NCBI GenBank assembly: GCA_950295325.1
Contig: OX485803.1
Span: 37,711,554-37,775,553, forward strand
Reading direction: 5' to 3'
Source of the DNA: Polytrichum commune
Taxonomy: Eukaryota > Streptophyta > Polytrichopsida > Polytrichales > Polytrichaceae
DNA length: 64,000 nt
The notes below the pieces were generated by a model. It made no database searches. It was given only the letters and a program-made list of their open reading frames with translations, and was not told the origin of the DNA. The translations under genes and the position numbers were made by a program. The first letter of the stretch is position 1, and each line of letters opens with the position of its first letter. Shown here piece after piece: positions 1 to 64,000 of the stretch.

Positions 1-908
1 CCACAAATCTCCTCAGTAGAAATGTCACCCTTTTGCAGAGACTTCACCTCCCTCCCTTCTCCTCTCAAACCTTGAACATTGATGAAATAATGCAGATCCA
101 AAAGGGGTTCATCTTGGAACCAGACCACAAGATGAGTAAGAGAAGATGAACAAACCATCTTCTGGTCGAAGAGTAGAAAACATGAACATTCAAAATGTGA
201 AATTTCCAAACACATTTGTTCCGCCATAGCCATCCCTAAAAACAACAAGTTTTTGCAAACGGCGATAAACAAACAACATAGAATGAAAAGAAACTACAAC
301 CTGAAGGTTGTCCCTCGAGCAAACTCCTGCACACAAGCAACTAGCCTCATTCCTCGCACCCAAAACCTAACCTATCAACCATCTTCGCTAGTTGAAGCAC
401 ATGTAGATACTATTTTGGACATCTGAATTCGGCGGGACCAAGGGTTCTGAAGGGATTTTTTCAAACGGACAGCCTAAACCATTCGACTAGGCGGGACTGT
501 TACTCTTGACAGCCATGATGATAAGGTAGTGTCAGAGAAAAGAACCAATGAGAAAATTATTGATTTTTTATTTTCAGAAAATAGCATAAATTGACTACGA
601 CCTCCCATTTCCTGGATTTTTTCCTAGGTGGTTCCTAGTGGAGCCACCCAAGGATGCTTACACCCGTACTTGCAAAGAAGGGTTCGGATCTGAAGGCCAT
701 GGATAATGCTATGCTTTCAGGAAAACCTCTACTGGGGTTCAAGTGCATGTATGCTTTACTTTTCATTTTTCAATGAGTCACGCTACCTTTCCCCATTCTT
801 CTTCATTGATTTTCTGGTCAAAAGAAGGAACATTCTAGTACAATCCACCCTCTATAAATGTGTTAACCCTCTCTAAATGTACAGAAGAGATGCCGTCATA
901 CGTTAGTA
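1..908. other. Left-edge intergenic DNA, no gene seen
   Basis: No long or family-like reading frame, RNA gene or clear repeat is visible here on either strand. It has the same AT-rich character as the other non-genic stretches of the window. Confidence 0.5.
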
Positions 909-1012
909 GTGACGTTGTTTTGCGTCCTCGGAAACGCGATGTAACATACTGTAACGTCAATCGTGACGTTATTTTGCATCATCGGAAACTCAATGTAACA
1001 TATTGTGACGTC
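909..1012 (+). repeat. Two-copy 50-base direct repeat with TGACG/ACGTC motifs
   Basis: Copies at 909-958 and 963-1012 have a period of 54 bases. Each starts with GTGACGTT and ends with an ACGTC or GACGTC motif, around a shared TCGGAAAC block. TGACG/ACGTCA are the core of plant bZIP (TGA/CRE-like) sites. No gene is recognisable immediately downstream, so a regulatory role is only a possibility. Confidence 0.5.
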
Positions 1013-1240
1013 TTCTGAAACGCGTTCTGCCGTCATTTTAAACGATGTTTAACGTAATCCACACACGCGTATGAACATCAGTAAACGTATGAAGGCAAAT
1101 TCCTAACCTCTCTCTGGCTTGCGTGCAGAAATGGTGATTTCCAATAGAAAACGCAAATGGAGATCGACTAAGGAAATCATTCACCATCATGAACTTCAAT
1201 TCGCTGCAAGTAGGGATGTCCCTATAACAAGGTGGTCATG

Positions 1241-2779
1241 TGTGAGGCCAAATCCACCACCCTTTAGCGTCCTAGTCCGGGTGATGACTTTGAGAATCAC
1301 ATTTATCTATTACAATATTGAACCATGTGCAAGGTAATTTTCATGTTCAAATGAACACATATTGTCTCACTCATTGTGCTTTATTAATGTTGGCCTCTTG
1401 GCTCGTGCTAGAGTTGGCTTTCTCAAGAGTCCAACCCGCGGCTTTAGCCGCACATGCCCTTACGGACATTCCCCTCACTCTCTTGATCTTCACCCCATTT
1501 CTCTTGCCATTGCAAGAGTCCTCCACATTCTCCATTAATAATGCAAGTGAGTTATTTTGACCGATCGGTGCAAGTGTTGAAAAACACTTTTATCAATGGT
1601 TAAACACACTCATACAACCCACACGTGGTACCAACTAGCCCAATGAATCTAACTATTTAGCCACCCCTAAAGTGGCCTAATGTGATTTAGTTTTTAATTT
1701 TATGTGCTAACACTTACTAATTGAACTAGCCTTGCTAACCCCTAGATGGTCTAAAATGATTTGTTGCTAAGCCTTGCGGCTGCAGTCTGCCACGGTCTCG
1801 GTGTGGTCTAACCCCCAGCAGCCCAGCTGCAGTCTGCCACAGTCTCAGTGTGGTCTAACCCACCAGTAGCCCAGCTGCAGTCGCCACGGTCTCGGTGTGG
1901 TCTAACCCACCAGCAGCCCAGCTGCAGTCTGCCACAGTCTCGGTGTGGTCTAACCCACCAGCAGCCCAGCTGCAGTCTGCCACAGTCTCGGTGTGGTCTA
2001 ACCCACCAACATCCCAGCTGCAGTCTAAGTCCATGGAGTTACAATACCCAAATGGGTAACCCAGCTACTAGTTGCACCTTAATACAAACCCTCTCATTCC
2101 CTAATCACATGTTTTCTAAGTTTTTCTCCTTCTTTCCTTTTCCTTGCTCCTAAGTAATGAACTAATCTAATACGCTAATTTCACTAACTACTAACTAATC
2201 AACACGTCCAATCTTAAACTCTAAAAGCTCCCCCACTTGGAAGGCATAGAGAGAGAGAGCTTAACTAACTACCTTCACTAAAAACTAATAACCCACCCAC
2301 GTGGCTCAAGCTCTTAAGAGCTTGCTCCCTTGAGAGCACTTGATGGAGAGAGAGGAAAATGAGAGAGAAAACACCTTAAGTAGCAAAGAGGAAGAGAGGG
2401 AGAGAGGGAGAGAGAGGTGAGGATAGGGTGAGAGGATTAGCACCCCCAACACAATCCTTTAACCTTCTCCTCCAAAGTAGGGACTAATCCCCATCCACCA
2501 AGCTTCCTTCTTCCTAAACTACCAAGGTGGATCCAAAAGTGGGCATTTAACCCGCGGAGCTCACCTTGCTTCACCTTACCCCCTACTCACATTATCAAGG
2601 CATACTCTTATTGAATTCAACCTTGAAATAATCACACAACACCTTCTAATGCCTAAATTTAAATCCACACCACACTTCACTCTTTTTATGTTTTGTGAAT
2701 AAACATAACACATCAAAGTCAAACCAAAATTGGGTTCGAAGAGTTATTCACCACATGTGGGCACGATTTTGGGCTCACA
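1241..2779 (+). mobile_element. LTR-like element, copy 1 (TGTGAG...CTCACA)
   Basis: It begins TGTGAGGCCAAATCCACC, carries the block GCGTCCTAGTCCGGGTGATG and ends ATTTTGGGCTCACA. The same start, middle and end occur in the element at 5479-7137, which has a target duplication, and in the one at 19311-20397. A purine-rich GAGAGAGAGG stretch and a conserved tail starting near 2240 are shared by all three. No coding capacity is seen. Flanking 5-mers (TCATG and CTATG) do not match, so this copy is old or recombined. A solo LTR or non-autonomous LTR element fits the TG...CA ends. Confidence 0.6.
1780..2028 (+). repeat. Minisatellite, period about 48 bases, inside LTR-like copy 1
   Basis: About five units of roughly 47-49 bases, each with CTGCAGTCTGCCAC, GGTGTGGTCTAACCC and CCAGCAGCCCAG blocks. 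The open frames across it only reflect the period and are not genes. Confidence 0.85.
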
Positions 2780-2881
2780 CTATGCCCATGCATGTACTGT
2801 CATGGAGGCCGACGTTTGCCTGTGCGCGCAATAACAAGGCATCTCAAATCTTATGGACGCGACTAATTTCTATACCGCTCC

Positions 2882-4411
2882 ATGATTGGTGGGGATCCTC
2901 CAGGGGGGTACCCGGAGCATGGAGCATGGTACTACAACGACGAGGAATGGACGGCAGACAACCAACGCTGCGACGATAAGTATTTTGAGAAACTCGTACC
3001 TGACGACGTAGACTGTGATCCGTGTGGCCACCACAACGTCCAAAAATAGTTTAAGGACGCTCTGCGAACCGCAGAAGAGTTACAAGAGATGACGCAAGAT
3101 TCCGAGAATATGCCGAATGAGGACATCGATGAGACAAAGTTTGCAGATAGCACAATCGAGGCTTTGGAGTTACTATACTCGCAGGCCTCACATCCAGTGT
3201 ATCCATGTAATTCTGTGAGCCTAATATCAGTAGTGGTTGTATTGATGACATTGTGCACGACGCATGGGGTGAGCAACGCATTTGCAATTGAGCTACTTCA
3301 CTATCTATCGGGGGAGCTGCTACCAAAAGGAAACATCTTGCCTGCGAAGCATTACACAGCGAAGAGGATGCTGCATGCACTTGGACTAGCATACAATATT
3401 ATACATGCGTGTCCGTCAGGATGTGTTTTATTTCGGGGTGAGCACAAGGACCTCGAATCATGTCCCCAATGCGGGAAAAGCAGATACCGAGAAGGTACGA
3501 AGACAACGCCGATGAAGGTTGTTCGGCACTTCCCTCTCACTCCAAGGTTGAGGCGCATGTACAACTCTCCTACAATTGCGAGGCTTCTGAAATGGCATTC
3601 GGAGCGAGAGGTGGGCATGACAGACGATGGGGAAATCAGGATGGAGACCGTCATCGACAGTCCCGCTTGGAAACACATCGGAGTCATAGACCCCACGTTC
3701 GAGGCGGAAAAGCGCAACGTGCGAATGGCATTGTCGCTTGATGGCATGAACCCTTTTTCGGTTCGGAGCACCTCACATTCAACGTGGCCTATCCTCTTGG
3801 TTATCTACAACCTCCCACCATGGTTGCTCACAAAACGGTTTTTCATCGTGATGAGTATCTTAATTTCGGGCAAGGAGTCACCAACAAATAAGAATATAGA
3901 TGTTTTCATAGCGCCTTTGGTGGAAGAATTGCAGGAGCTATGGGAAGGCGTACCAGCCATAGACGCTTCAGCAGATGGCGCAGATAGGAGATTTACTCTT
4001 CGTGGCATCCTTTTATGGACAATTTTGGATTTTCCCGCTTATGGCTTGATTTATGGACAACAAACTAAGGGCTACAAAGCTTGCCCCGTATGCGGTCCTA
4101 ACATTGTTTCTAGAAGTGCCAGGGGCCCCAAGAAAGACAAAATAGTGTACGTAGGTGCACGCCAACGTCTTCCAGAGGACCATGTGTTCCGTTCAGATCT
4201 GCGCTTCAACGGGCTTGAAGAGAAAGGGGTTTCCAATTCGAGGATGAGTGGCGAAGACGTTCTGCGGTTCGCACAAGAAAGAGACACATACCTTGCCTCA
4301 GGAGGAAGGGCGGAGGGTCCACACGATCCTGTGAGGACGCACGGAGTGAAGAGACTTTCAGTGCTCTTCTCCCTTCCGTATTGGAAGGTGTGTGCCCTCA
4401 CTTACAGCTAA
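2882..4411 (+). pseudogene. CACTA (En/Spm) TNP2-type transposase, truncated
   Basis: The frame starting at ATG 2882 (MIGGDPPGGYPEH) is interrupted by an in-frame TAG at 3047-3049. It then stays open from 3089 for 440 codons. Recognisable TNP2 (Transposase_21) features are the segment on the late-developing THGVSNAFAIELLHYL block, the cysteine pair SCPQCGKSRYREG, RHFPLTPRLRRMY, the acidic LSLDGMNPF motif, and VCGPNIVSRSARGPKK. The frame ends just after LPYWK, where the family normally continues for several hundred residues, so the C-terminal half is missing. This is a decayed fragment and no CACTA terminal repeats are seen. It lies between two TGTGAG/CTCACA ends that face it. Confidence 0.85.
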
Positions 4412-4435
4412 TTCACATGCGTTAAGGGAAACTCA

Positions 4436-4600
4436 AGTATGTGAGTGTAGAGCGGAGAGCGGAGAGCAAAAAATTTTGGTATAAATTTTGACAGAAAGTG
4501 GGTGTATTACCGTGGGTTTAGGGGGTATTAGTAGAAACATTTGTTGAAAAGGGAGCCCAATTCCGTTGAAATATACATAAATTAGGGCTGATGTCAGTAC
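4436..4600 (+). repeat. Dispersed non-coding repeat, GAGCGGAGAGCGG type
   Basis: It has GAGCGGAGAGCGG, then a TTACCGTGGGTTTAGGG-like block, and ends AAATTAGGGCTGATGTCAGTA. A similar order occurs at 26282-26530 (GAGCGGAGAGCGG, ATGGGTTTAGGG, AAATTAGGGCTTACATCACTA). The end block also occurs inverted near 25118. This is probably a small non-autonomous transposon or SINE-like repeat; the class is unresolved. Confidence 0.35.
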
Positions 4601-4602
4601 TA

Positions 4603-5340
4603 TGTGAGCCCAATATCGTGCCCACATGCGTTCTTAACATTAAAACTTATAAAGCCCTTGGTGATGAGTGTTTGATTAAGGAGGTTCACATGTCAGGGGT
4701 GGAGTTAGATTTAGATCTATTATTTCAATCCTAACACACCCTAGTATCAATGTCACATCACAATCTAAATGACTAACTATTCCATCATCTATTGTATTGC
4801 TTTGGGCTTCCTCCCCCTTATCTCACATTGGGTTCAACCCTTTTAGGCATCGATATTAACTAACCCAGCTTAGCCTTAGTAGCAACTAGCAGCTTGGCTG
4901 CAACCAAAACCCAGCTTAGCCTTAATAGCAACCAACAGCTTCGTTGCAACCAAAACCCAGCTTAGCCGCAGTAGTCCAGCAGCTTGGCTGCAACCAGAAC
5001 CCAACTTAGTCTCAGTAGCACTAGTAGCTTGGCTGCAACCAAAACCCAACTTAGCCTCAGTAGCACCAGCAGCTCGGCTGCAACCAGAACCCAGCTTAGC
5101 CTCAGTAGTCCAACAGCTCGGCTGCAACCAGAACCCAGCTTAGCCGCAGTAGTCCAGCAACAACCTTAAGTTGCAATAGTCTAATCCAGAGTTGCTAGTT
5201 AACCCCGCTAAGCCCCTAACTAACACCGCTAATTAACTTCACTAATTCGCTAAACATCCCTTCCTAATTCACACATTGTCCTAGCTCTAAGAGCTCAAGA
5301 CTTCTAGAGAAGGGAGTTAACTATACTTAAGGGCTAATCC
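4603..5340. mobile_element. Partial LTR-like element with inverted end
   Basis: 4603 begins TGTGAGCCCAATATCGTGCC, which is the inverse complement of the 3' end of the copy ending at 2779 (25 or more of 28 bases pair). The interior includes a 45-base minisatellite and AT-rich sequence with GAGAGC-like motifs as in the other copies. No matching second end is found, so the right boundary is a guess. Confidence 0.35.
4862..5165 (+). repeat. Minisatellite, period about 45 bases
   Basis: About six units containing GGCTGCAACCAAAACCCAG and CTTAGCCTCAGTAGCA blocks. The period is a multiple of three, so frames stay open across it, but there is no sign of a protein. Confidence 0.85.
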
Positions 5341-5478
5341 ACAAACTAATTAGATTAGCAGTAATAAATGAAGAATGCAATGCGGGTAGTATGAATTGGA
5401 GTGTATTGTGTGGTGTGCAACTTAAGTATTATTGAATACTTATGATTTAATGAAACAAGGAGGAGGTGTGTGAGGCAC

Positions 5479-7137
5479 TGTGAGGCCAAAACCACCCCCC
5501 TTAAGCGTCCTAGTCCGGGTGATGGTGTTGAGAATCACATGTATTGTTCGTATCAAAAGAATGATCTCTTTGCATCCCAAGGCATTCATGTCATTTTGAA
5601 TCACTTTGTTTATTAGTAGTGACCTCTTGGCTTGTGGCCGAATTGGCCTTCTCAAGAGTCCAACCGGCAGCCTTGGCAACACAAGTTCTCAAGGATATTC
5701 TCCTTGCGCCTTTGATTATCCTCTCCTTCACCTTGCCAATGCTAGAGTCCTCCTCTTTCTCCATTTTATATAAGTGATTGATTTTTGACCAAAAAGGATG
5801 TAAGTGTTGAAAAACACTCCCTCAATGGTTAATCTCAAATACAATTGCTTGTAAAAACCACACACCCTCCTAGCTATCTAACCACACAACTCACACATTG
5901 ACTAATTTCATTAAGTCATCTCCCTAACTCCTAATTCTAAAGTCACCCACATCACTCATTAGTTGATGGTTTCACTAGCTTAATCTCCAACTAATTCTTA
6001 GATCTCCTAATCCCAGCTCGGCTTGGTTCACCCTTGATCTGATGGTAACTTCGGTTGAACACGTAGCCCCTTAGTCTGCTGGCCTAACCGGTAAGCCCTT
6101 AGTCTGTTGGTCGAACAGGTAGCCCTTAGTCTGCTGGCCTAACCGGTAACCTTAGTTTGCTGGTCGAACAGGTAGCCTTAGTCTGTTGGCCTAACCGGTA
6201 ACCTTAGTCTACTGGTCGAACAGGTAGCCTTAGTCTGCTGGTCGAACATGTAGCCTTAGTCTGCTGGCCTAACCGGTAACCTTAGTCTGCTGGTCGAACA
6301 GGTAGCCTTAGTCTGCTGGCCTAACCGGTAAGCCCTTAGCCTGATGGGCAAAGCTTAGTACATTTGCAACTAAGTTTTGGCCAAGCTCATTAATGGCCCT
6401 AACTAACACACTAATTAGGAGTCCACCTAAAGGGATTTCAAACTACAAACTAATTTGGTGACCCTAAGCCTCTAATCAAATACTTTGCTACTTGGTTTTT
6501 ATGATTTGGACTAATTAACTAAACTAACTCCCTAACATCACTAAGGGCTAACTAATCCACACATGTGGCTTTCAAGCTATAAGAGCTCACTCCCGTGGGA
6601 GAAATTGAGAGAGAGAGCTTAACTAACTAACTTCACTAGAAACTAACAATCCACACACGTGGCTCAAGCTCTTAAGAGCTTGCTCCCTTGAGAGCGCTTG
6701 ATGGAGAGAGAGGTAAATGAGAGAAAAAACACCTTAAGTAGTAAAGAGGGAGAGAGGGAGAGAGGGAGAGAGGTGAGGATAGGGTGAGAGGATTAGCACC
6801 TCCAATCACAATCCCTTAACCTTCTCCTTCAAAGTAGGGACTAATCCCCATCCACCAAGCTTCCTTCTTCCTAAACTAACAAGATGGATCCAAAAGTGGG
6901 CATTTAACCCGCGGAGCTCACCTTGCCTCACCTTACCCCTTACTCACATAATCAAGGTATTCTCCTATTGAAATCAAACCTTGAAATAACCACACAACAC
7001 ATTCTAATGCCTAAAGTTAAATCCACACCACACTTCACTCTTTTTATGTTTTGTGAATAATCATAACACCTCAAAGTCAAACTAAAATTGGTTTCGAAGA
7101 GTTAATCACCACATGTGGGCACCATTTTGGGCTCACA
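5479..7137 (+). mobile_element. LTR-like element, copy 2, with 5-bp target duplication
   Basis: It starts TGTGAGGCCAAAACC and ends ATTTTGGGCTCACA. It is flanked by the direct repeat GGCAC (5474-5478 and 7138-7142). The paralogous sequence near 27253-27275 reads straight through GTGTGAGGCACCAAC and so represents the empty site. A 5-bp duplication with TG...CA ends is the signature of LTR retrotransposon integration. At 1659 bases with no coding frame this is a solo LTR or a non-autonomous element. It lies just beyond the 3' end of gene A. Confidence 0.75.
6055..6350 (+). repeat. Minisatellite of alternating 26-base half-units
   Basis: Alternating CTGCTGGTCGAACAGGTAG and CTGCTGGCCTAACCGGTAA half-units, about eleven in all. 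It occupies the same relative place in this LTR-like element as the unrelated minisatellite in copy 1. Confidence 0.85.
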
Positions 7138-7377
7138 GGCACCAACCTTTTATTGGAATGGGTGTATGCTAGATTGTTTTGTGACTAGAAGTTAAGAGAT
7201 CCGAACAATGAAGAAAAAATGAAGAATGCAATGCGGATTGACATTATGAATATGAAATAATGGAGAGAAAGAATGAGACTTGCGCCGGATATCAAAAATA
7301 AAACCAACACACAACTTTTTTTAAAGCCGGAAAACAACAACAAACTGAGTTATAATCTCAAAAACCAAAATGATAAA

Positions 7378-10300
7378 CTAATGGCTTGGAGAACATTCCT
7401 TATCACTCTCCTCACCCTCATTTGCTTCTAACAAGAAAATATATCGTGTTCCACGCGAGAAATGACGAACGCGAGGAGGAGGTGGGGCCTCCGCCTTCGC
7501 AAAGCAATCCGCCATTGCACTAGCATACGGGGGAAGCTCAAATGGCTTCGGAGGACTTGAGAACATGTCTCGACGAATGACTGCGTCCTCCGCTGGCTCT
7601 CTAAACACCCAAGCAAAATGATTAGAAACATGATGACACTGGAAAATGAGAACCTGAAATCAAGGCAAACATGGCAAAATATAGAAATCAAACTTACGCA
7701 CAAAGGAATCCGAATGCCCGTTTGGTCATCTTTTGAGGAGGATCAAAGATAGATGTAGACGGTGCGGCAACTAAGCGAGATATACGCGCAGGCTGGGGAT
7801 CGCGCATGGGGAGTAGGAGCGCATTGAAAATGATGGGGTCACTCTCAAGAGCCAGAATATGCCGCTCAAGGGAGCGACATGCTGTAATTGAACCACCTAA
7901 AGCAAAGAGAGGTAAAATGTTAGTATGGAAACTAGTGAAAAAAAAATAACCGAAAAATCAAAGTAAGGATGATGCTGAAAGAGAATGCGTACCTACACCA
8001 CATTGCCAGTCCATAATAACATCATTCTTGTCGGTGAGAGTAGCAAAAATGATAGAGAAAAAAATATGATGTTTTTCGCGAGCACCTCTCCAGGGTATCC
8101 CATCACTACGCATCGCCTGACTCTTCTCATCGGTGAAAGCATTCAACCATCCATCTCGCTGGAGATTGTAACCATACTCTTGCATGGCCTCCTCACGCAC
8201 TTTGAGAACGGAGTTAATACGAACAAGAACCTTGATGTTGAATTTCTGAGTCTGAAAAAAACAAAACGATTTCATAAGACTCGGAAGAAGTGAAATGAAA
8301 AACAAAACAAAATCGGAGTAGGAGATGGAGAATAGTTTACAACTCCAGAGGGGACCACAGGAGATTGGAGGTCCAAATCATTCATACCGAACCAATCTTC
8401 GGCGACGTAGAAGTCGTACGTGTGTGCCCAATCGAAAACAATCCTAGAAACACTGGCACTCGCACAATGGGCTAGGATAAGGACACCATGATCATAGAAG
8501 TTAGATTTTGCAAATGCAAAAAGACACTCATAATATGATTCATGTAGCTTGTTCCAAGCAGGAACATCGGTGGAGATGTTAGGCACCGGCAAATTCTCGG
8601 GAATGTCTACGAAGAGCAAATTAAGGCCCTTGTGAGTTGTAGTCGAGGTGTTCACACGGGAACGACCTGCCCCAACCTGCAATTAAAACTACATGAGAAA
8701 ACAAGAGGAAGGAAAAAATAAACAAACCAAAAGGAAAGGAGTTTAAAAAATGAAGAAGGGAAAGATACAAACTTTGGCAATGAACTCCTGGATGCGCGTA
8801 TATGCCGGGAGGGGACTTCCTGCAAGCTCAGAATCGAGCATGAGTTGGACCATGTCCACATTTTCGATGAGGGCAAGAGTGTTAGGCGACTCTGAAGAGG
8901 TGACACTCGTATCCAAGAGGGCGGCCTTCCTCTTGCGAAGCAAGGATAGAAGAGAAGTGCCACTGTGAGAAGGAGTAGCAATAGTTTGTGGACGAGATGC
9001 TGAGGGAGTAATAGAGGGGACAGCTGATGGAGCATCGGAGGGACTGTTAGATGGACTCTGTATGAGGGTGGGTGGTTGAAGGGGGATCTTTGAAGCAGAC
9101 CGAATGGGAAGGTGGGAAGTTGCTTGAGTGCCGGTATTCTTTGCTCTGCCCTTTTCCTTTGGTGCCTTGGGTTTAGGAGGAGGAAGCTCAACGATATCGG
9201 ATTCCTCAAAGGGGACAATGTTTTCCTCGGGAGCAATACTCATAATGCTGGGAAAAAGAGGTTTCTCTTCCGCAGGCACAAATCCTCCAGAACAATCCAA
9301 GTACCATCCCCCAGCCTGCAAGTGAGATTCCGGAAATTTGGCAACTTGCATGGCCGTATACACACAAAGATTGGAGTTGACATCGACCCAATCTACAAGG
9401 AAAGTTGGCAAGCACGAAGAAGGCAGAGCATTCTTCGCAACGAGCTCACGGTGAATGAACCTGGAAAATAAAGAACATCATGAACAAAAACAGTGGCGGA
9501 AAGGTAATAAAACGAAAACAATATGTACTAAATGAAAACTCAAAATATTACCGGTAAGTGACGCGTTTGATTGATATGGGGCTTTCTTCAAATTCCATGA
9601 GATCAAGGCCTTTGACAAATTTAAGATCTCCCTTGTCGTCAAAATAAACCAAAAATGCCTTGTCCCACAGAATCAGCCTCCAATGCTCAACATAATTGGC
9701 CGGTTGGAAAATATCTTCCGTGGAACCCCAATCGATTTCAACAGAACACTCATTTTCAAATGAAGCAATCTCAGCCTCAACCCCCTTCTCCAACTATGAC
9801 AAGAAAAAAAATAAGTTAGAAATGTAAAGTAGAGAAATGAACAAATAGATAACTTAGAAATCTGAAACTATCACTAGACTTGACATTTGAAACTCAAACA
9901 TGGCCGAGATGGTGCCCAAGACCTTAGAAATTCTCAAAAATGACACTATCCTAGAAATTAGAAGCTCAAACATGGCCCTTGAAAATCCAGATTTCCCCAC
10001 CCTAAACAGTAGCCTAGAAATCAGATACTCAAACATGGCCCTTTGTAAAACCACATTTCTGCACCCTCTCGGAAACGAGAGGGTGCCAAAGTCCTTACAA
10101 ATTCTCAAATATGATACTATCCTGTAAATCAGAAACTCAAACAGGGCACTTGAAAATCTACATTTTTGCACCCTCTCGGAACCGAGAGGGTGCCCCAGTC
10201 ATTACAAATTCTCAAATATGACACTAGCCTAGAAATCAGAAACTCAAAAAGGGCACTTGAAAATCCACATTTCCCACCCATGACACTAGCCTAGAAAACA

Positions 10301-13080
10301 GAAACTCAAACATGGCCCTTGAAAATCCATATTTACCCATCCCAAATATGACACTGACCTAGAAATCAGAAACTCAAAAATGGCACTTGAAATCCACATT
10401 TCCCCACCCTCTCGGAACCGAGAGGGTGCCCCAGTCCATACAAATTCTCAAATATGACACTAGCCTAGAAATCAGAAAATCAAACATGGCACTTGAAAAC
10501 CCACATTTCAGCACCCTCTCGGAACCGAGAGGGTGCCCCAGTCCTTACAAATTCTCAAATATGACACTAGCCTAGAAATCAGAAACTCAAACATGGCACT
10601 TGAAAACCCACATTTCAGCACCCTCTCGGTTCCGAGAGGGTGCCCCAGTCCTTACAAATTCTGAAATATAACTCTAGCCTAGAAATCAGAAACTCAAACA
10701 TGGCACCTGAAATCCACATTTCTGCATCCTCTCCGTTCCGAGAGGGTGCCCCAGCCTTACAAATTCTGAACTATAACTCTACCCTAGAAATCAGAAATTC
10801 AAACATGGCACTTCAAAGCCCACATTTCTGCACCCTCTCGAAACCGAGAGGGTGCCCCAGTCATTACAAATTCTCAAATATCATTTTCTCCTAGAAATCA
10901 GAAACTCAAAAATGGCCCATGAAATCCACATTTCTGCACCCTCTCGGAACCGAGAGGGTGCCCCAGTCCATACAAATTTTCAAATATAAGAGTAGCCTAG
11001 AAATCAGAAACTCAAACATGGCCCTTGAAAATCCAGATTTCCCCACCCTAACCACTAGCCTAGAAATCAAAAACTCAAACATGGCCCTTTGTAAAACCAC
11101 ATTTCTGCACCCTCTCGGTTCCGAGAGGGTGCCCCAGCCTTACAAATTCACAAATATGACACTAGCCTAGAAATCAGAAACTCAAACATGGCCCTTGAAA
11201 ATCCAGATTCCCCCACCTTCAACACTAGCCTAGAAATCCGAAACTCAAACATGGCCATTTGAAAAACCACATTTCTACATCCTCTCGGAACCGAGAGGGT
11301 GCCCTAGTCCTTACAAATTCTGAAATATAACTCTAGCCTAGAAATAAGAAACTGAAATAGAGAAAGGAATAAACGGAGGGAAAAATATTGTAGATGAACC
11401 TGAGCCCAAAATGAAGCTTTGTTGAGCCAGTTTTCAAGGACTTTCTCCCTAAGAGGGAGAGCCGATGGAAATCTATTCTTATCTTTGACTTCTGCAGGGG
11501 AGTTCCACCAACGAAGCCACTTGGCCTTGAAGTGGGGATCCACATGTGCGGTGGCCACCTTTTGAAGTTTTTCGATTGTCATATCAGTGACGAGGAAGGT
11601 GGAGAAATGACGGTCAATCTGCCACATACAAGAGTGATAAGTAAGAAAGAAATATCAAGCACGAGAGGATTTATAGGAGAATGAAAAACTAAATGAAAAT
11701 ACAAAGATAGTAGAGGCACCTCGTTGAAGAAATCATCACCGTTGTCCTTGTGGGCAACGGAAATGAACTTCTCAAAGTTCCGAGAACGAATGCTTTTGAT
11801 CAACCTATCCTGGGCTTTTGTCATAGCATCCCAAATTTCTGGCGCTGATCTGAGAGCCTCGGGAGTGGCCTCATGGTATAACCTTGCCGCCGTATCAGCC
11901 GCGTTGGATATCTCCCTCTGAATCAAACAAAAAGAAGGATAAGGAACGCACATAAACATGGGAGAAGCAAAGTCAAAGAAAATTTACACAAAATTTACCT
12001 TGTATAAGAATTTGACGAAGACGTCTAATATAAGGGGATACCAAGTAGGATTCTTCTCCATCTTGGACTCACACATCTTGTAGTCAGCAACGAAAAGGAG
12101 GTCTTTAAACTCCTCTAGCCTCATCTTCCCAAACGTCCGAATGCGAAGTAACTTGGCGGGCAGGTTGTCCTTAACATGATCATGCTCCGTGGACCTAAAC
12201 AAAGAAAATGTTAGGGGGAAAAATGCGAAAAAACAAAAGACAAGCACAACAACATAAAATGTCAAACTCACCAGTTGATGTCATTCATAGCATTAAGGAA
12301 GAGGGCCGTGCAATTCCTTGGATCCACCACAATACAATCAGCAGAGATATGCCAATCTTTGTCCATCGGGTGATGATTGTTGATGTGCCTCCACCAAGCT
12401 GTCAACCGATGGTTCCCCTCCCACACGTAGAACATTTTGTCAACAAAGTTAGCAAGGTCAGAGTCTCTTTGGAGAATGGCATCAAACTCTGCATTGGCCT
12501 CATGCCATAATGAACTCCAGGAGGCCTTGATGTCATCGGAGACATGAAGGACCTCATCGAGGTTGTTGAATGGAGAGACGTACATAGCTCGGTCACCATC
12601 ACGATAACCCATCACGAACTCATTCTCCAAACGAGCAACATCAACGTCGTTGATGGGTTGAACTAGAGGAAGACAACGCAAGCGACACAATGGAATAGAG
12701 AAACGAGACTTCCCGAGAGGTTTGAATCGAACCCGCTGAATCACGGTGTTCGAGTCTTGATTCTGCGATCTCCGAATCAATAGCTCAGTCTCATCCGGAT
12801 TTGACTCAGCTAGAGGTCGAAGGCAGTCGGATACAATCGGAACATCAATCTACAAAAAAAATGCAAAGCATAAGAAGATAACACAAAAACCAAACATACA
12901 AGAATCTGAATTAAACATTGATACAACAAAAAAATACCAACAAAAGCTCAACGAATTAAACACCTCTCCCTGTGAGATGTCATCAAGAGCCCCAATGAGA
13001 GCCACAGGAGGCGACAATGGAACATCGACATCTTCCATTGAATGCACAAGTGATACAGGAAGAGCCAAAGCCTGCGATGC
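7378..13080 (-). CDS. Gene A: ParB-like plus methyltransferase-like protein, 11 exons (5' exon missing)
   Basis: The exons in transcript order are 12964-13080, 12272-12849, 11999-12194, 11720-11917, 11400-11618, 9552-9793, 8773-9460, 8341-8676, 7999-8251, 7698-7896 and 7378-7600. All junctions are GT-AG and every phase agrees, giving about 1080 residues. The order is: a ParB-like segment ending in VWEGNHRLTAWWRHINNHH; a helical region with WLRWWNSP and LNKASFWAQ; a Ser/Pro-rich linker with KPKAPKEKG; then a methyltransferase-like part. In that part LLFVDIPENLPVP sits where motif IV (DPPY) belongs, IPWRGAREK lies before motif I, and DWQCGGSITACR matches motif I across an intron. Beta-class N4C/N6A methyltransferases have this order. 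DPPY is lost, so catalysis is doubtful. A first coding exon must lie upstream, perhaps beyond the repeat array. It is the only family copy here without a visible break. Its function is not known to me. Confidence 0.75.
9850..11340 (+). repeat. Hairpin tandem array, block 1 (inside an intron of gene A)
   Basis: About 14 units of roughly 107 bases. Each carries ACCCTCTCGG-NN-CCGAGAGGGT, followed by GCCCCAGTCCTTACAAATTC, CTAGAAATCAGAAACTCAAA and CATGGCACTTGAAA blocks. It fills the intron between exons 9552-9793 and 11400-11618; the same intron of paralogue C is about 100 bases once its gypsy element is set aside. The many short frames across it are artefacts of the period. Confidence 0.9.
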
Positions 13081-13144
13081 CTGCATACACAAAATACACC
13101 TTAAGGAACCAGACTTGAATTTGAAAACATCAAACCCGCCCTCA

Positions 13145-16100
13145 TAATACCGACATTCCCCACCCTTTCAGAACCGAGAGGGTGCCCCAGTCCTTACAAA
13201 TTCTAAAATATAACTCTAGCCTAGAAATCAGAAACTCAAACATGGCACTTGAAATCCACATTTCCCCACCCTCTCCGAACCGAGAGGGTGCCCCAACCTT
13301 ACAAATTCTGAAATATCACTTTCTCCTAGAAATCAGAAACTCAAACATGACACTTGAAATCCACATTTCCCCACCCTCTGGGAACCGAGAGGGTGCCCCA
13401 GTCCTTACAAATTCTCAAATATAACTCTAGCCTAGAAATCAAAAACTCAAACATGGAACTTGAAATCCACATCTCCCCACCCTCTCGGAACCGAGAGGGT
13501 GCCCCAGTCCTTACAAATTCTCAAATATAACTCTAGCCTAGAAATCAAAAACTCAAACATGGCACCAGAAATTCCATATTGCCCCACCCTCTCGGTTCCG
13601 AGAGGGTGCCCCAACCTTACAAATTCTGAAATATCACTTTCTCCTAGAAATCAGAAATTCAAACATGGCACTTGAAATCCACATTTCCCCACCCTCTCGG
13701 AACCAAGAGGGTGCCCTAGTCCTTACAAATTCTCAAATATAACTCTAGCCTAGAAATCAAAAACTCAAACATGGCACCAGAAATTCCATATTGCCCCACC
13801 CTCTCGGTTCCGAGAGGGTGCCCCAACCTTACAAATTCTGAAATATCACTTTCTCCTAGAAATCAGAAACTCAAACATGGCACTTGATATCCACATTTCC
13901 CCACCCTCTCGGAACCAAGAGGGTGCCCTAGTCCTTACAAATTCTCAAATATAACTCTAGCCTATAAATCAAAAACTCAAACATGGCACCAGAAATTCCA
14001 TATTGCCCCATCCTCTCGGTTCCGAGAGGGTGCCCCAACCTTACAAATTCTGAAATATCACTTTCTCCTAGAAATCAGATACTCAAACATGGCACTTGAA
14101 ATCCACATTTCCCCACCCTCTCGGAACCGAGAGGGTGCCCCAGTCCTTACAAATTCTCAAATATAACTCTAGCCTAGAAATCAGAAACTCAAACATGGCA
14201 CTTGAAATCCACATTTCCCCACCCTCTCTGAACCGAGAGGGTGCCCCAACCTTACAAATTCTGAAATATCACTTTCTCCTAGAAATCAGAAACTCAAACA
14301 TGGCACTTGAAATCCACACTTCCCCACCCTGTTGGAACCGAGAGGGTGCCCCAGTTCTAACAAATTCTGAAATAAAACTCTAGCCTAGAAATCAGAAACT
14401 CAAACATGGCACTTGAAATCCACATTTCCCCACCCTCTTGGAACTGAGAGGGTGCCCCAGTCCTTACAAATTCTCAAATGTGACACTAGCCTAGAAATCA
14501 GAAACTCAAACATGGCACTTGAAATCCACATTTCCCCACCCTGTCGGAACCGAGAGGGTGCCCCAGCCTTACAAATTCTCAAATATCACTTTCTCCTAGA
14601 AATCAGAAACTCGAACATGGCCCTTTGTAAAACCACATTTCTTCACCCTCTCGGAACCGAGAGGGTGCCACAGCCTTACAAATTCTTAAATATAACTCTA
14701 GCCTAGAAATCAAAAACTCAAACATGGCACCAAAAATTCCATATTGCCCCACCCTCTCGGCTCCGAGAGGGTGCCCCAATCCTTACAAATTCTAAAATAT
14801 AACTCTAGCCTAGAAATCAGAAACTCAAACATGGCACTTCAAATCCACATTTCCCCACCCTCTCGGAACCGAGAGGGTGCCCTAGTTCTAACAAATTCTC
14901 AAATATAACTCTAGCCTAGAAATCAGAAATTCAAACATGGCACTTGAAATCCACATTTCCCCACCCTCTCGGAACCGAGAGGGTGCCCCAACCTTACAAA
15001 TTCTGAAATATCACTTTCTCCTAGAAATCAGAAACTCAAACATGGCACTTGAAATCCACACTTCCCCACCCTGTTGGAACCGAGAGGGTGCCCCAGTTCT
15101 AACAAATTCTGAAATCTAACTCTAGCCTAGAAATCAGAAACTCAAACATGGCACTTGAAATCCACATTTCCCCACCCTCTTGGAACTGAGAGGGTGCCCC
15201 AGTCCTTACAAATTCTCAAATGTGACACTAGCCTAGAAATCAGAAACTCAAACATGGCACTTGAAATCCACATTTCCCCACCCTGTCGGAACCGAGAGGG
15301 TCCCCCAGCCTTACAAATTCTCAAATATCACTTTCTCCTAGAAATCAGAAACTCGAACATGGCCCTTTGTAAAACCACATTTCTTCACCCTCTCGGAACC
15401 GAGAGGGTGCCACAGCCTTACAAATTCTTAAATATAACTCTAGCCTAGAAATCAAAAACTCAAACATGGCACCAAAAATTCCATATTGCCCCACCCTCTC
15501 GGCTCCGAGAGGGTGCCCCAATCCTTACAAATTCTAAAATATAACTCTAGCCTAGAAATCAGAAACTCAAACATGGCACTTCAAATCCACATTTCCCCAC
15601 CCTCTCGGAACCGAGAGGGTGCCCTAGTTCTAACAAATTCTCAAATATAACTCTAGCCTAGAAATCAGAAATTCAAACATGGCACTTGAAATCCACATTT
15701 CCCCACCCTCTCGGAACCGAGAGGGTGCCCCAACCTTACAAATTCTGAAATATCACTTTCTCCTAGAAATCAGAAACTCAAACATGGCACTTGAAATCCA
15801 CGCTTCCCCACCCTCTCGGAACCAAGAGGGTGCCCCAGTCCTTACAAATTTTGAAATATAACTCTAGCCTAGAAATCAGAAACTCAAACATGGCACCTGA
15901 AAATCCACATTTCCCCACCATCTCGGAACCGAGAGGGTGCCCCAGTCCTTACAAATTCTGAAATATAACTCTAGCCTAGAAATGAGAAACTCAAACATGG
16001 CACCTGAAAATCCATATTTCCCCACCCTCTCGGCACCGAGAGGGTGCCCCAACCTTACAAATTCTCAAATATAACTCTAGCCTAGAAATCAAAAAATCAA

Positions 16101-16743
16101 ACATGGCACCTGAAATTCCATATTGCCCCAGCCCTTACAAATTCTCAAATATGACACTAGCCTACAAAATCAGAAACTCAAACATGACACTTGGAAACCC
16201 ATATTTCCCCACCCTCTCGGAACCAAGAGGGTGCCCCAGTCCTTACAAATTCTCAAATATCACATTCTCCTAGAAATCAGAAACTCAAACATGGCAATTG
16301 AAATCCACATTTCCCAACCCTTTCGGAACCGAGAGGGTGCCCCAGTCCTTACAAATTCTGAAATATAACTCTAGCCTACAAAATCAGAAACTCAAACATG
16401 GCACTTGAAATCCATATTTCCCCACCCTCTCGGGACCGAGAGGGTGCCCCAGTCCTTACAAATTCTCAAATATGACATTCTCCTTGAAATCAGAAACTCA
16501 AACATGACACTTGAAATCCACATTTCCCCACCCTCTCGGAACCGAGAAGGTGCCCCAGCCTTACAAATTCTCAAATATGGCGCTAGCCTAGAAATCAGAA
16601 ACTCAAACATGACACTTGAGAACCCATATTTCCCCACCCTCTCGGAACCGAGAGGGTGCCCCACTCCTTACAAATTCCCAAATATCACATTCTGCTAGAA
16701 ATCAGAAACTCAAACATGGCACTTGAAAGTCACATTTTCCCAC
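13145..16743 (+). repeat. Hairpin tandem array, block 2
   Basis: About 33 units of the same ~107-base hairpin repeat, directly upstream of the first visible exon of gene A. Centres vary (AA, TT, CT, CA, GA) while the nine-base arms are mostly conserved. The block is interrupted at 16744 by a small DNA transposon and resumes at 17241. Confidence 0.9.
14160..15780 (+). repeat. Higher-order duplication of 742 bases within the hairpin array
   Basis: Unit variants such as CCCTGTTGGAACCG, CCCTCTTGGAACTGAG and CCCTCTCGGCTCCGAG recur in the same order exactly 742 bases apart (for example 14701 and 15443). About seven units were therefore duplicated together, recently enough for few differences to be visible. 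Confidence 0.75.
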
Positions 16744-17240
16744 CACGGGTAGATCACTCTAAGGCATTTTTGTGCACCACGTGCGGCTGGGGGTTATTTG
16801 TTTTGGGGCTATTTACCTTCGAGGGTTGAATTAAAGCCTCCCTATAATTACTTCAATTTCAAAAATGGCCCATTTGTTTGCACCCTTTCGTTACTTATAT
16901 TTTCCAAGTCATTGCAAATTTTTGTACTCTATATTCCTTTTAATTCATTTTTGGACAGATGGAAATCCCAATTATTATCCATCCCCGTGAGTCCTAAACC
17001 CATTTATATACCATACTAAACATACCTTCTAGGATCCTTATCTTCAGCCCCTATATTAATTTTACAAAAAATAATGGCCCACGTTTTATGTCCATCTAAC
17101 TTACTTATAATGGGATTGTCTACATTTAATGGCCCTTTCATTATTTGGAATTCCTTTATAATTTTTATTTCAAATGATTTTAATCCTCTCTATATTATGC
17201 CGCACGTCGTTTTTTAAATGCACTAAGTGATCTACCCGTG
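16744..17240. mobile_element. Small non-autonomous DNA transposon, 497 bases, TIR CACGGGTAGATCACT
   Basis: Perfect 15-base terminal inverted repeats bound an AT-rich interior without coding frames. Flanks are TTTCCCAC (16736-16743) and TTCCCCAC (17241-17248), an 8-base target duplication with one mismatch. It interrupts the hairpin array. Terminal repeats and the inner block GCCGCACGTCGTTTT resemble the element at 22357-23133, so both are one family. An 8-base duplication suggests hAT or another 8-bp-TSD superfamily. Confidence 0.8.
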
Positions 17241-18625
17241 TTCCCCACCCACTTGGAACCGAGAGGGTGCCCCAGTCATTACAAATTCTCAAATATGACA
17301 CTCTCCTAGAAATCAAAAAATCTAACATGGCACCTGAAATTCCATATTGCCCCACCCTCTCGGTTCCGAGAGGGTGCCCCAGTCCTTACAAGTTCTCAAA
17401 TATGACACTAGCCTACAAAATCAGAAACTTAAACATGACACTTGAGAACCCATATTTCCCCACCCTTACCGTTCCGAGAGGGAGCCCCAGTCCTTACAAA
17501 TTCTCAAATATAACTCTAGCCTAGAAATCAAAAAATCAAACATGGCACCTGAATTCCATATTGCCCCACCCTCTCGGTTCGGAGAGGGTGCCCCAGTCCT
17601 TACAAATTCTCAAATATCACATTCTCCTTGAAATCAGAAACTCAAACATGACACTTGAGAACTCATATTTCCCCACCGAGAGGGTGCCCTAGTCCTTACA
17701 AATTCTCAAATATCACATTCTCTTAGAAATCAGAAACTCAAACATGGCACCTCAAAATCCATATTTCCCCACCCTCTCGGAACTGAGAGGGTGCCCCAGT
17801 CCTTACAAATTCTCAAATATCACATTCTCCTAGAAATCAGAAACTCAAACATGGCAATTGAAATCCACATTTCCCAACCCTTTCGGAACCGAGAGGGTGC
17901 CCCAGTCCTTACAAATTCTGAAATATAACTCTAGCCTACAAAATCAGAAACTCAAACATGGCACTTGAAATCCATATTTCCCCACCCTCTCGGAACCGAG
18001 AGAGTGCCACAGTCCTTACAAATTCTCAAATATGGCACTAGCCTAGAAATCACAAACTCAAACATGGCACTTGAAATCCACATTTCCCCACCCTCTCGGA
18101 ACCGAGAGGGTGCCCCAGCTTTACAAATTCTCAAATATGACATTCTCCTTGAAATCAGAAACTCAAACATGGCACTTGAAATCCACATTTCCTCACCCTC
18201 TCGGAACCGAGAGGGTGCCCCACTCCTTACAAGCTCTCAAATATGACACTAGCCTACAAAATCAGAAACTCAAACATGGCACGTGAAATCCACATTTCCC
18301 CACCCTCTCGGAACCGAGAGGGTACCCCAACCTTACAAATTCTCAAATATAACTCTAGCCTAGAAATCAAAAACTCAAACATGGCACCTGAAAGTCCATA
18401 TTGCCCCACCCTCCCGGTTCCGAGAGGGTGCCCCAGTCATTACAAATTCTCAAATATGACACTCTCCTAGAAATCAGAATCTCAAACATGGCACTTCAAA
18501 TCCGTTCCGAGAGGGTCCCCTAGCCCTACAAATTCTAAAATATAACTCTACCCTAGAAATCATAAATTCAAACATGGCCCTTGAAATCCACATTTCTGCA
18601 CCCTCTCCGTTCCGAGAGGGTGCCC
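17241..18625 (+). repeat. Hairpin tandem array, block 3
   Basis: About 13 further units of the ~107-base hairpin repeat. The segment near 17821-18000 repeats that near 16261-16440 almost exactly (offset 1560 bases), so the array was also duplicated at a larger scale around the transposon. Confidence 0.88.
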
Positions 18626-19310
18626 CAGCCAACGACGCTACCGTGTGAGCGGTGGGACGCGAGCGGTGAGTGGTGAGCAGAAAAAAGTCAACGCTTTCCA
18701 ATTATAGTAATAAAATTTCCAAATTTAGAATCCATAAATAGAAGAAAAAATTGTGGGACCTCTTTTTTTAGTAAAAATGATGGACCTATTTCCGTGGAAA
18801 TTTTGAGGGATTTAAGGACAGAGACTTGGTTTTAGGGTACCTTTCAGAGAGACTAGTTCACATGATTTACTTAAACCAGGGAACTTTTGACTGTCCATAT
18901 TATGGTGAGAGCCGCTTAATTATAGGCTATGGTCACAACGTAAGAGAAAATTCTAAGTCATAAAATTAAAGCATTCAAGCATTAAAGCAAAGAAGCAAAA
19001 CTCGTACCATTCAATAACATCTAAAACTACTATTGAAAGGAGAGACCCATAAATATTTAGAAACCTTTATAGATATTTAAAAATGATTACAATTCACATC
19101 ATGTAGATAATAATAGGTCTGAAATATCAGCGATATTTTTGGAATACGTGCACTCATACTATAGTATATTCAACGCAATAATACTTAGCGACAAATTATA
19201 AATTAGGAGGCAGCCTAGCTCCTATAGGTATCCACGCTAAGGTCCCACATGCTTCATGATGCCACTTTCGAGGAGGTGCTTCACTTCATTGAAACTAAGA
19301 CTCGGAGCAT
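18626..19310. other. AT-rich stretch with no gene seen
   Basis: It starts with a short GAGCGGTGAG-rich piece (about 18646-18682), reminiscent of the GAGCGGAGAG repeat, followed by AT-rich sequence. The missing first exon of gene A could lie here but I could not identify it. Confidence 0.4.
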
Positions 19311-20397
19311 TGTCACCAAAAATTTCCCACCCTTCGATTTCGTCCTAGCCCGAGTGGAAAAGTTATAATGACACATAGAAAATCCTCCCTCGGTAATTCA
19401 ATAAACATCATAAGTCAAAAACATCATAAGTCAAAAACTATAAGAGTGTGTCATTATTTTTTTGGAAGTTTGGATATAGTCTCGGTTTTTTGGCTCTCAA
19501 AAATTCATATGAAGTCCAAAAAAATGAGTTCTTGGTATCCATGGATAGGTAATGAAGTCCTCTACATGAATATGCAATAATATTTCTACTGCCACAAAGT
19601 ATATGGTCGCAATTCTACGCTGTTCTCTTTGAATCTGCACTTTTTCACTAGTTTTTGGAAGTTTGGACATAGTCTCGGTTTTTTGGCTCTCAAAAATTCG
19701 TATGAAGTCCAACAAAACTAAATGCTCCAATAAGAGACTTTGCACATCCGCATAAGTATAAGGCTAATCGATGTAAATTCAAGTTCTCAAACAAAGCCAT
19801 AAATTGAACTTTAAATCATTCACGCCCAACTATTACTAACAAGAGGTCAAGCCCTCTTCAAGGCCAACTAGCCTTGGCTCCTAACCTTACACACATGCAC
19901 ACACACGTGTTCCTATCTTGCTTCGCACGCACCCACACTTATAATACGTGGGGTGCCAAGGAGTACGAAAGAAAGAGAGGATGAGTGAGGGAAGAACGAG
20001 GTCCTAAATAGCAAAGAGGAGGAGAGGGCATGAGGTAAGGATAGGGTGAGAGGATTAGAGCCTCCAATCACAACCTCTTAACCTTCTCCTTCTAAGTAGG
20101 GACTCATCCCATCCATAAGGCTCTTCCATTCCTAAACCAACAAGGTGGATCCTAATGTGGGCATTTAACCCGCGGATCCCCTCTCGCCTCACCTTACTCC
20201 ATACTCACCTAGTTAAGGCATTACCTCATTGAACTTAAACCTTGAGGCAATCACACAACGCCCTCTAATGTCTAAACTTAAACCACACCACACTTCACTC
20301 TTTTTATATTTTTGTGAATAATTAATAACCGTTAAAACATAACTTCTAATGGTCTCAAAGACTTAAGAACACATGTGGGCACCATTTTGGGCTCACA
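19311..20397 (+). mobile_element. LTR-like element, copy 3 (shorter)
   Basis: The start TGTCACCAAAAATTTCCCAC and the following TTTCGTCCTAGCCCGAGTGG align with the 5' ends at 1241 and 5479. The tail from about 19975 to the terminal ATTTTGGGCTCACA aligns with the tails ending at 2779 and 7137. It lacks the internal minisatellite. The terminal CACA is followed immediately by a hairpin unit at 20398. No matching target duplication was found. Confidence 0.55.
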
Positions 20398-20955
20398 ACC
20401 CTCTCGGAACCGAGAGGGTCAATGTTGGGATAGTATGGACCAGATTTTTACAACTATGATGTGCCTTGTGTATGTGAATGTATGTGGACTAGGTGAGTAC
20501 TTACGTTTAAAATTTTTGTGTATGCATGAGAGTGATACCCTTTCGGGTGTAGGTTGTGATAGTAAGGACCAGATTTTCACAACTATTATGTGCCTTGTAT
20601 ATGTGCATGTATGTGTATTACGTAGGTACTTAGGTTGAAAACGTTTGTGTATCCATGACAGTGAGACCCTCTCGGAACCGAGAGGATCAAGGTGGGGATA
20701 GTATGGATAGTATTCATTTTTACATGAATGTATGTGGATTAGGTAGGTAATTAGGTAATTAGGTAATTAGGTAGGTAGGTAGGTAATTTTGTCAAGTTGA
20801 GTGGTTGGACTACTTATGGACCCTCTCGGTTTCGAGAGGTTCCAGTCGTTGGGGGTTTCATCCAGTGGTCCAGTGGTTGGGGGTTTCTTTTTGGGGTTCA
20901 TATTTGTCAAGGGGTTCGACTATTTGGGAACCCTCTCGGTTCCGAGAGGATCCAC
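20398..20955 (+). repeat. Scattered CCCTCTCGG/CCGAGAGG hairpins and a ~135-base two-copy repeat
   Basis: Palindromes with the same core as the array lie near 20398-20419, 20666-20687, 20820-20840 and 20930-20950, here without the array's spacer sequence. Between the first two, a block with GGACCAGATTTTTACAACTA and ATGTGCCTTGT is repeated at 20440 and 20570. Open frames across it do not look like proteins. Confidence 0.7.
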
Positions 20956-21388
20956 GGGTATGGGGTTCATCCCAGATTTTTGCATGTGGCATTATAGCCA
21001 TAATGTTATATATTGCATCCTCTGTCATTATGTGCAATATTAGTTAAGATCCCCTAGTTAAGTTCAGATTCATCCCATTAATGTAATGCATTGAATGCAT
21101 ATCTCCTTCCAATTATGGTCACATCCCCGTGCACCCTTTTCACATTGTGCCGCTCCAAGCACATGCTCTCCTATTTAGGCATGTAAGACTTTCAAGCCCA
21201 AGCATTGTGCTACTCCAACCTTTTGAGTGCTCGGACTCTCAACTCCATTTCTACCAGATTGTCAACCTTGTTTCAGGTGAATGCTCTCACTTCCGATGGC
21301 CCTAGATGTGTAGTCCTTATTCTTAAGTTGGATTCAGGTGTTGATTCGGTTAGGATTTTTGGATGCTCTCACTTCTAATGGCCCAAAA
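20956..21388. other. Short stretch with no gene seen
   Basis: AT-rich sequence. ATGCTCTCACTTC(C/T) occurs twice (near 21280 and 21364) just before the 48-base minisatellite. It may be the 5' leader of a transcript reaching the plus-strand frame at 24366, but nothing proves transcription. Confidence 0.3.
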
Positions 21389-22356
21389 ATTTCAGATTCT
21401 ATGCTCTTGTTTTTGAGGTTAAGCCCTTGGCCAAAAATTTCAGATTGTAGGCTCTTGTTTGTGAGGTTAAGTCCTTGGCCAAACATATCAGATTAGTGGC
21501 TCTTGTGTGTGAGGTTAAGGCATTGGCCAAAAATTTGTGATTGTTAGCTCTTGTATATGGGGTTGAGGCCTTGGCCAAGAATTTCAGATTGTTGGCTCTT
21601 GTATATGAGGTTAAGGCCTTGGCCAAAAATTTCAGATTGTAGGCTCTTGTTTGTGAGGTTAAGTCCTTGGCCAAACATATCAGATTAGTGGCTCTTGTGT
21701 GTGAGGTTAAGGCATTGGCCAAAAAGTTGTGATTGTTAGCTCTTGTATATGGGGTTGAGGCCTTGGCCAAATATTTCAAATTGTTGGCTCTTGTGTGTGA
21801 GGTTAAGCCCTTGCCCAAAAATTTCAGATTCTATGGTCTTGTATGTGAGGTTAAGGCCTTGGCCAAAAATTTCAGATTGTAGGCTCTTGTTTGTGAGGTT
21901 AAGTCCTTGCCAAACATATCAGATTAGTGGCTCTTGTGTGTGAGGTTAAGGCATTGGCCAAAAAGTTGTGATTGTTAGCTCTTGTATATGGGGTTGAAGC
22001 CTTGGCCAAAAATTTGTGATTGTAGCCTCTTGTATGTGAGGTTAAGGCCTTGGCCAAAAATTTCAGATTGTAGGCTCTTGTTTGTGAGGTTAAGTCCTTG
22101 GCCAAACATATCAGATTAGTGGCTCTTGTGTGTGAGGTTAAGGCATTGGCCAAAAAGTTGTGATTGTTAGCTCTTGTATATGGGGTTGAAGCCTTGGCCA
22201 AAAATTTGTGATTGTAGCCTCTTGTATGTGAGGTTAATGCCTTGGCCAAACATATCAGATTAGTGGCTCTTGTGTGTGAGGTTAAGCCCTTGCCCAAAAA
22301 TTTCAGATTGTTAGCTCTTGTATATGGTGTTGAGGCCTTGGCCAAAAATTTCAGAT
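21389..22356 (+). repeat. 48-base minisatellite, left block
   Basis: About 20 units of 48 bases with TGTGAGGTTAAGGCCTTGGC, CAAAAATTTCAGATTG and GGCTCTTG blocks. As 48 is a multiple of three the opposite strand stays open for long stretches (16-residue repeats such as LTSHTRANNLKFLAKA), but no non-repetitive coding sequence joins them. Confidence 0.9.
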
Positions 22357-23133
22357 CTCGGGGAGTTCACTAGACATGTATATATGTATACACGTGCGTG
22401 ACAAGGGTATTTATTCAAGGGGTATTTAATTGTCCATCCTTAATTTTTTGTACCGTATTATTATATAATTATATAATTTCTTGTTTTTTAAATGACCCTA
22501 TAATTACTTTTAAATTTGATGAAGCTCTAATTTTAAGCTAGGTATGTTCATTATAATTATTTGATTTTGCTCCAAAGGGTTTAAGAGCATTCAAAGTACT
22601 AAGTCACCAAAATCCAAGGCACAACAAGGTTTTACATTAAGAGTGTTCATAAACAGTTTCAAACAACAAAATCAGCCCATGTTCCTCAATCAAGTTACAC
22701 GCACAATTAAACACAACGGTACTAAGTGCAAAACAATTCCTAGCTTTTAAGAACACTAGTATATAATCAACAAATAATGCATGCCTTTAATCCTAAACCC
22801 AGGAGCCCGTCATCCGCCCTCATCAATCTTTCATCCCATTTTTTCAACTCAATCGACCTAGTTTTTCATCCAAAATATTCCCGCCTCTGAACACAAAGGA
22901 CACCCTATTTCAAAAAAACCTAGGATCCTTAAATCCTACGGTATATTTTTAAAAATATTTTAAAAATATGCGTTATTTGTATCAAGCCTATATTATTTAT
23001 AATACAAATTTTATCATACATACTCACCTATATTACGTCTAAGAAAATTCTAAGTTTTTCCTTTTGTGAATATAAATTACCCTATATTTTCCCGCACGTT
23101 GTTTTATAATATTATCGCAGTGAACTCCCCGAG
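22357..23133. mobile_element. Small non-autonomous DNA transposon, 777 bases, TIR CTCGGGGAGTTCACT
   Basis: Perfect 15-base terminal inverted repeats bound an AT-rich non-coding interior. TTTCAGAT is duplicated exactly on both sides (22349-22356 and 23134-23141). It is inserted in the 48-base minisatellite, whose unit reads through TTTCAGATTG. The ends match C(A/T)CGGG(T/G)AG(A/T)TCACT of the 497-base element at 16744, and the inner CCCGCACGTTGTTTT block is also shared. Confidence 0.85.
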
Positions 23134-23141
23134 TTTCAGAT

Positions 23142-24235
23142 TGTTGGCTCTTGTGTGTGAGGTTAAGGCCTTGGCCAAAAATTTCAGATTGTAGGCTTTT
23201 GTATATGATGTTAAGGCCTTGGCCAAATATTTCAGATTGTAGGCTCTTGTATATGAGGTTAAAGCCTTGGCCAAACATATCAGATTAGTGGCTCTTGTGT
23301 GTGAGGTTAAGGCATTGGCCAAAAGTTTGTGATTGTTAGCTCTTGTATATGAGGTTGAGGCCTTGGCCAAAAATTTGTTATTGTAGCCTCTTGTATGTGA
23401 GGTTAAGGCCTTGGCCAAAAATTTCAGATTGTATCCTCTTGTATGTGAGGTTAAGGCCTTTGGCAAAAATTTCAGATTGTTGGCTCGATCTTGTGTGTGA
23501 GGTTAAGGCCTTGGCCAAACATATCAGATTAGTGGCTCTTGTGTGTGAGGTTAAGCCCTTGCCCAAAAATTTCAGATTCTATGGTCTTGTATGTGAGGTT
23601 AAGGCCTTGGCCAAAAATTTCAGATTGTAGGCTCTTGTTTGTGAGGTTAAGTCCTTGGCCAAACATATCAGATTAGTGGCTCTTGTGTGTGAGGTTAAGC
23701 CCTTGCCCAAAAATTTCAGATTGTTAGCTCTTGTATATGGTGTTGAGGCCTTGGCCAAAAATTTCAGATTGTTGGCTCTTGTGTGTGAGGTTAAGGCCTT
23801 GGCCAAACATATCAGATTAGTGGCTCTTGTGTGTGATGTTAAGGCCTTGGCCAAATATTTCAGATTGTGGGCTCTTGTATATGAGGTTAAAGCCTTGGCC
23901 AAACATATCAGATTAGTGGCTCTTGTGTGTGAGGTTAAGGCATTGGCCAAAAGTTTGTGATTGTTAGCTCTTGTATATGAGGTTGAGGCCTTGGCCAAAA
24001 ATTTGTTATTGTAGCCTCTTGTATGTGAGGTTAAGGCCTTGGCCAAAAATTTGTGATTGTATCCTCTTCTATACGAGGTTAAGGGCTTGGCCAAAAATTT
24101 GTGATTGTAGGCTCTTGTATATGAGGTTAAGTCCTTGGCCAAACATATCAGATTAGTGGCTCTTGTGTGTGAGGTTAAGGCCTTGGCCAAAAATTTCAAA
24201 TTGTATGCTCATGTATATGAGGTTAAGGCTCTTGT
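23142..24235 (+). repeat. 48-base minisatellite, right block
   Basis: About 22 more units continuing the array cut by the transposon. The array ends about 130 bases before the F-box-like frame at 24366; its last units decay (GGTTAAGGCTCTTGTGAATT). Confidence 0.9.
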
Positions 24236-24365
24236 GAATTTTAAGCATTCTTGAGTCTTTGGGTTGAGGTTAAGTTCTTGGCCAAAATTTACTTGATTTT
24301 TGAGTTCATTTGTGTACCTCATCATTTGTTCATCAGGTTGTGGAAGATCGCTCTAATTGCACGTC

Positions 24366-24866
24366 ATGGAGCCACTCGTATTGCATCTGGACCTAGATGT
24401 ACAATGGTCAGTCTTAGTTCCCAACTTATTGGTGGGTGCCGCAAATGTGGATACGAGCCGGGAGACGGTATTGGACACCCACTGTCGTTTGTCGCTAATC
24501 CACGATTTGAGGCTATGTTGCAAATCATGGAAAAATGTTGTGGATAAAAGTGTGGAGTACAATGCTCTTCGTTTGGCTCAATATGAATACGCCATGGGTC
24601 CCAATGTAGACTTAAGAGTGTGTTTGCCACGCGAACATAACCTCATCACACAATTTCAAATGAACATGATGTGGTTCTCTCATAGCCGCCACGTCAGCTC
24701 AAAAATTTCGCGGAGGATTCTTATGTCGGACTTGGGGGATTTGTCATTGCGTTCATTGGCTAAGCTAAAGGATGAATTGGAGAGTTGCTGGTGTGCGGAG
24801 GAGTTATATGACATGATCTTTGAATCATTTTACCCATATTGGACATGCCCGGCCGATAGGGTGTAG
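24366..24866 (+). CDS. Small F-box-like protein (166 residues)
   Basis: ATG 24366 opens a frame of 166 residues ending in TAG. The central part, DLRLCCKSWKNVVDKSVEYN followed by ALRLAQYEYA, resembles the C-terminal half of an F-box (a VC+xW motif) as found in plant F-box proteins. It is similar to ISSLEY/CLRLAKWDY in the frame at 29272, so a small family is likely. No Kelch, LRR or other substrate-binding domain follows, and the remaining sequence is not recognised. A possible 3' splice site (TGTTCATCAG) precedes the ATG, so a 5' exon or leader through the minisatellite is possible. Whether it is expressed is unknown. Confidence 0.5.
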   Translation: MEPLVLHLDLDVQWSVLVPNLLVGAANVDTSRETVLDTHCRLSLIHDLRLCCKSWKNVVDKSVEYNALRLAQYEYAMGPNVDLRVCLPREHNLITQFQMNMMWFSHSRHVSSKISRRILMSDLGDLSLRSLAKLKDELESCWCAEELYDMIFESFYPYWTCPADRV

Positions 24867-27537
24867 ATGAAAATAAAGTAGAGGATGGTTATATATAGCT
24901 ACTTGGACTGAATACACATTTTTGTAAGTCTTGAGTTTGGCACCTATCTTCATGAACATTTTCTCGGCCAATCAAATATTTTGTGTTTGGTAATTATTGA
25001 AATCTAATCGTACTTGGAAATAGTACCCAACCTACTTGGCGCAATTTATCACTTTGTGGAAATCATTTATGTACACTTAAATTGTTCATCATATGTTTAT
25101 GTTTGATTTCAATTGGTGACGTCAGCCCTAATTTAATATATGCAACACATATTACATCTGTCAAAAAATAAATCATGAAATAAAAAATAAAAAATCATGT
25201 ATTCTAAAAACTCCTCCTTACTAGTTCCAACACTCTATAGTCTACTTGGAAGCATACCCAACTTAATCACTTCATATGTTAAACATGTTTGTAACATAAT
25301 GTAGGATGTTAGATGATCTTGGGCAACCTAGATTTTTTACATTTGTAGAAGATATTAAGGTCTAAAGAAACCTTCATTAACTATTCATACAATATAGCAT
25401 GAGCATTGTATTATACATTATACAAGAAAATTCAAACTTGTAGAATGATATAATACAAGTATTACTTGGAACCACCCCCCCCCCCCCCGCCCCCCAATCA
25501 TGAAGTTTTCACTAACTAGGATATGGGACAAGAACTTGGTATCTAGGTGCAAGTTGGACAACTAACACCAAAATCCAAAGACAAATGAATCATGGATGTG
25601 CGTGAACTCTGGTGCAGGGACTTTTTGTTGGAAACCTAAATGATGTGCATAGGTGACCATGAAAAATGATACCCCTACATGCGAGAAATTTATAGAGAAC
25701 AAATAATATATATGTACGAACAATACATTAGAAAATGGCTCATATATTTATACTAAGCTTTTCAATTTAATGTGGTGAAATCCTCCACTACATACACGAA
25801 CAAAACTTCATGAAATAAATAGGCCTCCATTCCATATATGATCCACTTTTACTTTCCAATGATATTTAGTCTTTGGTAATCTTTCATCCATAGGATATAG
25901 CCCAAAATACCTTGACCCTTGAACATACACATTATTTTAAAAAATAACATTATTTAGATGAAAATAAAAAATCTATTGTCAATCATGTCTCTAGATCTTA
26001 AAAGCCTTTTATACATCTATTCTAGAATTTCTTTGGAGAACTGTGTCAACTTCCCAATTACCACAATAATATATACCAAATTAGCAAAACATATATCTAG
26101 AAACGCTTCTAAACCCTCTTGGTTTGAATCTACCACCCCAGAAAACGTTTATCAAACATGAATGAGGCTGCTATACCTACCAAAAAGCCATAGCAACCAA
26201 ACGAACTAGGTAATGGATGTGAGAAACCTTCTCTTGACATGTAGTAAGCGCCCAACCTACCAAGTTGCAAGGGGAAAGTTAGTATGCGAGCGGAGAGCGG
26301 CGATTTGGAGAGCGGAGAACTCCATTTGATACATGAATTGAGAGGGGAAATGCACCTATAACCGTGAGATTATGGGTTTAGGGTAGAGCTATTTTTAGAA
26401 AATTTTATGAGTTAGGGTCTCTATTACCGTGGAAATAGAACAACATTGCCCCATTTGAAACGTTTACATATTTTTGAAACATATATATATTATAATAAAA
26501 TACAAAATTAGGGCTTACATCACTATTACGTCATAAATACAATTACCAAACTTGTGTACTATAGTACATATTACTGTAAATCAAATAAAAATTACTATAT
26601 GAAGGAAACACGAAGGAGGTATGTGAAAAGAATTCCCCACATATAGTCCACTCTATTAATGTTACACCTATAAATGTTAACCCTTTGTAATTGTTAACTT
26701 TATTCTACTCCCCACATATTGCACACTTTTAAATTTGACTCTATATATGTTAACGAATGAAATGCAACCATAATTACTCTTTGGAAAGACTACGTTTGGC
26801 TACGTTTAGTTCTAGTGACGGAAGTGTAAGAATGAAGGTACATGAGAACTTCCATTAGAAGGTACATGGAAACACGTTCATGTGGGTGTCCAAGTATGTG
26901 GGTTTGTTGGTGCAAATTGAGAAATATTTGCAAGTTGTGCATGCCCATGATTCATACTTCACCCATGATTTCTAAACTTCATATTGAATAAAGTTTTGAT
27001 TGGGTTTGCAATTTTATGAATGGTATTCTCTCACAAGGACTCTTAAAAAATGATTATATTTATAAATGTTAAGATTTGTATATTGGTCGATAAAACAATT
27101 TTATAATTGGTAACTGTTAACACCTTAATAAATGTTAACTATGATCGTTTCCCGAGGGTTAACATTTGAGGGTGAACATTATAGAAAGTGTTGTGTGGTG
27201 TGTAACTTAAGTATTATTGAGTATTTATGATTTAGTGAAACAAGGAGGAGGTGTGTGAGGCACCAACTTTATATTTGAATGGGTGGATGCTACATTAGCG
27301 GTTAAGATTGTGAGAGGCATACCCCTTTGAAGGGTAGGTGTTCATATCTATCTGAGAGGCATACCGTTTAGGGATACTTGAACTATACTTAAGGGCTAAT
27401 CCACAAACTATTTACAATAATAATTGAAAAATGCAATGCGGGTTGACATTATGGGAATGAAATAAAGAAGAGCAAGTATGAGACTTGCGACGGAAATTTA
27501 AAAGCCAAAAATAATACAATCCAATACAAAATGGAGT
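24867..27537. other. Intergenic DNA, AT-rich
   Basis: No gene was recognised. It contains a C-rich homopolymer tract near 25472-25495, an inverted copy of the GACGTCAGCCCTAATTT end block near 25118, and a GAGCGGAGAGCGG-type repeat at 26282-26530. From about 27190 the sequence parallels 5400-5478 plus 7138-7330 (downstream DNA of gene A), marking the paralogous 3' flank of copy B. Confidence 0.5.
26282..26530 (+). repeat. Dispersed non-coding repeat, second GAGCGGAGAGCGG copy
   Basis: The order GAGCGGAGAGCGG, GATTATGGGTTTAGGG, ATTACCGTGGAAAT and AAATTAGGGCTTACATCACTA parallels 4436-4600. Boundaries are approximate and no coding frame is present. Confidence 0.35.
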
Positions 27538-28844
27538 TCAAGGAATAAACTCATCCTCACTCTCCGAAGCACTTTGATCTATGTATCTAAGTACTCTTGG
27601 ATCGTATCTCTCACGTGGACTAGAAGAGGCACTAGAGCTATGGGAGGAGTATTTGGCATAAGCTACTGCCATATCCTCGGCATAAGAAGGAAGTCGCATG
27701 GTAGGACTAGTCGGCGAGCCGAAGTATTGATCCATCAAACTGCACCAACAGAGGAGAAATTACGATTGTTAGAATACTTCCAATCAAATGCAACATACTC
27801 AACATTAAGTTTAAGATGAAAACAAACTTACTCACATAGATTAACTGCACCCTGTTGAGGGAGGGCATCGTCGTCGTCCTCGTCAAGGTCTACAACGTGA
27901 GTTGGATCGACCCCTAGAGACTCTGAGGCTGCGACCTGTATTGGGTGCAAAATTTCTTCGTACAATTCCTTGTCTCCCTCAAGTGCCATTATTGCCCTGT
28001 TAGTAGATTGTGCTGCAAGAACCGAGGCACCTACAAAGAGCAAAACAAATGAATTAGTAGAAGGTGATTGAATTGCCTAAGTCTAGAGGCATGGGAATGT
28101 TACACAAATTACTCATACCAGTTCCAGCAGTGAGGTCACATAAATCCCGCCTGGAGGGCTAAGGCCACTGATTAGAAGCTGGAGCAGGGACACTGCCTTC
28201 TCTTTAGGGCCCCTCCAGAATGTGTCACTGTCGTTGCGCTTGAGTGCAGTATCAGAGGTGACAATGTTGAAAAGAACGTCATTATTTGTAAGGTCAACAT
28301 CTTCAAATTTGTCACTGGAAGAAATAACAAACTCCTTGGGTGGCCTAAGCAAAGGTGTGGAGAAAAATCGAACCAACACAATTGCTTTGAATTTCAGAGT
28401 CTGGACATCAAACATAGGCCTCGAATTGTTAGCAATGTGATTGAAAGTATGAATGACTTCGAACTTGAAGAGTGAGAAATCACTACAATTACTCACCCGC
28501 TTAGAGTTATGCATAGGGTGAGTGAGGTGTAGAGAATTAACGATGGTCCATTCCTCCTTGACCTCCAAGTTGTTGTTGTAGAGAAAGCTCAAGACCTCCT
28601 TCTTGATTTGCACACTGTCAGGATAAAATAAGAGGAATGCGCCATCGTCGTGAAGATAGCCCTGACAAAAACCAATGGTGAACTTGATAAAGTTCTGAAC
28701 CTGCTTATTCCAATTTGGAACTTGCCCCGGAAATTCAGAAACTCCTGGGACAGGCAAACCATCAGGATACTCTGCAATGACGAGGTCCACCGCAGCCTTA
28801 TGCAACACCTTGCCGGAGAAGAAGAATTCCCTGGATGCTCCAAC
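27538..28844 (-). pseudogene. Paralogue B: methyltransferase-like part only, frameshifted
   Basis: The exons are 28497-28844, 28119-28400, 27836-28030 and 27538-27739. DLVIAEYPDGLPVPG stands at motif IV, TFWRGPKEK precedes motif I, and CDLTAGTG joined across an intron to ASVLAAQSTNRAI is the best motif I of the family. The exon 28119-28400 is 282 bases where the paralogues give a length of 3n+1. A one-base loss just before CDLTAGTG puts the upstream part out of frame. The last junction also does not keep phase with the conserved tail LPSYAEDM. No ParB-like or linker exons are found upstream; the frame at 29272 intervenes. It is a truncated, probably non-functional copy of the A family. Confidence 0.7.
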
Positions 28845-29238
28845 CTAAAAAGAAAAAACCCGTGAACGGTATATCTCGAGAGGGTGTCGTTAACGAAAAA
28901 ATTGATTTTCATTACCATATCAACCATCCTAATATGACCATTAACCAAGAATTAAATGAACGTAGCGGGTCCACTTATATGACCAATCTGGTTATAATTG
29001 GGGAGATCAATTTTGGAAATGGAGTGAAGTAAAGATAATAACACCTATTACCGTGGACAACTCTAAGAATATAAAATGGAAAAACTATAATAAAACCCCG
29101 ATGGTTGTTTTTAAAGTTCGTGTACAATAATGGTACTGCTGAAACCAAGATTTATTCCATGACAAAGTGCTTGTCTTCATCGAAGATTTCTCTGTCGTTG
29201 AATAAAAGCACTGCCAGCTCTGCTGTCAAGGAACAATC

Positions 29239-29246
29239 TATATAAA
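29239..29246 (+). promoter_or_regulatory. TATA box candidate
   Basis: TATATAAA lies 26 bases before the ATG at 29272. That is close for a TATA box plus leader, so the real start could be a later ATG (29332, MGDSFEV). Confidence 0.4.
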
Positions 29247-29271
29247 CCTTATTAACATTCCTTCGACTCGT

Positions 29272-29844
29272 ATGAGCTCATCGATTTCTTTAGAACTTAA
29301 CCTTGTACTTGTTAACCAGTGTTTAGAGAGAATGGGCGATTCTTTTGAGGTCATTGCTTGTGAAACGGTTCTACAGGATTTGCTTCAGCGGATGGCGGAT
29401 GGGCCTGACCCTTGGGATCATATAGGTAGCAGTACAACACAGTGTTGGACTCCTTTATCGGTAATCACGTTTGAAGACGTCGAGAATACTCGTGCTGTGT
29501 CGAAGCTTTGGAAACGTGAGATTGACAGTAGTCTTGAATACGCATGCCTCCGGCTAGCGAAGTGGGATTACGTTTCGTACTCGGGTCGCCATTGGACTCC
29601 AAAGGACAAATATGAAGCTTACCGATTCAACTTGAACTGGAACGTCTTTAGGACTTCTTGGTCACTAGCAAATCCAATTAACAACGACAGGTTAGAGACA
29701 ACGTCCCTTGGCGAACTTAGTTGCCCTGAATTAGATTAGTTGAGGTCATTGCTAAGGGATAATGGGAACCAGTCTTTGGATGTGCAGCCAGGAGAGAAAA
29801 TTTCTCCAAGACCTGGTATCTGGGTCTCTCCCAAGAATAGATGA
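29272..29844 (+). pseudogene. F-box-like small protein with in-frame TAG
   Basis: The frame from ATG 29272 runs 155 codons to TAG at 29737-29739. It then stays open in the same frame for another 34 codons to TGA at 29842-29844. The segment AVSKLWKREIDSSLEYACLR and LAKWDYVSY matches the frame at 24366 (CCKSWKNVVDKSVEY, ALRLAQYEYA). LGELSCPELD, followed by LRSLLRDN after the stop, matches LGDLSLRSLAKLKDEL there. The TAG therefore seems to cut off the last part of a conserved protein. It could be a functional shorter form. It lies between paralogues B and C on the opposite strand. Confidence 0.5.
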
Positions 29845-32800
29845 GATGGGTTTAGGGATGAGAAATGCTATTGACCTTTAAAAAAAGTTATTATAATTTT
29901 GTATATTTTTTGAACATATAATTGTTATCTATTGCAATTATATGTCCACATTATTGTTTTTGGTTTCATTGCTATTACTATTTAAAAGAACCAACTTTTT
30001 GACTAATGTGGTTTTCACTTTTTTAGGCTCCAGTAGTCTGTAAATATTTTATCGGGAATTTCAGAATCACTTTGGCACATGATATATATTTCCTTCATGA
30101 GGCCATGAACATCAAATTAAATAGTTAAAAAAAATCAAAAATATGATACATGTTTATGATCTTGTATAAAGAACAAATAAGAATTGACAGCAAAAAAATC
30201 CCACAACTGGACATACACGAATATCAAATGGAAAAATTATAAAAAAAACCCGATGGTCGCGTACAAAAATGCAAGATGTGTGCGAAAGACACCTTAGAGG
30301 AAAATGTAATCAAATCCAGTCAAATCAAATCAAATAAGATGAAAACAACAAAAGACCGAAACGTCCTTCCAAAACTCATGATATGCTCTAATCGCTACTT
30401 CCACTATCTGATCTCGAGGACTCTGAATCTCCTTCTACAGCCTCTGTATCCATAAATACAAGGGCCCTAGGATCACAAGTAGTAGCTCGACTAGGAACAT
30501 ATCTAACGGCACCGGATTGAAGCGCTTGTGCTAAGTCCTCAGCATACTCTGGAAGAATATAAGGCTGTATCGGACTGGAGTTCACACGCCACGATGGAAT
30601 GGGCATGGGTCTTGGCATAGGTCGCGGTGTTGATGCAAGTACTCTGCAATAGAAACCCGATAGTGGTTAGAATGAGTACGTGGAGATGCAAACAAAAGCA
30701 AAGCTAACATAAATCGACTAGAAGTAAAAAATGTAAAGTAAGACTTACTTACAAGCCCATTTATTGCGTCTTTTTTTTTAGGGCGCGATTCATCAGCAGA
30801 TGCAGGTCTGGGATGTTTAGGAGGGCCCATGACAGGTCTTGAAGCGATATATGGACGGAGAATGGCGTTGAAGATGGGTTCGTCATCCTTAAACGCCACA
30901 ACATGACGACCAATCTCCTGGCAAGCCTTAATGGTAGCCCCTGAATTCAAAGCATCGCAAATATGTGAGACTCTGTTGAGAATATGAGAGGAATGGAAAT
31001 TCAGAACTAATTAATGAATGGTTACATGTTCCTGCCTTCCAGTCGAGGACTATGTCGCCGGGCTTGGTCAGCTGCTCAATGAGGGCCTGCATGAACAAAG
31101 GGGTTTTTTCCCTTGGTCCTCTCCATGGGACGTTCCCATTCATGAGCTGAGTCTCCGCAGTGGTGAGGTTGAACAGGGCATCACTCTTGGTTATATTAAC
31201 GTCGTCATGTATCATCTCGGATTTCTTCGTCTGGAATGAGAAATTAGATGTCACGTCGCCACCACGAATAAAGACGTGAATCTAGAACCGAATAGACTGT
31301 AGTCAACCAAAACATGTGAGAATAAATAAAAAAAGAAGTTATCACTAAACATAAACAAGGAATGATTACGGTGTAAATACCTTGGAGTCGGGGTCCGTAG
31401 GAGAAGCCAACTCGAGGTCATTGATGCCCCACCAGTCCTTGTGCATCACAAAGTCGTAAGTCTCAGCTTGATCGAAAATGTCCGTAGTGAGCTTTCGATC
31501 ATTGTTGTGGATGAGGAGGAGAGCACCATCGTTTTACAAGTAATGACTTGCAAATTCGAAGATCGACACCACATATTCAGGATCCCGGGAGTTCCAAGGT
31601 GGAACGACTGATGGAGGATTGGATACGGAAGGGACGGGTAGATTCTCAGGGATGTCGGCAATGATCAAGTCGATCCCAAAGTGCTTCTTATTTTCGCACC
31701 GTTCTGGAACTTGGGTTTGGCGGCCTTCTCCCATCTTAAAGAAACCAGGAAGAAAAATTAGACTTTATAATATGTAAAAAAAACCTGATGCATCCAAAAC
31801 GAGTCGAAGCAACGGATTGTACCTTACGAATGAAGTCTAGAATTTGAACCCATCTTGGATCGCCACCGTTGTCAGACAACTTCGTATGTGAAGTCATCAA
31901 CGTCTCCACAGATATGCTGGAGACAAAAACATGGGCGGAATGTGGAATTCCACTGGAAGAGGTGCTCGTGGGAAATAGTTTTGCCTTCCTCTGCTCAATG
32001 AGACCTCTCGTCATCTCCAATGCACTGACTGAGGAAGGCACGGTCGTAGAAAAGGGAGCAGTATCGAGAACGACTTTAGATTGAGAAGCAAGGAGTGTCT
32101 GCGACAAGGGAGCGGATGACTCCGTCTGCCCTAGCTCTGATGCTTATGATTCCGAACTCAAGGAGATAATGTCCGTCCCTCGACGCAAACGACGCCCTCT
32201 CTTGGGCTTCGGTGGTGGTGCAGAGGATTGATCCTGGTGCCCTTCGTCATCTTCAGTAACTCGCGTGGTATCTTCTTTCACCTCCACTCTGCCATCATGT
32301 AAGGTCTTCACCTCCGCCTCTGAATCAAAGACAAAACCACGAACACAGTCGAGATACCAACATTCTGCATGCAAGTGTGGTTGTTTGTACCTTTTTAACT
32401 GCTGGGCAGTATATATACACTGGTCTGAACCTTTCTGAATCCATGCAGCAAAATATTTCGAGAGTGCTTGAACATCGATTGCACCTTTGGGAACTAGCTC
32501 CCTCTTGAAGTACCTAAAAAATGACAAATACAATATGTTATAGGACTCATTAACGATATAAAGAGAAATGAACATGATTGATATAGCAAGGGAGGTTGAG
32601 TTATATTCATACTGGTATGTAACCCGCCTGACAACCTCTGTCGTTCCCGGGAATTTGGTGAAATTGGATTTCTTATCGAAAACCTTCTCAGTCCGGGAAC
32701 CTAGGAATGTAGGGAATGCCTTCTCCCATAATAGAATACGCCAACAGTCCACATATGCGCCCAGTCGCAGAACATCTGGAGATGCCTTCTAGTTGATAAC

Positions 32801-32952
32801 GAGCTTCTCCGCCTTGCATATGTCCTCGAACTCGTGGATGACGGCTTCCTCCAACTAGAAGATAAAATTAAATTGATTAGAGACGAGTATGGATCGAGCC
32901 GAATGGAGAATAATTAAATTAATCACAAGAGAGTTTTGGGGTACTATACCCC

Positions 32953-33925
32953 TGTCGCAACCCTTGCTAGCCCCCCTTGACAATCTTGCCAATTTTCGTT
33001 TCTAGCAAAGGTTACGAGCGCTAACCATTCGCATTCCGCCATGCTAATGGATAGCTCCTCTTACCCCGGACCAATAGTTCATAGGAGGGAACCAACCCTC
33101 CTACTTTGCTTTCGGGACACACCCCTTTAATCGGTAACCAATCCTTAGATGTGGACTTCCATCCATGGAAGTCCAATCCTATGTTGATCATCGCGTTGCC
33201 GGAGCAACACTACAACAACCCGAACCATGCTAGGCAACTATGGCCTCACAATGGGCCAAAGCCCATGGAGGCCGTGCCGTTCGGCCTCGGGTGGGTGAGG
33301 CCACACCACCTCACCCATATAAGCCTCTAGGACTCTACGCGGGGCCCCTACCCCACCGTCAACCAACCTCTTGTCTCTCTACCAAGAGTTGGGGCCAAGT
33401 GGACATTTCCCCTTAGCCGCTGGGCGTAGAAGCCCCCAGCAGCTTCAGACCATCATAACTTCCTTGTATGATGTCTGATTCCAGCAACCAACCACTCCAT
33501 CTTCATCTACGCTTCACGTAGATGCCGATGGACTCCTCAGTTGCCCCATTCAGGCAAGTCTTGAGGAAGTTATGCCTGTTTGAACCTTGGCAGTCCCGGG
33601 AATCACTCCCAGGCACTGCTGTAGCAGGGCGCTGTCCCGGGACAGCGCCCCACTCAAATGGCCATAACTCCTAGCTCACACCTCCGATTGAGGTGTTCTT
33701 GAGCTTTCTAGAATCACCACGCCATGAGCTACGCATAACTCATGGCCTTACCCTTGTGCCTCTTAGTCTTCGTGGGTGGGAGGCGTTCCCAACGCCCGGG
33801 GCCCTCACCCACACTAGGATCACTTGGGCCCTCTCACCAACGGCGCCACAAGTCCCGGGTGTCACTCCGGGGTCCCCCTTGTGCCCATGGTGTTTCGGGC
33901 ACTCCTCATGGAGAGGTGCGCGACA
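32953..33925 (-). repeat. Gypsy 3' LTR (left on plus strand)
   Basis: It matches 38837-39809 over its full 973 bases with one difference noticed by eye. The adjacent GGTGGGGGTGAG (minus strand, ending at 33926) is the polypurine tract. Confidence 0.95.
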
Positions 33926-35167
33926 CTCACCCCCACCAAACGGAGTCGATGCCCTCATCGACTATACTCGTAGTCGGCACACCAATTCTCAAGTTGCCAT
34001 CCTCTATGGTGCGGCATTGTGTTTACCTTAGGGCGCGACCCCCACAATGCATCTTCAAATTTGGCATAGTCCCAAAGGTGTCGTTACTAGGTGGTCCGTT
34101 AGCGACCTTGGAACTCCTCCAAGGACCTAACCTATACTAGACCCACCTACTTTGGGACTCACTTGGGTTGCCCCTCCTTTGGGGCCTCCCCCGTTAGGCT
34201 CCACTAGCCTAACGTGACACATCTAGGCGAGACCTCAACGCTTCCACTAAGTTGTCTCGGTTGCAACTCCGAGATGGCTTTCCATTGTTAAGCCACGCCT
34301 CGATCGCACGGGGGTGATGCCAAGTCCCGCCCGACTCGGTTCCCACTTTGCTCTTTCGAGACATGGGTTCATGACTCCCATGCGCCAACTCTCGTTAGCT
34401 CGCGGGTAGCACTTTTATGAGCACGCGCCATCACCTTGTCCCCGCCCGGACAAGCCCACAACTAAGAAGTTTCTTGGTTTTATCCAAGGCCCCTCCAAGC
34501 CATGGCCCCCAATTACTCGGCTTACCCAACCTAGTTTGGCATATCTATTCCCCCTCTTCCATTAACCAAGCACAAGTACAAGACTAGGACCTCATCTCAT
34601 ACTTTTCTCTTTGCACCACTAAAGTTTGGACTTTATTCCCTCAAGCCAAAGAACAAGTTCATGTTGTGGAGCAATTAGCCTCGAAGCTAAGTATGCTACT
34701 AGCGTCTCTCCCCCACTAAAGGAGATTGATGTCCTCATCAATGCCTACGCTTCATTTCATTGGAGTGTCTAGCCTTAGTTTCTTCAAAGTGCTTTACCAA
34801 TTCCTTGCCGATCATCATGTCTCTTGCCGCTACCCAAACGGCTTCTTTCTCATGGTATCCTCACCATTTCACTAACTACTCCTTTGTACATTTTCTTTCC
34901 TTTTCACTTGGGCTTCCTACACTTGAGGATGCCCTCCTACCTCATGTTCCAAATGACCTCCATAAGGTTGGGACGTAGCCTAATCACTTGCTTGTGTTCG
35001 GGCCACAAGGTGTCGTCCTAAAATGACTTTCGTAATGAGACATGAAATGTCGGATGCACTTTGATCTCCGGCAGTAATTCCAATCTATACATGTCCTTGA
35101 ACACTTGTTCCACAATGGAAAACAAAGCTCCAATTTTGGACATGAACTTTGGAGTGAGGCCTTTCGG

Positions 35168-35923
35168 CTAAGTGAAGTTGTTGACATTCAACAACACCTT
35201 TTGGCCCACCTCATTCTCCACTTCGCGTCTTCCGGCATTGACTTGCACTCCGTAGCACCTTCGGGCTTTCTCCACCAACAACTTGGTCATCTCCAAGACT
35301 TGTTCACCATCCTTGGCCAAATCCTCACCATCTTGGTTGAACTCTAGTGTTGAATGTGCCCCCTCGAGAGCTAGGTTAATAGGTTGGAGCGTATCCACTC
35401 CATAAGCCACCACGAAAGACCACCCCTTGGTAGCCAAGCGCGTGGCTACATTGCAATTACACTCCGCTCGACCCACATAGTCCGCCAAATCTCCTTGGTC
35501 CGCCTCCACCAAGTTCCTCAAGTATTGCTTCAAGACTCCATTCACATGCTCCGCTTTCCCATTCATTTGGGAATGCAAGGTCGTGCTTAACCTTAGTTTC
35601 ATTCCGACCTCCTTAGAGAAATGCATTGAAAATGCACTTGTGAACTTTGGATCTTGATCCCACACAATCACTTTTGGCAACCCGTGGTGCCTCAACCATC
35701 CTTTGAGAAAAGGCTATGCGGTCTCCAACGTGGTGGCGGTTTCCACAATCGGCACCATGTGTGCCAACTTGGCAAACCGCTCAACCATCAACAAGATGGC
35801 ATCATATCCATGTGACTCCGGCAAACTTGTGATCAAGTCCATGCACATACTATGCCATGGCGCCGACGGGATAGGCAACGGTTGCAAGAAACCGCCTTGC
35901 TTTTGGTAAGAGGCTTGGTTCAC
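35168..35923 (-). pseudogene. Gypsy integrase fragments
   Basis: The upstream piece has LPIPSAPWHSMCMDLITSLP and DAILLMVERFAKLAHMVPI. The downstream piece has VIVWDQDPKFTSAFS and LSTTLHSQMNGKAEHVNGVL. These are the D,D,E integrase core segments of Ty3/gypsy Pol. A frame change separates them at about 35700. A further shifted remnant (34984-35180), reading like RLELLPEIKVHPTFHVS, matches the usual C-terminal end of plant gypsy Pol. Confidence 0.85.
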
Positions 35924-36539
35924 TTGGCACTTTGATTCAAGCCTTCACAAAGTAGGCTATATCTTCCTTTATGCACCGCCAATGGTACCTCCATGATACC
36001 ATTCTATGGCGATTTTTTCTTTCTCCTCTAAGGCCGGCAATAGGACTATCATATTCCTCCTTCAAAACCGATAGCCTCTACTTGCCTTGTGGCACATACA
36101 CCCAACTTTGCTTGCACTTGAACAATCCGTCCACCAACTTAACCTCTTTGAGCACCTTGCTCTTGCGAAGCTCACCTAAAAGCTTTTGTGCTTTGGGGTA
36201 GTTAATTTACCCCTCCCGTATCTTGCATTACAAGTTTCCTTCGCCGGCACACATTAGCCACAAGGTTTGGATGGTTCTCATTGCTTGGAACTCTTCCGGT
36301 CTACTTCGCGCATCCGGCACCACATTTCCACGGTCCGGTTTGTGGATCAAATCCACCTTCATAAGCGCCAAACTATCATGCCACCGCAATGACTTGGCGC
36401 TCACTTGCGCTTGAATGTCAAAATTCTTTTAGGACACATTGTCCATATAGACCTTTGCTTTGTGCGACCCCAAATAGTGTCGCCACATCTTCAAGTAAGG
36501 CACTACGGCAAAGAAGTTGTTTGGCATGAGTTGGTTGTC

Positions 36540-37210
36540 TTCTTTGACAACCATCGAGCTTCATGCTCCCATATGCAATGGCCATCCATCTTAAATCAAC
36601 AATCCGCCATTGGCAAAGTCATTCACCCCCGTATGCACCTCAAAAGGTTTGTCAAGCTCCGCGAACTTGAGCACGGGCGTCTAAGAGAGCTTGCTCTCAA
36701 GCTCCCCAAAGACTTGGTGGCAAGGCTCCTCCCACTCTTGGGATAGCCAATTCTTCCACAAGTCGGATAAGGTCGGATAACCATCAAGCTTAACGCTCTC
36801 ATATGCAATGGCCATCCATCTTACGTTAACCATCCGCCAATGGCAAAGTCACTCGCCCCCCTCCGTATGCACCTCAAAAGGTTTGTCAAGCTCCGCGAAC
36901 TTGAACACGGGTGGCAAAGACAACTTTGTATTAAGCTCCCCAAAGACTTGGGGACAAGGCTCATCCCACTCTTGGGATAGCCCTTTCTTTCACAAATCGC
37001 ACTAGGTTCGACAACCATTAAGCTTAATGCTCCCATATGCAATGGGCATCCATCTCGGATCAACATCCGCCAATAGTAAAATTACTCGCCCCCATATGCA
37101 CCTCAAAAGGTTTGTTAAAGTCCGCGAACTTAAGCACGGGCGGCGAAGAGAACTTGTTTTTGAGCCCCCCAAAGGCTTGGTGACAAGGCTCATCCCACTC
37201 TTGGGATAGC
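36540..37210 (-). pseudogene. Triplicated RT/RNase H-like segment of the gypsy element
   Basis: Three near-copies with a period of about 236 bases (a GTATGCACCTCAAAAGG-type block at 36636, 36870 and 37097). On the minus strand the second reads ASDFAIGGWL, the start of the gypsy RNase H-like domain. Stops and frameshifts occur in each copy. Confidence 0.7.
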
Positions 37211-38029
37211 CATTTTCCTCAATAAGTTGAATAAGATCCTAGGAACCTTAGAAAACTCTCGAATGAAGTTGTGGTACTAATTGGCTAGGCCAACAAATGA
37301 CCTAAGCCCTTTTGAATCAAGGGCCAATTCTCCTTTTGGATTGCCTTGACATTCTTCATGTTCGTCCACCAACTTCCTTTGTCACCACATACCTCAAGAA
37401 CTCAATCTCTCGTTGAGCAAAGTTATTTTTCACTCCTTGGCGGCAATTTTTTTGGGCAACACATTGGTGAATACATCCTTGTATCTCACCAACATCACAC
37501 CAATGTTGTTTGGAGGAGGCCCATCTTTCCTAGCCTCCCCATACGTTCCTTGGATTTGCTCCAATTGAACCACGACCATTATGTTTTCTATTTTTCATTT
37601 GGTCCATTAAGACCAAATTCAACTTAGGTCCTCCTACCATAGGAGTCCTTGTCAATTTGAACTTCAATTCTTTGCCATTATGACACATCATAATGCACCG
37701 CAAGCATACCGGCTTGCACCTCACATCTATCATGTGAGTTTCAAAGAAGGCGGCCTTCACAATGACATGCATTTTATCTATTTCACATGGTGTGAAATTT
37801 TGACAAAAATCCAATGTCCCACATTGAAAGGTTACATGCATCGCGGCCTCCTTTGTCTCATGCGGTTCGCCCTTTCCAAACGCACCTTGGTGGGCTTGCC
37901 CGCTCTATCAATCGGCAAGCCCCAACTCCCTTGTGAGCTTTGGGCTCAAGAAGGAATGGCTTGCCTCTTTGTCAACCCATGAGACATTTCTCCCATTCAT
38001 TTGAGCCTCAAGGTACAAAAGACTTGGCC

Positions 38030-38370
38030 TCGGCTTAAGGCTACTAGCCTTGGCCACAATGCCATCGTCTTACATTTGGTCCTCCGCAACTTGGCTTGGC
38101 TTGGTCCGCAAAGCCAACTTTAAACATGTCGTCCGCGGGACAAATTGGTTTGGTGCCACAAAACCAATTTCTAATAGTTTGTCCGCAAAACAAACATGTT
38201 TTGCCTTGGTAGCACAAAGCTACCTTCCCACACTCCGTCCGCGGCACAAACATGAATTGCCTTGGTAGGACAAACCCATCTTCCAACATTCCGTCCGCGG
38301 CACAAGTATGATTTGCTTTGGAAGCATAAAGCCACCTTTCAACATTCCGTCCGCGGCACCAACATGTTTT
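38030..38370 (-). repeat. Degenerate ~60-base tandem repeat inside the gypsy element
   Basis: About five imperfect units with CCGTCCGCGGCACAAACATG and TTGCCTTGGTAGCACAAAGC blocks occupy the place where gag would be expected. No gag-like frame remains. Confidence 0.6.
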
Positions 38371-38822
38371 GCCTAAGTAAAATGGACCTAAGTAAAATTT
38401 TAGGTGTATCCTTCATTTATGCGTATGAATAGCGCACATAGGCCTTAAGAGGCCCCGGGTGCCTCATTACCACCAAATTCATTCCAACATCAATACCTTC
38501 CAAGCATTTCGTATTGGAATTTCAATCCAACATTAATGCCCTCCAAGGTTTTGGGTGCTTTCGGTATTCTAGGCCCCAAATGTTTTTTTTTTTTGAGGTT
38601 TGCGGGAGCCCTTTTCAAAGCGCTCCTCCATTTTCCTTACCAAATCCACCCTCATGCCCACCATTGCCATTAGAACCAATGGTATGGTCAAATTCCACTT
38701 GCACATGATCCTTGTTCCAATTTGAGCCTCACAACCTTTTGGGAACCCTGGGCTCACCATCATAACCCGCTTATTTGATAGCCATGCTTCCCTCAAAGTC
38801 CTAGCTCAAAAATTGGAACCCT

Positions 38823-38834
38823 GCTCTGATACCA
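38823..38834 (-). other. Gypsy primer-binding site (initiator tRNA-Met type)
   Basis: The minus strand reads TGGTATCAGAGC, two bases inside the 5' LTR. This is the standard complement of the 3' end of plant initiator methionine tRNA and fixes the element's orientation. Confidence 0.92.
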
Positions 38835-38836
38835 CG

Positions 38837-39809
38837 TGTCGCAACCCTTGCTAGCCCCCCTTGACAATCTTGCCAATTTTCGTTTCTAGCAAAGGTTACG
38901 AGCGCTAACCATTCGCATTCCGCCATGCTAATGGATAGCTCCTCTTACCCCGGACCAATAGTTCATAGGAGGGAACCAACCCTCCTACTTTGCTTTCGGG
39001 ACACACCCCTTTAATCGGTAACCAATCCTTAGATGTGGACTTCCATCCATGGAAGTCCAATCCTATGTTGATCATCGCGTTGCCGGAGCAACACTACAAC
39101 AACCCGAACCATGCTAGGCAACTATGGCCTCACAATGGGCCAAAGCCCATGGAGGCCGTGCCGTTCGGCCTCGGGTGGGTGAGGCCACACCACCTCACCC
39201 ATATAAGCCTCTAGGACTCTACGCGGGGCCCCTACCCCACCGTCAACCAACCTCTTGTCTCTCTACCAAGAGTTGGGGCCAAGTGGACATTTCCCCTTAG
39301 CCGCTGGGCGTAGAAGCCCCCAGCAGCTTCAGACCATCATAACTTCCTTGTATGATGTCTGATTCCAGCAACCAACCACTCCATCTTCATCTACGCTTCA
39401 CGTAGATGCCGATGGACTCCTCAGTTGCCCCATTCGGGCAAGTCTTGAGGAAGTTATGCCTGTTTGAACCTTGGCAGTCCCGGGAATCACTCCCAGGCAC
39501 TGCTGTAGCAGGGCGCTGTCCCGGGACAGCGCCCCACTCAAATGGCCATAACTCCTAGCTCACACCTCCGATTGAGGTGTTCTTGAGCTTTCTAGAATCA
39601 CCACGCCATGAGCTACGCATAACTCATGGCCTTACCCTTGTGCCTCTTAGTCTTCGTGGGTGGGAGGCGTTCCCAACGCCCGGGGCCCTCACCCACACTA
39701 GGATCACTTGGGCCCTCTCACCAACGGCGCCACAAGTCCCGGGTGTCACTCCGGGGTCCCCCTTGTGCCCATGGTGTTTCGGGCACTCCTCATGGAGAGG
39801 TGCGCGACA
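38837..39809 (-). repeat. Gypsy 5' LTR (right on plus strand)
   Basis: 973 bases, TGTCGC...GCGACA. It ends directly on the ACCCC duplication whose AC dinucleotide is the GT of the host intron in paralogue C. Confidence 0.95.
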
Positions 39810-41425
39810 ACCCCTGCCCAAAATGCTGCCTTGTTCAACCAAGGGTCAAGGTCGGCTTCCTTGAATTCTGGTGGTAGAAATCTATAAGAAAGCCTTGAAC
39901 TCGGAGAAGAGTTCCACCACCTCAACCAACGAGCTTTGTATTTGGCATCCATAACCGCTGGAATTATCTTTTGAAGCTTTTCCAATGTCATCTCTGGTTT
40001 AGAGAATTCACTGAAATGCCGATTGATCTGCGAGAAGAACAATATAGTAAAAGATAGGTAAATAGTATGATGATGGAAAGAGAATGATGTATCTACAGTA
40101 TAAGAAGTTAGAGTCTCACCTCTCCGAGGAAATCATCACCGTTTTTGGGATTCGCTATAGCCAAGTACTTGGTGAAGTCTTTCTTCGAAATGGCCTGGAC
40201 CATATTATCTGATGCCTCTGTCATCGCATCCCAAACACCGGTTGCAGTTTGGTCCTCCTTTGGGGTTCTTTCAATGTAGGCCCTAGCGGCTTCATCCGAA
40301 GCCATTGCAATCTCCCGCTGTAGAAGAAGAACAATATTTAGAAAGAGAACACAACTTCAAACCTTTGAGAAAAGAAGGTAATATAATCAATTATTGGAAG
40401 TAATTCTTACCCGGTATAGGAACGCAATGAACACTTTTGTTGTCAAGGTAAACCATTGATTTTTAGCCAGTTTATTATTCTTGCAGACATCGAACTCTTA
40501 TGGACTGAGGAGATCCTTGAATTTTTCCAACTTCATCACACCGAAAGAGCGGATGCGGTAAAGCTTCGCTGGAAGATTATTCTTTACGTGGTCATTTTCA
40601 GTAGACCTGAACATGGAATTCAAAAATTAGAGAATGAAAAAGAACAATATATGTATCAATACAGTTGGAGAAATATAATTAGGAAGATACTCACCAGTTG
40701 ATATCGTGCATGACATTAAGAAGTAGGCCCAGTTGGCCGCGTGGGTCTAAAATAATGCAATGCACGGAGATGTGCCATTCGGGATCCTCGGCATGATGAT
40801 TGTTAATATGTCTTAACCATGCGGCCAGGCGATGGTTACCTTCCCAGACCAAGAAAATCTTGCCAGAGAATTGCTTCAAATCAGGATCTGCTTGAAGTTC
40901 GTCTTCAAAAGACTGATTCGCCCTTTCCCAACATGGGCTCCAATCGGCCTTGACCTCCTCCGTAACATCCGATGACAACTCTTCGTTGTTGTACATAGAA
41001 ATGTACATGACTCGGTCCCCATCTCGATATCCCTTCACAAACTCCCGCTCTAGATGTTGTATCCCCATTTCACCGACTGGTCTCACTTTAGCCATTGATA
41101 TCATCCTACACAAGGGGACAAGCAACCAGGACTTCTTCAGGGGTTGAAATCGAACGCTGTTGATAACGTTGATGGAGTCCACCTTGTGCTGTGTTCGATG
41201 TTGCAATTCGCTATCTACAGCATTCGTCAAGGTTGAAGGGCAAGATGATGTTTGCAACACGTCTTGTGTTTGAATTTCCTGCCAAATGTCATGCAAATTA
41301 ATACTTGAACCCAACACTGTAGAAAGTGAAAACAAAATAATTAAATCACATAAAAATCATCTCAAAACCTTCTCATTAATAAAATACTATGAGAACAACT
41401 CAAACATCGTAGTCGGCCCTAAGTA

Positions 41426-41680
41426 TCACTTGCGAGCCGATCTACGTGAAGCACGTGTGTAGTAATCCCTAGACTCTCTACTAGTCCAAAGAAGGCGCTC
41501 CCTCCAAATACGCCTTGTGATTGGGGTAGTACGACGTGGTATTGTCGGGAGGCCAAATACGACATGAGCTGGCCTCCTCATCACCAAAGGTGAAGAAGGA
41601 GGAACTGGAGACGACGGTGGTGTTTCCAGGCGAGGAGACGTGGGCATGTAACCCGGCGAGGTTGGCTCATAAACCGGGTT
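41426..41680 (-). other. Small Pro/Ser-rich open frame, CTD-like start, uncertain
   Basis: The frame reads VYEPTSPGYMPTSPRLETPP and then turns into an Arg-rich tail (RRTTPITRRIWRERLLW), ending in TGA at 41426. The two YxPTSPx heptads recall the RNA polymerase II CTD. It lies inside the first intron of paralogue C on the same strand. It may be an orphan 3' exon of another A-family member, whose tails also have TSP-rich stretches, or chance. Confidence 0.25.
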
Positions 41681-42064
41681 GGCTCATAAACCCAAAATCT
41701 GCGTACCTGTTGCCATTTTGCTCAAAACAATCACCCCCGAAATTTACACAAAAAAAGGGTGTCGTTTACGGCACCCCCTGGGATGCCCCAGATCAGCGTA
41801 CCTGTTGCCATTTTGCTCAAAACATGTACAAATCTAAAGGAATTCAAAAAAAGAAGGTACAGTATGCATGAAATTCAACAATATTACATCAAAATACCTC
41901 TATTTCTTCTTGAGTAGGGTGAGGATCTTCCATCTCCACGTTTTGATCCGATGACTCCTAAATTACAAACAGTAATTAAAAAACACACATGAGAATACTA
42001 TATCAATGAACAGAGTCAAGCAAACCAAAAAGTCAAGCAACTCAACCAAAAAATGCGCAAATTA

Positions 42065-42670
42065 AATAAAGACCCGGGGGAGGGGGGGGGGTCGTAGGAA
42101 CTGCTTTCGGAGCAGAAAGCAGTTCCTCACCCTCCCTCATATCTCGAAACTGAAGTCAAAAAACGTCAGCACCGTCCTTTTCTACACGGCACACATGAGG
42201 AACGAAAAACAATATCACCACCGCAGAACCCAACATACATCCCAGATAATCAGCATCCCCTCTCTCCAATTCACATACCATAAATTCAAAATTCAAGAAA
42301 CTAAACAACGACCCGGGGGAGGGGGGGGTCACAGGAACTGCTTTCGGAGCAGAAAGCAGTTCCTCACCCTCCCTCAAATCTCGACACTAAAAAATATAAA
42401 CATGGAGAACGTCACCTCCACAGAGGTGGTCCTTGGGACACGGCACACACAAGGCACACAATGCAATGTCACCACCGCGGAACCCAACACATAATCAAAA
42501 TAAAACGCAACCCCTCTCCATATCACATTGAAATAAAAATAGACTTGCAAAATCAGCAATGACCCGGGGGAGGGGGGGTCACAGGAACTGCTTTCGGAGC
42601 AGAAAGCAGTTCCTAATCCTCCCTCAAATCTCGAAACCACCCTTTGCAATGGTTCACCGAAGATTGTAGG
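42065..42670 (+). repeat. Second hairpin family, three tandem copies (~245-base period)
   Basis: At about 42071, 42311 and 42561 there is a unit of GACCCGGGGGAGGGGGGG, then AGGAACTGCTTTC-GGAGCA-GAAAGCAGTTCCT (13-base arms), then CCTCCCTCAAATCTCGAAAC. The intervening ~165 bases also repeat (ACCGCGGAACCCAACA). A fourth copy lies at 44587-44712. Confidence 0.85.
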
Positions 42671-43473
42671 ATTGAAAGATCCTGTATTAAACATCGTGTT
42701 GTTTACTATTCAGTCCATAAAATCAGCAGCCGGCTATGATGCACCAGAGGACTTCTCTTGTTTGGGAAATTGGTATCGCAAGGGTCTAAGGATTTCTGCA
42801 CCCTGATCTGCATATTGAGTAGCACAGATTGTAACAATGAGCACAAATGGTATATCTGGATTTGTAACAATAAAAATTCACATTTGTAACAATAAGAATT
42901 ACCTAAGAATTATTACATTTGCACCAGAACCTAGATAGGATACTCGAGAATGTTATGCAGCCATTATGCTTCCCCAAGAATGTATTTCTACTACTGCAGT
43001 GATGACATACATATCTTTAATTTTTGTACTTCACAATCCGCAGATACCTACACAGCACAACAAAGCCTGAATGAATTTAAGGCAGCTGAGATAGAACAAC
43101 AGGATATATTAATATGATTCAAGAACCAAAAGCTACGTATTATCATACATCCTCAGTCCTAAAATCCACATTACTGTATACATTTGATGAGGAAGTAGAT
43201 CAGGATCACATCACATACGTGGGCATCGCATATAAGGAAAGAGGATCACATAACCCACAGTTCTACCAAAGCAGAGTCTTGTTTATCTCAGCTTGAGCTT
43301 TCTAAAGCCTACTGTATGCTAACCCAGCTTCATGGGAAATGGTCACTAGGATCTAGTGTAGTTCACTTTGTATATTGGAAAATCAAGTCACTGGGGAACA
43401 GAATCAGAGAAATCCCTCTACCTTGTATCGATGACCATGATGACAGTGTCTTCTTCAAAATAACAGTAGAATC

Positions 43474-44543
43474 CTACTTTTGGCGTTTGTAGATCTTTTC
43501 CAAAAATGATTTCAACACCAGCAACAAAATCAAGAGGTTCAGCATTCAACTCTTCACATGTGTACACATAATATTACCATATTACATCAACAAACCTTGA
43601 TATCAAGACTTCAAAGAGATTTATAGCATTAAGACTGACTGAAACAAAGGATAAATTCAAGTTTGGCAATACTTGACAGAAATTTGGATGAGGAACCAGC
43701 AAACAATCACATACTTGAAGGGCTGGGTCATCTTGTTTCTTAATGTCAGCAATGAGCTTGGTGTAGCTATCTCGTTCGAAATCCTCAAACACTCTCTGAA
43801 AGATGCACAAGTATATCACTGTTGAATCAAAACATTACATCTTTGAACCGGGAAACAGTATAATGTTGGAACAGAAGCACAGATATTTCATACACTTGTG
43901 TGCCTTGATAGTTGATGCACTTAACCATCACTTCGATTGGAGTTTCTATACCCAGTTTTAGTAGAGACAAACTACAGTAATAGCTAGATAAAGTCTACTT
44001 ACCTGAAGTTCCAGCTCATTGTACAGTTGTTTCACTTCCGCCACACAAGAGTGGTCTGCCTTGCCATACTTTTCCTGATGTGATAAAACATATTTACATT
44101 TTACTTAAGATTATGAAGTTTTACAATTGTCAGAAAATAAATATTTCAAACCCTGGTGCTTTCACATCTTAATTCCTGAACGTGCAGGATATTTGCAAAG
44201 CACATTATACTAAAAATATAAATCAACAAGATTATTACCTTCAGGAGCTTCTTCTGGGACTCGTTGGCCCGCTTGAGTGCTTGCACAATCAACCAAGAGC
44301 ACTTGGTGTCTTCAATGTCAGTTCCAATCTGCAAAAGCACTCACGAGAATGTCACGTTATCATCCACTCCAACATGTTGCTAGAAGTAAATAAGAGGCAC
44401 TGACTTTCTGAATGAGCTTTCAATTCGGTCTTGCTTGACCGAAGTACATGACATCAACTCTATACAATAACTAGAAATACATGCAGGAGTCTACTAACCT
44501 TTCCAATCACTTCAGGAGCACCATAGCAGTCCAGATAATCATC
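43474..44543 (-). pseudogene. FPS: Farnesyl diphosphate synthase, last exons only
   Basis: Five exons encode the C-terminal part: 44499-44543 (DDYLDCYGAPEVIGK, the second aspartate-rich motif), about 44241-44328 ([20 protein letters not shown]), about 44000-44075 (KYGKADHSCVAEVKQLYNEL), about 43716-43796 (RVFEDFERDSYTKLIADIKK) and a final exon ending VLKSFLEKIYKRQK with stop at 43474-43476. Farnesyl diphosphate synthase condenses isoprenyl diphosphates to FPP in the cytosol for sterols and sesquiterpenes. Junctions are GT-AG and no break is seen inside these exons. The upstream exons with the first DDxxD motif and the YFQVQ segment are not found; a hairpin repeat (44587-44712) and then DUF247 DNA follow. 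It is most likely a truncated copy, though distant 5' exons cannot be excluded. Confidence 0.8.
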
Positions 44544-44586
44544 CTGCAAACAAACATGTTTCAGTAAAACATGTCCGGTAAAACAT

Positions 44587-44712
44587 TGCAAAATCAGCAA
44601 TGACCCGGGGGAGGGGGGGTCACAGGAACTGCTTTCGGAGCAGAAAGCAATTCCTAACCCTCCCTCAAATCTCGAAACCACCCTTTGCAATGGTTCACCG
44701 AAGATTGTAGTT
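44587..44712 (+). repeat. Second hairpin family, fourth copy
   Basis: It is nearly identical over about 126 bases to 42546-42670 (TTGCAAAATCAGCAATGACC through AATGGTTCACCGAAGATTGT), with G to A in one hairpin arm (AAAGCAATTCCT). It lies in the intron just upstream of the first visible synthase exon. Confidence 0.85.
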
Positions 44713-46129
44713 ACTTAGTAAAATGATTAGAGTTTGGTCATATAGTTTAGTCTTGCATTGGCATTTGTGTACAAGAGGATCCATCTACCGCTCTTCAATC
44801 GACGTTTTTTTTCCAATGTGAAGCTACTCTCTTTCTCACTACTTAAGGTGAGTCACATCGTAAAGGGCGCCGTGCAGGGACCTCATTCTTGCAGAGGCCC
44901 TCCGACTTCACCTACCTGGAGCCACGTTGCTTAATCCTCGCTTGGTTCAAGCTGTCTTATGGTTTACACGGGATCGAAGATTTCCAGTGACCGGCTCTAG
45001 GTTGTTTGATCAGGTATGGCCTATCTTCTTCTTGCACTTGTGCTTCAATAGCTTTGCCAAGCTCTGTAATGGTCCTGTTTTTTTCGTTTGATATGAATTG
45101 TAATATTCTAGTCATCCTTTGAGGTCATTTAAGACTGTATCTCGAGGTATTTGGGTTGCCTTTGCATCCTTGTTGCGGATGATTTGTAGATCTGTTTGAT
45201 GCAGTCTTGTCCGTCGGAAATCTTCACGACCTTCCAATATTTCTATTCCCGTTGACATTGTCGATGTGTGCGGCTGGAGTTGTTTACGTGAGGTCCTCTT
45301 TGGTTTCCGTTTAGTAAAGAACTTGGTGGTTTTCAAGGATCTCCGTGCTTGCGGTTTGCATACTTGGGAGGGTAAAATGTTCTAGTGACCGAGTCATTTT
45401 TGGCAATTTTCTGATAATAGTCAATCCTCGTCTATGTCACAGAGATATTGATGGTTTTTTTTGTGGCTGGCAACCTATATTGGGACCCAGGAATACGAAC
45501 GAATGTATGATTGTGAACTTGGATAGGTCTAAACAAAAGTTTTGAATGGATGCAATCAAGAGTGCAACTGCCAGTGGGAGGATTACTCATCCCATTTGAA
45601 CGGTTGTACGGAGTGACATTGCAATCCAATTCCAACACACATTCTTGGAGTGCAGGAACTCTAATGACTTGTATCCACAAAAAGAACGGTGTCGCTAAAG
45701 CATTGGAAACGCACGCTGTAACAATGTTGCATTGTTATCCATACATTTCCGTGGCCAATGTGTTGTTATTTTCGTAATATGTAGTAGTTCTCGATTTTTG
45801 AAAGTCTGCCTTATATCTTCAACTTTTACATAGCTTCCGCAATCCACTTTCTAATGTCTATACCAACATCTTTGTCAACATAGGCAGAATGTTATCTGGA
45901 ACCCCTTTTCCCTTCTTCTGTACGCTGAACACTTCTCATGGCATGAAGCTGAAAATTCTAGTGACATATGTGTAATGGTGTCTAACAGGAGCCTCACTAG
46001 TTCACACTGAGTACCATATATTGACGATTCCCAAGGCGTAAGGATTTGCAAAGCTTTCAGACCAGAAGGAGCTATTAGTTGGTACGGCTTTCTGAATATA
46101 CTTTCTCGACTGATTTTCTGATCGAAACA
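44713..46129. other. Intergenic or 5' leader region of the DUF247 gene
   Basis: No protein-like frame was recognised. It begins with the 26-base sequence starting ACTTAGTAAAATGATTAG that recurs at 48213-48238, on the far side of the DUF247 gene. Confidence 0.4.
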
Positions 46130-47725
46130 ATGTCAGAGAATACGGACACTGGACCTGCAAAATGTTTGATTCCTCAAATGAGCACTGTGCTTGAAAAGGT
46201 CGAGCTTGAAAGGCATGTGGGAACGGTGCCCGATGTAATCCCTCAAGTTGACACTGCGGTCGATGTAGTCGGGCTCGAAACAAATACGGGGACGTCTAAA
46301 TCCGGAGCTATGATTCCTCCACTCAATACTGCTCTTGAAACGAATACGGGAACTGAACCCACGAGTTGGATTTGTCGGGTCCACGATGCGCTTTTGAGAG
46401 ATGATGCCAACGATTTCTCAGAAGTGGTGTGTTGGAAGGTACCTGATTTCATGAGGACCGGCAGGGATCACTTTGATCCCAAGACTTGGCGATTTGGGCT
46501 ACACCATCGTGCCCCTGATACTCTTCAAACTGATGGCACCGAACGCTTTAAAATCCAAGTAGCAAGAGCATTGAGTCTGACAGGAGACAGATGGGACGAG
46601 TTTTGCGAAGATGTAGTCGTAGAGGAGAAGAGCCATTGGGAAGCAGTGTATGGTCAAAGCCCTCATGCAAAATCGCACAGCATTGCGGATATAAGGTGCC
46701 TTCTGGCTTTGGATGCGCTTTTCCTGGTTATATGGATGCAAGGGAGGGGTGGAGGAATTGAGAGCTTGAGCCCGCCGTTGCAGAAAGTGATGGAAACCCA
46801 GGTGATGCGTGTGCATTTGAGAGACTTATGGTGGTCTGATTTCTATTTGGTTGAGAACCAGATCCCCATGGTGTTGTTGGAGAGAGTGGTCCGCATTCTG
46901 AGGACGCGGGGTTGCAAGTTCATTGAAGCATGGGAGCATAAACAATGGCAAGGACGGAATATTGGGAAATGTGTCGTTTGGGGTTATTTTGACAGGCCTG
47001 GGATTTCCCAGGCTGAACGTGATACCATTTTCAATCAAAGGATGGAGAAAAGGTTACAACTAGAAGGTGGTACGTTGGAAGCGGCCTCCCACATTCTGGA
47101 TAAGAGCTATCGCATCTTGTGTGGGGACTCACATGGACGCCATGATAAACATTATCAGAGTGTACCTTCAGCCACTTATTTGGAGGCATGTGGAGTGCGG
47201 ATAAAAGGCAAGGAGTTCACATGTTTTGAAGATATATCATTTGAAGGAGGTTGCTTATGGATTCCGTTCTTTTGTATATATGATGAGACCGAGAGATATC
47301 TCCACAATCTTGAGGTGCATGAACAATTGACATATGACCAATCGAAATGTTGTGCTAGAAGTTACATGACTCTTATGGAAAATCTCATGAAAACCACTAA
47401 GGACGTCGAACTTTTAGTAAAGTGGGGTGTTATAGAGGTAAATGTTGGCACGCATGATAATGTTTTAGTCATGTGGAAAACTATTTGCAGTCATATGACT
47501 GACCCCTCGGTGACGGAGGACTTTTCCTTGACATTGACAAAAGTGAATAAATATGTAGGGCAAAGAAGAAATAAGGTTCGGTTTGAATTTGTGAAGTTGT
47601 TTTGCTCAAGACCGTGGTTTGTGATATCTGTCATTGCAGCCACTCTTGTGACTATAGGGACACTAATTCAAACCTATGTAAATGTCATTGGTTCAAATGG
47701 GATGCAACCCCATTTCCCTCATTGA
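46130..47725 (+). CDS. DUF247 (PF03140) membrane protein, 531 residues
   Basis: The start is ATG 46130 (MSENTDTGPAK); the stop is TGA. The first 80 residues are a low-complexity leader with repeated ETNTGT-like phrases. The DUF247 body follows. It includes WRFGLHHRAPD for the usual GPYHH segment, DLWWSDFYLVENQIPMVLLE for the family signature DLLLLENQxPFFVL, ATYLEACGVRIKGKE, FEGGCLWIPFFCIYDETE, and LLVKWGVIEVNVGTHDNV. Near the C-terminus FVISVIAATLVTIGTLIQTY is one membrane segment, as is typical for the family. DUF247 proteins are plant proteins of mostly unknown role; some grass members act in self-incompatibility. No intron or break is seen within the domain. It lies alone between repeats, convergent with gene D. 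Confidence 0.88.
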   Translation: MSENTDTGPAKCLIPQMSTVLEKVELERHVGTVPDVIPQVDTAVDVVGLETNTGTSKSGAMIPPLNTALETNTGTEPTSWICRVHDALLRDDANDFSEVVCWKVPDFMRTGRDHFDPKTWRFGLHHRAPDTLQTDGTERFKIQVARALSLTGDRWDEFCEDVVVEEKSHWEAVYGQSPHAKSHSIADIRCLLALDALFLVIWMQGRGGGIESLSPPLQKVMETQVMRVHLRDLWWSDFYLVENQIPMVLLERVVRILRTRGCKFIEAWEHKQWQGRNIGKCVVWGYFDRPGISQAERDTIFNQRMEKRLQLEGGTLEAASHILDKSYRILCGDSHGRHDKHYQSVPSATYLEACGVRIKGKEFTCFEDISFEGGCLWIPFFCIYDETERYLHNLEVHEQLTYDQSKCCARSYMTLMENLMKTTKDVELLVKWGVIEVNVGTHDNVLVMWKTICSHMTDPSVTEDFSLTLTKVNKYVGQRRNKVRFEFVKLFCSRPWFVISVIAATLVTIGTLIQTYVNVIGSNGMQPHFPH

Positions 47726-49535
47726 TATAGGAGGCCCATTCATGCATCATGCCCGTAGAGAGAGTAAAAATATGGAATACATGTACTTATTATTTGTCAT
47801 ATTATTATTTGATAATTTATGTTTCTATTTCTAATTCTATTTTCATTTTAGTGAGGAAGTTTATCTTTAAACGTTTAGTAAATTTGTAGGGGAAGGGATT
47901 TTAATGCATCCATTTGATTTTGAATGTGTTGCAGATGGTATGACTTTTTGCATGGGTTTTGAATGTTAGTTTACGCATGTGACTAGGGAATAACCTCACT
48001 ATACACTAGAGTTTTATTGTGAATTGTGATCTTTGACTATAAAAGAAAGGAAAATTATATTGCAAACAAATATGTCCCCAATTGATTTAATTCTTGCAAC
48101 ATGCCCTAAGAGAGTCTAAATACTATAAATTACAATCTAATGCTTGCACTTATTATGTTTATTACTATTTTTGTTATTGTCATTGTCATTACTGTATTCT
48201 CATTTCAAAGTCACTTAGTAAAATGATTAGAGTTTGGTACCTTTTAATTGTGTAGTACATCCATTTGTTTTTGAATGTGTTGCACATGCACTCTTTGGAT
48301 GAGTTTTGAGTCTCTTTCTTCATTCATACAACTAGAGCATAGAACACGATATTAAACATTATGGGACTTTAGGGTAATTTTGGGACTTTTGTGATGTAAG
48401 TCGGGAACTCATTGAGAACCCATTGGGAGCTTATTGGGAACTCACAGGGAACATGCTGGGCAGAACACATGCGACACAAATACTGTTTGATTCCAATGGT
48501 TGTTTGCATTAGCCATTTGGGTATCCAATGACATGTAGCCACTGGGGACCTTAGTGATGGGTCCCCACTAAGTGCCATAATGGTGAGACTCATAATCATA
48601 AATAAATTGTCATACAATATGGGGCCATTCACGGTTAGGGTACTACTTTTGGCCGTCTAACGGAAAACGGATTTTTTTGGATAACTTCACATGCTTGGTA
48701 TGCTTAGATTTGTATTGTGAAGCATATTTTGGATCATACCTACATTTCATACTCCATATCGAGTACACTAACAAAGTTAATTTAGAAGGAATAGGGTCAT
48801 CTAAGATATCCTTTTGATTCCTTAAAGGACATTCAGGAGTGCTGTCTTAATTGTTCACCTTAAGATCAAGGAATGAAAAGGACAACAAGAATCAATCGGA
48901 ACGATCCCAAATTTTTTCCTCACACTCATCGTTCAAGTGTGTACCAATAGAACCAAATATGTATTGAATAGCAATTGCCCAACTTTACATGTGGCACCAA
49001 ACAAGTCCAAATATACATATAATCACGGCCACACGTAAAAGGAACGTCTAGTATTAGAATTGGACAAAAAAAATTATATGAATGGACACATGACACTTTT
49101 ACCAAGGTACCAAGATACATAACAGGAAATAATTGACCACCAATGCACACCTAAATAGCAAAAAAATGCCACTGATGTGGCCTAGGGTTTAGGGTTTAGG
49201 GTTTAGGGTGATTATTAAATAATAATAAAAATCTTTCTTGATAAAGCTTATGAACTATCTACTTATTTATGTAAAATTTATTGATCAAATAATAGTAAAT
49301 CATGATAAAAACCAAGATCAATGCGACAAAGTCCTGAAGTCCTGTGTCCCGAAAGTAGTACCCTGATTGTGAATGGCCCCATATGGGAATTGCACCCACA
49401 AATGTCCTTCAATGAAACACTGGATCTATGCTGGGAGATATGTAAATTTTTCATGTTGTGCTAAGTATAAAATCTTGCAAATTGGCTGATCTGGAAGTAC
49501 TCTACATTTGTACATTGGCATTCGTAAACTATAAA
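47726..49535. other. Intergenic DNA between DUF247 gene and gene D
   Basis: No gene was seen. An imperfect direct repeat (about 47820-47960 and 48185-48310) shares CATCCATTTG(A/T)TTTTGAATG and TGTTGCA. A TTTAGGG tract lies at 49183-49209. Confidence 0.5.
49183..49209 (+). repeat. Interstitial plant telomere-type repeat
   Basis: Three to four TTTAGGG units in tandem. This is the Arabidopsis-type telomere unit, here too short to be a chromosome end. Confidence 0.85.
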
Positions 49536-50466
49536 TTACTGATTGGCCAAGGACTCAAAGATGTTCTCCAAATGAGGCTTGATTTCTAAAGATTGTTCCC
49601 ACGTAACTTTCTCCATGAACACCAAGTCTGGGATCCTGCTCTCGATATATGCCAATTGTTGAGAATCAAACCCAATATTTTGTGCCACAAGCACCACCAT
49701 CTCAAGGTTGTATATGCGATCACTGAGCAACAGACACTCCATATATCTCTCTAGAGCAGTGGTCATGGTCGTTTGTAGTCTCATAAACTTACCCGTAACT
49801 TCATCAATCTCCGCAGCTAAGTAGTTAAACTCCTCATGAATTGTACGCTCTCCCATTGGGGGCTCCATCAGGCCTCTTTCCTCATCATGACGTTGTGCCA
49901 AATGACATGATTCCAACATCGCTGTGATTGGGAGGTTCTCCTCCCTATTGTCATAGACATGGTTCACCATTGCTTCTAAATGAGGATGGAGTAGGTCATC
50001 TAAATGAGGTAGGATTTCTTGAGTGGCTTCCCACATAGTGTTCTCTATCAAGTACAAATCTGGTACACGTTGTTCGAGGAACTCCACTTGTGGGATGGTG
50101 AGCCCTATATCAATAGTTGCATGAACCAATCTCCCAAGCATGTGTGCATCCATTCCAACCAAGCGGCATCCTTGATATCTATCTAGCGCAGTGGTCATAT
50201 TCGTTTGTAGTTGCATGAACCATTCCGTGCAGACATCAATTTCATTGGCTAAGTTGATAAACTCGTCGTCCATACTTCTCATTTCCATTGTAGGGTCTAA
50301 CGGGCGATCCGGATCAACTGTTTGCAATCTCCGGATCCACTCCCCAAATCCAGTTGGCCGGGGAGCTGGGGAGGGGGCGGGACGCCCATCCACGACTTCT
50401 TGATTTGTACGAACACATGTGATTAATGCAGCAACATATAAGGGCAGATTAACAGGGTCCACACAT
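49536..50466 (-). CDS. Gene D, exon 9 (3' terminal): duplicated ~105-residue module
   Basis: A 310-residue open exon starts at acceptor GTAGCTACAG and ends in a stop at 49536. It contains two similar modules: one from SMDDEFINLANEIDVCTEWF to LPHLDDLLHPH, and one from TIHEEFNYLAAEIDEVTGKF to KPHLENIFES. Shared features are TxMTTALxRYxxC, a hydrophobic VHATIDIG/VLVAQNIG stretch, RVPDLYLIENTMWE/RIPDLVFMEKVTWE and a predicted helical character. No known domain is recognised. Phase agrees with exon 8 through a GTACCC donor, so I assign it to gene D, but a separate gene is possible. Confidence 0.55.
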
Positions 50467-50931
50467 CTGTAGCTACTGTGGACGTGTTTAGGCAAGACAT
50501 ACATGCTTTATACATTGCGACCAGTCATGCCAGTGTTTGGGCAAGACACGTAGGTTCCATACATTGGGAGCTTCCGTGTGAAGTATTGTTGCAAGACAAA
50601 CAAGAACCATACATTGCGACCGGTCATCGAAGAGGTTGGGCAAGACAAATAGGTTCCATACATTGGGAGCTTCCGTGTGAAGTATTGTTGCAAGACAAAC
50701 AGGAACCATACATTGGGAGCAATCATGCACTTGCGATTGAAGGACAAATAAGTTCCATACATTGGGAGCATGGTTGACATCTGTACCGACTTGGCGGAAA
50801 ACAATGCATTGGGTAGTGGAAGTGTTTGGCCACCTTGTATATATCAAGTATTCCATTAACAACTGGGTACAATATGTATTCCCGCACACATTTGACACAT
50901 GATGGTTCAACTTCTAGCATATTTAGGGTAC
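50467..50931 (+). repeat. Intronic minisatellite, period about 100 bases
   Basis: The intron between exons 8 and 9 of gene D carries about three units built from GGTTCCATACATTGGGAGC, TTCCGTGTGAAGTATTGTTG and CAAGACAAACA blocks. Frames that appear across it are not supported as protein. Confidence 0.75.
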
Positions 50932-51386
50932 AAACGGAAGATTTGTCCATCACAGGGAAGGCTCCCCTTTAGGGCATCTAAGGTGAGGCTAACCATTGGC
51001 GGACCGGGTTGAGGGGGTGTGATGTTGGCAAGGTCAGCCAATCCAGCCTGCAATAGATGGACACCTCTTGAATTAGGGCCTCGTGACTCGATAAGAGCAA
51101 TTTGATGCTCGCGGGTAGCAAGGGGTCGCGGGGGGGTCATATTGACGTCAGCAACCTGCGCGTTCAAAACAATCGTTGGTACTGTGGTAGTGACGGGTTG
51201 TGGGTCATATGTTTTGCCAATGCTCGCCAATCCAGCACGCAACATTTGAACACCCCTTGAATTAGGGCCCCTTGATTCAATAAGAGAAATTTGGTACTCG
51301 CGTGTAGAGGTGGAGCGTACGATGGGCAACGTATCAGAAGGGGGTGCAGACTCTTCCACTGCGGGTTCCATGTTGAGATCAACACC
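50932..51386 (-). CDS. Gene D, exon 8: two 38-residue repeats
   Basis: 455 bases from acceptor CACCGTGCAG to donor GTACCC. It holds two copies of a short module, TREYQISLIESRGPNSRGVQ with MLRAGLAS, and TREHQIALIESRGPNSRGVH with LLQAGLAD, each followed by a Pro-rich spacer. The SRGPNSRGV core is identical. The function of this repeat is unknown to me; it may be a short interaction motif. Confidence 0.55.
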
Positions 51387-51634
51387 CTGCACGGTGACAA
51401 AGGGACAAGCAGGCTCTGATTTACTAATTTACATTTTTGTCGCCATACATACATATGATTTGCAACTGAGCCTGATTTTATGCCCCACACACACTGGTGC
51501 AGTTGAAGCACAATTCCATACACATTCACGAAAATTTATACAAATGAGCCTCAATTGGAAATGAAATGTGTGTTTGATATTACAATAACATGTACACAAT
51601 AACATTGTCAAAGTGTGAAATAACTTAAAATTAC

Positions 51635-51829
51635 CATAGGGGATCCATGAGTCCATTGCGAGTGGTGCAAGTGGTCTTCAGAGTGACAGGTCTTCACTGG
51701 TGGCATCTCCAATGTCTTGCTCGATTGTGAAATGTGTTTCACCGCGATTAGACTGCGTGAATGCCCCGATGTCGGGCAGACAAAAGCAGAGGGCGTGGAA
51801 CTGGAAGGTGTGTACCCAGCAGGAGGAAA
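51635..51829 (-). CDS. Gene D, exon 7: Ser/Pro-rich
   Basis: 195 bases (65 codons, both ends phase 0) from GGTATCTCCAG to donor GTAATT. It encodes FPPAGYTPSSSTPSAFVC and HSEDHLHHSQWTHGSPM. The exon has no start of its own. Its link to exon 6 needs one of two weak phase-0 donors there (CCC|GTAGAA or ATA|GTACCT), which makes this the least certain junction of gene D. Confidence 0.45.
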
Positions 51830-51940
51830 CTGGAGATACCATAAAATACAATGTTACATGCCATACAATACTACTTATTTATTTCCTACTTCTAGTGGAG
51901 CGAGTTCTAGAGGTTGCAACTCAAGGTCCATTGAACCTAC

Positions 51941-52744
51941 TTATTTAGGTACTATTTCCATTGGCTTGAGTTCTACGGGTTGCAACTCGGGTCCATTGAA
52001 CTTGTTGGATTGCATAACTGCCATCTTGACTGCATCGTTATGCGGTATAGGTTGTTGCCCAAATCTATGTCTGACCACAAAATCGCGTGTGTCAGACATT
52101 GGTGAGTAGTACAATGATTCAAAGAAAGGGAGGAGAACCTTCATCATGTCTGCGTCATGGACCTGCTTATTTGTGAACGAATTCGGAAATATACCACACT
52201 CGTCCGGATTGCAAACAAATTTGTAAGGGCAATCATCTACTAGAATGGTGTTTGACTCTGCAGCTGTAATCCTCCCAGAATCGAAAGATATAGGTGGCCA
52301 CCAAAACTTCCTGACCAAACTCTTCAAAAACAATGGAGCTGTTGGCTTCAAAGGGTTCGTCATGACATTGCCCCACATGTCCTTGAATGTGGCGCAATCC
52401 TCTTGGCCAAGTACTAAAGCTGGTTTTGGCAGCCCAGCAAATAGATACTCCACCACAAGGTCGACAGTTGATTTTTTCATGGATGACCATATGCAAAGAT
52501 GAAACATTGTGGACATCCGGTACCAAAACACCTTGTATCCCAATCTAGGGAGGACAACCTTGGGCCCTACCAAGGCAGGAAGTTTGTCCGCCGCACGATC
52601 GTGCATTACCCAAGTGGGGACAGTCCCCATATTGCTGTGACGGGGGGTACAGTGGCAAAATATGCCGTTTAAATCGAACACCACAATGAACCTCTTGGCG
52701 GGCAATGTAGCAGGCGCCTGCCGACAAGAATCCAATGTGAGCTT
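51941..52744 (-). CDS. Gene D, exon 6: FCP1/NIF-type HAD phosphatase-like domain
   Basis: 268 codons from acceptor AAATTTCAG to an in-frame TAA at 51941. The domain runs over nearly the whole exon: FIVVFDLNGIFCHCT (HAD motif I), VFWYRMSTMFHLCIWSSMKK (motif II region with WSS), GQEDCATFKDMWGN, PLFLKSLVRKFW (motif III Lys), and NTILVDDCPYKFVCNPDE (motif IV DD). Spacing matches PF03031 proteins, which dephosphorylate Ser in the Pol II CTD and other targets. The second motif-I Asp is Asn (DLNGI instead of DxDxT). Related plant proteins with DLNG are known to me, and phosphatase activity is doubtful. A duplicated ~65-base segment straddles the 3' end of the exon. The TAA could end the gene here if exons 7-9 are not used. 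Confidence 0.7.
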   Translation of the reverse strand, partial: KLTLDSCRQAPATLPAKRFIVVFDLNGIFCHCTPRHSNMGTVPTWVMHDRAADKLPALVGPKVVLPRLGYKVFWYRMSTMFHLCIWSSMKKSTVDLVVEYLFAGLPKPALVLGQEDCATFKDMWGNVMTNPLKPTAPLFLKSLVRKFWWPPISFDSGRITAAESNTILVDDCPYKFVCNPDECGIFPNSFTNKQVHDADMMKVLLPFFESLYYSPMSDTRDFVVRHRFGQQPIPHNDAVKMAVMQSNKFNGPELQPVELKPMEIVPK

Positions 52745-52809
52745 CTGAAATTTGCTAAAATGAACTAAACAAAGAATGACCTTGCAAATCTAGGCATGAT
52801 AGAACAGAC

Positions 52810-53133
52810 CATTAATGACTTGATTGTGCTGATTTGTAATCCATGTGTGGTATGCGAGACGTATGGGCGAACTCGAACGTGCATGGATTTATGGGCCCGG
52901 ACCAATACCTCGTAGTGTATCGGATTGAATTCCCATCGAGCAGAGTACCCTAAGGAAGGATCTTCAGGATACTTAGACATTAGTCTTTTAGCACACGCAA
53001 TTCCCATCTCCCTTGTGAATACGCGGATAGGCCTATTGACCTTTGGGTAGGTGTCATCGTAAACAAAGAGCTTATCATAGACAATGTGTTTTGGTATAGG
53101 CGCATCCACAGGCGTTATCGAGTGTTGTGGACC
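52810..53133 (-). CDS. Gene D, exon 5
   Basis: 324 bases, phase 0 at both ends, from acceptor GGGTTCAG to donor GTCTGT. It reads PIPKHIVYDKLFVYDDTYPK, REMGIACAKRLMSKYPEDPS and EFNPIHYEVLVRAHKSMHVR. No domain is recognised. It directly precedes the HAD-like exon and may form its N-terminal extension. Confidence 0.5.
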
Positions 53134-53240
53134 CTGAACCCAAAACTACGCGACGATAAATTAAAGAGAAGTGAAAACGTTGAAATAGGAATATGTAAAT
53201 CAAAACTAATAACCTTGAGTCCGGGATGGAGGAAACTTAC

Positions 53241-53888
53241 ATTAACATGACTAGGCACCACTTTGGCAAGAGCGGCACGCCGTTTGTCCTCATCTTGATT
53301 GTTGTGCATCGTCCGGAAATCGTGGACATCGGTGTTGTCAAATACGGGGTGGGGAGCCTTGTCGCCGCGTGGCCAACGTGTCAAATACCTCTTCACTGCT
53401 TGTGGGGCATTTTTAGTGGCTTCTGGACTGTGGCAGTCCAACGGGATGATATTGACGGCACTCGACGATGCCTGCACCTTCGGAGGAATCTCTGTATTAC
53501 CAACCACTACGGCGAGATTTGATACGTTGTCGACGACAACTAGTGTTGGCTGGACAGACTCCAGCTCGGAGGGCCTAAGTGGAGGCTCAGTACAATGTGC
53601 CACTGGGAGGACACAGTCCGTCCCACCAGTTGGTAAGATTTTCCTCCGCGGTGATCGTATTGGCGATAATGGACTATCACTCATAGTGATGATTGATGGC
53701 ACATCTTGACTGGGAGAGGGGTCTAAGTCTGTAGGTGGAGCACGCTTCTGCACCGTTGCTGTCGTTGCGTTTAGGGGACCCATAACGGGCGAGAGTGGCA
53801 TGGGATCGTCGTTGATAGTAGGTGACGTTCGAGGAGACAATGTTGCAGAGTGTGGTGGATCCACTTGTTCTGGGTTCTGCAAGGAAGC
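53241..53888 (-). CDS. Gene D, exon 4: Ser/Thr/Pro-rich linker
   Basis: 648 bases (216 codons, phase 0 at both ends), acceptor GCAATTCACAG, donor GTAAGT. It is a disordered-looking linker with many SP/TP sites (DSPLSPIRSPRRK, LSPRTSPT). It ends in a basic stretch, RYLTRWPRGDKAPHPVF, and RRAALAKVVPSHVN. The SP/TP dipeptides could be proline-directed kinase sites; that is inference. Confidence 0.55.
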
Positions 53889-54186
53889 CTGTGAATTGCA
53901 AGACATCATTAAAGACACCTGAATGCAAAATAGATACTACATGTCCAAGCCAAAAGATTATACTTTATTTATAATAAATTGTGGCACATATGGCCTCATC
54001 TTCCCACAAGGGATGAATTCTACACTATCCTATCTAAATGTATTGAAGAAATAGGCGTCCTAGTCGACAAGAGGCTTCAAGATGCCGCGCCGTCTCCGAC
54101 CTGGATCAAACATCCAGGTGGAGATTCAGTCACTTGAACAGGGTCAAAAAAAAGTAATTAAAATGAGACGGGGTTTGAATACTTAC

Positions 54187-55353
54187 ATTGGCCTCTTCGT
54201 CGTCGGGGGTGTCCTCGGTTGCAGGTTCAGCTTCCATTTGCGTGGCTCCATCCACGCGATCCACCTCCATTCCTTGGACGCCAACCTCCACTTGTGTGAT
54301 ATCCCTCTCGATCTCGGCAGCTCCGACGGCGACTTCCACTGTAGGGGCTGGTTGCGGCACCGGCTGAGGGGTCTGTTGCCGAGCAAAGCTCATTGCTTCT
54401 TGGAGCAAACCCGATAGCATGGTGGGCAGTGTTCTGTTCATGATGCCCACGATTTTCTCCTCCACCCACGTCTCTGTAATCGCGGGCTCTTGAGACCGTG
54501 TACTATGTCTCTTCGACTGCCGGTCTTTGTGCTTCCCTCGCTTGGAAGCCTTGGGTTTCGGTGGACTAGGGGGTGGGATATCTTCGCCGCTCTCATGGCG
54601 ATGTGGTGGCGACGGTGGTCCTGAGGTGGTTGGAAGATCGGGTGCGGGTGTGCCCACAACGTATTCGGTTGTGTTTTCTTCGACAGGGGCCTCGCGGTCG
54701 GCCTCTTCCCCTTCAGTAGGGTCTTCCGCTACGGCCTCATCAGGGTCCTCCTCGTGGACCTCCTCAATTTCCTCCTCCACGCCCTCGTGTTCGTCCCTGC
54801 CATCATCATCGTCATCGTGGGTGTCCGCCTGTTCAACCTCCTGATGTGGTTCCTCTAGCGGGTCATCCGCCAGCGAGGTGACATGATCAGGATCCTCAGC
54901 AAAGTCGAGCACCCTGGCCTGCAAAGGGGAAGGTGAATGACGAAAATCGTGCGGTCGCCTTTGTGACTGAATGGAATCGCTATCCGATTGCGATTCCAAC
55001 TGCTGCTCCTCCCCTCTGCTAGCAGCCTCGTCTGTATCCTGCTCGCTAGGCGCCTCTTTGTCGTCGTCGTCCTGTTCAGGCTCTTCGTAGTCGTCGCCCT
55101 CTGAGTCGTGTCTATCAATGTCCATGGCATCGATATCCACACCGGGTGAAGGATCTCGGGGGGCATCCTCCAACAACAGTGCTGGGGTTGCATGTTGTTG
55201 ACGATGAGGTTGCGAAGCTCTGCCGTGCGCAGCGTCATCCTCCTCTTCATCTTGGAAGTCTATTGCCCGAAGGGGACGAATGTGTTCAATCTTACCGGGC
55301 AGCGTGTGTAGAAAGCAAGAGTCCATATTCGAAAACACATGTTGGTCGTTCAT
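54187..55353 (-). CDS. Gene D, exon 3: end of methyltransferase-like fold, then acidic linker
   Basis: 1167 bases (389 codons, phase 0 at both ends), acceptor CATGTGGGCAG, donor GTAAGT. The first 35 residues, MNDQHVFSNMDSCFLHTLPG, align with the post-motif-I segment of A-C (RHILALESDPIIF, RAIMALEGDKELY), confirming the join to exon 2 across the copia element. The rest is very acidic (runs of D/E with EEEIEEVHEEDPDE), then KRGKHKDRQSKRHSTRSQEP as a possible nuclear localisation signal, and a Gln/Pro stretch near the end. Confidence 0.65.
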
Positions 55354-55402
55354 CTGCCCACATGAACAATATAAATGTTATGTAACTTGACCCATTTAAA
55401 AC

Positions 55403-55595
55403 TATTGGAAGGTAGTGTTAGGTTGCATTGGTGACATTGTCCCATATGGGTTGTCAAGGCTGGTCCTAACCTACACATATAAATAAAGGCATAAGGGGAG
55501 GAGCTAACTCACTCTCTCCATTGTATGCAATCCTTGTGTGTTGTGTTCTACCATTCTACGCTGATCTCTTTGCTTTCTCCTCTCATTTCCCAATA
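55403..55595 (+). repeat. Copia 5' LTR
   Basis: 193 bases with imperfect short inverted ends (TATTGG...CCAATA). It includes ACATATAAATAAAGGC as the likely TATA region. No difference from the 3' LTR was found by eye. Confidence 0.95.
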
Positions 55596-55609
55596 GGTTA
55601 TGGGCCCAC
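55596..55609 (+). other. Copia primer-binding site matching the anticodon arm of initiator tRNA-Met
   Basis: GGTTATGGGCCCAC follows the LTR directly. It is complementary to the anticodon stem-loop of plant initiator tRNA-Met (GUGGGCCCAUAACC), not to its 3' end. This is the half-tRNA priming mode known from Drosophila copia. The 14-base match is from memory of the tRNA sequence. Confidence 0.75.
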
Positions 55610-55849
55610 TTTGCTTTAGAGTTTAGAGATCAACTTAGGAGGAGGTAGGAGAGAGCCGGATCTGATCGGAGGCGATTTGGAGGTGTTTCAAGCTTTTGGT
55701 GGAGTTTTGGAGTTTTGGAGCACTTTTGGAGCGCCTTGGAGCATTCTTGGACACTTGGACCAGCGTGGAGGACACCTTAGGTTGAGGTTCATTGTATCTT
55801 GAGTGTTTATGTGAGATCGATTCGCATTTTGAGGGTTTGAGGTGATTAG

Positions 55850-56777
55850 AGTTCCAAAAGGTTTAGTTGTGGCTTTTTGATGGTTATATAGTTATTAAGT
55901 TTAGTTTTGGAGTGGAAAGGTGCCGACTTGAGAGATCCATCCATTCAAAACTAACTTTGAGGTGTTTTGAGTTCCAAAAGGCTTAGGTGTGGCTTTTTGA
56001 TGGTTATGTAGTTATTAAGCTTAGTTTTGGAGTGGAAAGGTGCTGACTTGAGAGATCCATCCATTCTATGCTTACTTTGAGGTGTTTTGAGTTCCAAAAG
56101 GCTTAGTTGTGGCTTTTTGATGGTTATATAGTTATTAAGCTTAGTTTTGGAGTGGAAAGGTGCTGACTTGAGAGATCCATCCATTCTATGCTTACTTTGA
56201 GGTGTTTTGAGTTCCAAAAGGCTTAGTTGTGGCTTTTTGATGGTTATCTAGTTATTAAGCTTAGTTTTGGAGTGGAAAGGTGCTGACTTGAGAGATCCAT
56301 CCATTCTATGCTTACTTTGAGGTGTTTTGAGTTCCAAAAGGCTTAGTTGTGGCTTTTTGATGGTTATATAGTTATTAAGCTTAGTTTTGGAGTGGAAAGG
56401 TGCTGACTTGAGAGATCCATCCATTCTATGCTTACTTTGAGGTGTTTTGAGTTCCAAAAGGCTTAGTTGTGGCTTTTTGATGGTTATGTAGTTATTAAGC
56501 TTAGTTTTGGAGTGGAAAGGTGCTGACTTGAGAGATCCATCCATTCTATGCTTACTTTGAGGTGTTTTGAGTTCCAAAAGGCTTAGTTGTGGCTTTTTGA
56601 TGGTTATATAGTTATTAAGCTTAGTTTTGGAGTGGAAAGGTGCTGACTTGAGAGATCCATCCATTCTATGCTTACTTTGAGGTGTTTTGAGTTCCAAAAG
56701 GCTTAGTTGTGGCTTTTTGATGGTTATATAGTTATTAAGCTTAGTTTTGGAGTGGAAAGGTGCTGACTTGAGTGTGT
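55850..56777 (+). repeat. 120-base tandem repeat in the copia leader
   Basis: About eight units of exactly 120 bases with GTTCCAAAAGGCTTAGTTGT, TGATGGTTATATAGTTATTA and GAGAGATCCATCCATTCTAT blocks lie between the primer site and gag. Differences between units are few. The minus strand is open across them only because 120 is a multiple of three. Confidence 0.93.
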
Positions 56778-56886
56778 GAGAACCTTGAATTAATTCCAAA
56801 GTTTAAAATTATTTTCTAAACTTCCTTGAGGGTTTCTAAGCCCTTGTACTACATTGAGTGAGTGGGAGCTTGCATTCGGTTTGAAA

Positions 56887-59800
56887 ATGGCTTCTAGGGA
56901 AAACGATGGACTTATATCGGTTGACAAGTTCGGTGGCGAGAACTTCAACCTCTATAAGTTCAAATTGGAGATGGCCATGTCCACCAAAGATCTTTGGGAG
57001 ATCGTGGATGGTTCGGAGTTGCCACCGCCTTCTACGGCGAGCGACGAAGTCAAGAAGGCGTACGAGCGACGATGCAAGAAAGCCTTCGCCATCATTGCCA
57101 TGAGTTTGGTGGACAAGGAGTTGGCGCACATCAAAGGATGCAAGGGACCCGCGGAAGCGTGGAAGACCTTGTGCAACATCCACGAAACCAAAAGCTTGTC
57201 CAACATCTTGTTCATAAGGCGCAAGTTCTTCACCATCAAGATGGACGAGGGCGACGACATCCTCACGCACATCAACAAGGTAAAATCTCTTGCGGACCAA
57301 CTCACGTGCTTGGAGGTGCCTATGAAGGACGAGGACATGGTCATGACCTTGCTCGATAGCCTACCACCCTCGTTCGAGCATTTGATCACCGCATTGGAGA
57401 CGCGCCCCATTTCGGAGCTCAAGTTGGACTTCATCACCGCACGTCTCATGCACGAGGTGTCGAAGAGGAAGGAGAAGGAGCCTCAAGGCGACGATGCGGC
57501 CATGTTGTCCCGCCAACATCGAGCGTTCGACAACAACGAGAGGCGCGGCGACGGCCCGAGGTGCTACAATTGTGGTAAGTTGGGCCACATTGCTCGTAAT
57601 TGTCGAATGAAACGCAAGGCGAACGCAAACATGGCAAGGGCGAGTGATGATTTTGCATTTGTAGCGAGAGATGGGGCGTCTAAAAGCTCCGCCACTAGAT
57701 GGATCGTGGATTCGGGGGCCTCGCAACACATGACACCACATAAGCATTTTTTTGACACTTACGAACCCGTCACGGGTCGCAAAGTGTTTATGGGTGATAA
57801 CGGCATGGTAGATGCCGTAGGCAAAGGCTCCATACTAGTGGAAACACGCGTGAAAGGCCGTGTGCGGAGCATTAGAATGCACGACGTGCTTCATGTGCCG
57901 AAAATGCATTCCAACTTGCTTTCGGTGAGCAAGCTCATTTCGAGGGGTTTGAAAGTGCATTTCAACTCGTTGGGATGTGTGGTGAGGGCGAGCAACGGCG
58001 AGATGTTGGCCGTGGCGTCGTTGGAGTCAAATTTGTACCAATTGGACACCAACGTGTTGAATGGGGCCGAAACGAGTTCTTTGGCGCATTCCGAGGCCAA
58101 CTCGCATCCTTTGGAGCTTTGGCACAAGAGGTTGGGGCATCTCAACGCCAATAGCGTGAAAATGCTCCAAAGCATGGTGAGCGGGATGGACGCGGGAGCG
58201 GCGCAAGGCGACGTGCATTCCTTCGCATGCGAAGGATGTGTGGAGGGCAAACAAGCGAGGCGACCATTCCCCACGGAAGGAGGCACCCGCGCCACCAAGA
58301 TCTTGGAGCTCGTGCATTCCGACGTGTGCGGGCCGATGAAAACGGCGTCCATTGGAGGCGCAAGGTATTTTCTCACCTTCATTGACGATTTCTCACGCAA
58401 GATTTGGGTGTACGTGCTCAAGTCCAAGAAGGAGGTGTTGGCAAGGTTCAAAGAATGGAAAACCTTGGTGGAGAGGCAATCGGAGCACGTAGTGAAGGTT
58501 CTTAGGTCGGATAACGGGGGAAAATACATTTCAAAAGCATTTGATGATTTCTTGAGCAAACATGGCATTGCACGGCAAACCTCCTCACCTTACACGCCAC
58601 AACAAAACGGCGTGGCGGAGCGAGCCAACCGGACCATTGTGGAGATGGCACGGTCCATGATTCATGCCCAACGCCTCGGCCATGAATTTTGGGCGGAGGC
58701 GGTGTGCAATGCGGCGTACGTACGCAACCGGTGTCCGACCAAGGCGGTTGAAGGAATGACACCCGAGGAGGCGTGGAGCGGGAGGATGCCGCACGTGTCG
58801 CACATGCGGGTGTTCGGATGTGTGGCTTACGCGAAGGTGCCGGATTAAAGGCGAACGAAGTTGAATGCGAAGGGCGTCAAGTGTTTGTTCCTCGGATATT
58901 GCGAAGGCACCAAGGCGTATCGGCTCATGTGCTTGGAGACGAAGAAAATCATCAAGAGTCCGGACGTGGTATTTTTCGAAGACAAAACGCATTTGGAGGA
59001 TTGTCCAAGTAGGAGAGTTGATGAAGTACCGACGGTGAAGGTGGACATATCTCCCAAATCGGAAGCGGAGGAGTTGGAGGCGAGCGGCGACGTTTCGGAG
59101 CCGGACGAGGAGGAGCCGAACATTGAGGACGAGTCGGAGGCCGAAGTACCGGCCGCGAAATCCACTCGTAGCGCGGAGGCATCGAAACTTAACGCCGGTA
59201 AGAAAACCGCAACCAAACCACCTCCACCACCGCAAGATGGCAATGAGACCATAGGCAATTCTAGGTATCCGGATAGGCCACGTAAACCTCTTGGGGAATG
59301 GTGGAAGAACCACATTCCGCAACCCCAAGACAATGAGCACGCAAACATGGCAATGGTTGGGGAACCTAGAAACTTGAGAGAATCATTTGAATCGAGTAAT
59401 GCGAGCGAGTGGGAGTCGGCTATGCAAGAGGAGTACGAATCTCTCATAGCCAACGCCACGTGGGAGTTGGTTCCATTGCCGAAGGGCCGCAAGGCTGTGA
59501 AATGCAAGTGGGTGTTTCGCACGAAGAAGGATGCCAACGGCGTGGTGGTGCGTTTCAAAGCGAGGTTGGTGGCCAAGGGGTGCTCGCAAGTGGAAGGTGT
59601 GGATTTCGGCGAGACTTTCGCACCCGTGGCCAAATTCAACACCATTAGGGTCATCCTCGCAATGGCGGCGGCCATGGACTTGGAGATACATCAAATGGAC
59701 GTCAAGACCGCATTCTTGAACGGCGAATTGCACGTGGTCATCTACATGGAGCAACCGGAGGGGTTTGTGCAAAAAGGCCGAGAGCACCTCGTATGCAAGT

Positions 59801-60951
59801 TGGGGAAATCGCTCTACGGATTGAAGCAATCCGGACGAGCGTGGTACGAATGCATTCACATATTCTTTGTGAACAAAGGCTTTACGAGGAGCCATGCGGA
59901 CCACTCGTTGTATGTTATACAAACTTGCCACTACATTGTGATTGTAATCATATATGTAGACGACCTCATCATCTTGGCAAGCAACGTGGACGTGATCAAC
60001 GAGTTGAAATCTAGCCTCGAGAAGGAGTTCGAGATGAGCGACCTCGGCGAGTTGCATTTCTTCCTCGGAGTCCATTTCGAGCGGGATAGGAGGACGCGCA
60101 CCATCACCATGCATCAACGAAGCTACATCGAAACCATTTTGGAGCGATTTGGCATGAGTGATTGCAAGCCCATCTCAACCCCGCTCGACACCAAGACCTC
60201 ATTGGCCAAGCTTTCGGAGGAGGAATACGAGGAGCATTCACACGAAATGAAGGACATTCCGTACCAAAGGGCGGTGGGGTCGTTGATGTACGCAATGGTG
60301 GCCACAAGACCGGACCTCGCATTTGCGGTAAGCGTGGTAAGTCGGTTTATGTCGAAACCGGGACCGATGCATTGGATGGCCGTGAAACGAATTATGCGAT
60401 ACTTGAAAGGCACCATTGATATGAGGTTGCGCATTGGAGGACAACACATAAACCTTAAAGGTTATTCGGATGCGGATTGGGCCGGCGATGTGGAAAACCG
60501 AAGGTTTACCTCCGGATACGTTTTCTTCGTTGGACACGGGGCCGTGACGTGGAATAGCAAACGACAACAAACGGTGGCTCAATCCACAATGGAGGCGGAG
60601 TACATGGCCATGAACCGATGCACGAGGGAGGCCATTTGGCTAAGGCAACTAATGGAGGATGTAGGTTGTGCACAAGAGGAGGCGACAACCATTATGTGCG
60701 ACAACCAAGGTTCTATGGCATTAGCTAAGAATCCAACCAACCATGATAGGTCAAAACATATAGATGTGCAACATCATTTTATTAGAGAGAAAATCGAAAA
60801 CAATGTTGTAGAGCTAGAATATTGTCCAACGCAATATATGGTAGCGGATATTCTTACAAAGGCTTTAGCGAGGGATAGGCATGAGATGTTAAGTGAAATA
60901 ATGGGGTTGGAGTACAATGCCACCTCGCAAAGTGGGAGTATTGGAAGGTAG
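56887..60951 (+). pseudogene. Copia gag-pol polyprotein with one in-frame stop
   Basis: The frame starts at ATG 56887 (MASRENDGLISVDKFGG) and ends with TAG 60949-60951 inside the 3' LTR, 1354 codons in all. The order is gag (UBN2-like); zinc knuckle CYNCGKLGHIARNC near residue 226; protease WIVDSGASQHMT near 275; integrase zinc site LWHKRLGHLN and core HSDVCGPM/SDNGGKY/TPQQNGVAERAN; reverse transcriptase KCKWVFRTKKDANG and IIYVDDLIILAS near 1020; and RNase H YSDADWAGD, MEAEYMAM and SKHIDVQHHFIRE. The order PR-IN-RT-RH defines Ty1/copia. TAA at 58846-58848 (codon 654) falls after VFGCVAYAKVPD, between integrase and RT, so RT and RNase H would not be made without readthrough. Confidence 0.93.
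60929..60938 (+). other. Copia polypurine tract
   Basis: AAAGTGGGAG directly precedes the 3' LTR, as in many plant copia elements. Confidence 0.85.
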
Positions 60952-61131
60952 TGTTAGGTTGCATTGGTGACATTGTCCCATATGGGTTGTCAAGGCTGGT
61001 CCTAACCTACACATATAAATAAAGGCATAAGGGGAGGAGCTAACTCACTCTCTCCATTGTATGCAATCCTTGTGTGTTGTGTTCTACCATTCTACGCTGA
61101 TCTCTTTGCTTTCTCCTCTCATTTCCCAATA
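60939..61131 (+). repeat. Copia 3' LTR
   Basis: 193 bases that appear identical to 55403-55595. The gag-pol stop codon lies 11-13 bases inside it. Confidence 0.95.
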
Positions 61132-61182
61132 AAAACAAGAACTTCAGCCTTTAAACTTCAACCCTCTAAAACTTAAAGTCCT

Positions 61183-61276
61183 CCCCACTTAAAATCTTCC
61201 GTGCAGTGTACAAGGGAGGTTCCTCTCGGCCGAGAGGAACCTCCCTTGTATACTGCACGGAAGATTTTAAGTGGGG
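61183..61276. repeat. 94-base near-perfect palindrome with CTCTCGG/CCGAGAG centre
   Basis: Two 47-base arms with no spacer, centred between 61229 and 61230 and pairing with a single mismatch (CAGTGTAC against CAGTATAC). The inner part is GGGAGGTTCCTCTCGG and its complement. It lies in the same gene D intron as the copia element, about 50 bases from the 3' LTR. Confidence 0.93.
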
Positions 61277-61322
61277 AAGGAGGCAGTGAGGGACTAGGTG
61301 TAGGGTGTTGCAGAGAACATAC

Positions 61323-62711
61323 CAATGCGGCAGCAATTGGCTTCAAACCGCCGAATAAGTTAATCACGACTCCTCCCGTGCTTCCAAGGAATCTGAAAAA
61401 CGACAGGTAAACCTCCATTCGCAACTCCCCCCGGGTCACTTCGTATGAAAGTTCGGACCACTCCTTGGGGTTCACATTGTAACGCCGAGCTTCAGGCGGC
61501 ATCATTGGACATCGGAAGATTTTGTGGCCCGGGAGGATGCTCGGGCAAGTAAGGAAGTCCACGTAAATCATCGGTGACTCCCTCTTGCAGTCCACTTCCT
61601 TGTAGAATGGATAATTCTCGGCGTGACAAGGTAAATACACCGACGGGATATTCAGGAACGTCTGCGGATGCTTACGAATTATGGCTGAGATGAATTCCTC
61701 AGCTGCGTTGTGGTTTCGCAAGTCGGAGACAATCATCCAAGCTGGGATGGTCTTGAGTCCGGGAGACCATATTGGATCCGTAAAATACTTCACCAAGGAC
61801 TCCACGACCGAAGAGGACACTGGTTGATCGACACAACCTGGAATGAATCTAAAGTCCATGACCCCCCCTGTTATGGTGAACTTCGACATCCAATCAAGAT
61901 CACGCTTATCTTGCACAGGGATCAGCAACTTCCTTTTGAGAGCGTTGTACTCGACATATCGTGTAATCACCTGTCCGTCACTATCTTCAAGGTCCGTATG
62001 ATGCCACTCATTCAACAAACGCAGACATGCTGGGGGCGGATCCAAGAACTTGTTATTGGGCATCCGCTTCTTGTTCAGCCAACTATCAGTAGCAACCTGG
62101 TAAAGCTTCACCCACTTGGCCTTCGAGATACAGTGGTGCTTCTTGAATTTAGACCAAACGGATCGGTTGAGACACTCAGCACCCTCCGTGTCCTGTCCCC
62201 AAATGCCAAAATCTTTTGGATCACGTGCTGACAATTCTTGCAGCAGTATGTTTTTCCACTTCCTAAAGATACACCACGACTTCAAGAGTGACACATTAGA
62301 GTTCTTTGTTGACCTGAAAGTCACTCTGGGAACCTCTTCGCCTGGCCTCACTTCGAGTATTCGTTTTGCACACAAAAGATAGTCAGGCTTAGTCAAACCG
62401 GCCAAGACCCTAAAAGTTTCTCGAGTCAATAGTTTGCAGACATAAGGCTTCTCCTCGAATGTGGTTGCCGATTTCTTCTTCTCATGACGCGCTCGTTGTC
62501 TCTGTTGCGCTTCGAGGTATTCATCCAAATAGGTTGATCCTGGCTTGTCGGGATTCATGAGGGTCCCCTTTTCATGCGCAATGAAGATCTTCTTCCACAA
62601 CCTAACAGTCTCATCGTCGGCCATGATGATTGCGAGCTCAGCATTAAGGTCCGCGTGGGTGATACCTCTCGCAATGGCAGTGAACGAAGCCTCCATGCTT
62701 GTTGTGAAATT
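61323..62711 (-). CDS. Gene D, exon 2: methyltransferase-like core
   Basis: 1389 bases (463 codons, phase 0 at both ends), acceptor CCACATTGCAG, donor GTATGT. It begins NFTTSMEASFTAIARG. The last 150 residues resemble a beta-class methyltransferase: TIPAWMIVSDLRNHNAAEEF at the motif IV position (no DPPY), NPKEWSELSYEVTRGELRME where A-C have WRGPREK, and TGGVVINLFGGLKPIAAAL as motif I, completed by exon 3. The middle part (KSWCIFRKWKNILLQEL, WGQDTEGAECLNRSVW) is not recognised. Without the family comparison the fold would be hard to see, so the assignment is moderate. Confidence 0.65.
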
Positions 62712-62836
62712 CTGCAATGTGGAAGTGTTAGAATACAAACATAAGGGAAATAGACAGGAGAAATGGAGTGGGAAAGAAATCAACTATGGCATCATGGTAG
62801 CTAGCTATTTAGGTAGTCATGTCTTTTTAGGAATGT

Positions 62837-62912
62837 ATCCCTCCCATGAAGTGCTCAAGGGAGGTTCCTCTCGGCCGAGGGGAACCTCCCTTGAGCACTT
62901 CATGGGAGGGAT
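62837..62912. repeat. 76-base palindrome in gene D intron 1
   Basis: 38-base arms with one mismatch, centred on CTCTCGG/CCGAGGG. The outer part reads ATCCCTCCCATGAAGTGCTC and its complement. Confidence 0.9.
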
Positions 62913-62925
62913 CCCTTGAGAAATA

Positions 62926-62963
62926 CATGGGAGGTTCTTCGCGGCCGCGAGGAACCTCCCATG
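62926..62963. repeat. 38-base palindrome in gene D intron 1
   Basis: 19-base arms (CATGGGAGGTTCTTCGCGG and its complement with one mismatch), with GCGGCCGC at the centre. Confidence 0.88.
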
Positions 62964-62997
62964 ATCACTGTAAGGGAGGCTCCCTTGAGAAATATAT

Positions 62998-63029
62998 GGG
63001 AGGTTCCTCTCGGCCGAGAGGAACCTCCC
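62998..63029. repeat. 32-base perfect palindrome in gene D intron 1
   Basis: GGGAGGTTCCTCTCGG and its exact complement. It is the third palindrome in a 200-base stretch and identical in core to the one at 61183-61276. Confidence 0.9.
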
Positions 63030-63089
63030 TTGAGAACTACATGGGAGTGAGGGAGTGAGGAAGTGCATTGTATGAATATGCATACTTAC

Positions 63090-64000
63090 TTTCCATGCCT
63101 CCATCATTTTGGGGTCGAGCGTTGTCTCAGCTTTGTTAACCCTTTGCTTCTGGGGCCTGCCTAGTTTCACCCACACTCTACGACAATACATAATTTGGGT
63201 TGTCCAAGTAGGGATGAACTTGTTAAATGAATTGGAGTTATTTAGGGTATAAGATAGGCGGACTATCATGCTTGGATCCTCGCTCCAGACAATTGTACAA
63301 GGCCACGTCTTCAATTTATCTTTCAATGTTTGTTCTGTATCTTTATGCCCTATAATTTCCCTTGATACAGCCACGCTGTGTTGACCGTTGATAATGAGAA
63401 AATTTCCATTCTTGATGTCGTTCCAAGTCATCATTTCTCTCCATCTTTCATCCTTATTAAGCTTCGGCATTAGGCAAAAATTGTGATGAGGCCATGCCAG
63501 TGGAGTCTGTATAAGGTAGTTCTTCATAAGTGCTACCCCGGCTTCATCCAGTGGGCGAGTAACCTGGTAAGATTTAACTTGCATCATTTTCTTGATGTGG
63601 ACATGGAAAACTTTCTCCACACCGAAAGGATAAAGGTGTCCAAATAATTGGACAAACTTTTTCCGGTCCGCTGCAGCTTCCTCCAAACTTGGTTCCTCTC
63701 CATGCGCGATAATTCTCCCCTTCTCTGCTACAGTGAGCACTAGGGGAGTTTCATCTGTGTCATCCGTCGCCTTCATCTTCTTAGCCTTGGTCTTCCTGGG
63801 TTCATCAGTTGTCATCTTCGGTGCCGGGGGTTTCCTTGGGCCCGTTGTCTCCTCGGGATTGTTGTCAAGAATTGGCGTTGGGTTGAGGGTCCTGGCCAAC
63901 GGACCAATGTCACCTGAAACATTCTTAGACCTCTTAGAAGTCTCTCGTGTTCCTCCAGCTTCCTCTCCGGGTCTCTGTTTCTTTTGTGTCTTCTTATTTC
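63090..64000 (-). CDS. Gene D, exon 1 (partial at window edge): ParB-like module
   Basis: The frame is open from the window edge to donor AAA|GTAAGT at 63090, at least 303 codons, so the start lies beyond 64000. The N-terminal part is basic and disordered (RKTKAKKMKATDDTDE). It is followed by VEKVFHVHIKKMMQVKSYQV, TRPLDEAGVALMKNYLIQTP and NFLIINGQHSVAVSREIIGH. The RPLDEAG helix and the NGQHS box match the ParB-like N-terminal domain, as VRPVGEMGIQHLEREF and EGNHRL do in paralogue C. It ends TTLDPKMMEAWK. Such domains bind or cut DNA or bind CTP in bacteria; the role here is unknown. Confidence 0.65.

Follow-up and report, generated by a model that had tools for sequence, protein, structure and literature searches.

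The window analysed here is a stretch of 64,000 nt from the Polytrichum commune assembly GCA_950295325.1 (contig OX485803.1, positions 37,711,554-37,775,553, forward strand), and all positions refer to it. Gene A occupies the place and minus strand given in the original prediction (Table 1), and boxes of the kind claimed for it, VWEGNHRLTAW, LLFVDIPENLPVP, PWRGAREK and DVIMDWQCGVGG, are all present, the last two in exons 9 and 10. All of its introns (10/10) allow in-frame GT-AG joining, giving an open frame throughout.

Table 1. Gene A, its relatives and associated repeats in the 64,000-nt window.
Feature	Position	Strand	Remarks
Gene A	7378-13038	-	11 exons
Gene A exon 1	12964..13038	-	start codon uncertain; second in-frame ATG near 13081
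Gene A exon 2	12272..12849	-	carries ParB-like box VWEGNHRL
Gene A exon 3	11999..12194	-	
Gene A exon 4	11720..11917	-	
Gene A exon 5	11400..11618	-	
Gene A exon 6	9552..9793	-	
Gene A exon 7	8773..9460	-	variable linker; mosaic breakpoint close to exon start
Gene A exon 8	8341..8676	-	motif IV counterpart VDIPE, within LLFVDIPENLPVP
Gene A exon 9	7993..8251	-	WRGAREK, DVIMDWQCG
Gene A exon 10	7698..7896	-	motif I end
Gene A exon 11	7378..7600	-	includes stop
Palindrome array in gene A intron 5	9940..11357		~107-bp units, CACCCTCTCGG-NN-CCGAGAGGGTG
Upstream palindrome array of gene A	13156..18503		106-107-bp units
Right terminal inverted repeat of window A element, GGGAAACTCAAGTATGTGAGTGTAGAGCGGAGAG	4425..4475		same end as X copies
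Candidate 10-bp target-site duplication, CATGCGTTAA	4415..4424		second copy not found
Insertion within A element, ~1.66 kb	5478..7137		A2 and A3 lack it here
Paralogue C, 5' exons 2-5	39815..41263	-	stop in exon 3
Paralogue C, 3' exons 6-10	30834..32848	-	stops in exons 6, 7, 8
Palindrome AGGAACTGCTTTC-N6-GAAAGCAGTTCCT upstream of C	42096..42614		three copies; shorter one at 44630
Fragment B, methyltransferase-like	28143..28844	-	VIAEYPDG, WRGPKEK
Terminal inverted repeat-like end	26270..26310		perhaps from another related element
Distant relative D	61176..63998	-	INGQHS box; VINLFGGLKP (within VVINLFGGLKP)
Palindromes with CTCTCGGCCGAGAG in D region	61209 and 62998		

Four members sharing these boxes had been predicted, which holds for A and C, but the members are unequal. 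Copy C, with VWEGNHRLAAW, DLIIADIPENLPVP, PWRGPREK and PGDIVLDWKAG, aligns with A exon by exon far above chance (exon 2, 49%, E 4e-61; exon 8, 43%); about 6.9 kb of other DNA separates its exons 5 and 6 (39815 to 32848), and with four in-frame stops, in exons 3, 6, 7 and 8, it is a pseudogene. B (28844-28143) is a fragment in which DLVIAEYPDGLPVP and FWRGPKEK are present and motif I is absent. No exon of A or C matches the methyltransferase or ParB-like boxes of D, LIIADIPE and WRGPREK are not seen in its two frames, and D is a distant relative from another lineage.

The predicted beta-class methyltransferase-like character of the C-terminal half finds support at the family level: searched against the PDB, a profile built from A, B, C and the relative L058 picks up DpnA (E 1.4e-7) and CcrM (E 1e-4). 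A Pfam search with gene A alone gives no match, while C alone, queried as joined exon pieces with X at its stop, reaches N6_N4_Mtase at E 3.1e-5 without passing the curated cut-off; for C there is also a match to PHROG 3008 at E 4e-11. Viral and prokaryote scans with the methyltransferase profile returned one phage locus. Motif IV precedes motif I, as in beta-class DNA amino-methyltransferases, and the layout follows that of DpnA and CcrM, with a motif IV counterpart, a REK block and then GDIVLDWKAG-GATIKAC. Unlike those enzymes, A, X and C have DIPE in place of DPPY; B has EYPD, a Y copy QFPD, and L058 DIPY, as does the phage locus L060. The catalytic (D/N/S)PP(Y/F/W) is absent from A, X, C, B and Y, and because motif IV is altered in this way (DIPE, EYPD, QFPD), catalysis is doubtful.

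A ParB domain in the N-terminal half, also predicted, is made plausible by the GNHR box but received no profile or fold confirmation. For the A-type domain, Pfam and PDB profile searches found nothing notable and PHROG matches did not rise above chance, the exon-2 profile found no relative in viral and prokaryote scans, and hhalign against bacterial ParB gives probabilities of 0.3% for the A-type and 19.8% for the D-type domain. AlphaFold models of the window's exon 2 (from a two-row alignment) and of the D domain alone reach pLDDT values of 33.7 and 34.1, too low for use. The D-type domain is weakly ParB-like, a D-type relative scoring E 0.034 against GmrSD_N; the PDB matches of this domain at E 0.003-0.004 all concern one unrelated bacterial protein and were taken as chance. 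Within the assembly, PF02195 is found only on the small contigs C10, C12 and C23, not in gene A. Phage and bacterial fusions are described in which ParB is followed by PF01555 in one protein (PMC12704722), and C12 encodes such a ParB-PF01555 fusion; its protein keeps DPPY and passes the cut-off for PF02195, and gene A does neither.

Gene A is an accessory (passenger) gene of a very abundant transposon; neither this setting nor the palindrome arrays in intron 5 and upstream figured in the original prediction. Searching the assembly with exon 2 yielded 1248 loose candidates, of which the best 150 were scored; these lie on C1-C7 and C61, and seven of them have an identical score. At least 150 copies of the element were scored on seven large contigs. 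X copies lie between inverted repeats (GGACGACACTTGTATGTGAGCGTAGAGCGGAG / CTCCGCTCTACGCTCACATACTTGAGTTTCCC), with 10-bp target duplications in 3/3 copies read at both ends (X2, X3 and X5, the left ends of X1 and X4 being unreadable; the length is less certain for X5 because it sits in a minisatellite). These duplications fall inside the 8-11 bp range given for MULEs (PMC6446971), and terminal inverted repeats are likewise a MULE feature. Complete relatives encode a divergent transposase of ~1,190 aa, in which RERTCxFHW and CxC...CKH are kept between X and Y; a Pfam search of the transposases gave no match to a MULE model and, for Y, a weak one to SWIM (E 0.15). The element is probably Mutator-like. 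A transposase match lies within 20 kb of 80 of the 150 exon-2 matches (among the 150 transposase matches listed), against a mean of 2.8 and a maximum of 7 in 200 random trials; 79 of the 80 pairs are on opposite strands and 78 are divergent. At X2, the two inverted repeats enclose both the accessory gene and the transposase.

The window's own A copy has a single element end and no transposase. Its right terminal inverted repeat starts some 16 bases beyond the point where a CACTA transposase frame stops, and a reading of gene A as cargo of that CACTA fragment (3050-4408) was rejected because the A element has an inverted repeat of its own, starting at 4425. Two further candidates were set aside: X1:783 as an element end, since the transposase frame runs on in X2, and A2 as a pairing example, since the nearby transposase is that of a Y element sitting inside the A array.

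Rather than as a module acquired and multiplied by a plant lineage, the earlier view, this is better described as cargo of a self-amplifying transposon, and it is no ordinary plant gene family. A host-domesticated methyltransferase family would account for the introns, the open frames and the purifying selection between A and X (below), but it is largely refuted by the copy number, identical copies, inverted repeats, 10-bp duplications and transposase pairing, and we regard it as scarcely credible.

The subfamilies have palindrome arrays of their own adjoining the gene, and the types differ between subfamilies: the A palindrome is CACCCTCTCGG-NN-CCGAGAGGGTG and the X palindrome GAGGCCTCGG-AT-CCGAGGCCTC. 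They occur at 752 and 1903 places in the assembly, respectively, with 0 and 0 for the reversed controls, and 98 of 100 listed places (the first 50 A and first 50 X, all on C1) have an exon-2 or transposase match, among those listed, no more than ~10 kb away. Across 26 loci and nine pattern classes, 0 loci had full palindromes of two clades, and 30.8 kb of control sequence contained no full palindrome. A palindrome prediction set in advance for nine new loci held at six, and a seventh had a one-base variant. The L026 palindrome has 14 copies. Some loci weigh against the reading favoured below: in that test, the A palindrome of L064 always has one base altered (0 exact), L062 has one site, and L066 one half site and nothing more; elsewhere, L029 and L030 have half sites only, C has few copies, and half sites of the A type (CCGAGAGG) turn up in the X-clade loci L032 (7) and L033 (6).

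Comparisons between subfamilies reveal a mosaic history. A and A' are 78-94% identical in exons 2-6 and 42-69% in exons 8-11, and their palindromes differ by one base per arm; A and X are 54-69% identical in exons 2-6 and 87-95% in exons 8-11, and have different palindromes. Between the A3 and X2 transposases, identity is 85-100% in 17 of the 21 60-codon windows, with synonymous differences of 0.07-0.28 along the gene. These values indicate that A and X have recently shared methyltransferase halves and transposases and anciently diverged N-terminal halves. Between A and X, pN is 0.20-0.27 against a pS of 0.77-0.88 in exons 2-6, and 0.02-0.05 against 0.25-0.34 in exons 8-9, as expected of accessory genes under purifying selection; a dN/dS near 0.9 between window A and A3 points to weak constraint in exons 7 and 8. 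In the genes compared, palindrome type tracks the N-terminal half rather than the methyltransferase part or the transposase, which suggests that array and N-half together may form an exchangeable recognition cassette.

A linked neutral segment would track the N-half too, which counts against a binding interpretation. The arrays could on this account be minisatellites that evolve fast and may form hairpins (yielding small RNAs or cruciforms), and they would match the N-half because a linked 5' segment was inherited along with it, no binding being involved; neutral linked sequence would likewise follow the neighbouring exons, and tandem arrays show rapid turnover. Yet palindromes reappear in unrelated array units of different clades, and a TCGG-NN-CCGA core is common to A, A', L026, X and Z despite otherwise differing units. 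Over 155 units the arms are conserved above the remaining unit (96.8% against 91.4%) and the two central bases are freer (85.3%), and in a palindrome scan of the window (arms of at least 9, loops of at most 4) only the A type occurs more than twice despite many other tandem arrays. We therefore consider the minisatellite account rather unlikely. DNA transposases often bind repeated subterminal motifs, and the arrays of X2 and A3 sit between the two divergent genes, so the palindromes might instead be transposase binding or regulatory sites that the accessory gene matches by linkage only. That is distinctly unlikely: the A3 and X2 transposases are close yet their arrays are different, array type tracks the N-half in A, A' and X, and A has a further array inside intron 5. 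Palindrome arrays beside a GNHR box also recall ParB-parS, in which case ParB-like clamps on parS-like sites would serve element segregation or targeting rather than expression; with the ParB fold unconfirmed, no ParA partner noticed in passing and an integrated element having no known need for partition, this has very little to recommend it.

We favour instead, with a probability of roughly 0.55, a reading of gene A as a self-targeting regulator, accessory to a Mutator-like transposon in a land plant. Its observed parts are the element structure of the X copies, the copy number, the divergent transposase pairing, the subfamily arrays and the mosaic history; the product appears to be a DNA-binding protein matched to its own subfamily's palindromes. 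The N-terminal half (GNHR domain and exons 3-6) would bind the palindromes and so recognise its own subfamily, and the methyltransferase-like half would modify or shield the bound DNA, by N6A/N4C methylation or by non-catalytic SAM binding, so that the promoter region of the element stays open and silencing by the host is opposed. The array and the N-half would shift as a cassette into elements whose transposase and methyltransferase stay the same, and a new specificity could release a subfamily from silencing or from being diluted by old sites that have decayed. Exchange of specificity subunits in bacterial type I restriction-modification offers an analogy. More tentatively, at a little under even odds, this would amount to a transposon self-recognition code, in which a reader and dozens of cognate palindromes per subfamily are swapped as one cassette and decayed copies act as sinks that drive switching.

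If so, this would be a eukaryotic transposon-borne system of sequence-specific DNA modification or anti-silencing that evolves by cassette exchange, and self-recognition could allow a jumping gene to protect itself. It offers a concrete, testable protein/site pairing, in which a transposon-encoded family suspected of an epigenetic role is matched to defined DNA sites, a single genome holding several natural variants of the pair. If binding holds, it may explain the recurrence of such genes in algal and plant transposons, and could supply a set of DNA readers, possibly orthogonal, that come joined to a methyltransferase-like domain as epigenome tools.

ParB-methyltransferase transposon genes have already been published for algae, in the sole paper describing them that we found among the matches listed from the ParB-methyltransferase and transposon literature (PMC12477816). 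As reported there, Sola1-1_Ec32 of the brown alga Ectocarpus has an accessory gene with ParB and N4C/N6A methyltransferase domains, green and red algal cases are cited, and its authors suggest that the accessory protein binds and modifies its own transposon. Compared by description only, the moss element is likewise a large transposon with ParB-like and amino-methyltransferase-like domains, and its accessory gene likewise lies opposite the transposase (78 of 80 pairs divergent); unlike Sola1-1_Ec32, it is in a land plant, has 10-bp duplications and is probably Mutator-like, not Sola1, its ParB fold is unconfirmed, and the subfamily palindrome arrays and array/N-half exchange are described here. 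We did not find the palindrome code in print in that literature; prior notice in Iyer 2011 or Petroll 2025 is possible.

The VANC proteins of Arabidopsis VANDAL elements are described as anti-silencing proteins (PMC5735166, PMC10398659). As in those accounts, a probable Mutator-type element here has an accessory protein and noncoding and intronic tandem short-motif repeats that diverge with it, the palindrome being the putative target; unlike VANDAL elements, it has palindromes rather than directional 9-mers, and a methyltransferase-like domain. Should binding hold, gene A would represent a second, apparently unrelated answer to the problem VANC faces, that of a transposon finding only itself. 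Spliced gene A matches no Pfam family at E up to 1, and hence not VANC, from which it is set apart by Pfam only; it is best read as like VANC in logic, not in sequence.

Gene A, the accessory gene of the transposon copy in the window, forms a single open frame of ~1,070 residues, with an in-frame GT-AG join for 10/10 introns. Its N-terminal part carries the box VWEGNHRLTAW in exon 2; exons 3-6 encode the middle of the protein, exon 7 a variable linker rich in proline, and exons 8-10 the C-terminal part, with VDIPENLPVP, PWRGAREK and DVIMDWQCGVGG-SITACRSLERHILALESD. Among the paralogues in the window, C aligns with it exon for exon and has four in-frame stops, B is a fragment and D a distant relative. 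The original prediction was of a ParB-like domain joined to a beta-class methyltransferase-like fold. Its second half stands by profile, the C-terminal half being methyltransferase-like; the sequence of C, trimmed and containing an X, gave Pfam E 2.4e-8, and untrimmed 3.1e-5, below the curated cut-off. Gene A alone matched no Pfam family of any kind, and the ParB label on the N-terminal domain is putative, coming from the GNHR box and published algal cases.

Gene A belongs to a transposon. Searching the 408 Mb genome, nearly all bases of which lie in seven large contigs, with exon 2 (the GNHR-box exon) gave 150 scored matches on contigs C1-C7 and C61, the best 150 of 1248 loose candidates; 108 of these contain no stop, seven share one score (the X group), and other subfamilies contribute further gene copies beyond the matches of A. 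We read 20-30 kb around two close copies of A (A2 and A3) and two of the seven-fold group (X1 and X2). Beside the accessory gene in X2 and in A3 lies another gene, of ~1,190 residues and divergently transcribed; at A2 the neighbouring transposase is part of a nested element of subfamily Y. Comparison of the ends of X copies revealed inverted repeats and 10-bp target duplications in all three copies readable at both ends (X2, AGAAACTCGG; X3, CTCGGGTGGG; X5, TTCCACAATC), with X4 and X1 having an end match on the right side only. No significant Pfam match was found for the transposase; its C..FHW motif and CxC...CKH end (SWIM, E 0.15, Y copy), together with the 10-bp duplication, are consistent with a Mutator-like element. 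X1 and X2 differ at 13 of the 2,853 coding bases compared and 15 listed transposase matches are identical over 214 residues, so the X group has moved recently.

The accessory gene and transposase are paired across the genome: 80 of the 150 listed exon-2 matches have a listed transposase match (n = 150) within 20 kb, 79 of these pairs lying on opposite strands and 78 being divergent, against a mean of 2.8 and a maximum of 7 pairs for random positions (200 trials), where each list is the best 150 of >1,200 candidates and unpaired matches do not show absence. In the window copy, gene A is open and palindrome arrays reach ~18,500; a left inverted repeat and a transposase were looked for there, and neither was found. 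This copy keeps its accessory gene open but falls short of a complete element.

Coordinates of features in the window and at other loci of the genome assembly (C1 etc., contigs)
Location	Feature	Detail
Window 3050-4408	CACTA transposase frame	PF02992 (Transposase_21), E 1.2e-63; ~16 bases separate its end from the right inverted repeat of the A element
Window 4425	Right inverted repeat of A element	Adjoins the CACTA frame
Window 13038 -> 7378	Gene A exons	Minus strand
Window 24357-24863, 29206-29736; X1 13702-14028	Related peptides beside several such elements	Two of three end FYPYWTCPADRV; weak F-box score for one
Window 32848-39815	Retroelement-like insertion (~6.9 kb) splitting C	Looks like an LTR retroelement, typed by eye; landmarks repeated 5,884 bases apart (33082/38966, 33152/39036, 33504/39388, 33627/39511)
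Window 35171-35713	Integrase-like frame	Within the insertion in C
Window 46079-47722	DUF247 plant protein	E 1.8e-51; places the host among land plants, perhaps mosses
Window 51944-52789	NIF-type phosphatase domain	E 6.8e-10
Window 56830-60948	Copia-type retroelement	Recognised by eye; contains long frames of 672 and 700 codons
C1:9661000-9663300	L058	577-codon frame
C1:9750565; C1:13839475	Exceptions among listed palindrome places	
C1:24591146-24600800	L070 and upstream	~9 kb A-type palindrome array adjoining a transposase match; no exon-2 match nearby among those listed
C1:45990234	X66	X-type palindromes
C4:41-59 Mb	18 Mb region	44/150 listed exon-2 and 39/150 listed transposase matches, many with stops; old, low-recombination or perhaps sex-linked
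C7:10818960	A'	Gene related to A
C10:12900-15700	L056, small contig	Probably bacterial or phage; 722-codon ParB-methyltransferase frame, methyltransferase seemingly split, judged by eye, by an intein-like stretch

Subfamilies carry their own palindromes. A-type elements hold dozens of CACCCTCTCGG-NN-CCGAGAGGGTG in units of ~106 bp that lie within intron 5 as well as upstream of the gene, and X elements hold (AA)GAGGCCTCGG-AT-CCGAGGCCTC(TT). Genome-wide, the A palindrome occurs at 752 places and the X palindrome at 1903, whereas neither pattern occurs when reversed; among the first 50 places listed for each, all on C1, 49/50 (A) and 49/50 (X) have a listed match to exon 2 or the transposase no more than ~10 kb away. 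All five further copies at 88-89% (L004-L008), read over 3.6 kb each, contain A-type palindromes, between 4 and 15 per copy. Upstream regions of 16 more copies gave GACCCTCTCGG-NN-CCGAGAGGGTC in a 77-78% subfamily (14 in L028, 17 in L034, 29 in L035), CTCTCGG-CT-CCGAGAG in L026 (14), the X type in L031 and L032 (3 and 4), a degenerate X type in L033, one shortened A type in L027, and no such palindrome in L029 and L030, which have 50 and 27 half sites. The Y loci L038 and L039 have GTTTGGGTCG-NN-CGACCCAAAC (9, 3) and TGTGCGTTAACGCACA (6, 6); the Z loci L040 and L041 have GGTTCGG-NN-CCGAACC or GTTTCGG-NN-CCGAAAC (14, 4); and C loci L036 and L037 have their own type (2 and 1). None of the 26 loci tabulated for palindromes combined full ones from two clades. 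The half site CCGAGAGG is nevertheless present in the X-clade loci L032 (7) and L033 (6); in a 30.8 kb control there was a single half site and no complete palindrome.

The palindrome expected from the exon-2 clade was noted before nine more upstream regions were read, and 6/9 agreed: L061 (12), L063 (11), L065 (8), L068 (5 and 7), L069 (2 and 3), and L067, which has 29 half sites and, as expected, no palindrome. As for the others, L064 has 0 exact A palindromes and ten sites with an intact right arm, a left-arm base being changed in each of the six displayed; L062 has one site of the expected class; and L066 has a half site only, its resemblance to L026 being confined to the last 280 bases.

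The elements are mosaics. Between A and X, identity is 54-69% in exons 2-6 (synonymous differences 0.77-0.88) and 87-95% in exons 8-11 (0.06-0.34), with the switch near the start of exon 7. The transposases of A3 and X2, compared window by window, show synonymous differences of 0.07-0.28 throughout. DNA shared more recently thus lies on either side of an old middle segment, made up of the array and exons 1-6, that has diverged. Purifying selection has acted between A and X. Between A and A', conversely, exons 2-6 are 78-94% identical and exons 8-11 only 42-69%, with each palindrome arm differing at one base. Palindrome class therefore follows the N-half (exons 1-6), not the methyltransferase half, a match drawn from an exon-by-exon comparison of four genes and from the upstream survey; for A and X, the pair whose transposases were compared, it does not follow the transposase either. 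The fourth gene, X66, resembles X2 in exons 3-5 (88-92%) and exons 8-10 (89-95%), and departs from both A and X2 in exon 11 (46-48%).

Joint movement of array and N-half does not alone prove binding, because a linked neutral segment would move with it too. Across 155 palindrome units the arms are 96.8% conserved, the rest of the unit 91.4% and the two central bases 85.3%, and this conservation of the arms argues for selection on the sites. Our main reading is that the N-half would recognise the palindromes (probability roughly 0.7); that the accessory protein would counter silencing of its own element is a tentative proposal, at even odds or slightly below. The logic is like that of VANC in Arabidopsis (PMC5735166), a protein that binds motifs repeated in tandem within the noncoding and intronic DNA of the transposon encoding it, protein and motifs diverging in step, but no Pfam match of any kind was found in gene A. 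Transposon genes joining ParB to a methyltransferase are already known (PMC12477816); the literature listings searched showed no Mutator-like land-plant form, subfamily-specific palindromes or cassette exchange.

Methylation by the C-half is a further, weaker proposal, rated below even odds because motif IV is altered: it reads DIPE in A, X and C, EYPD in B, QFPD in Y and DIPY in L058, the last resembling the DIPY of the phage enzyme L060. Catalysis may differ among subfamilies. L058 combines DIPY with DLSVGTG, nearer the canonical form, which makes it a candidate active enzyme.
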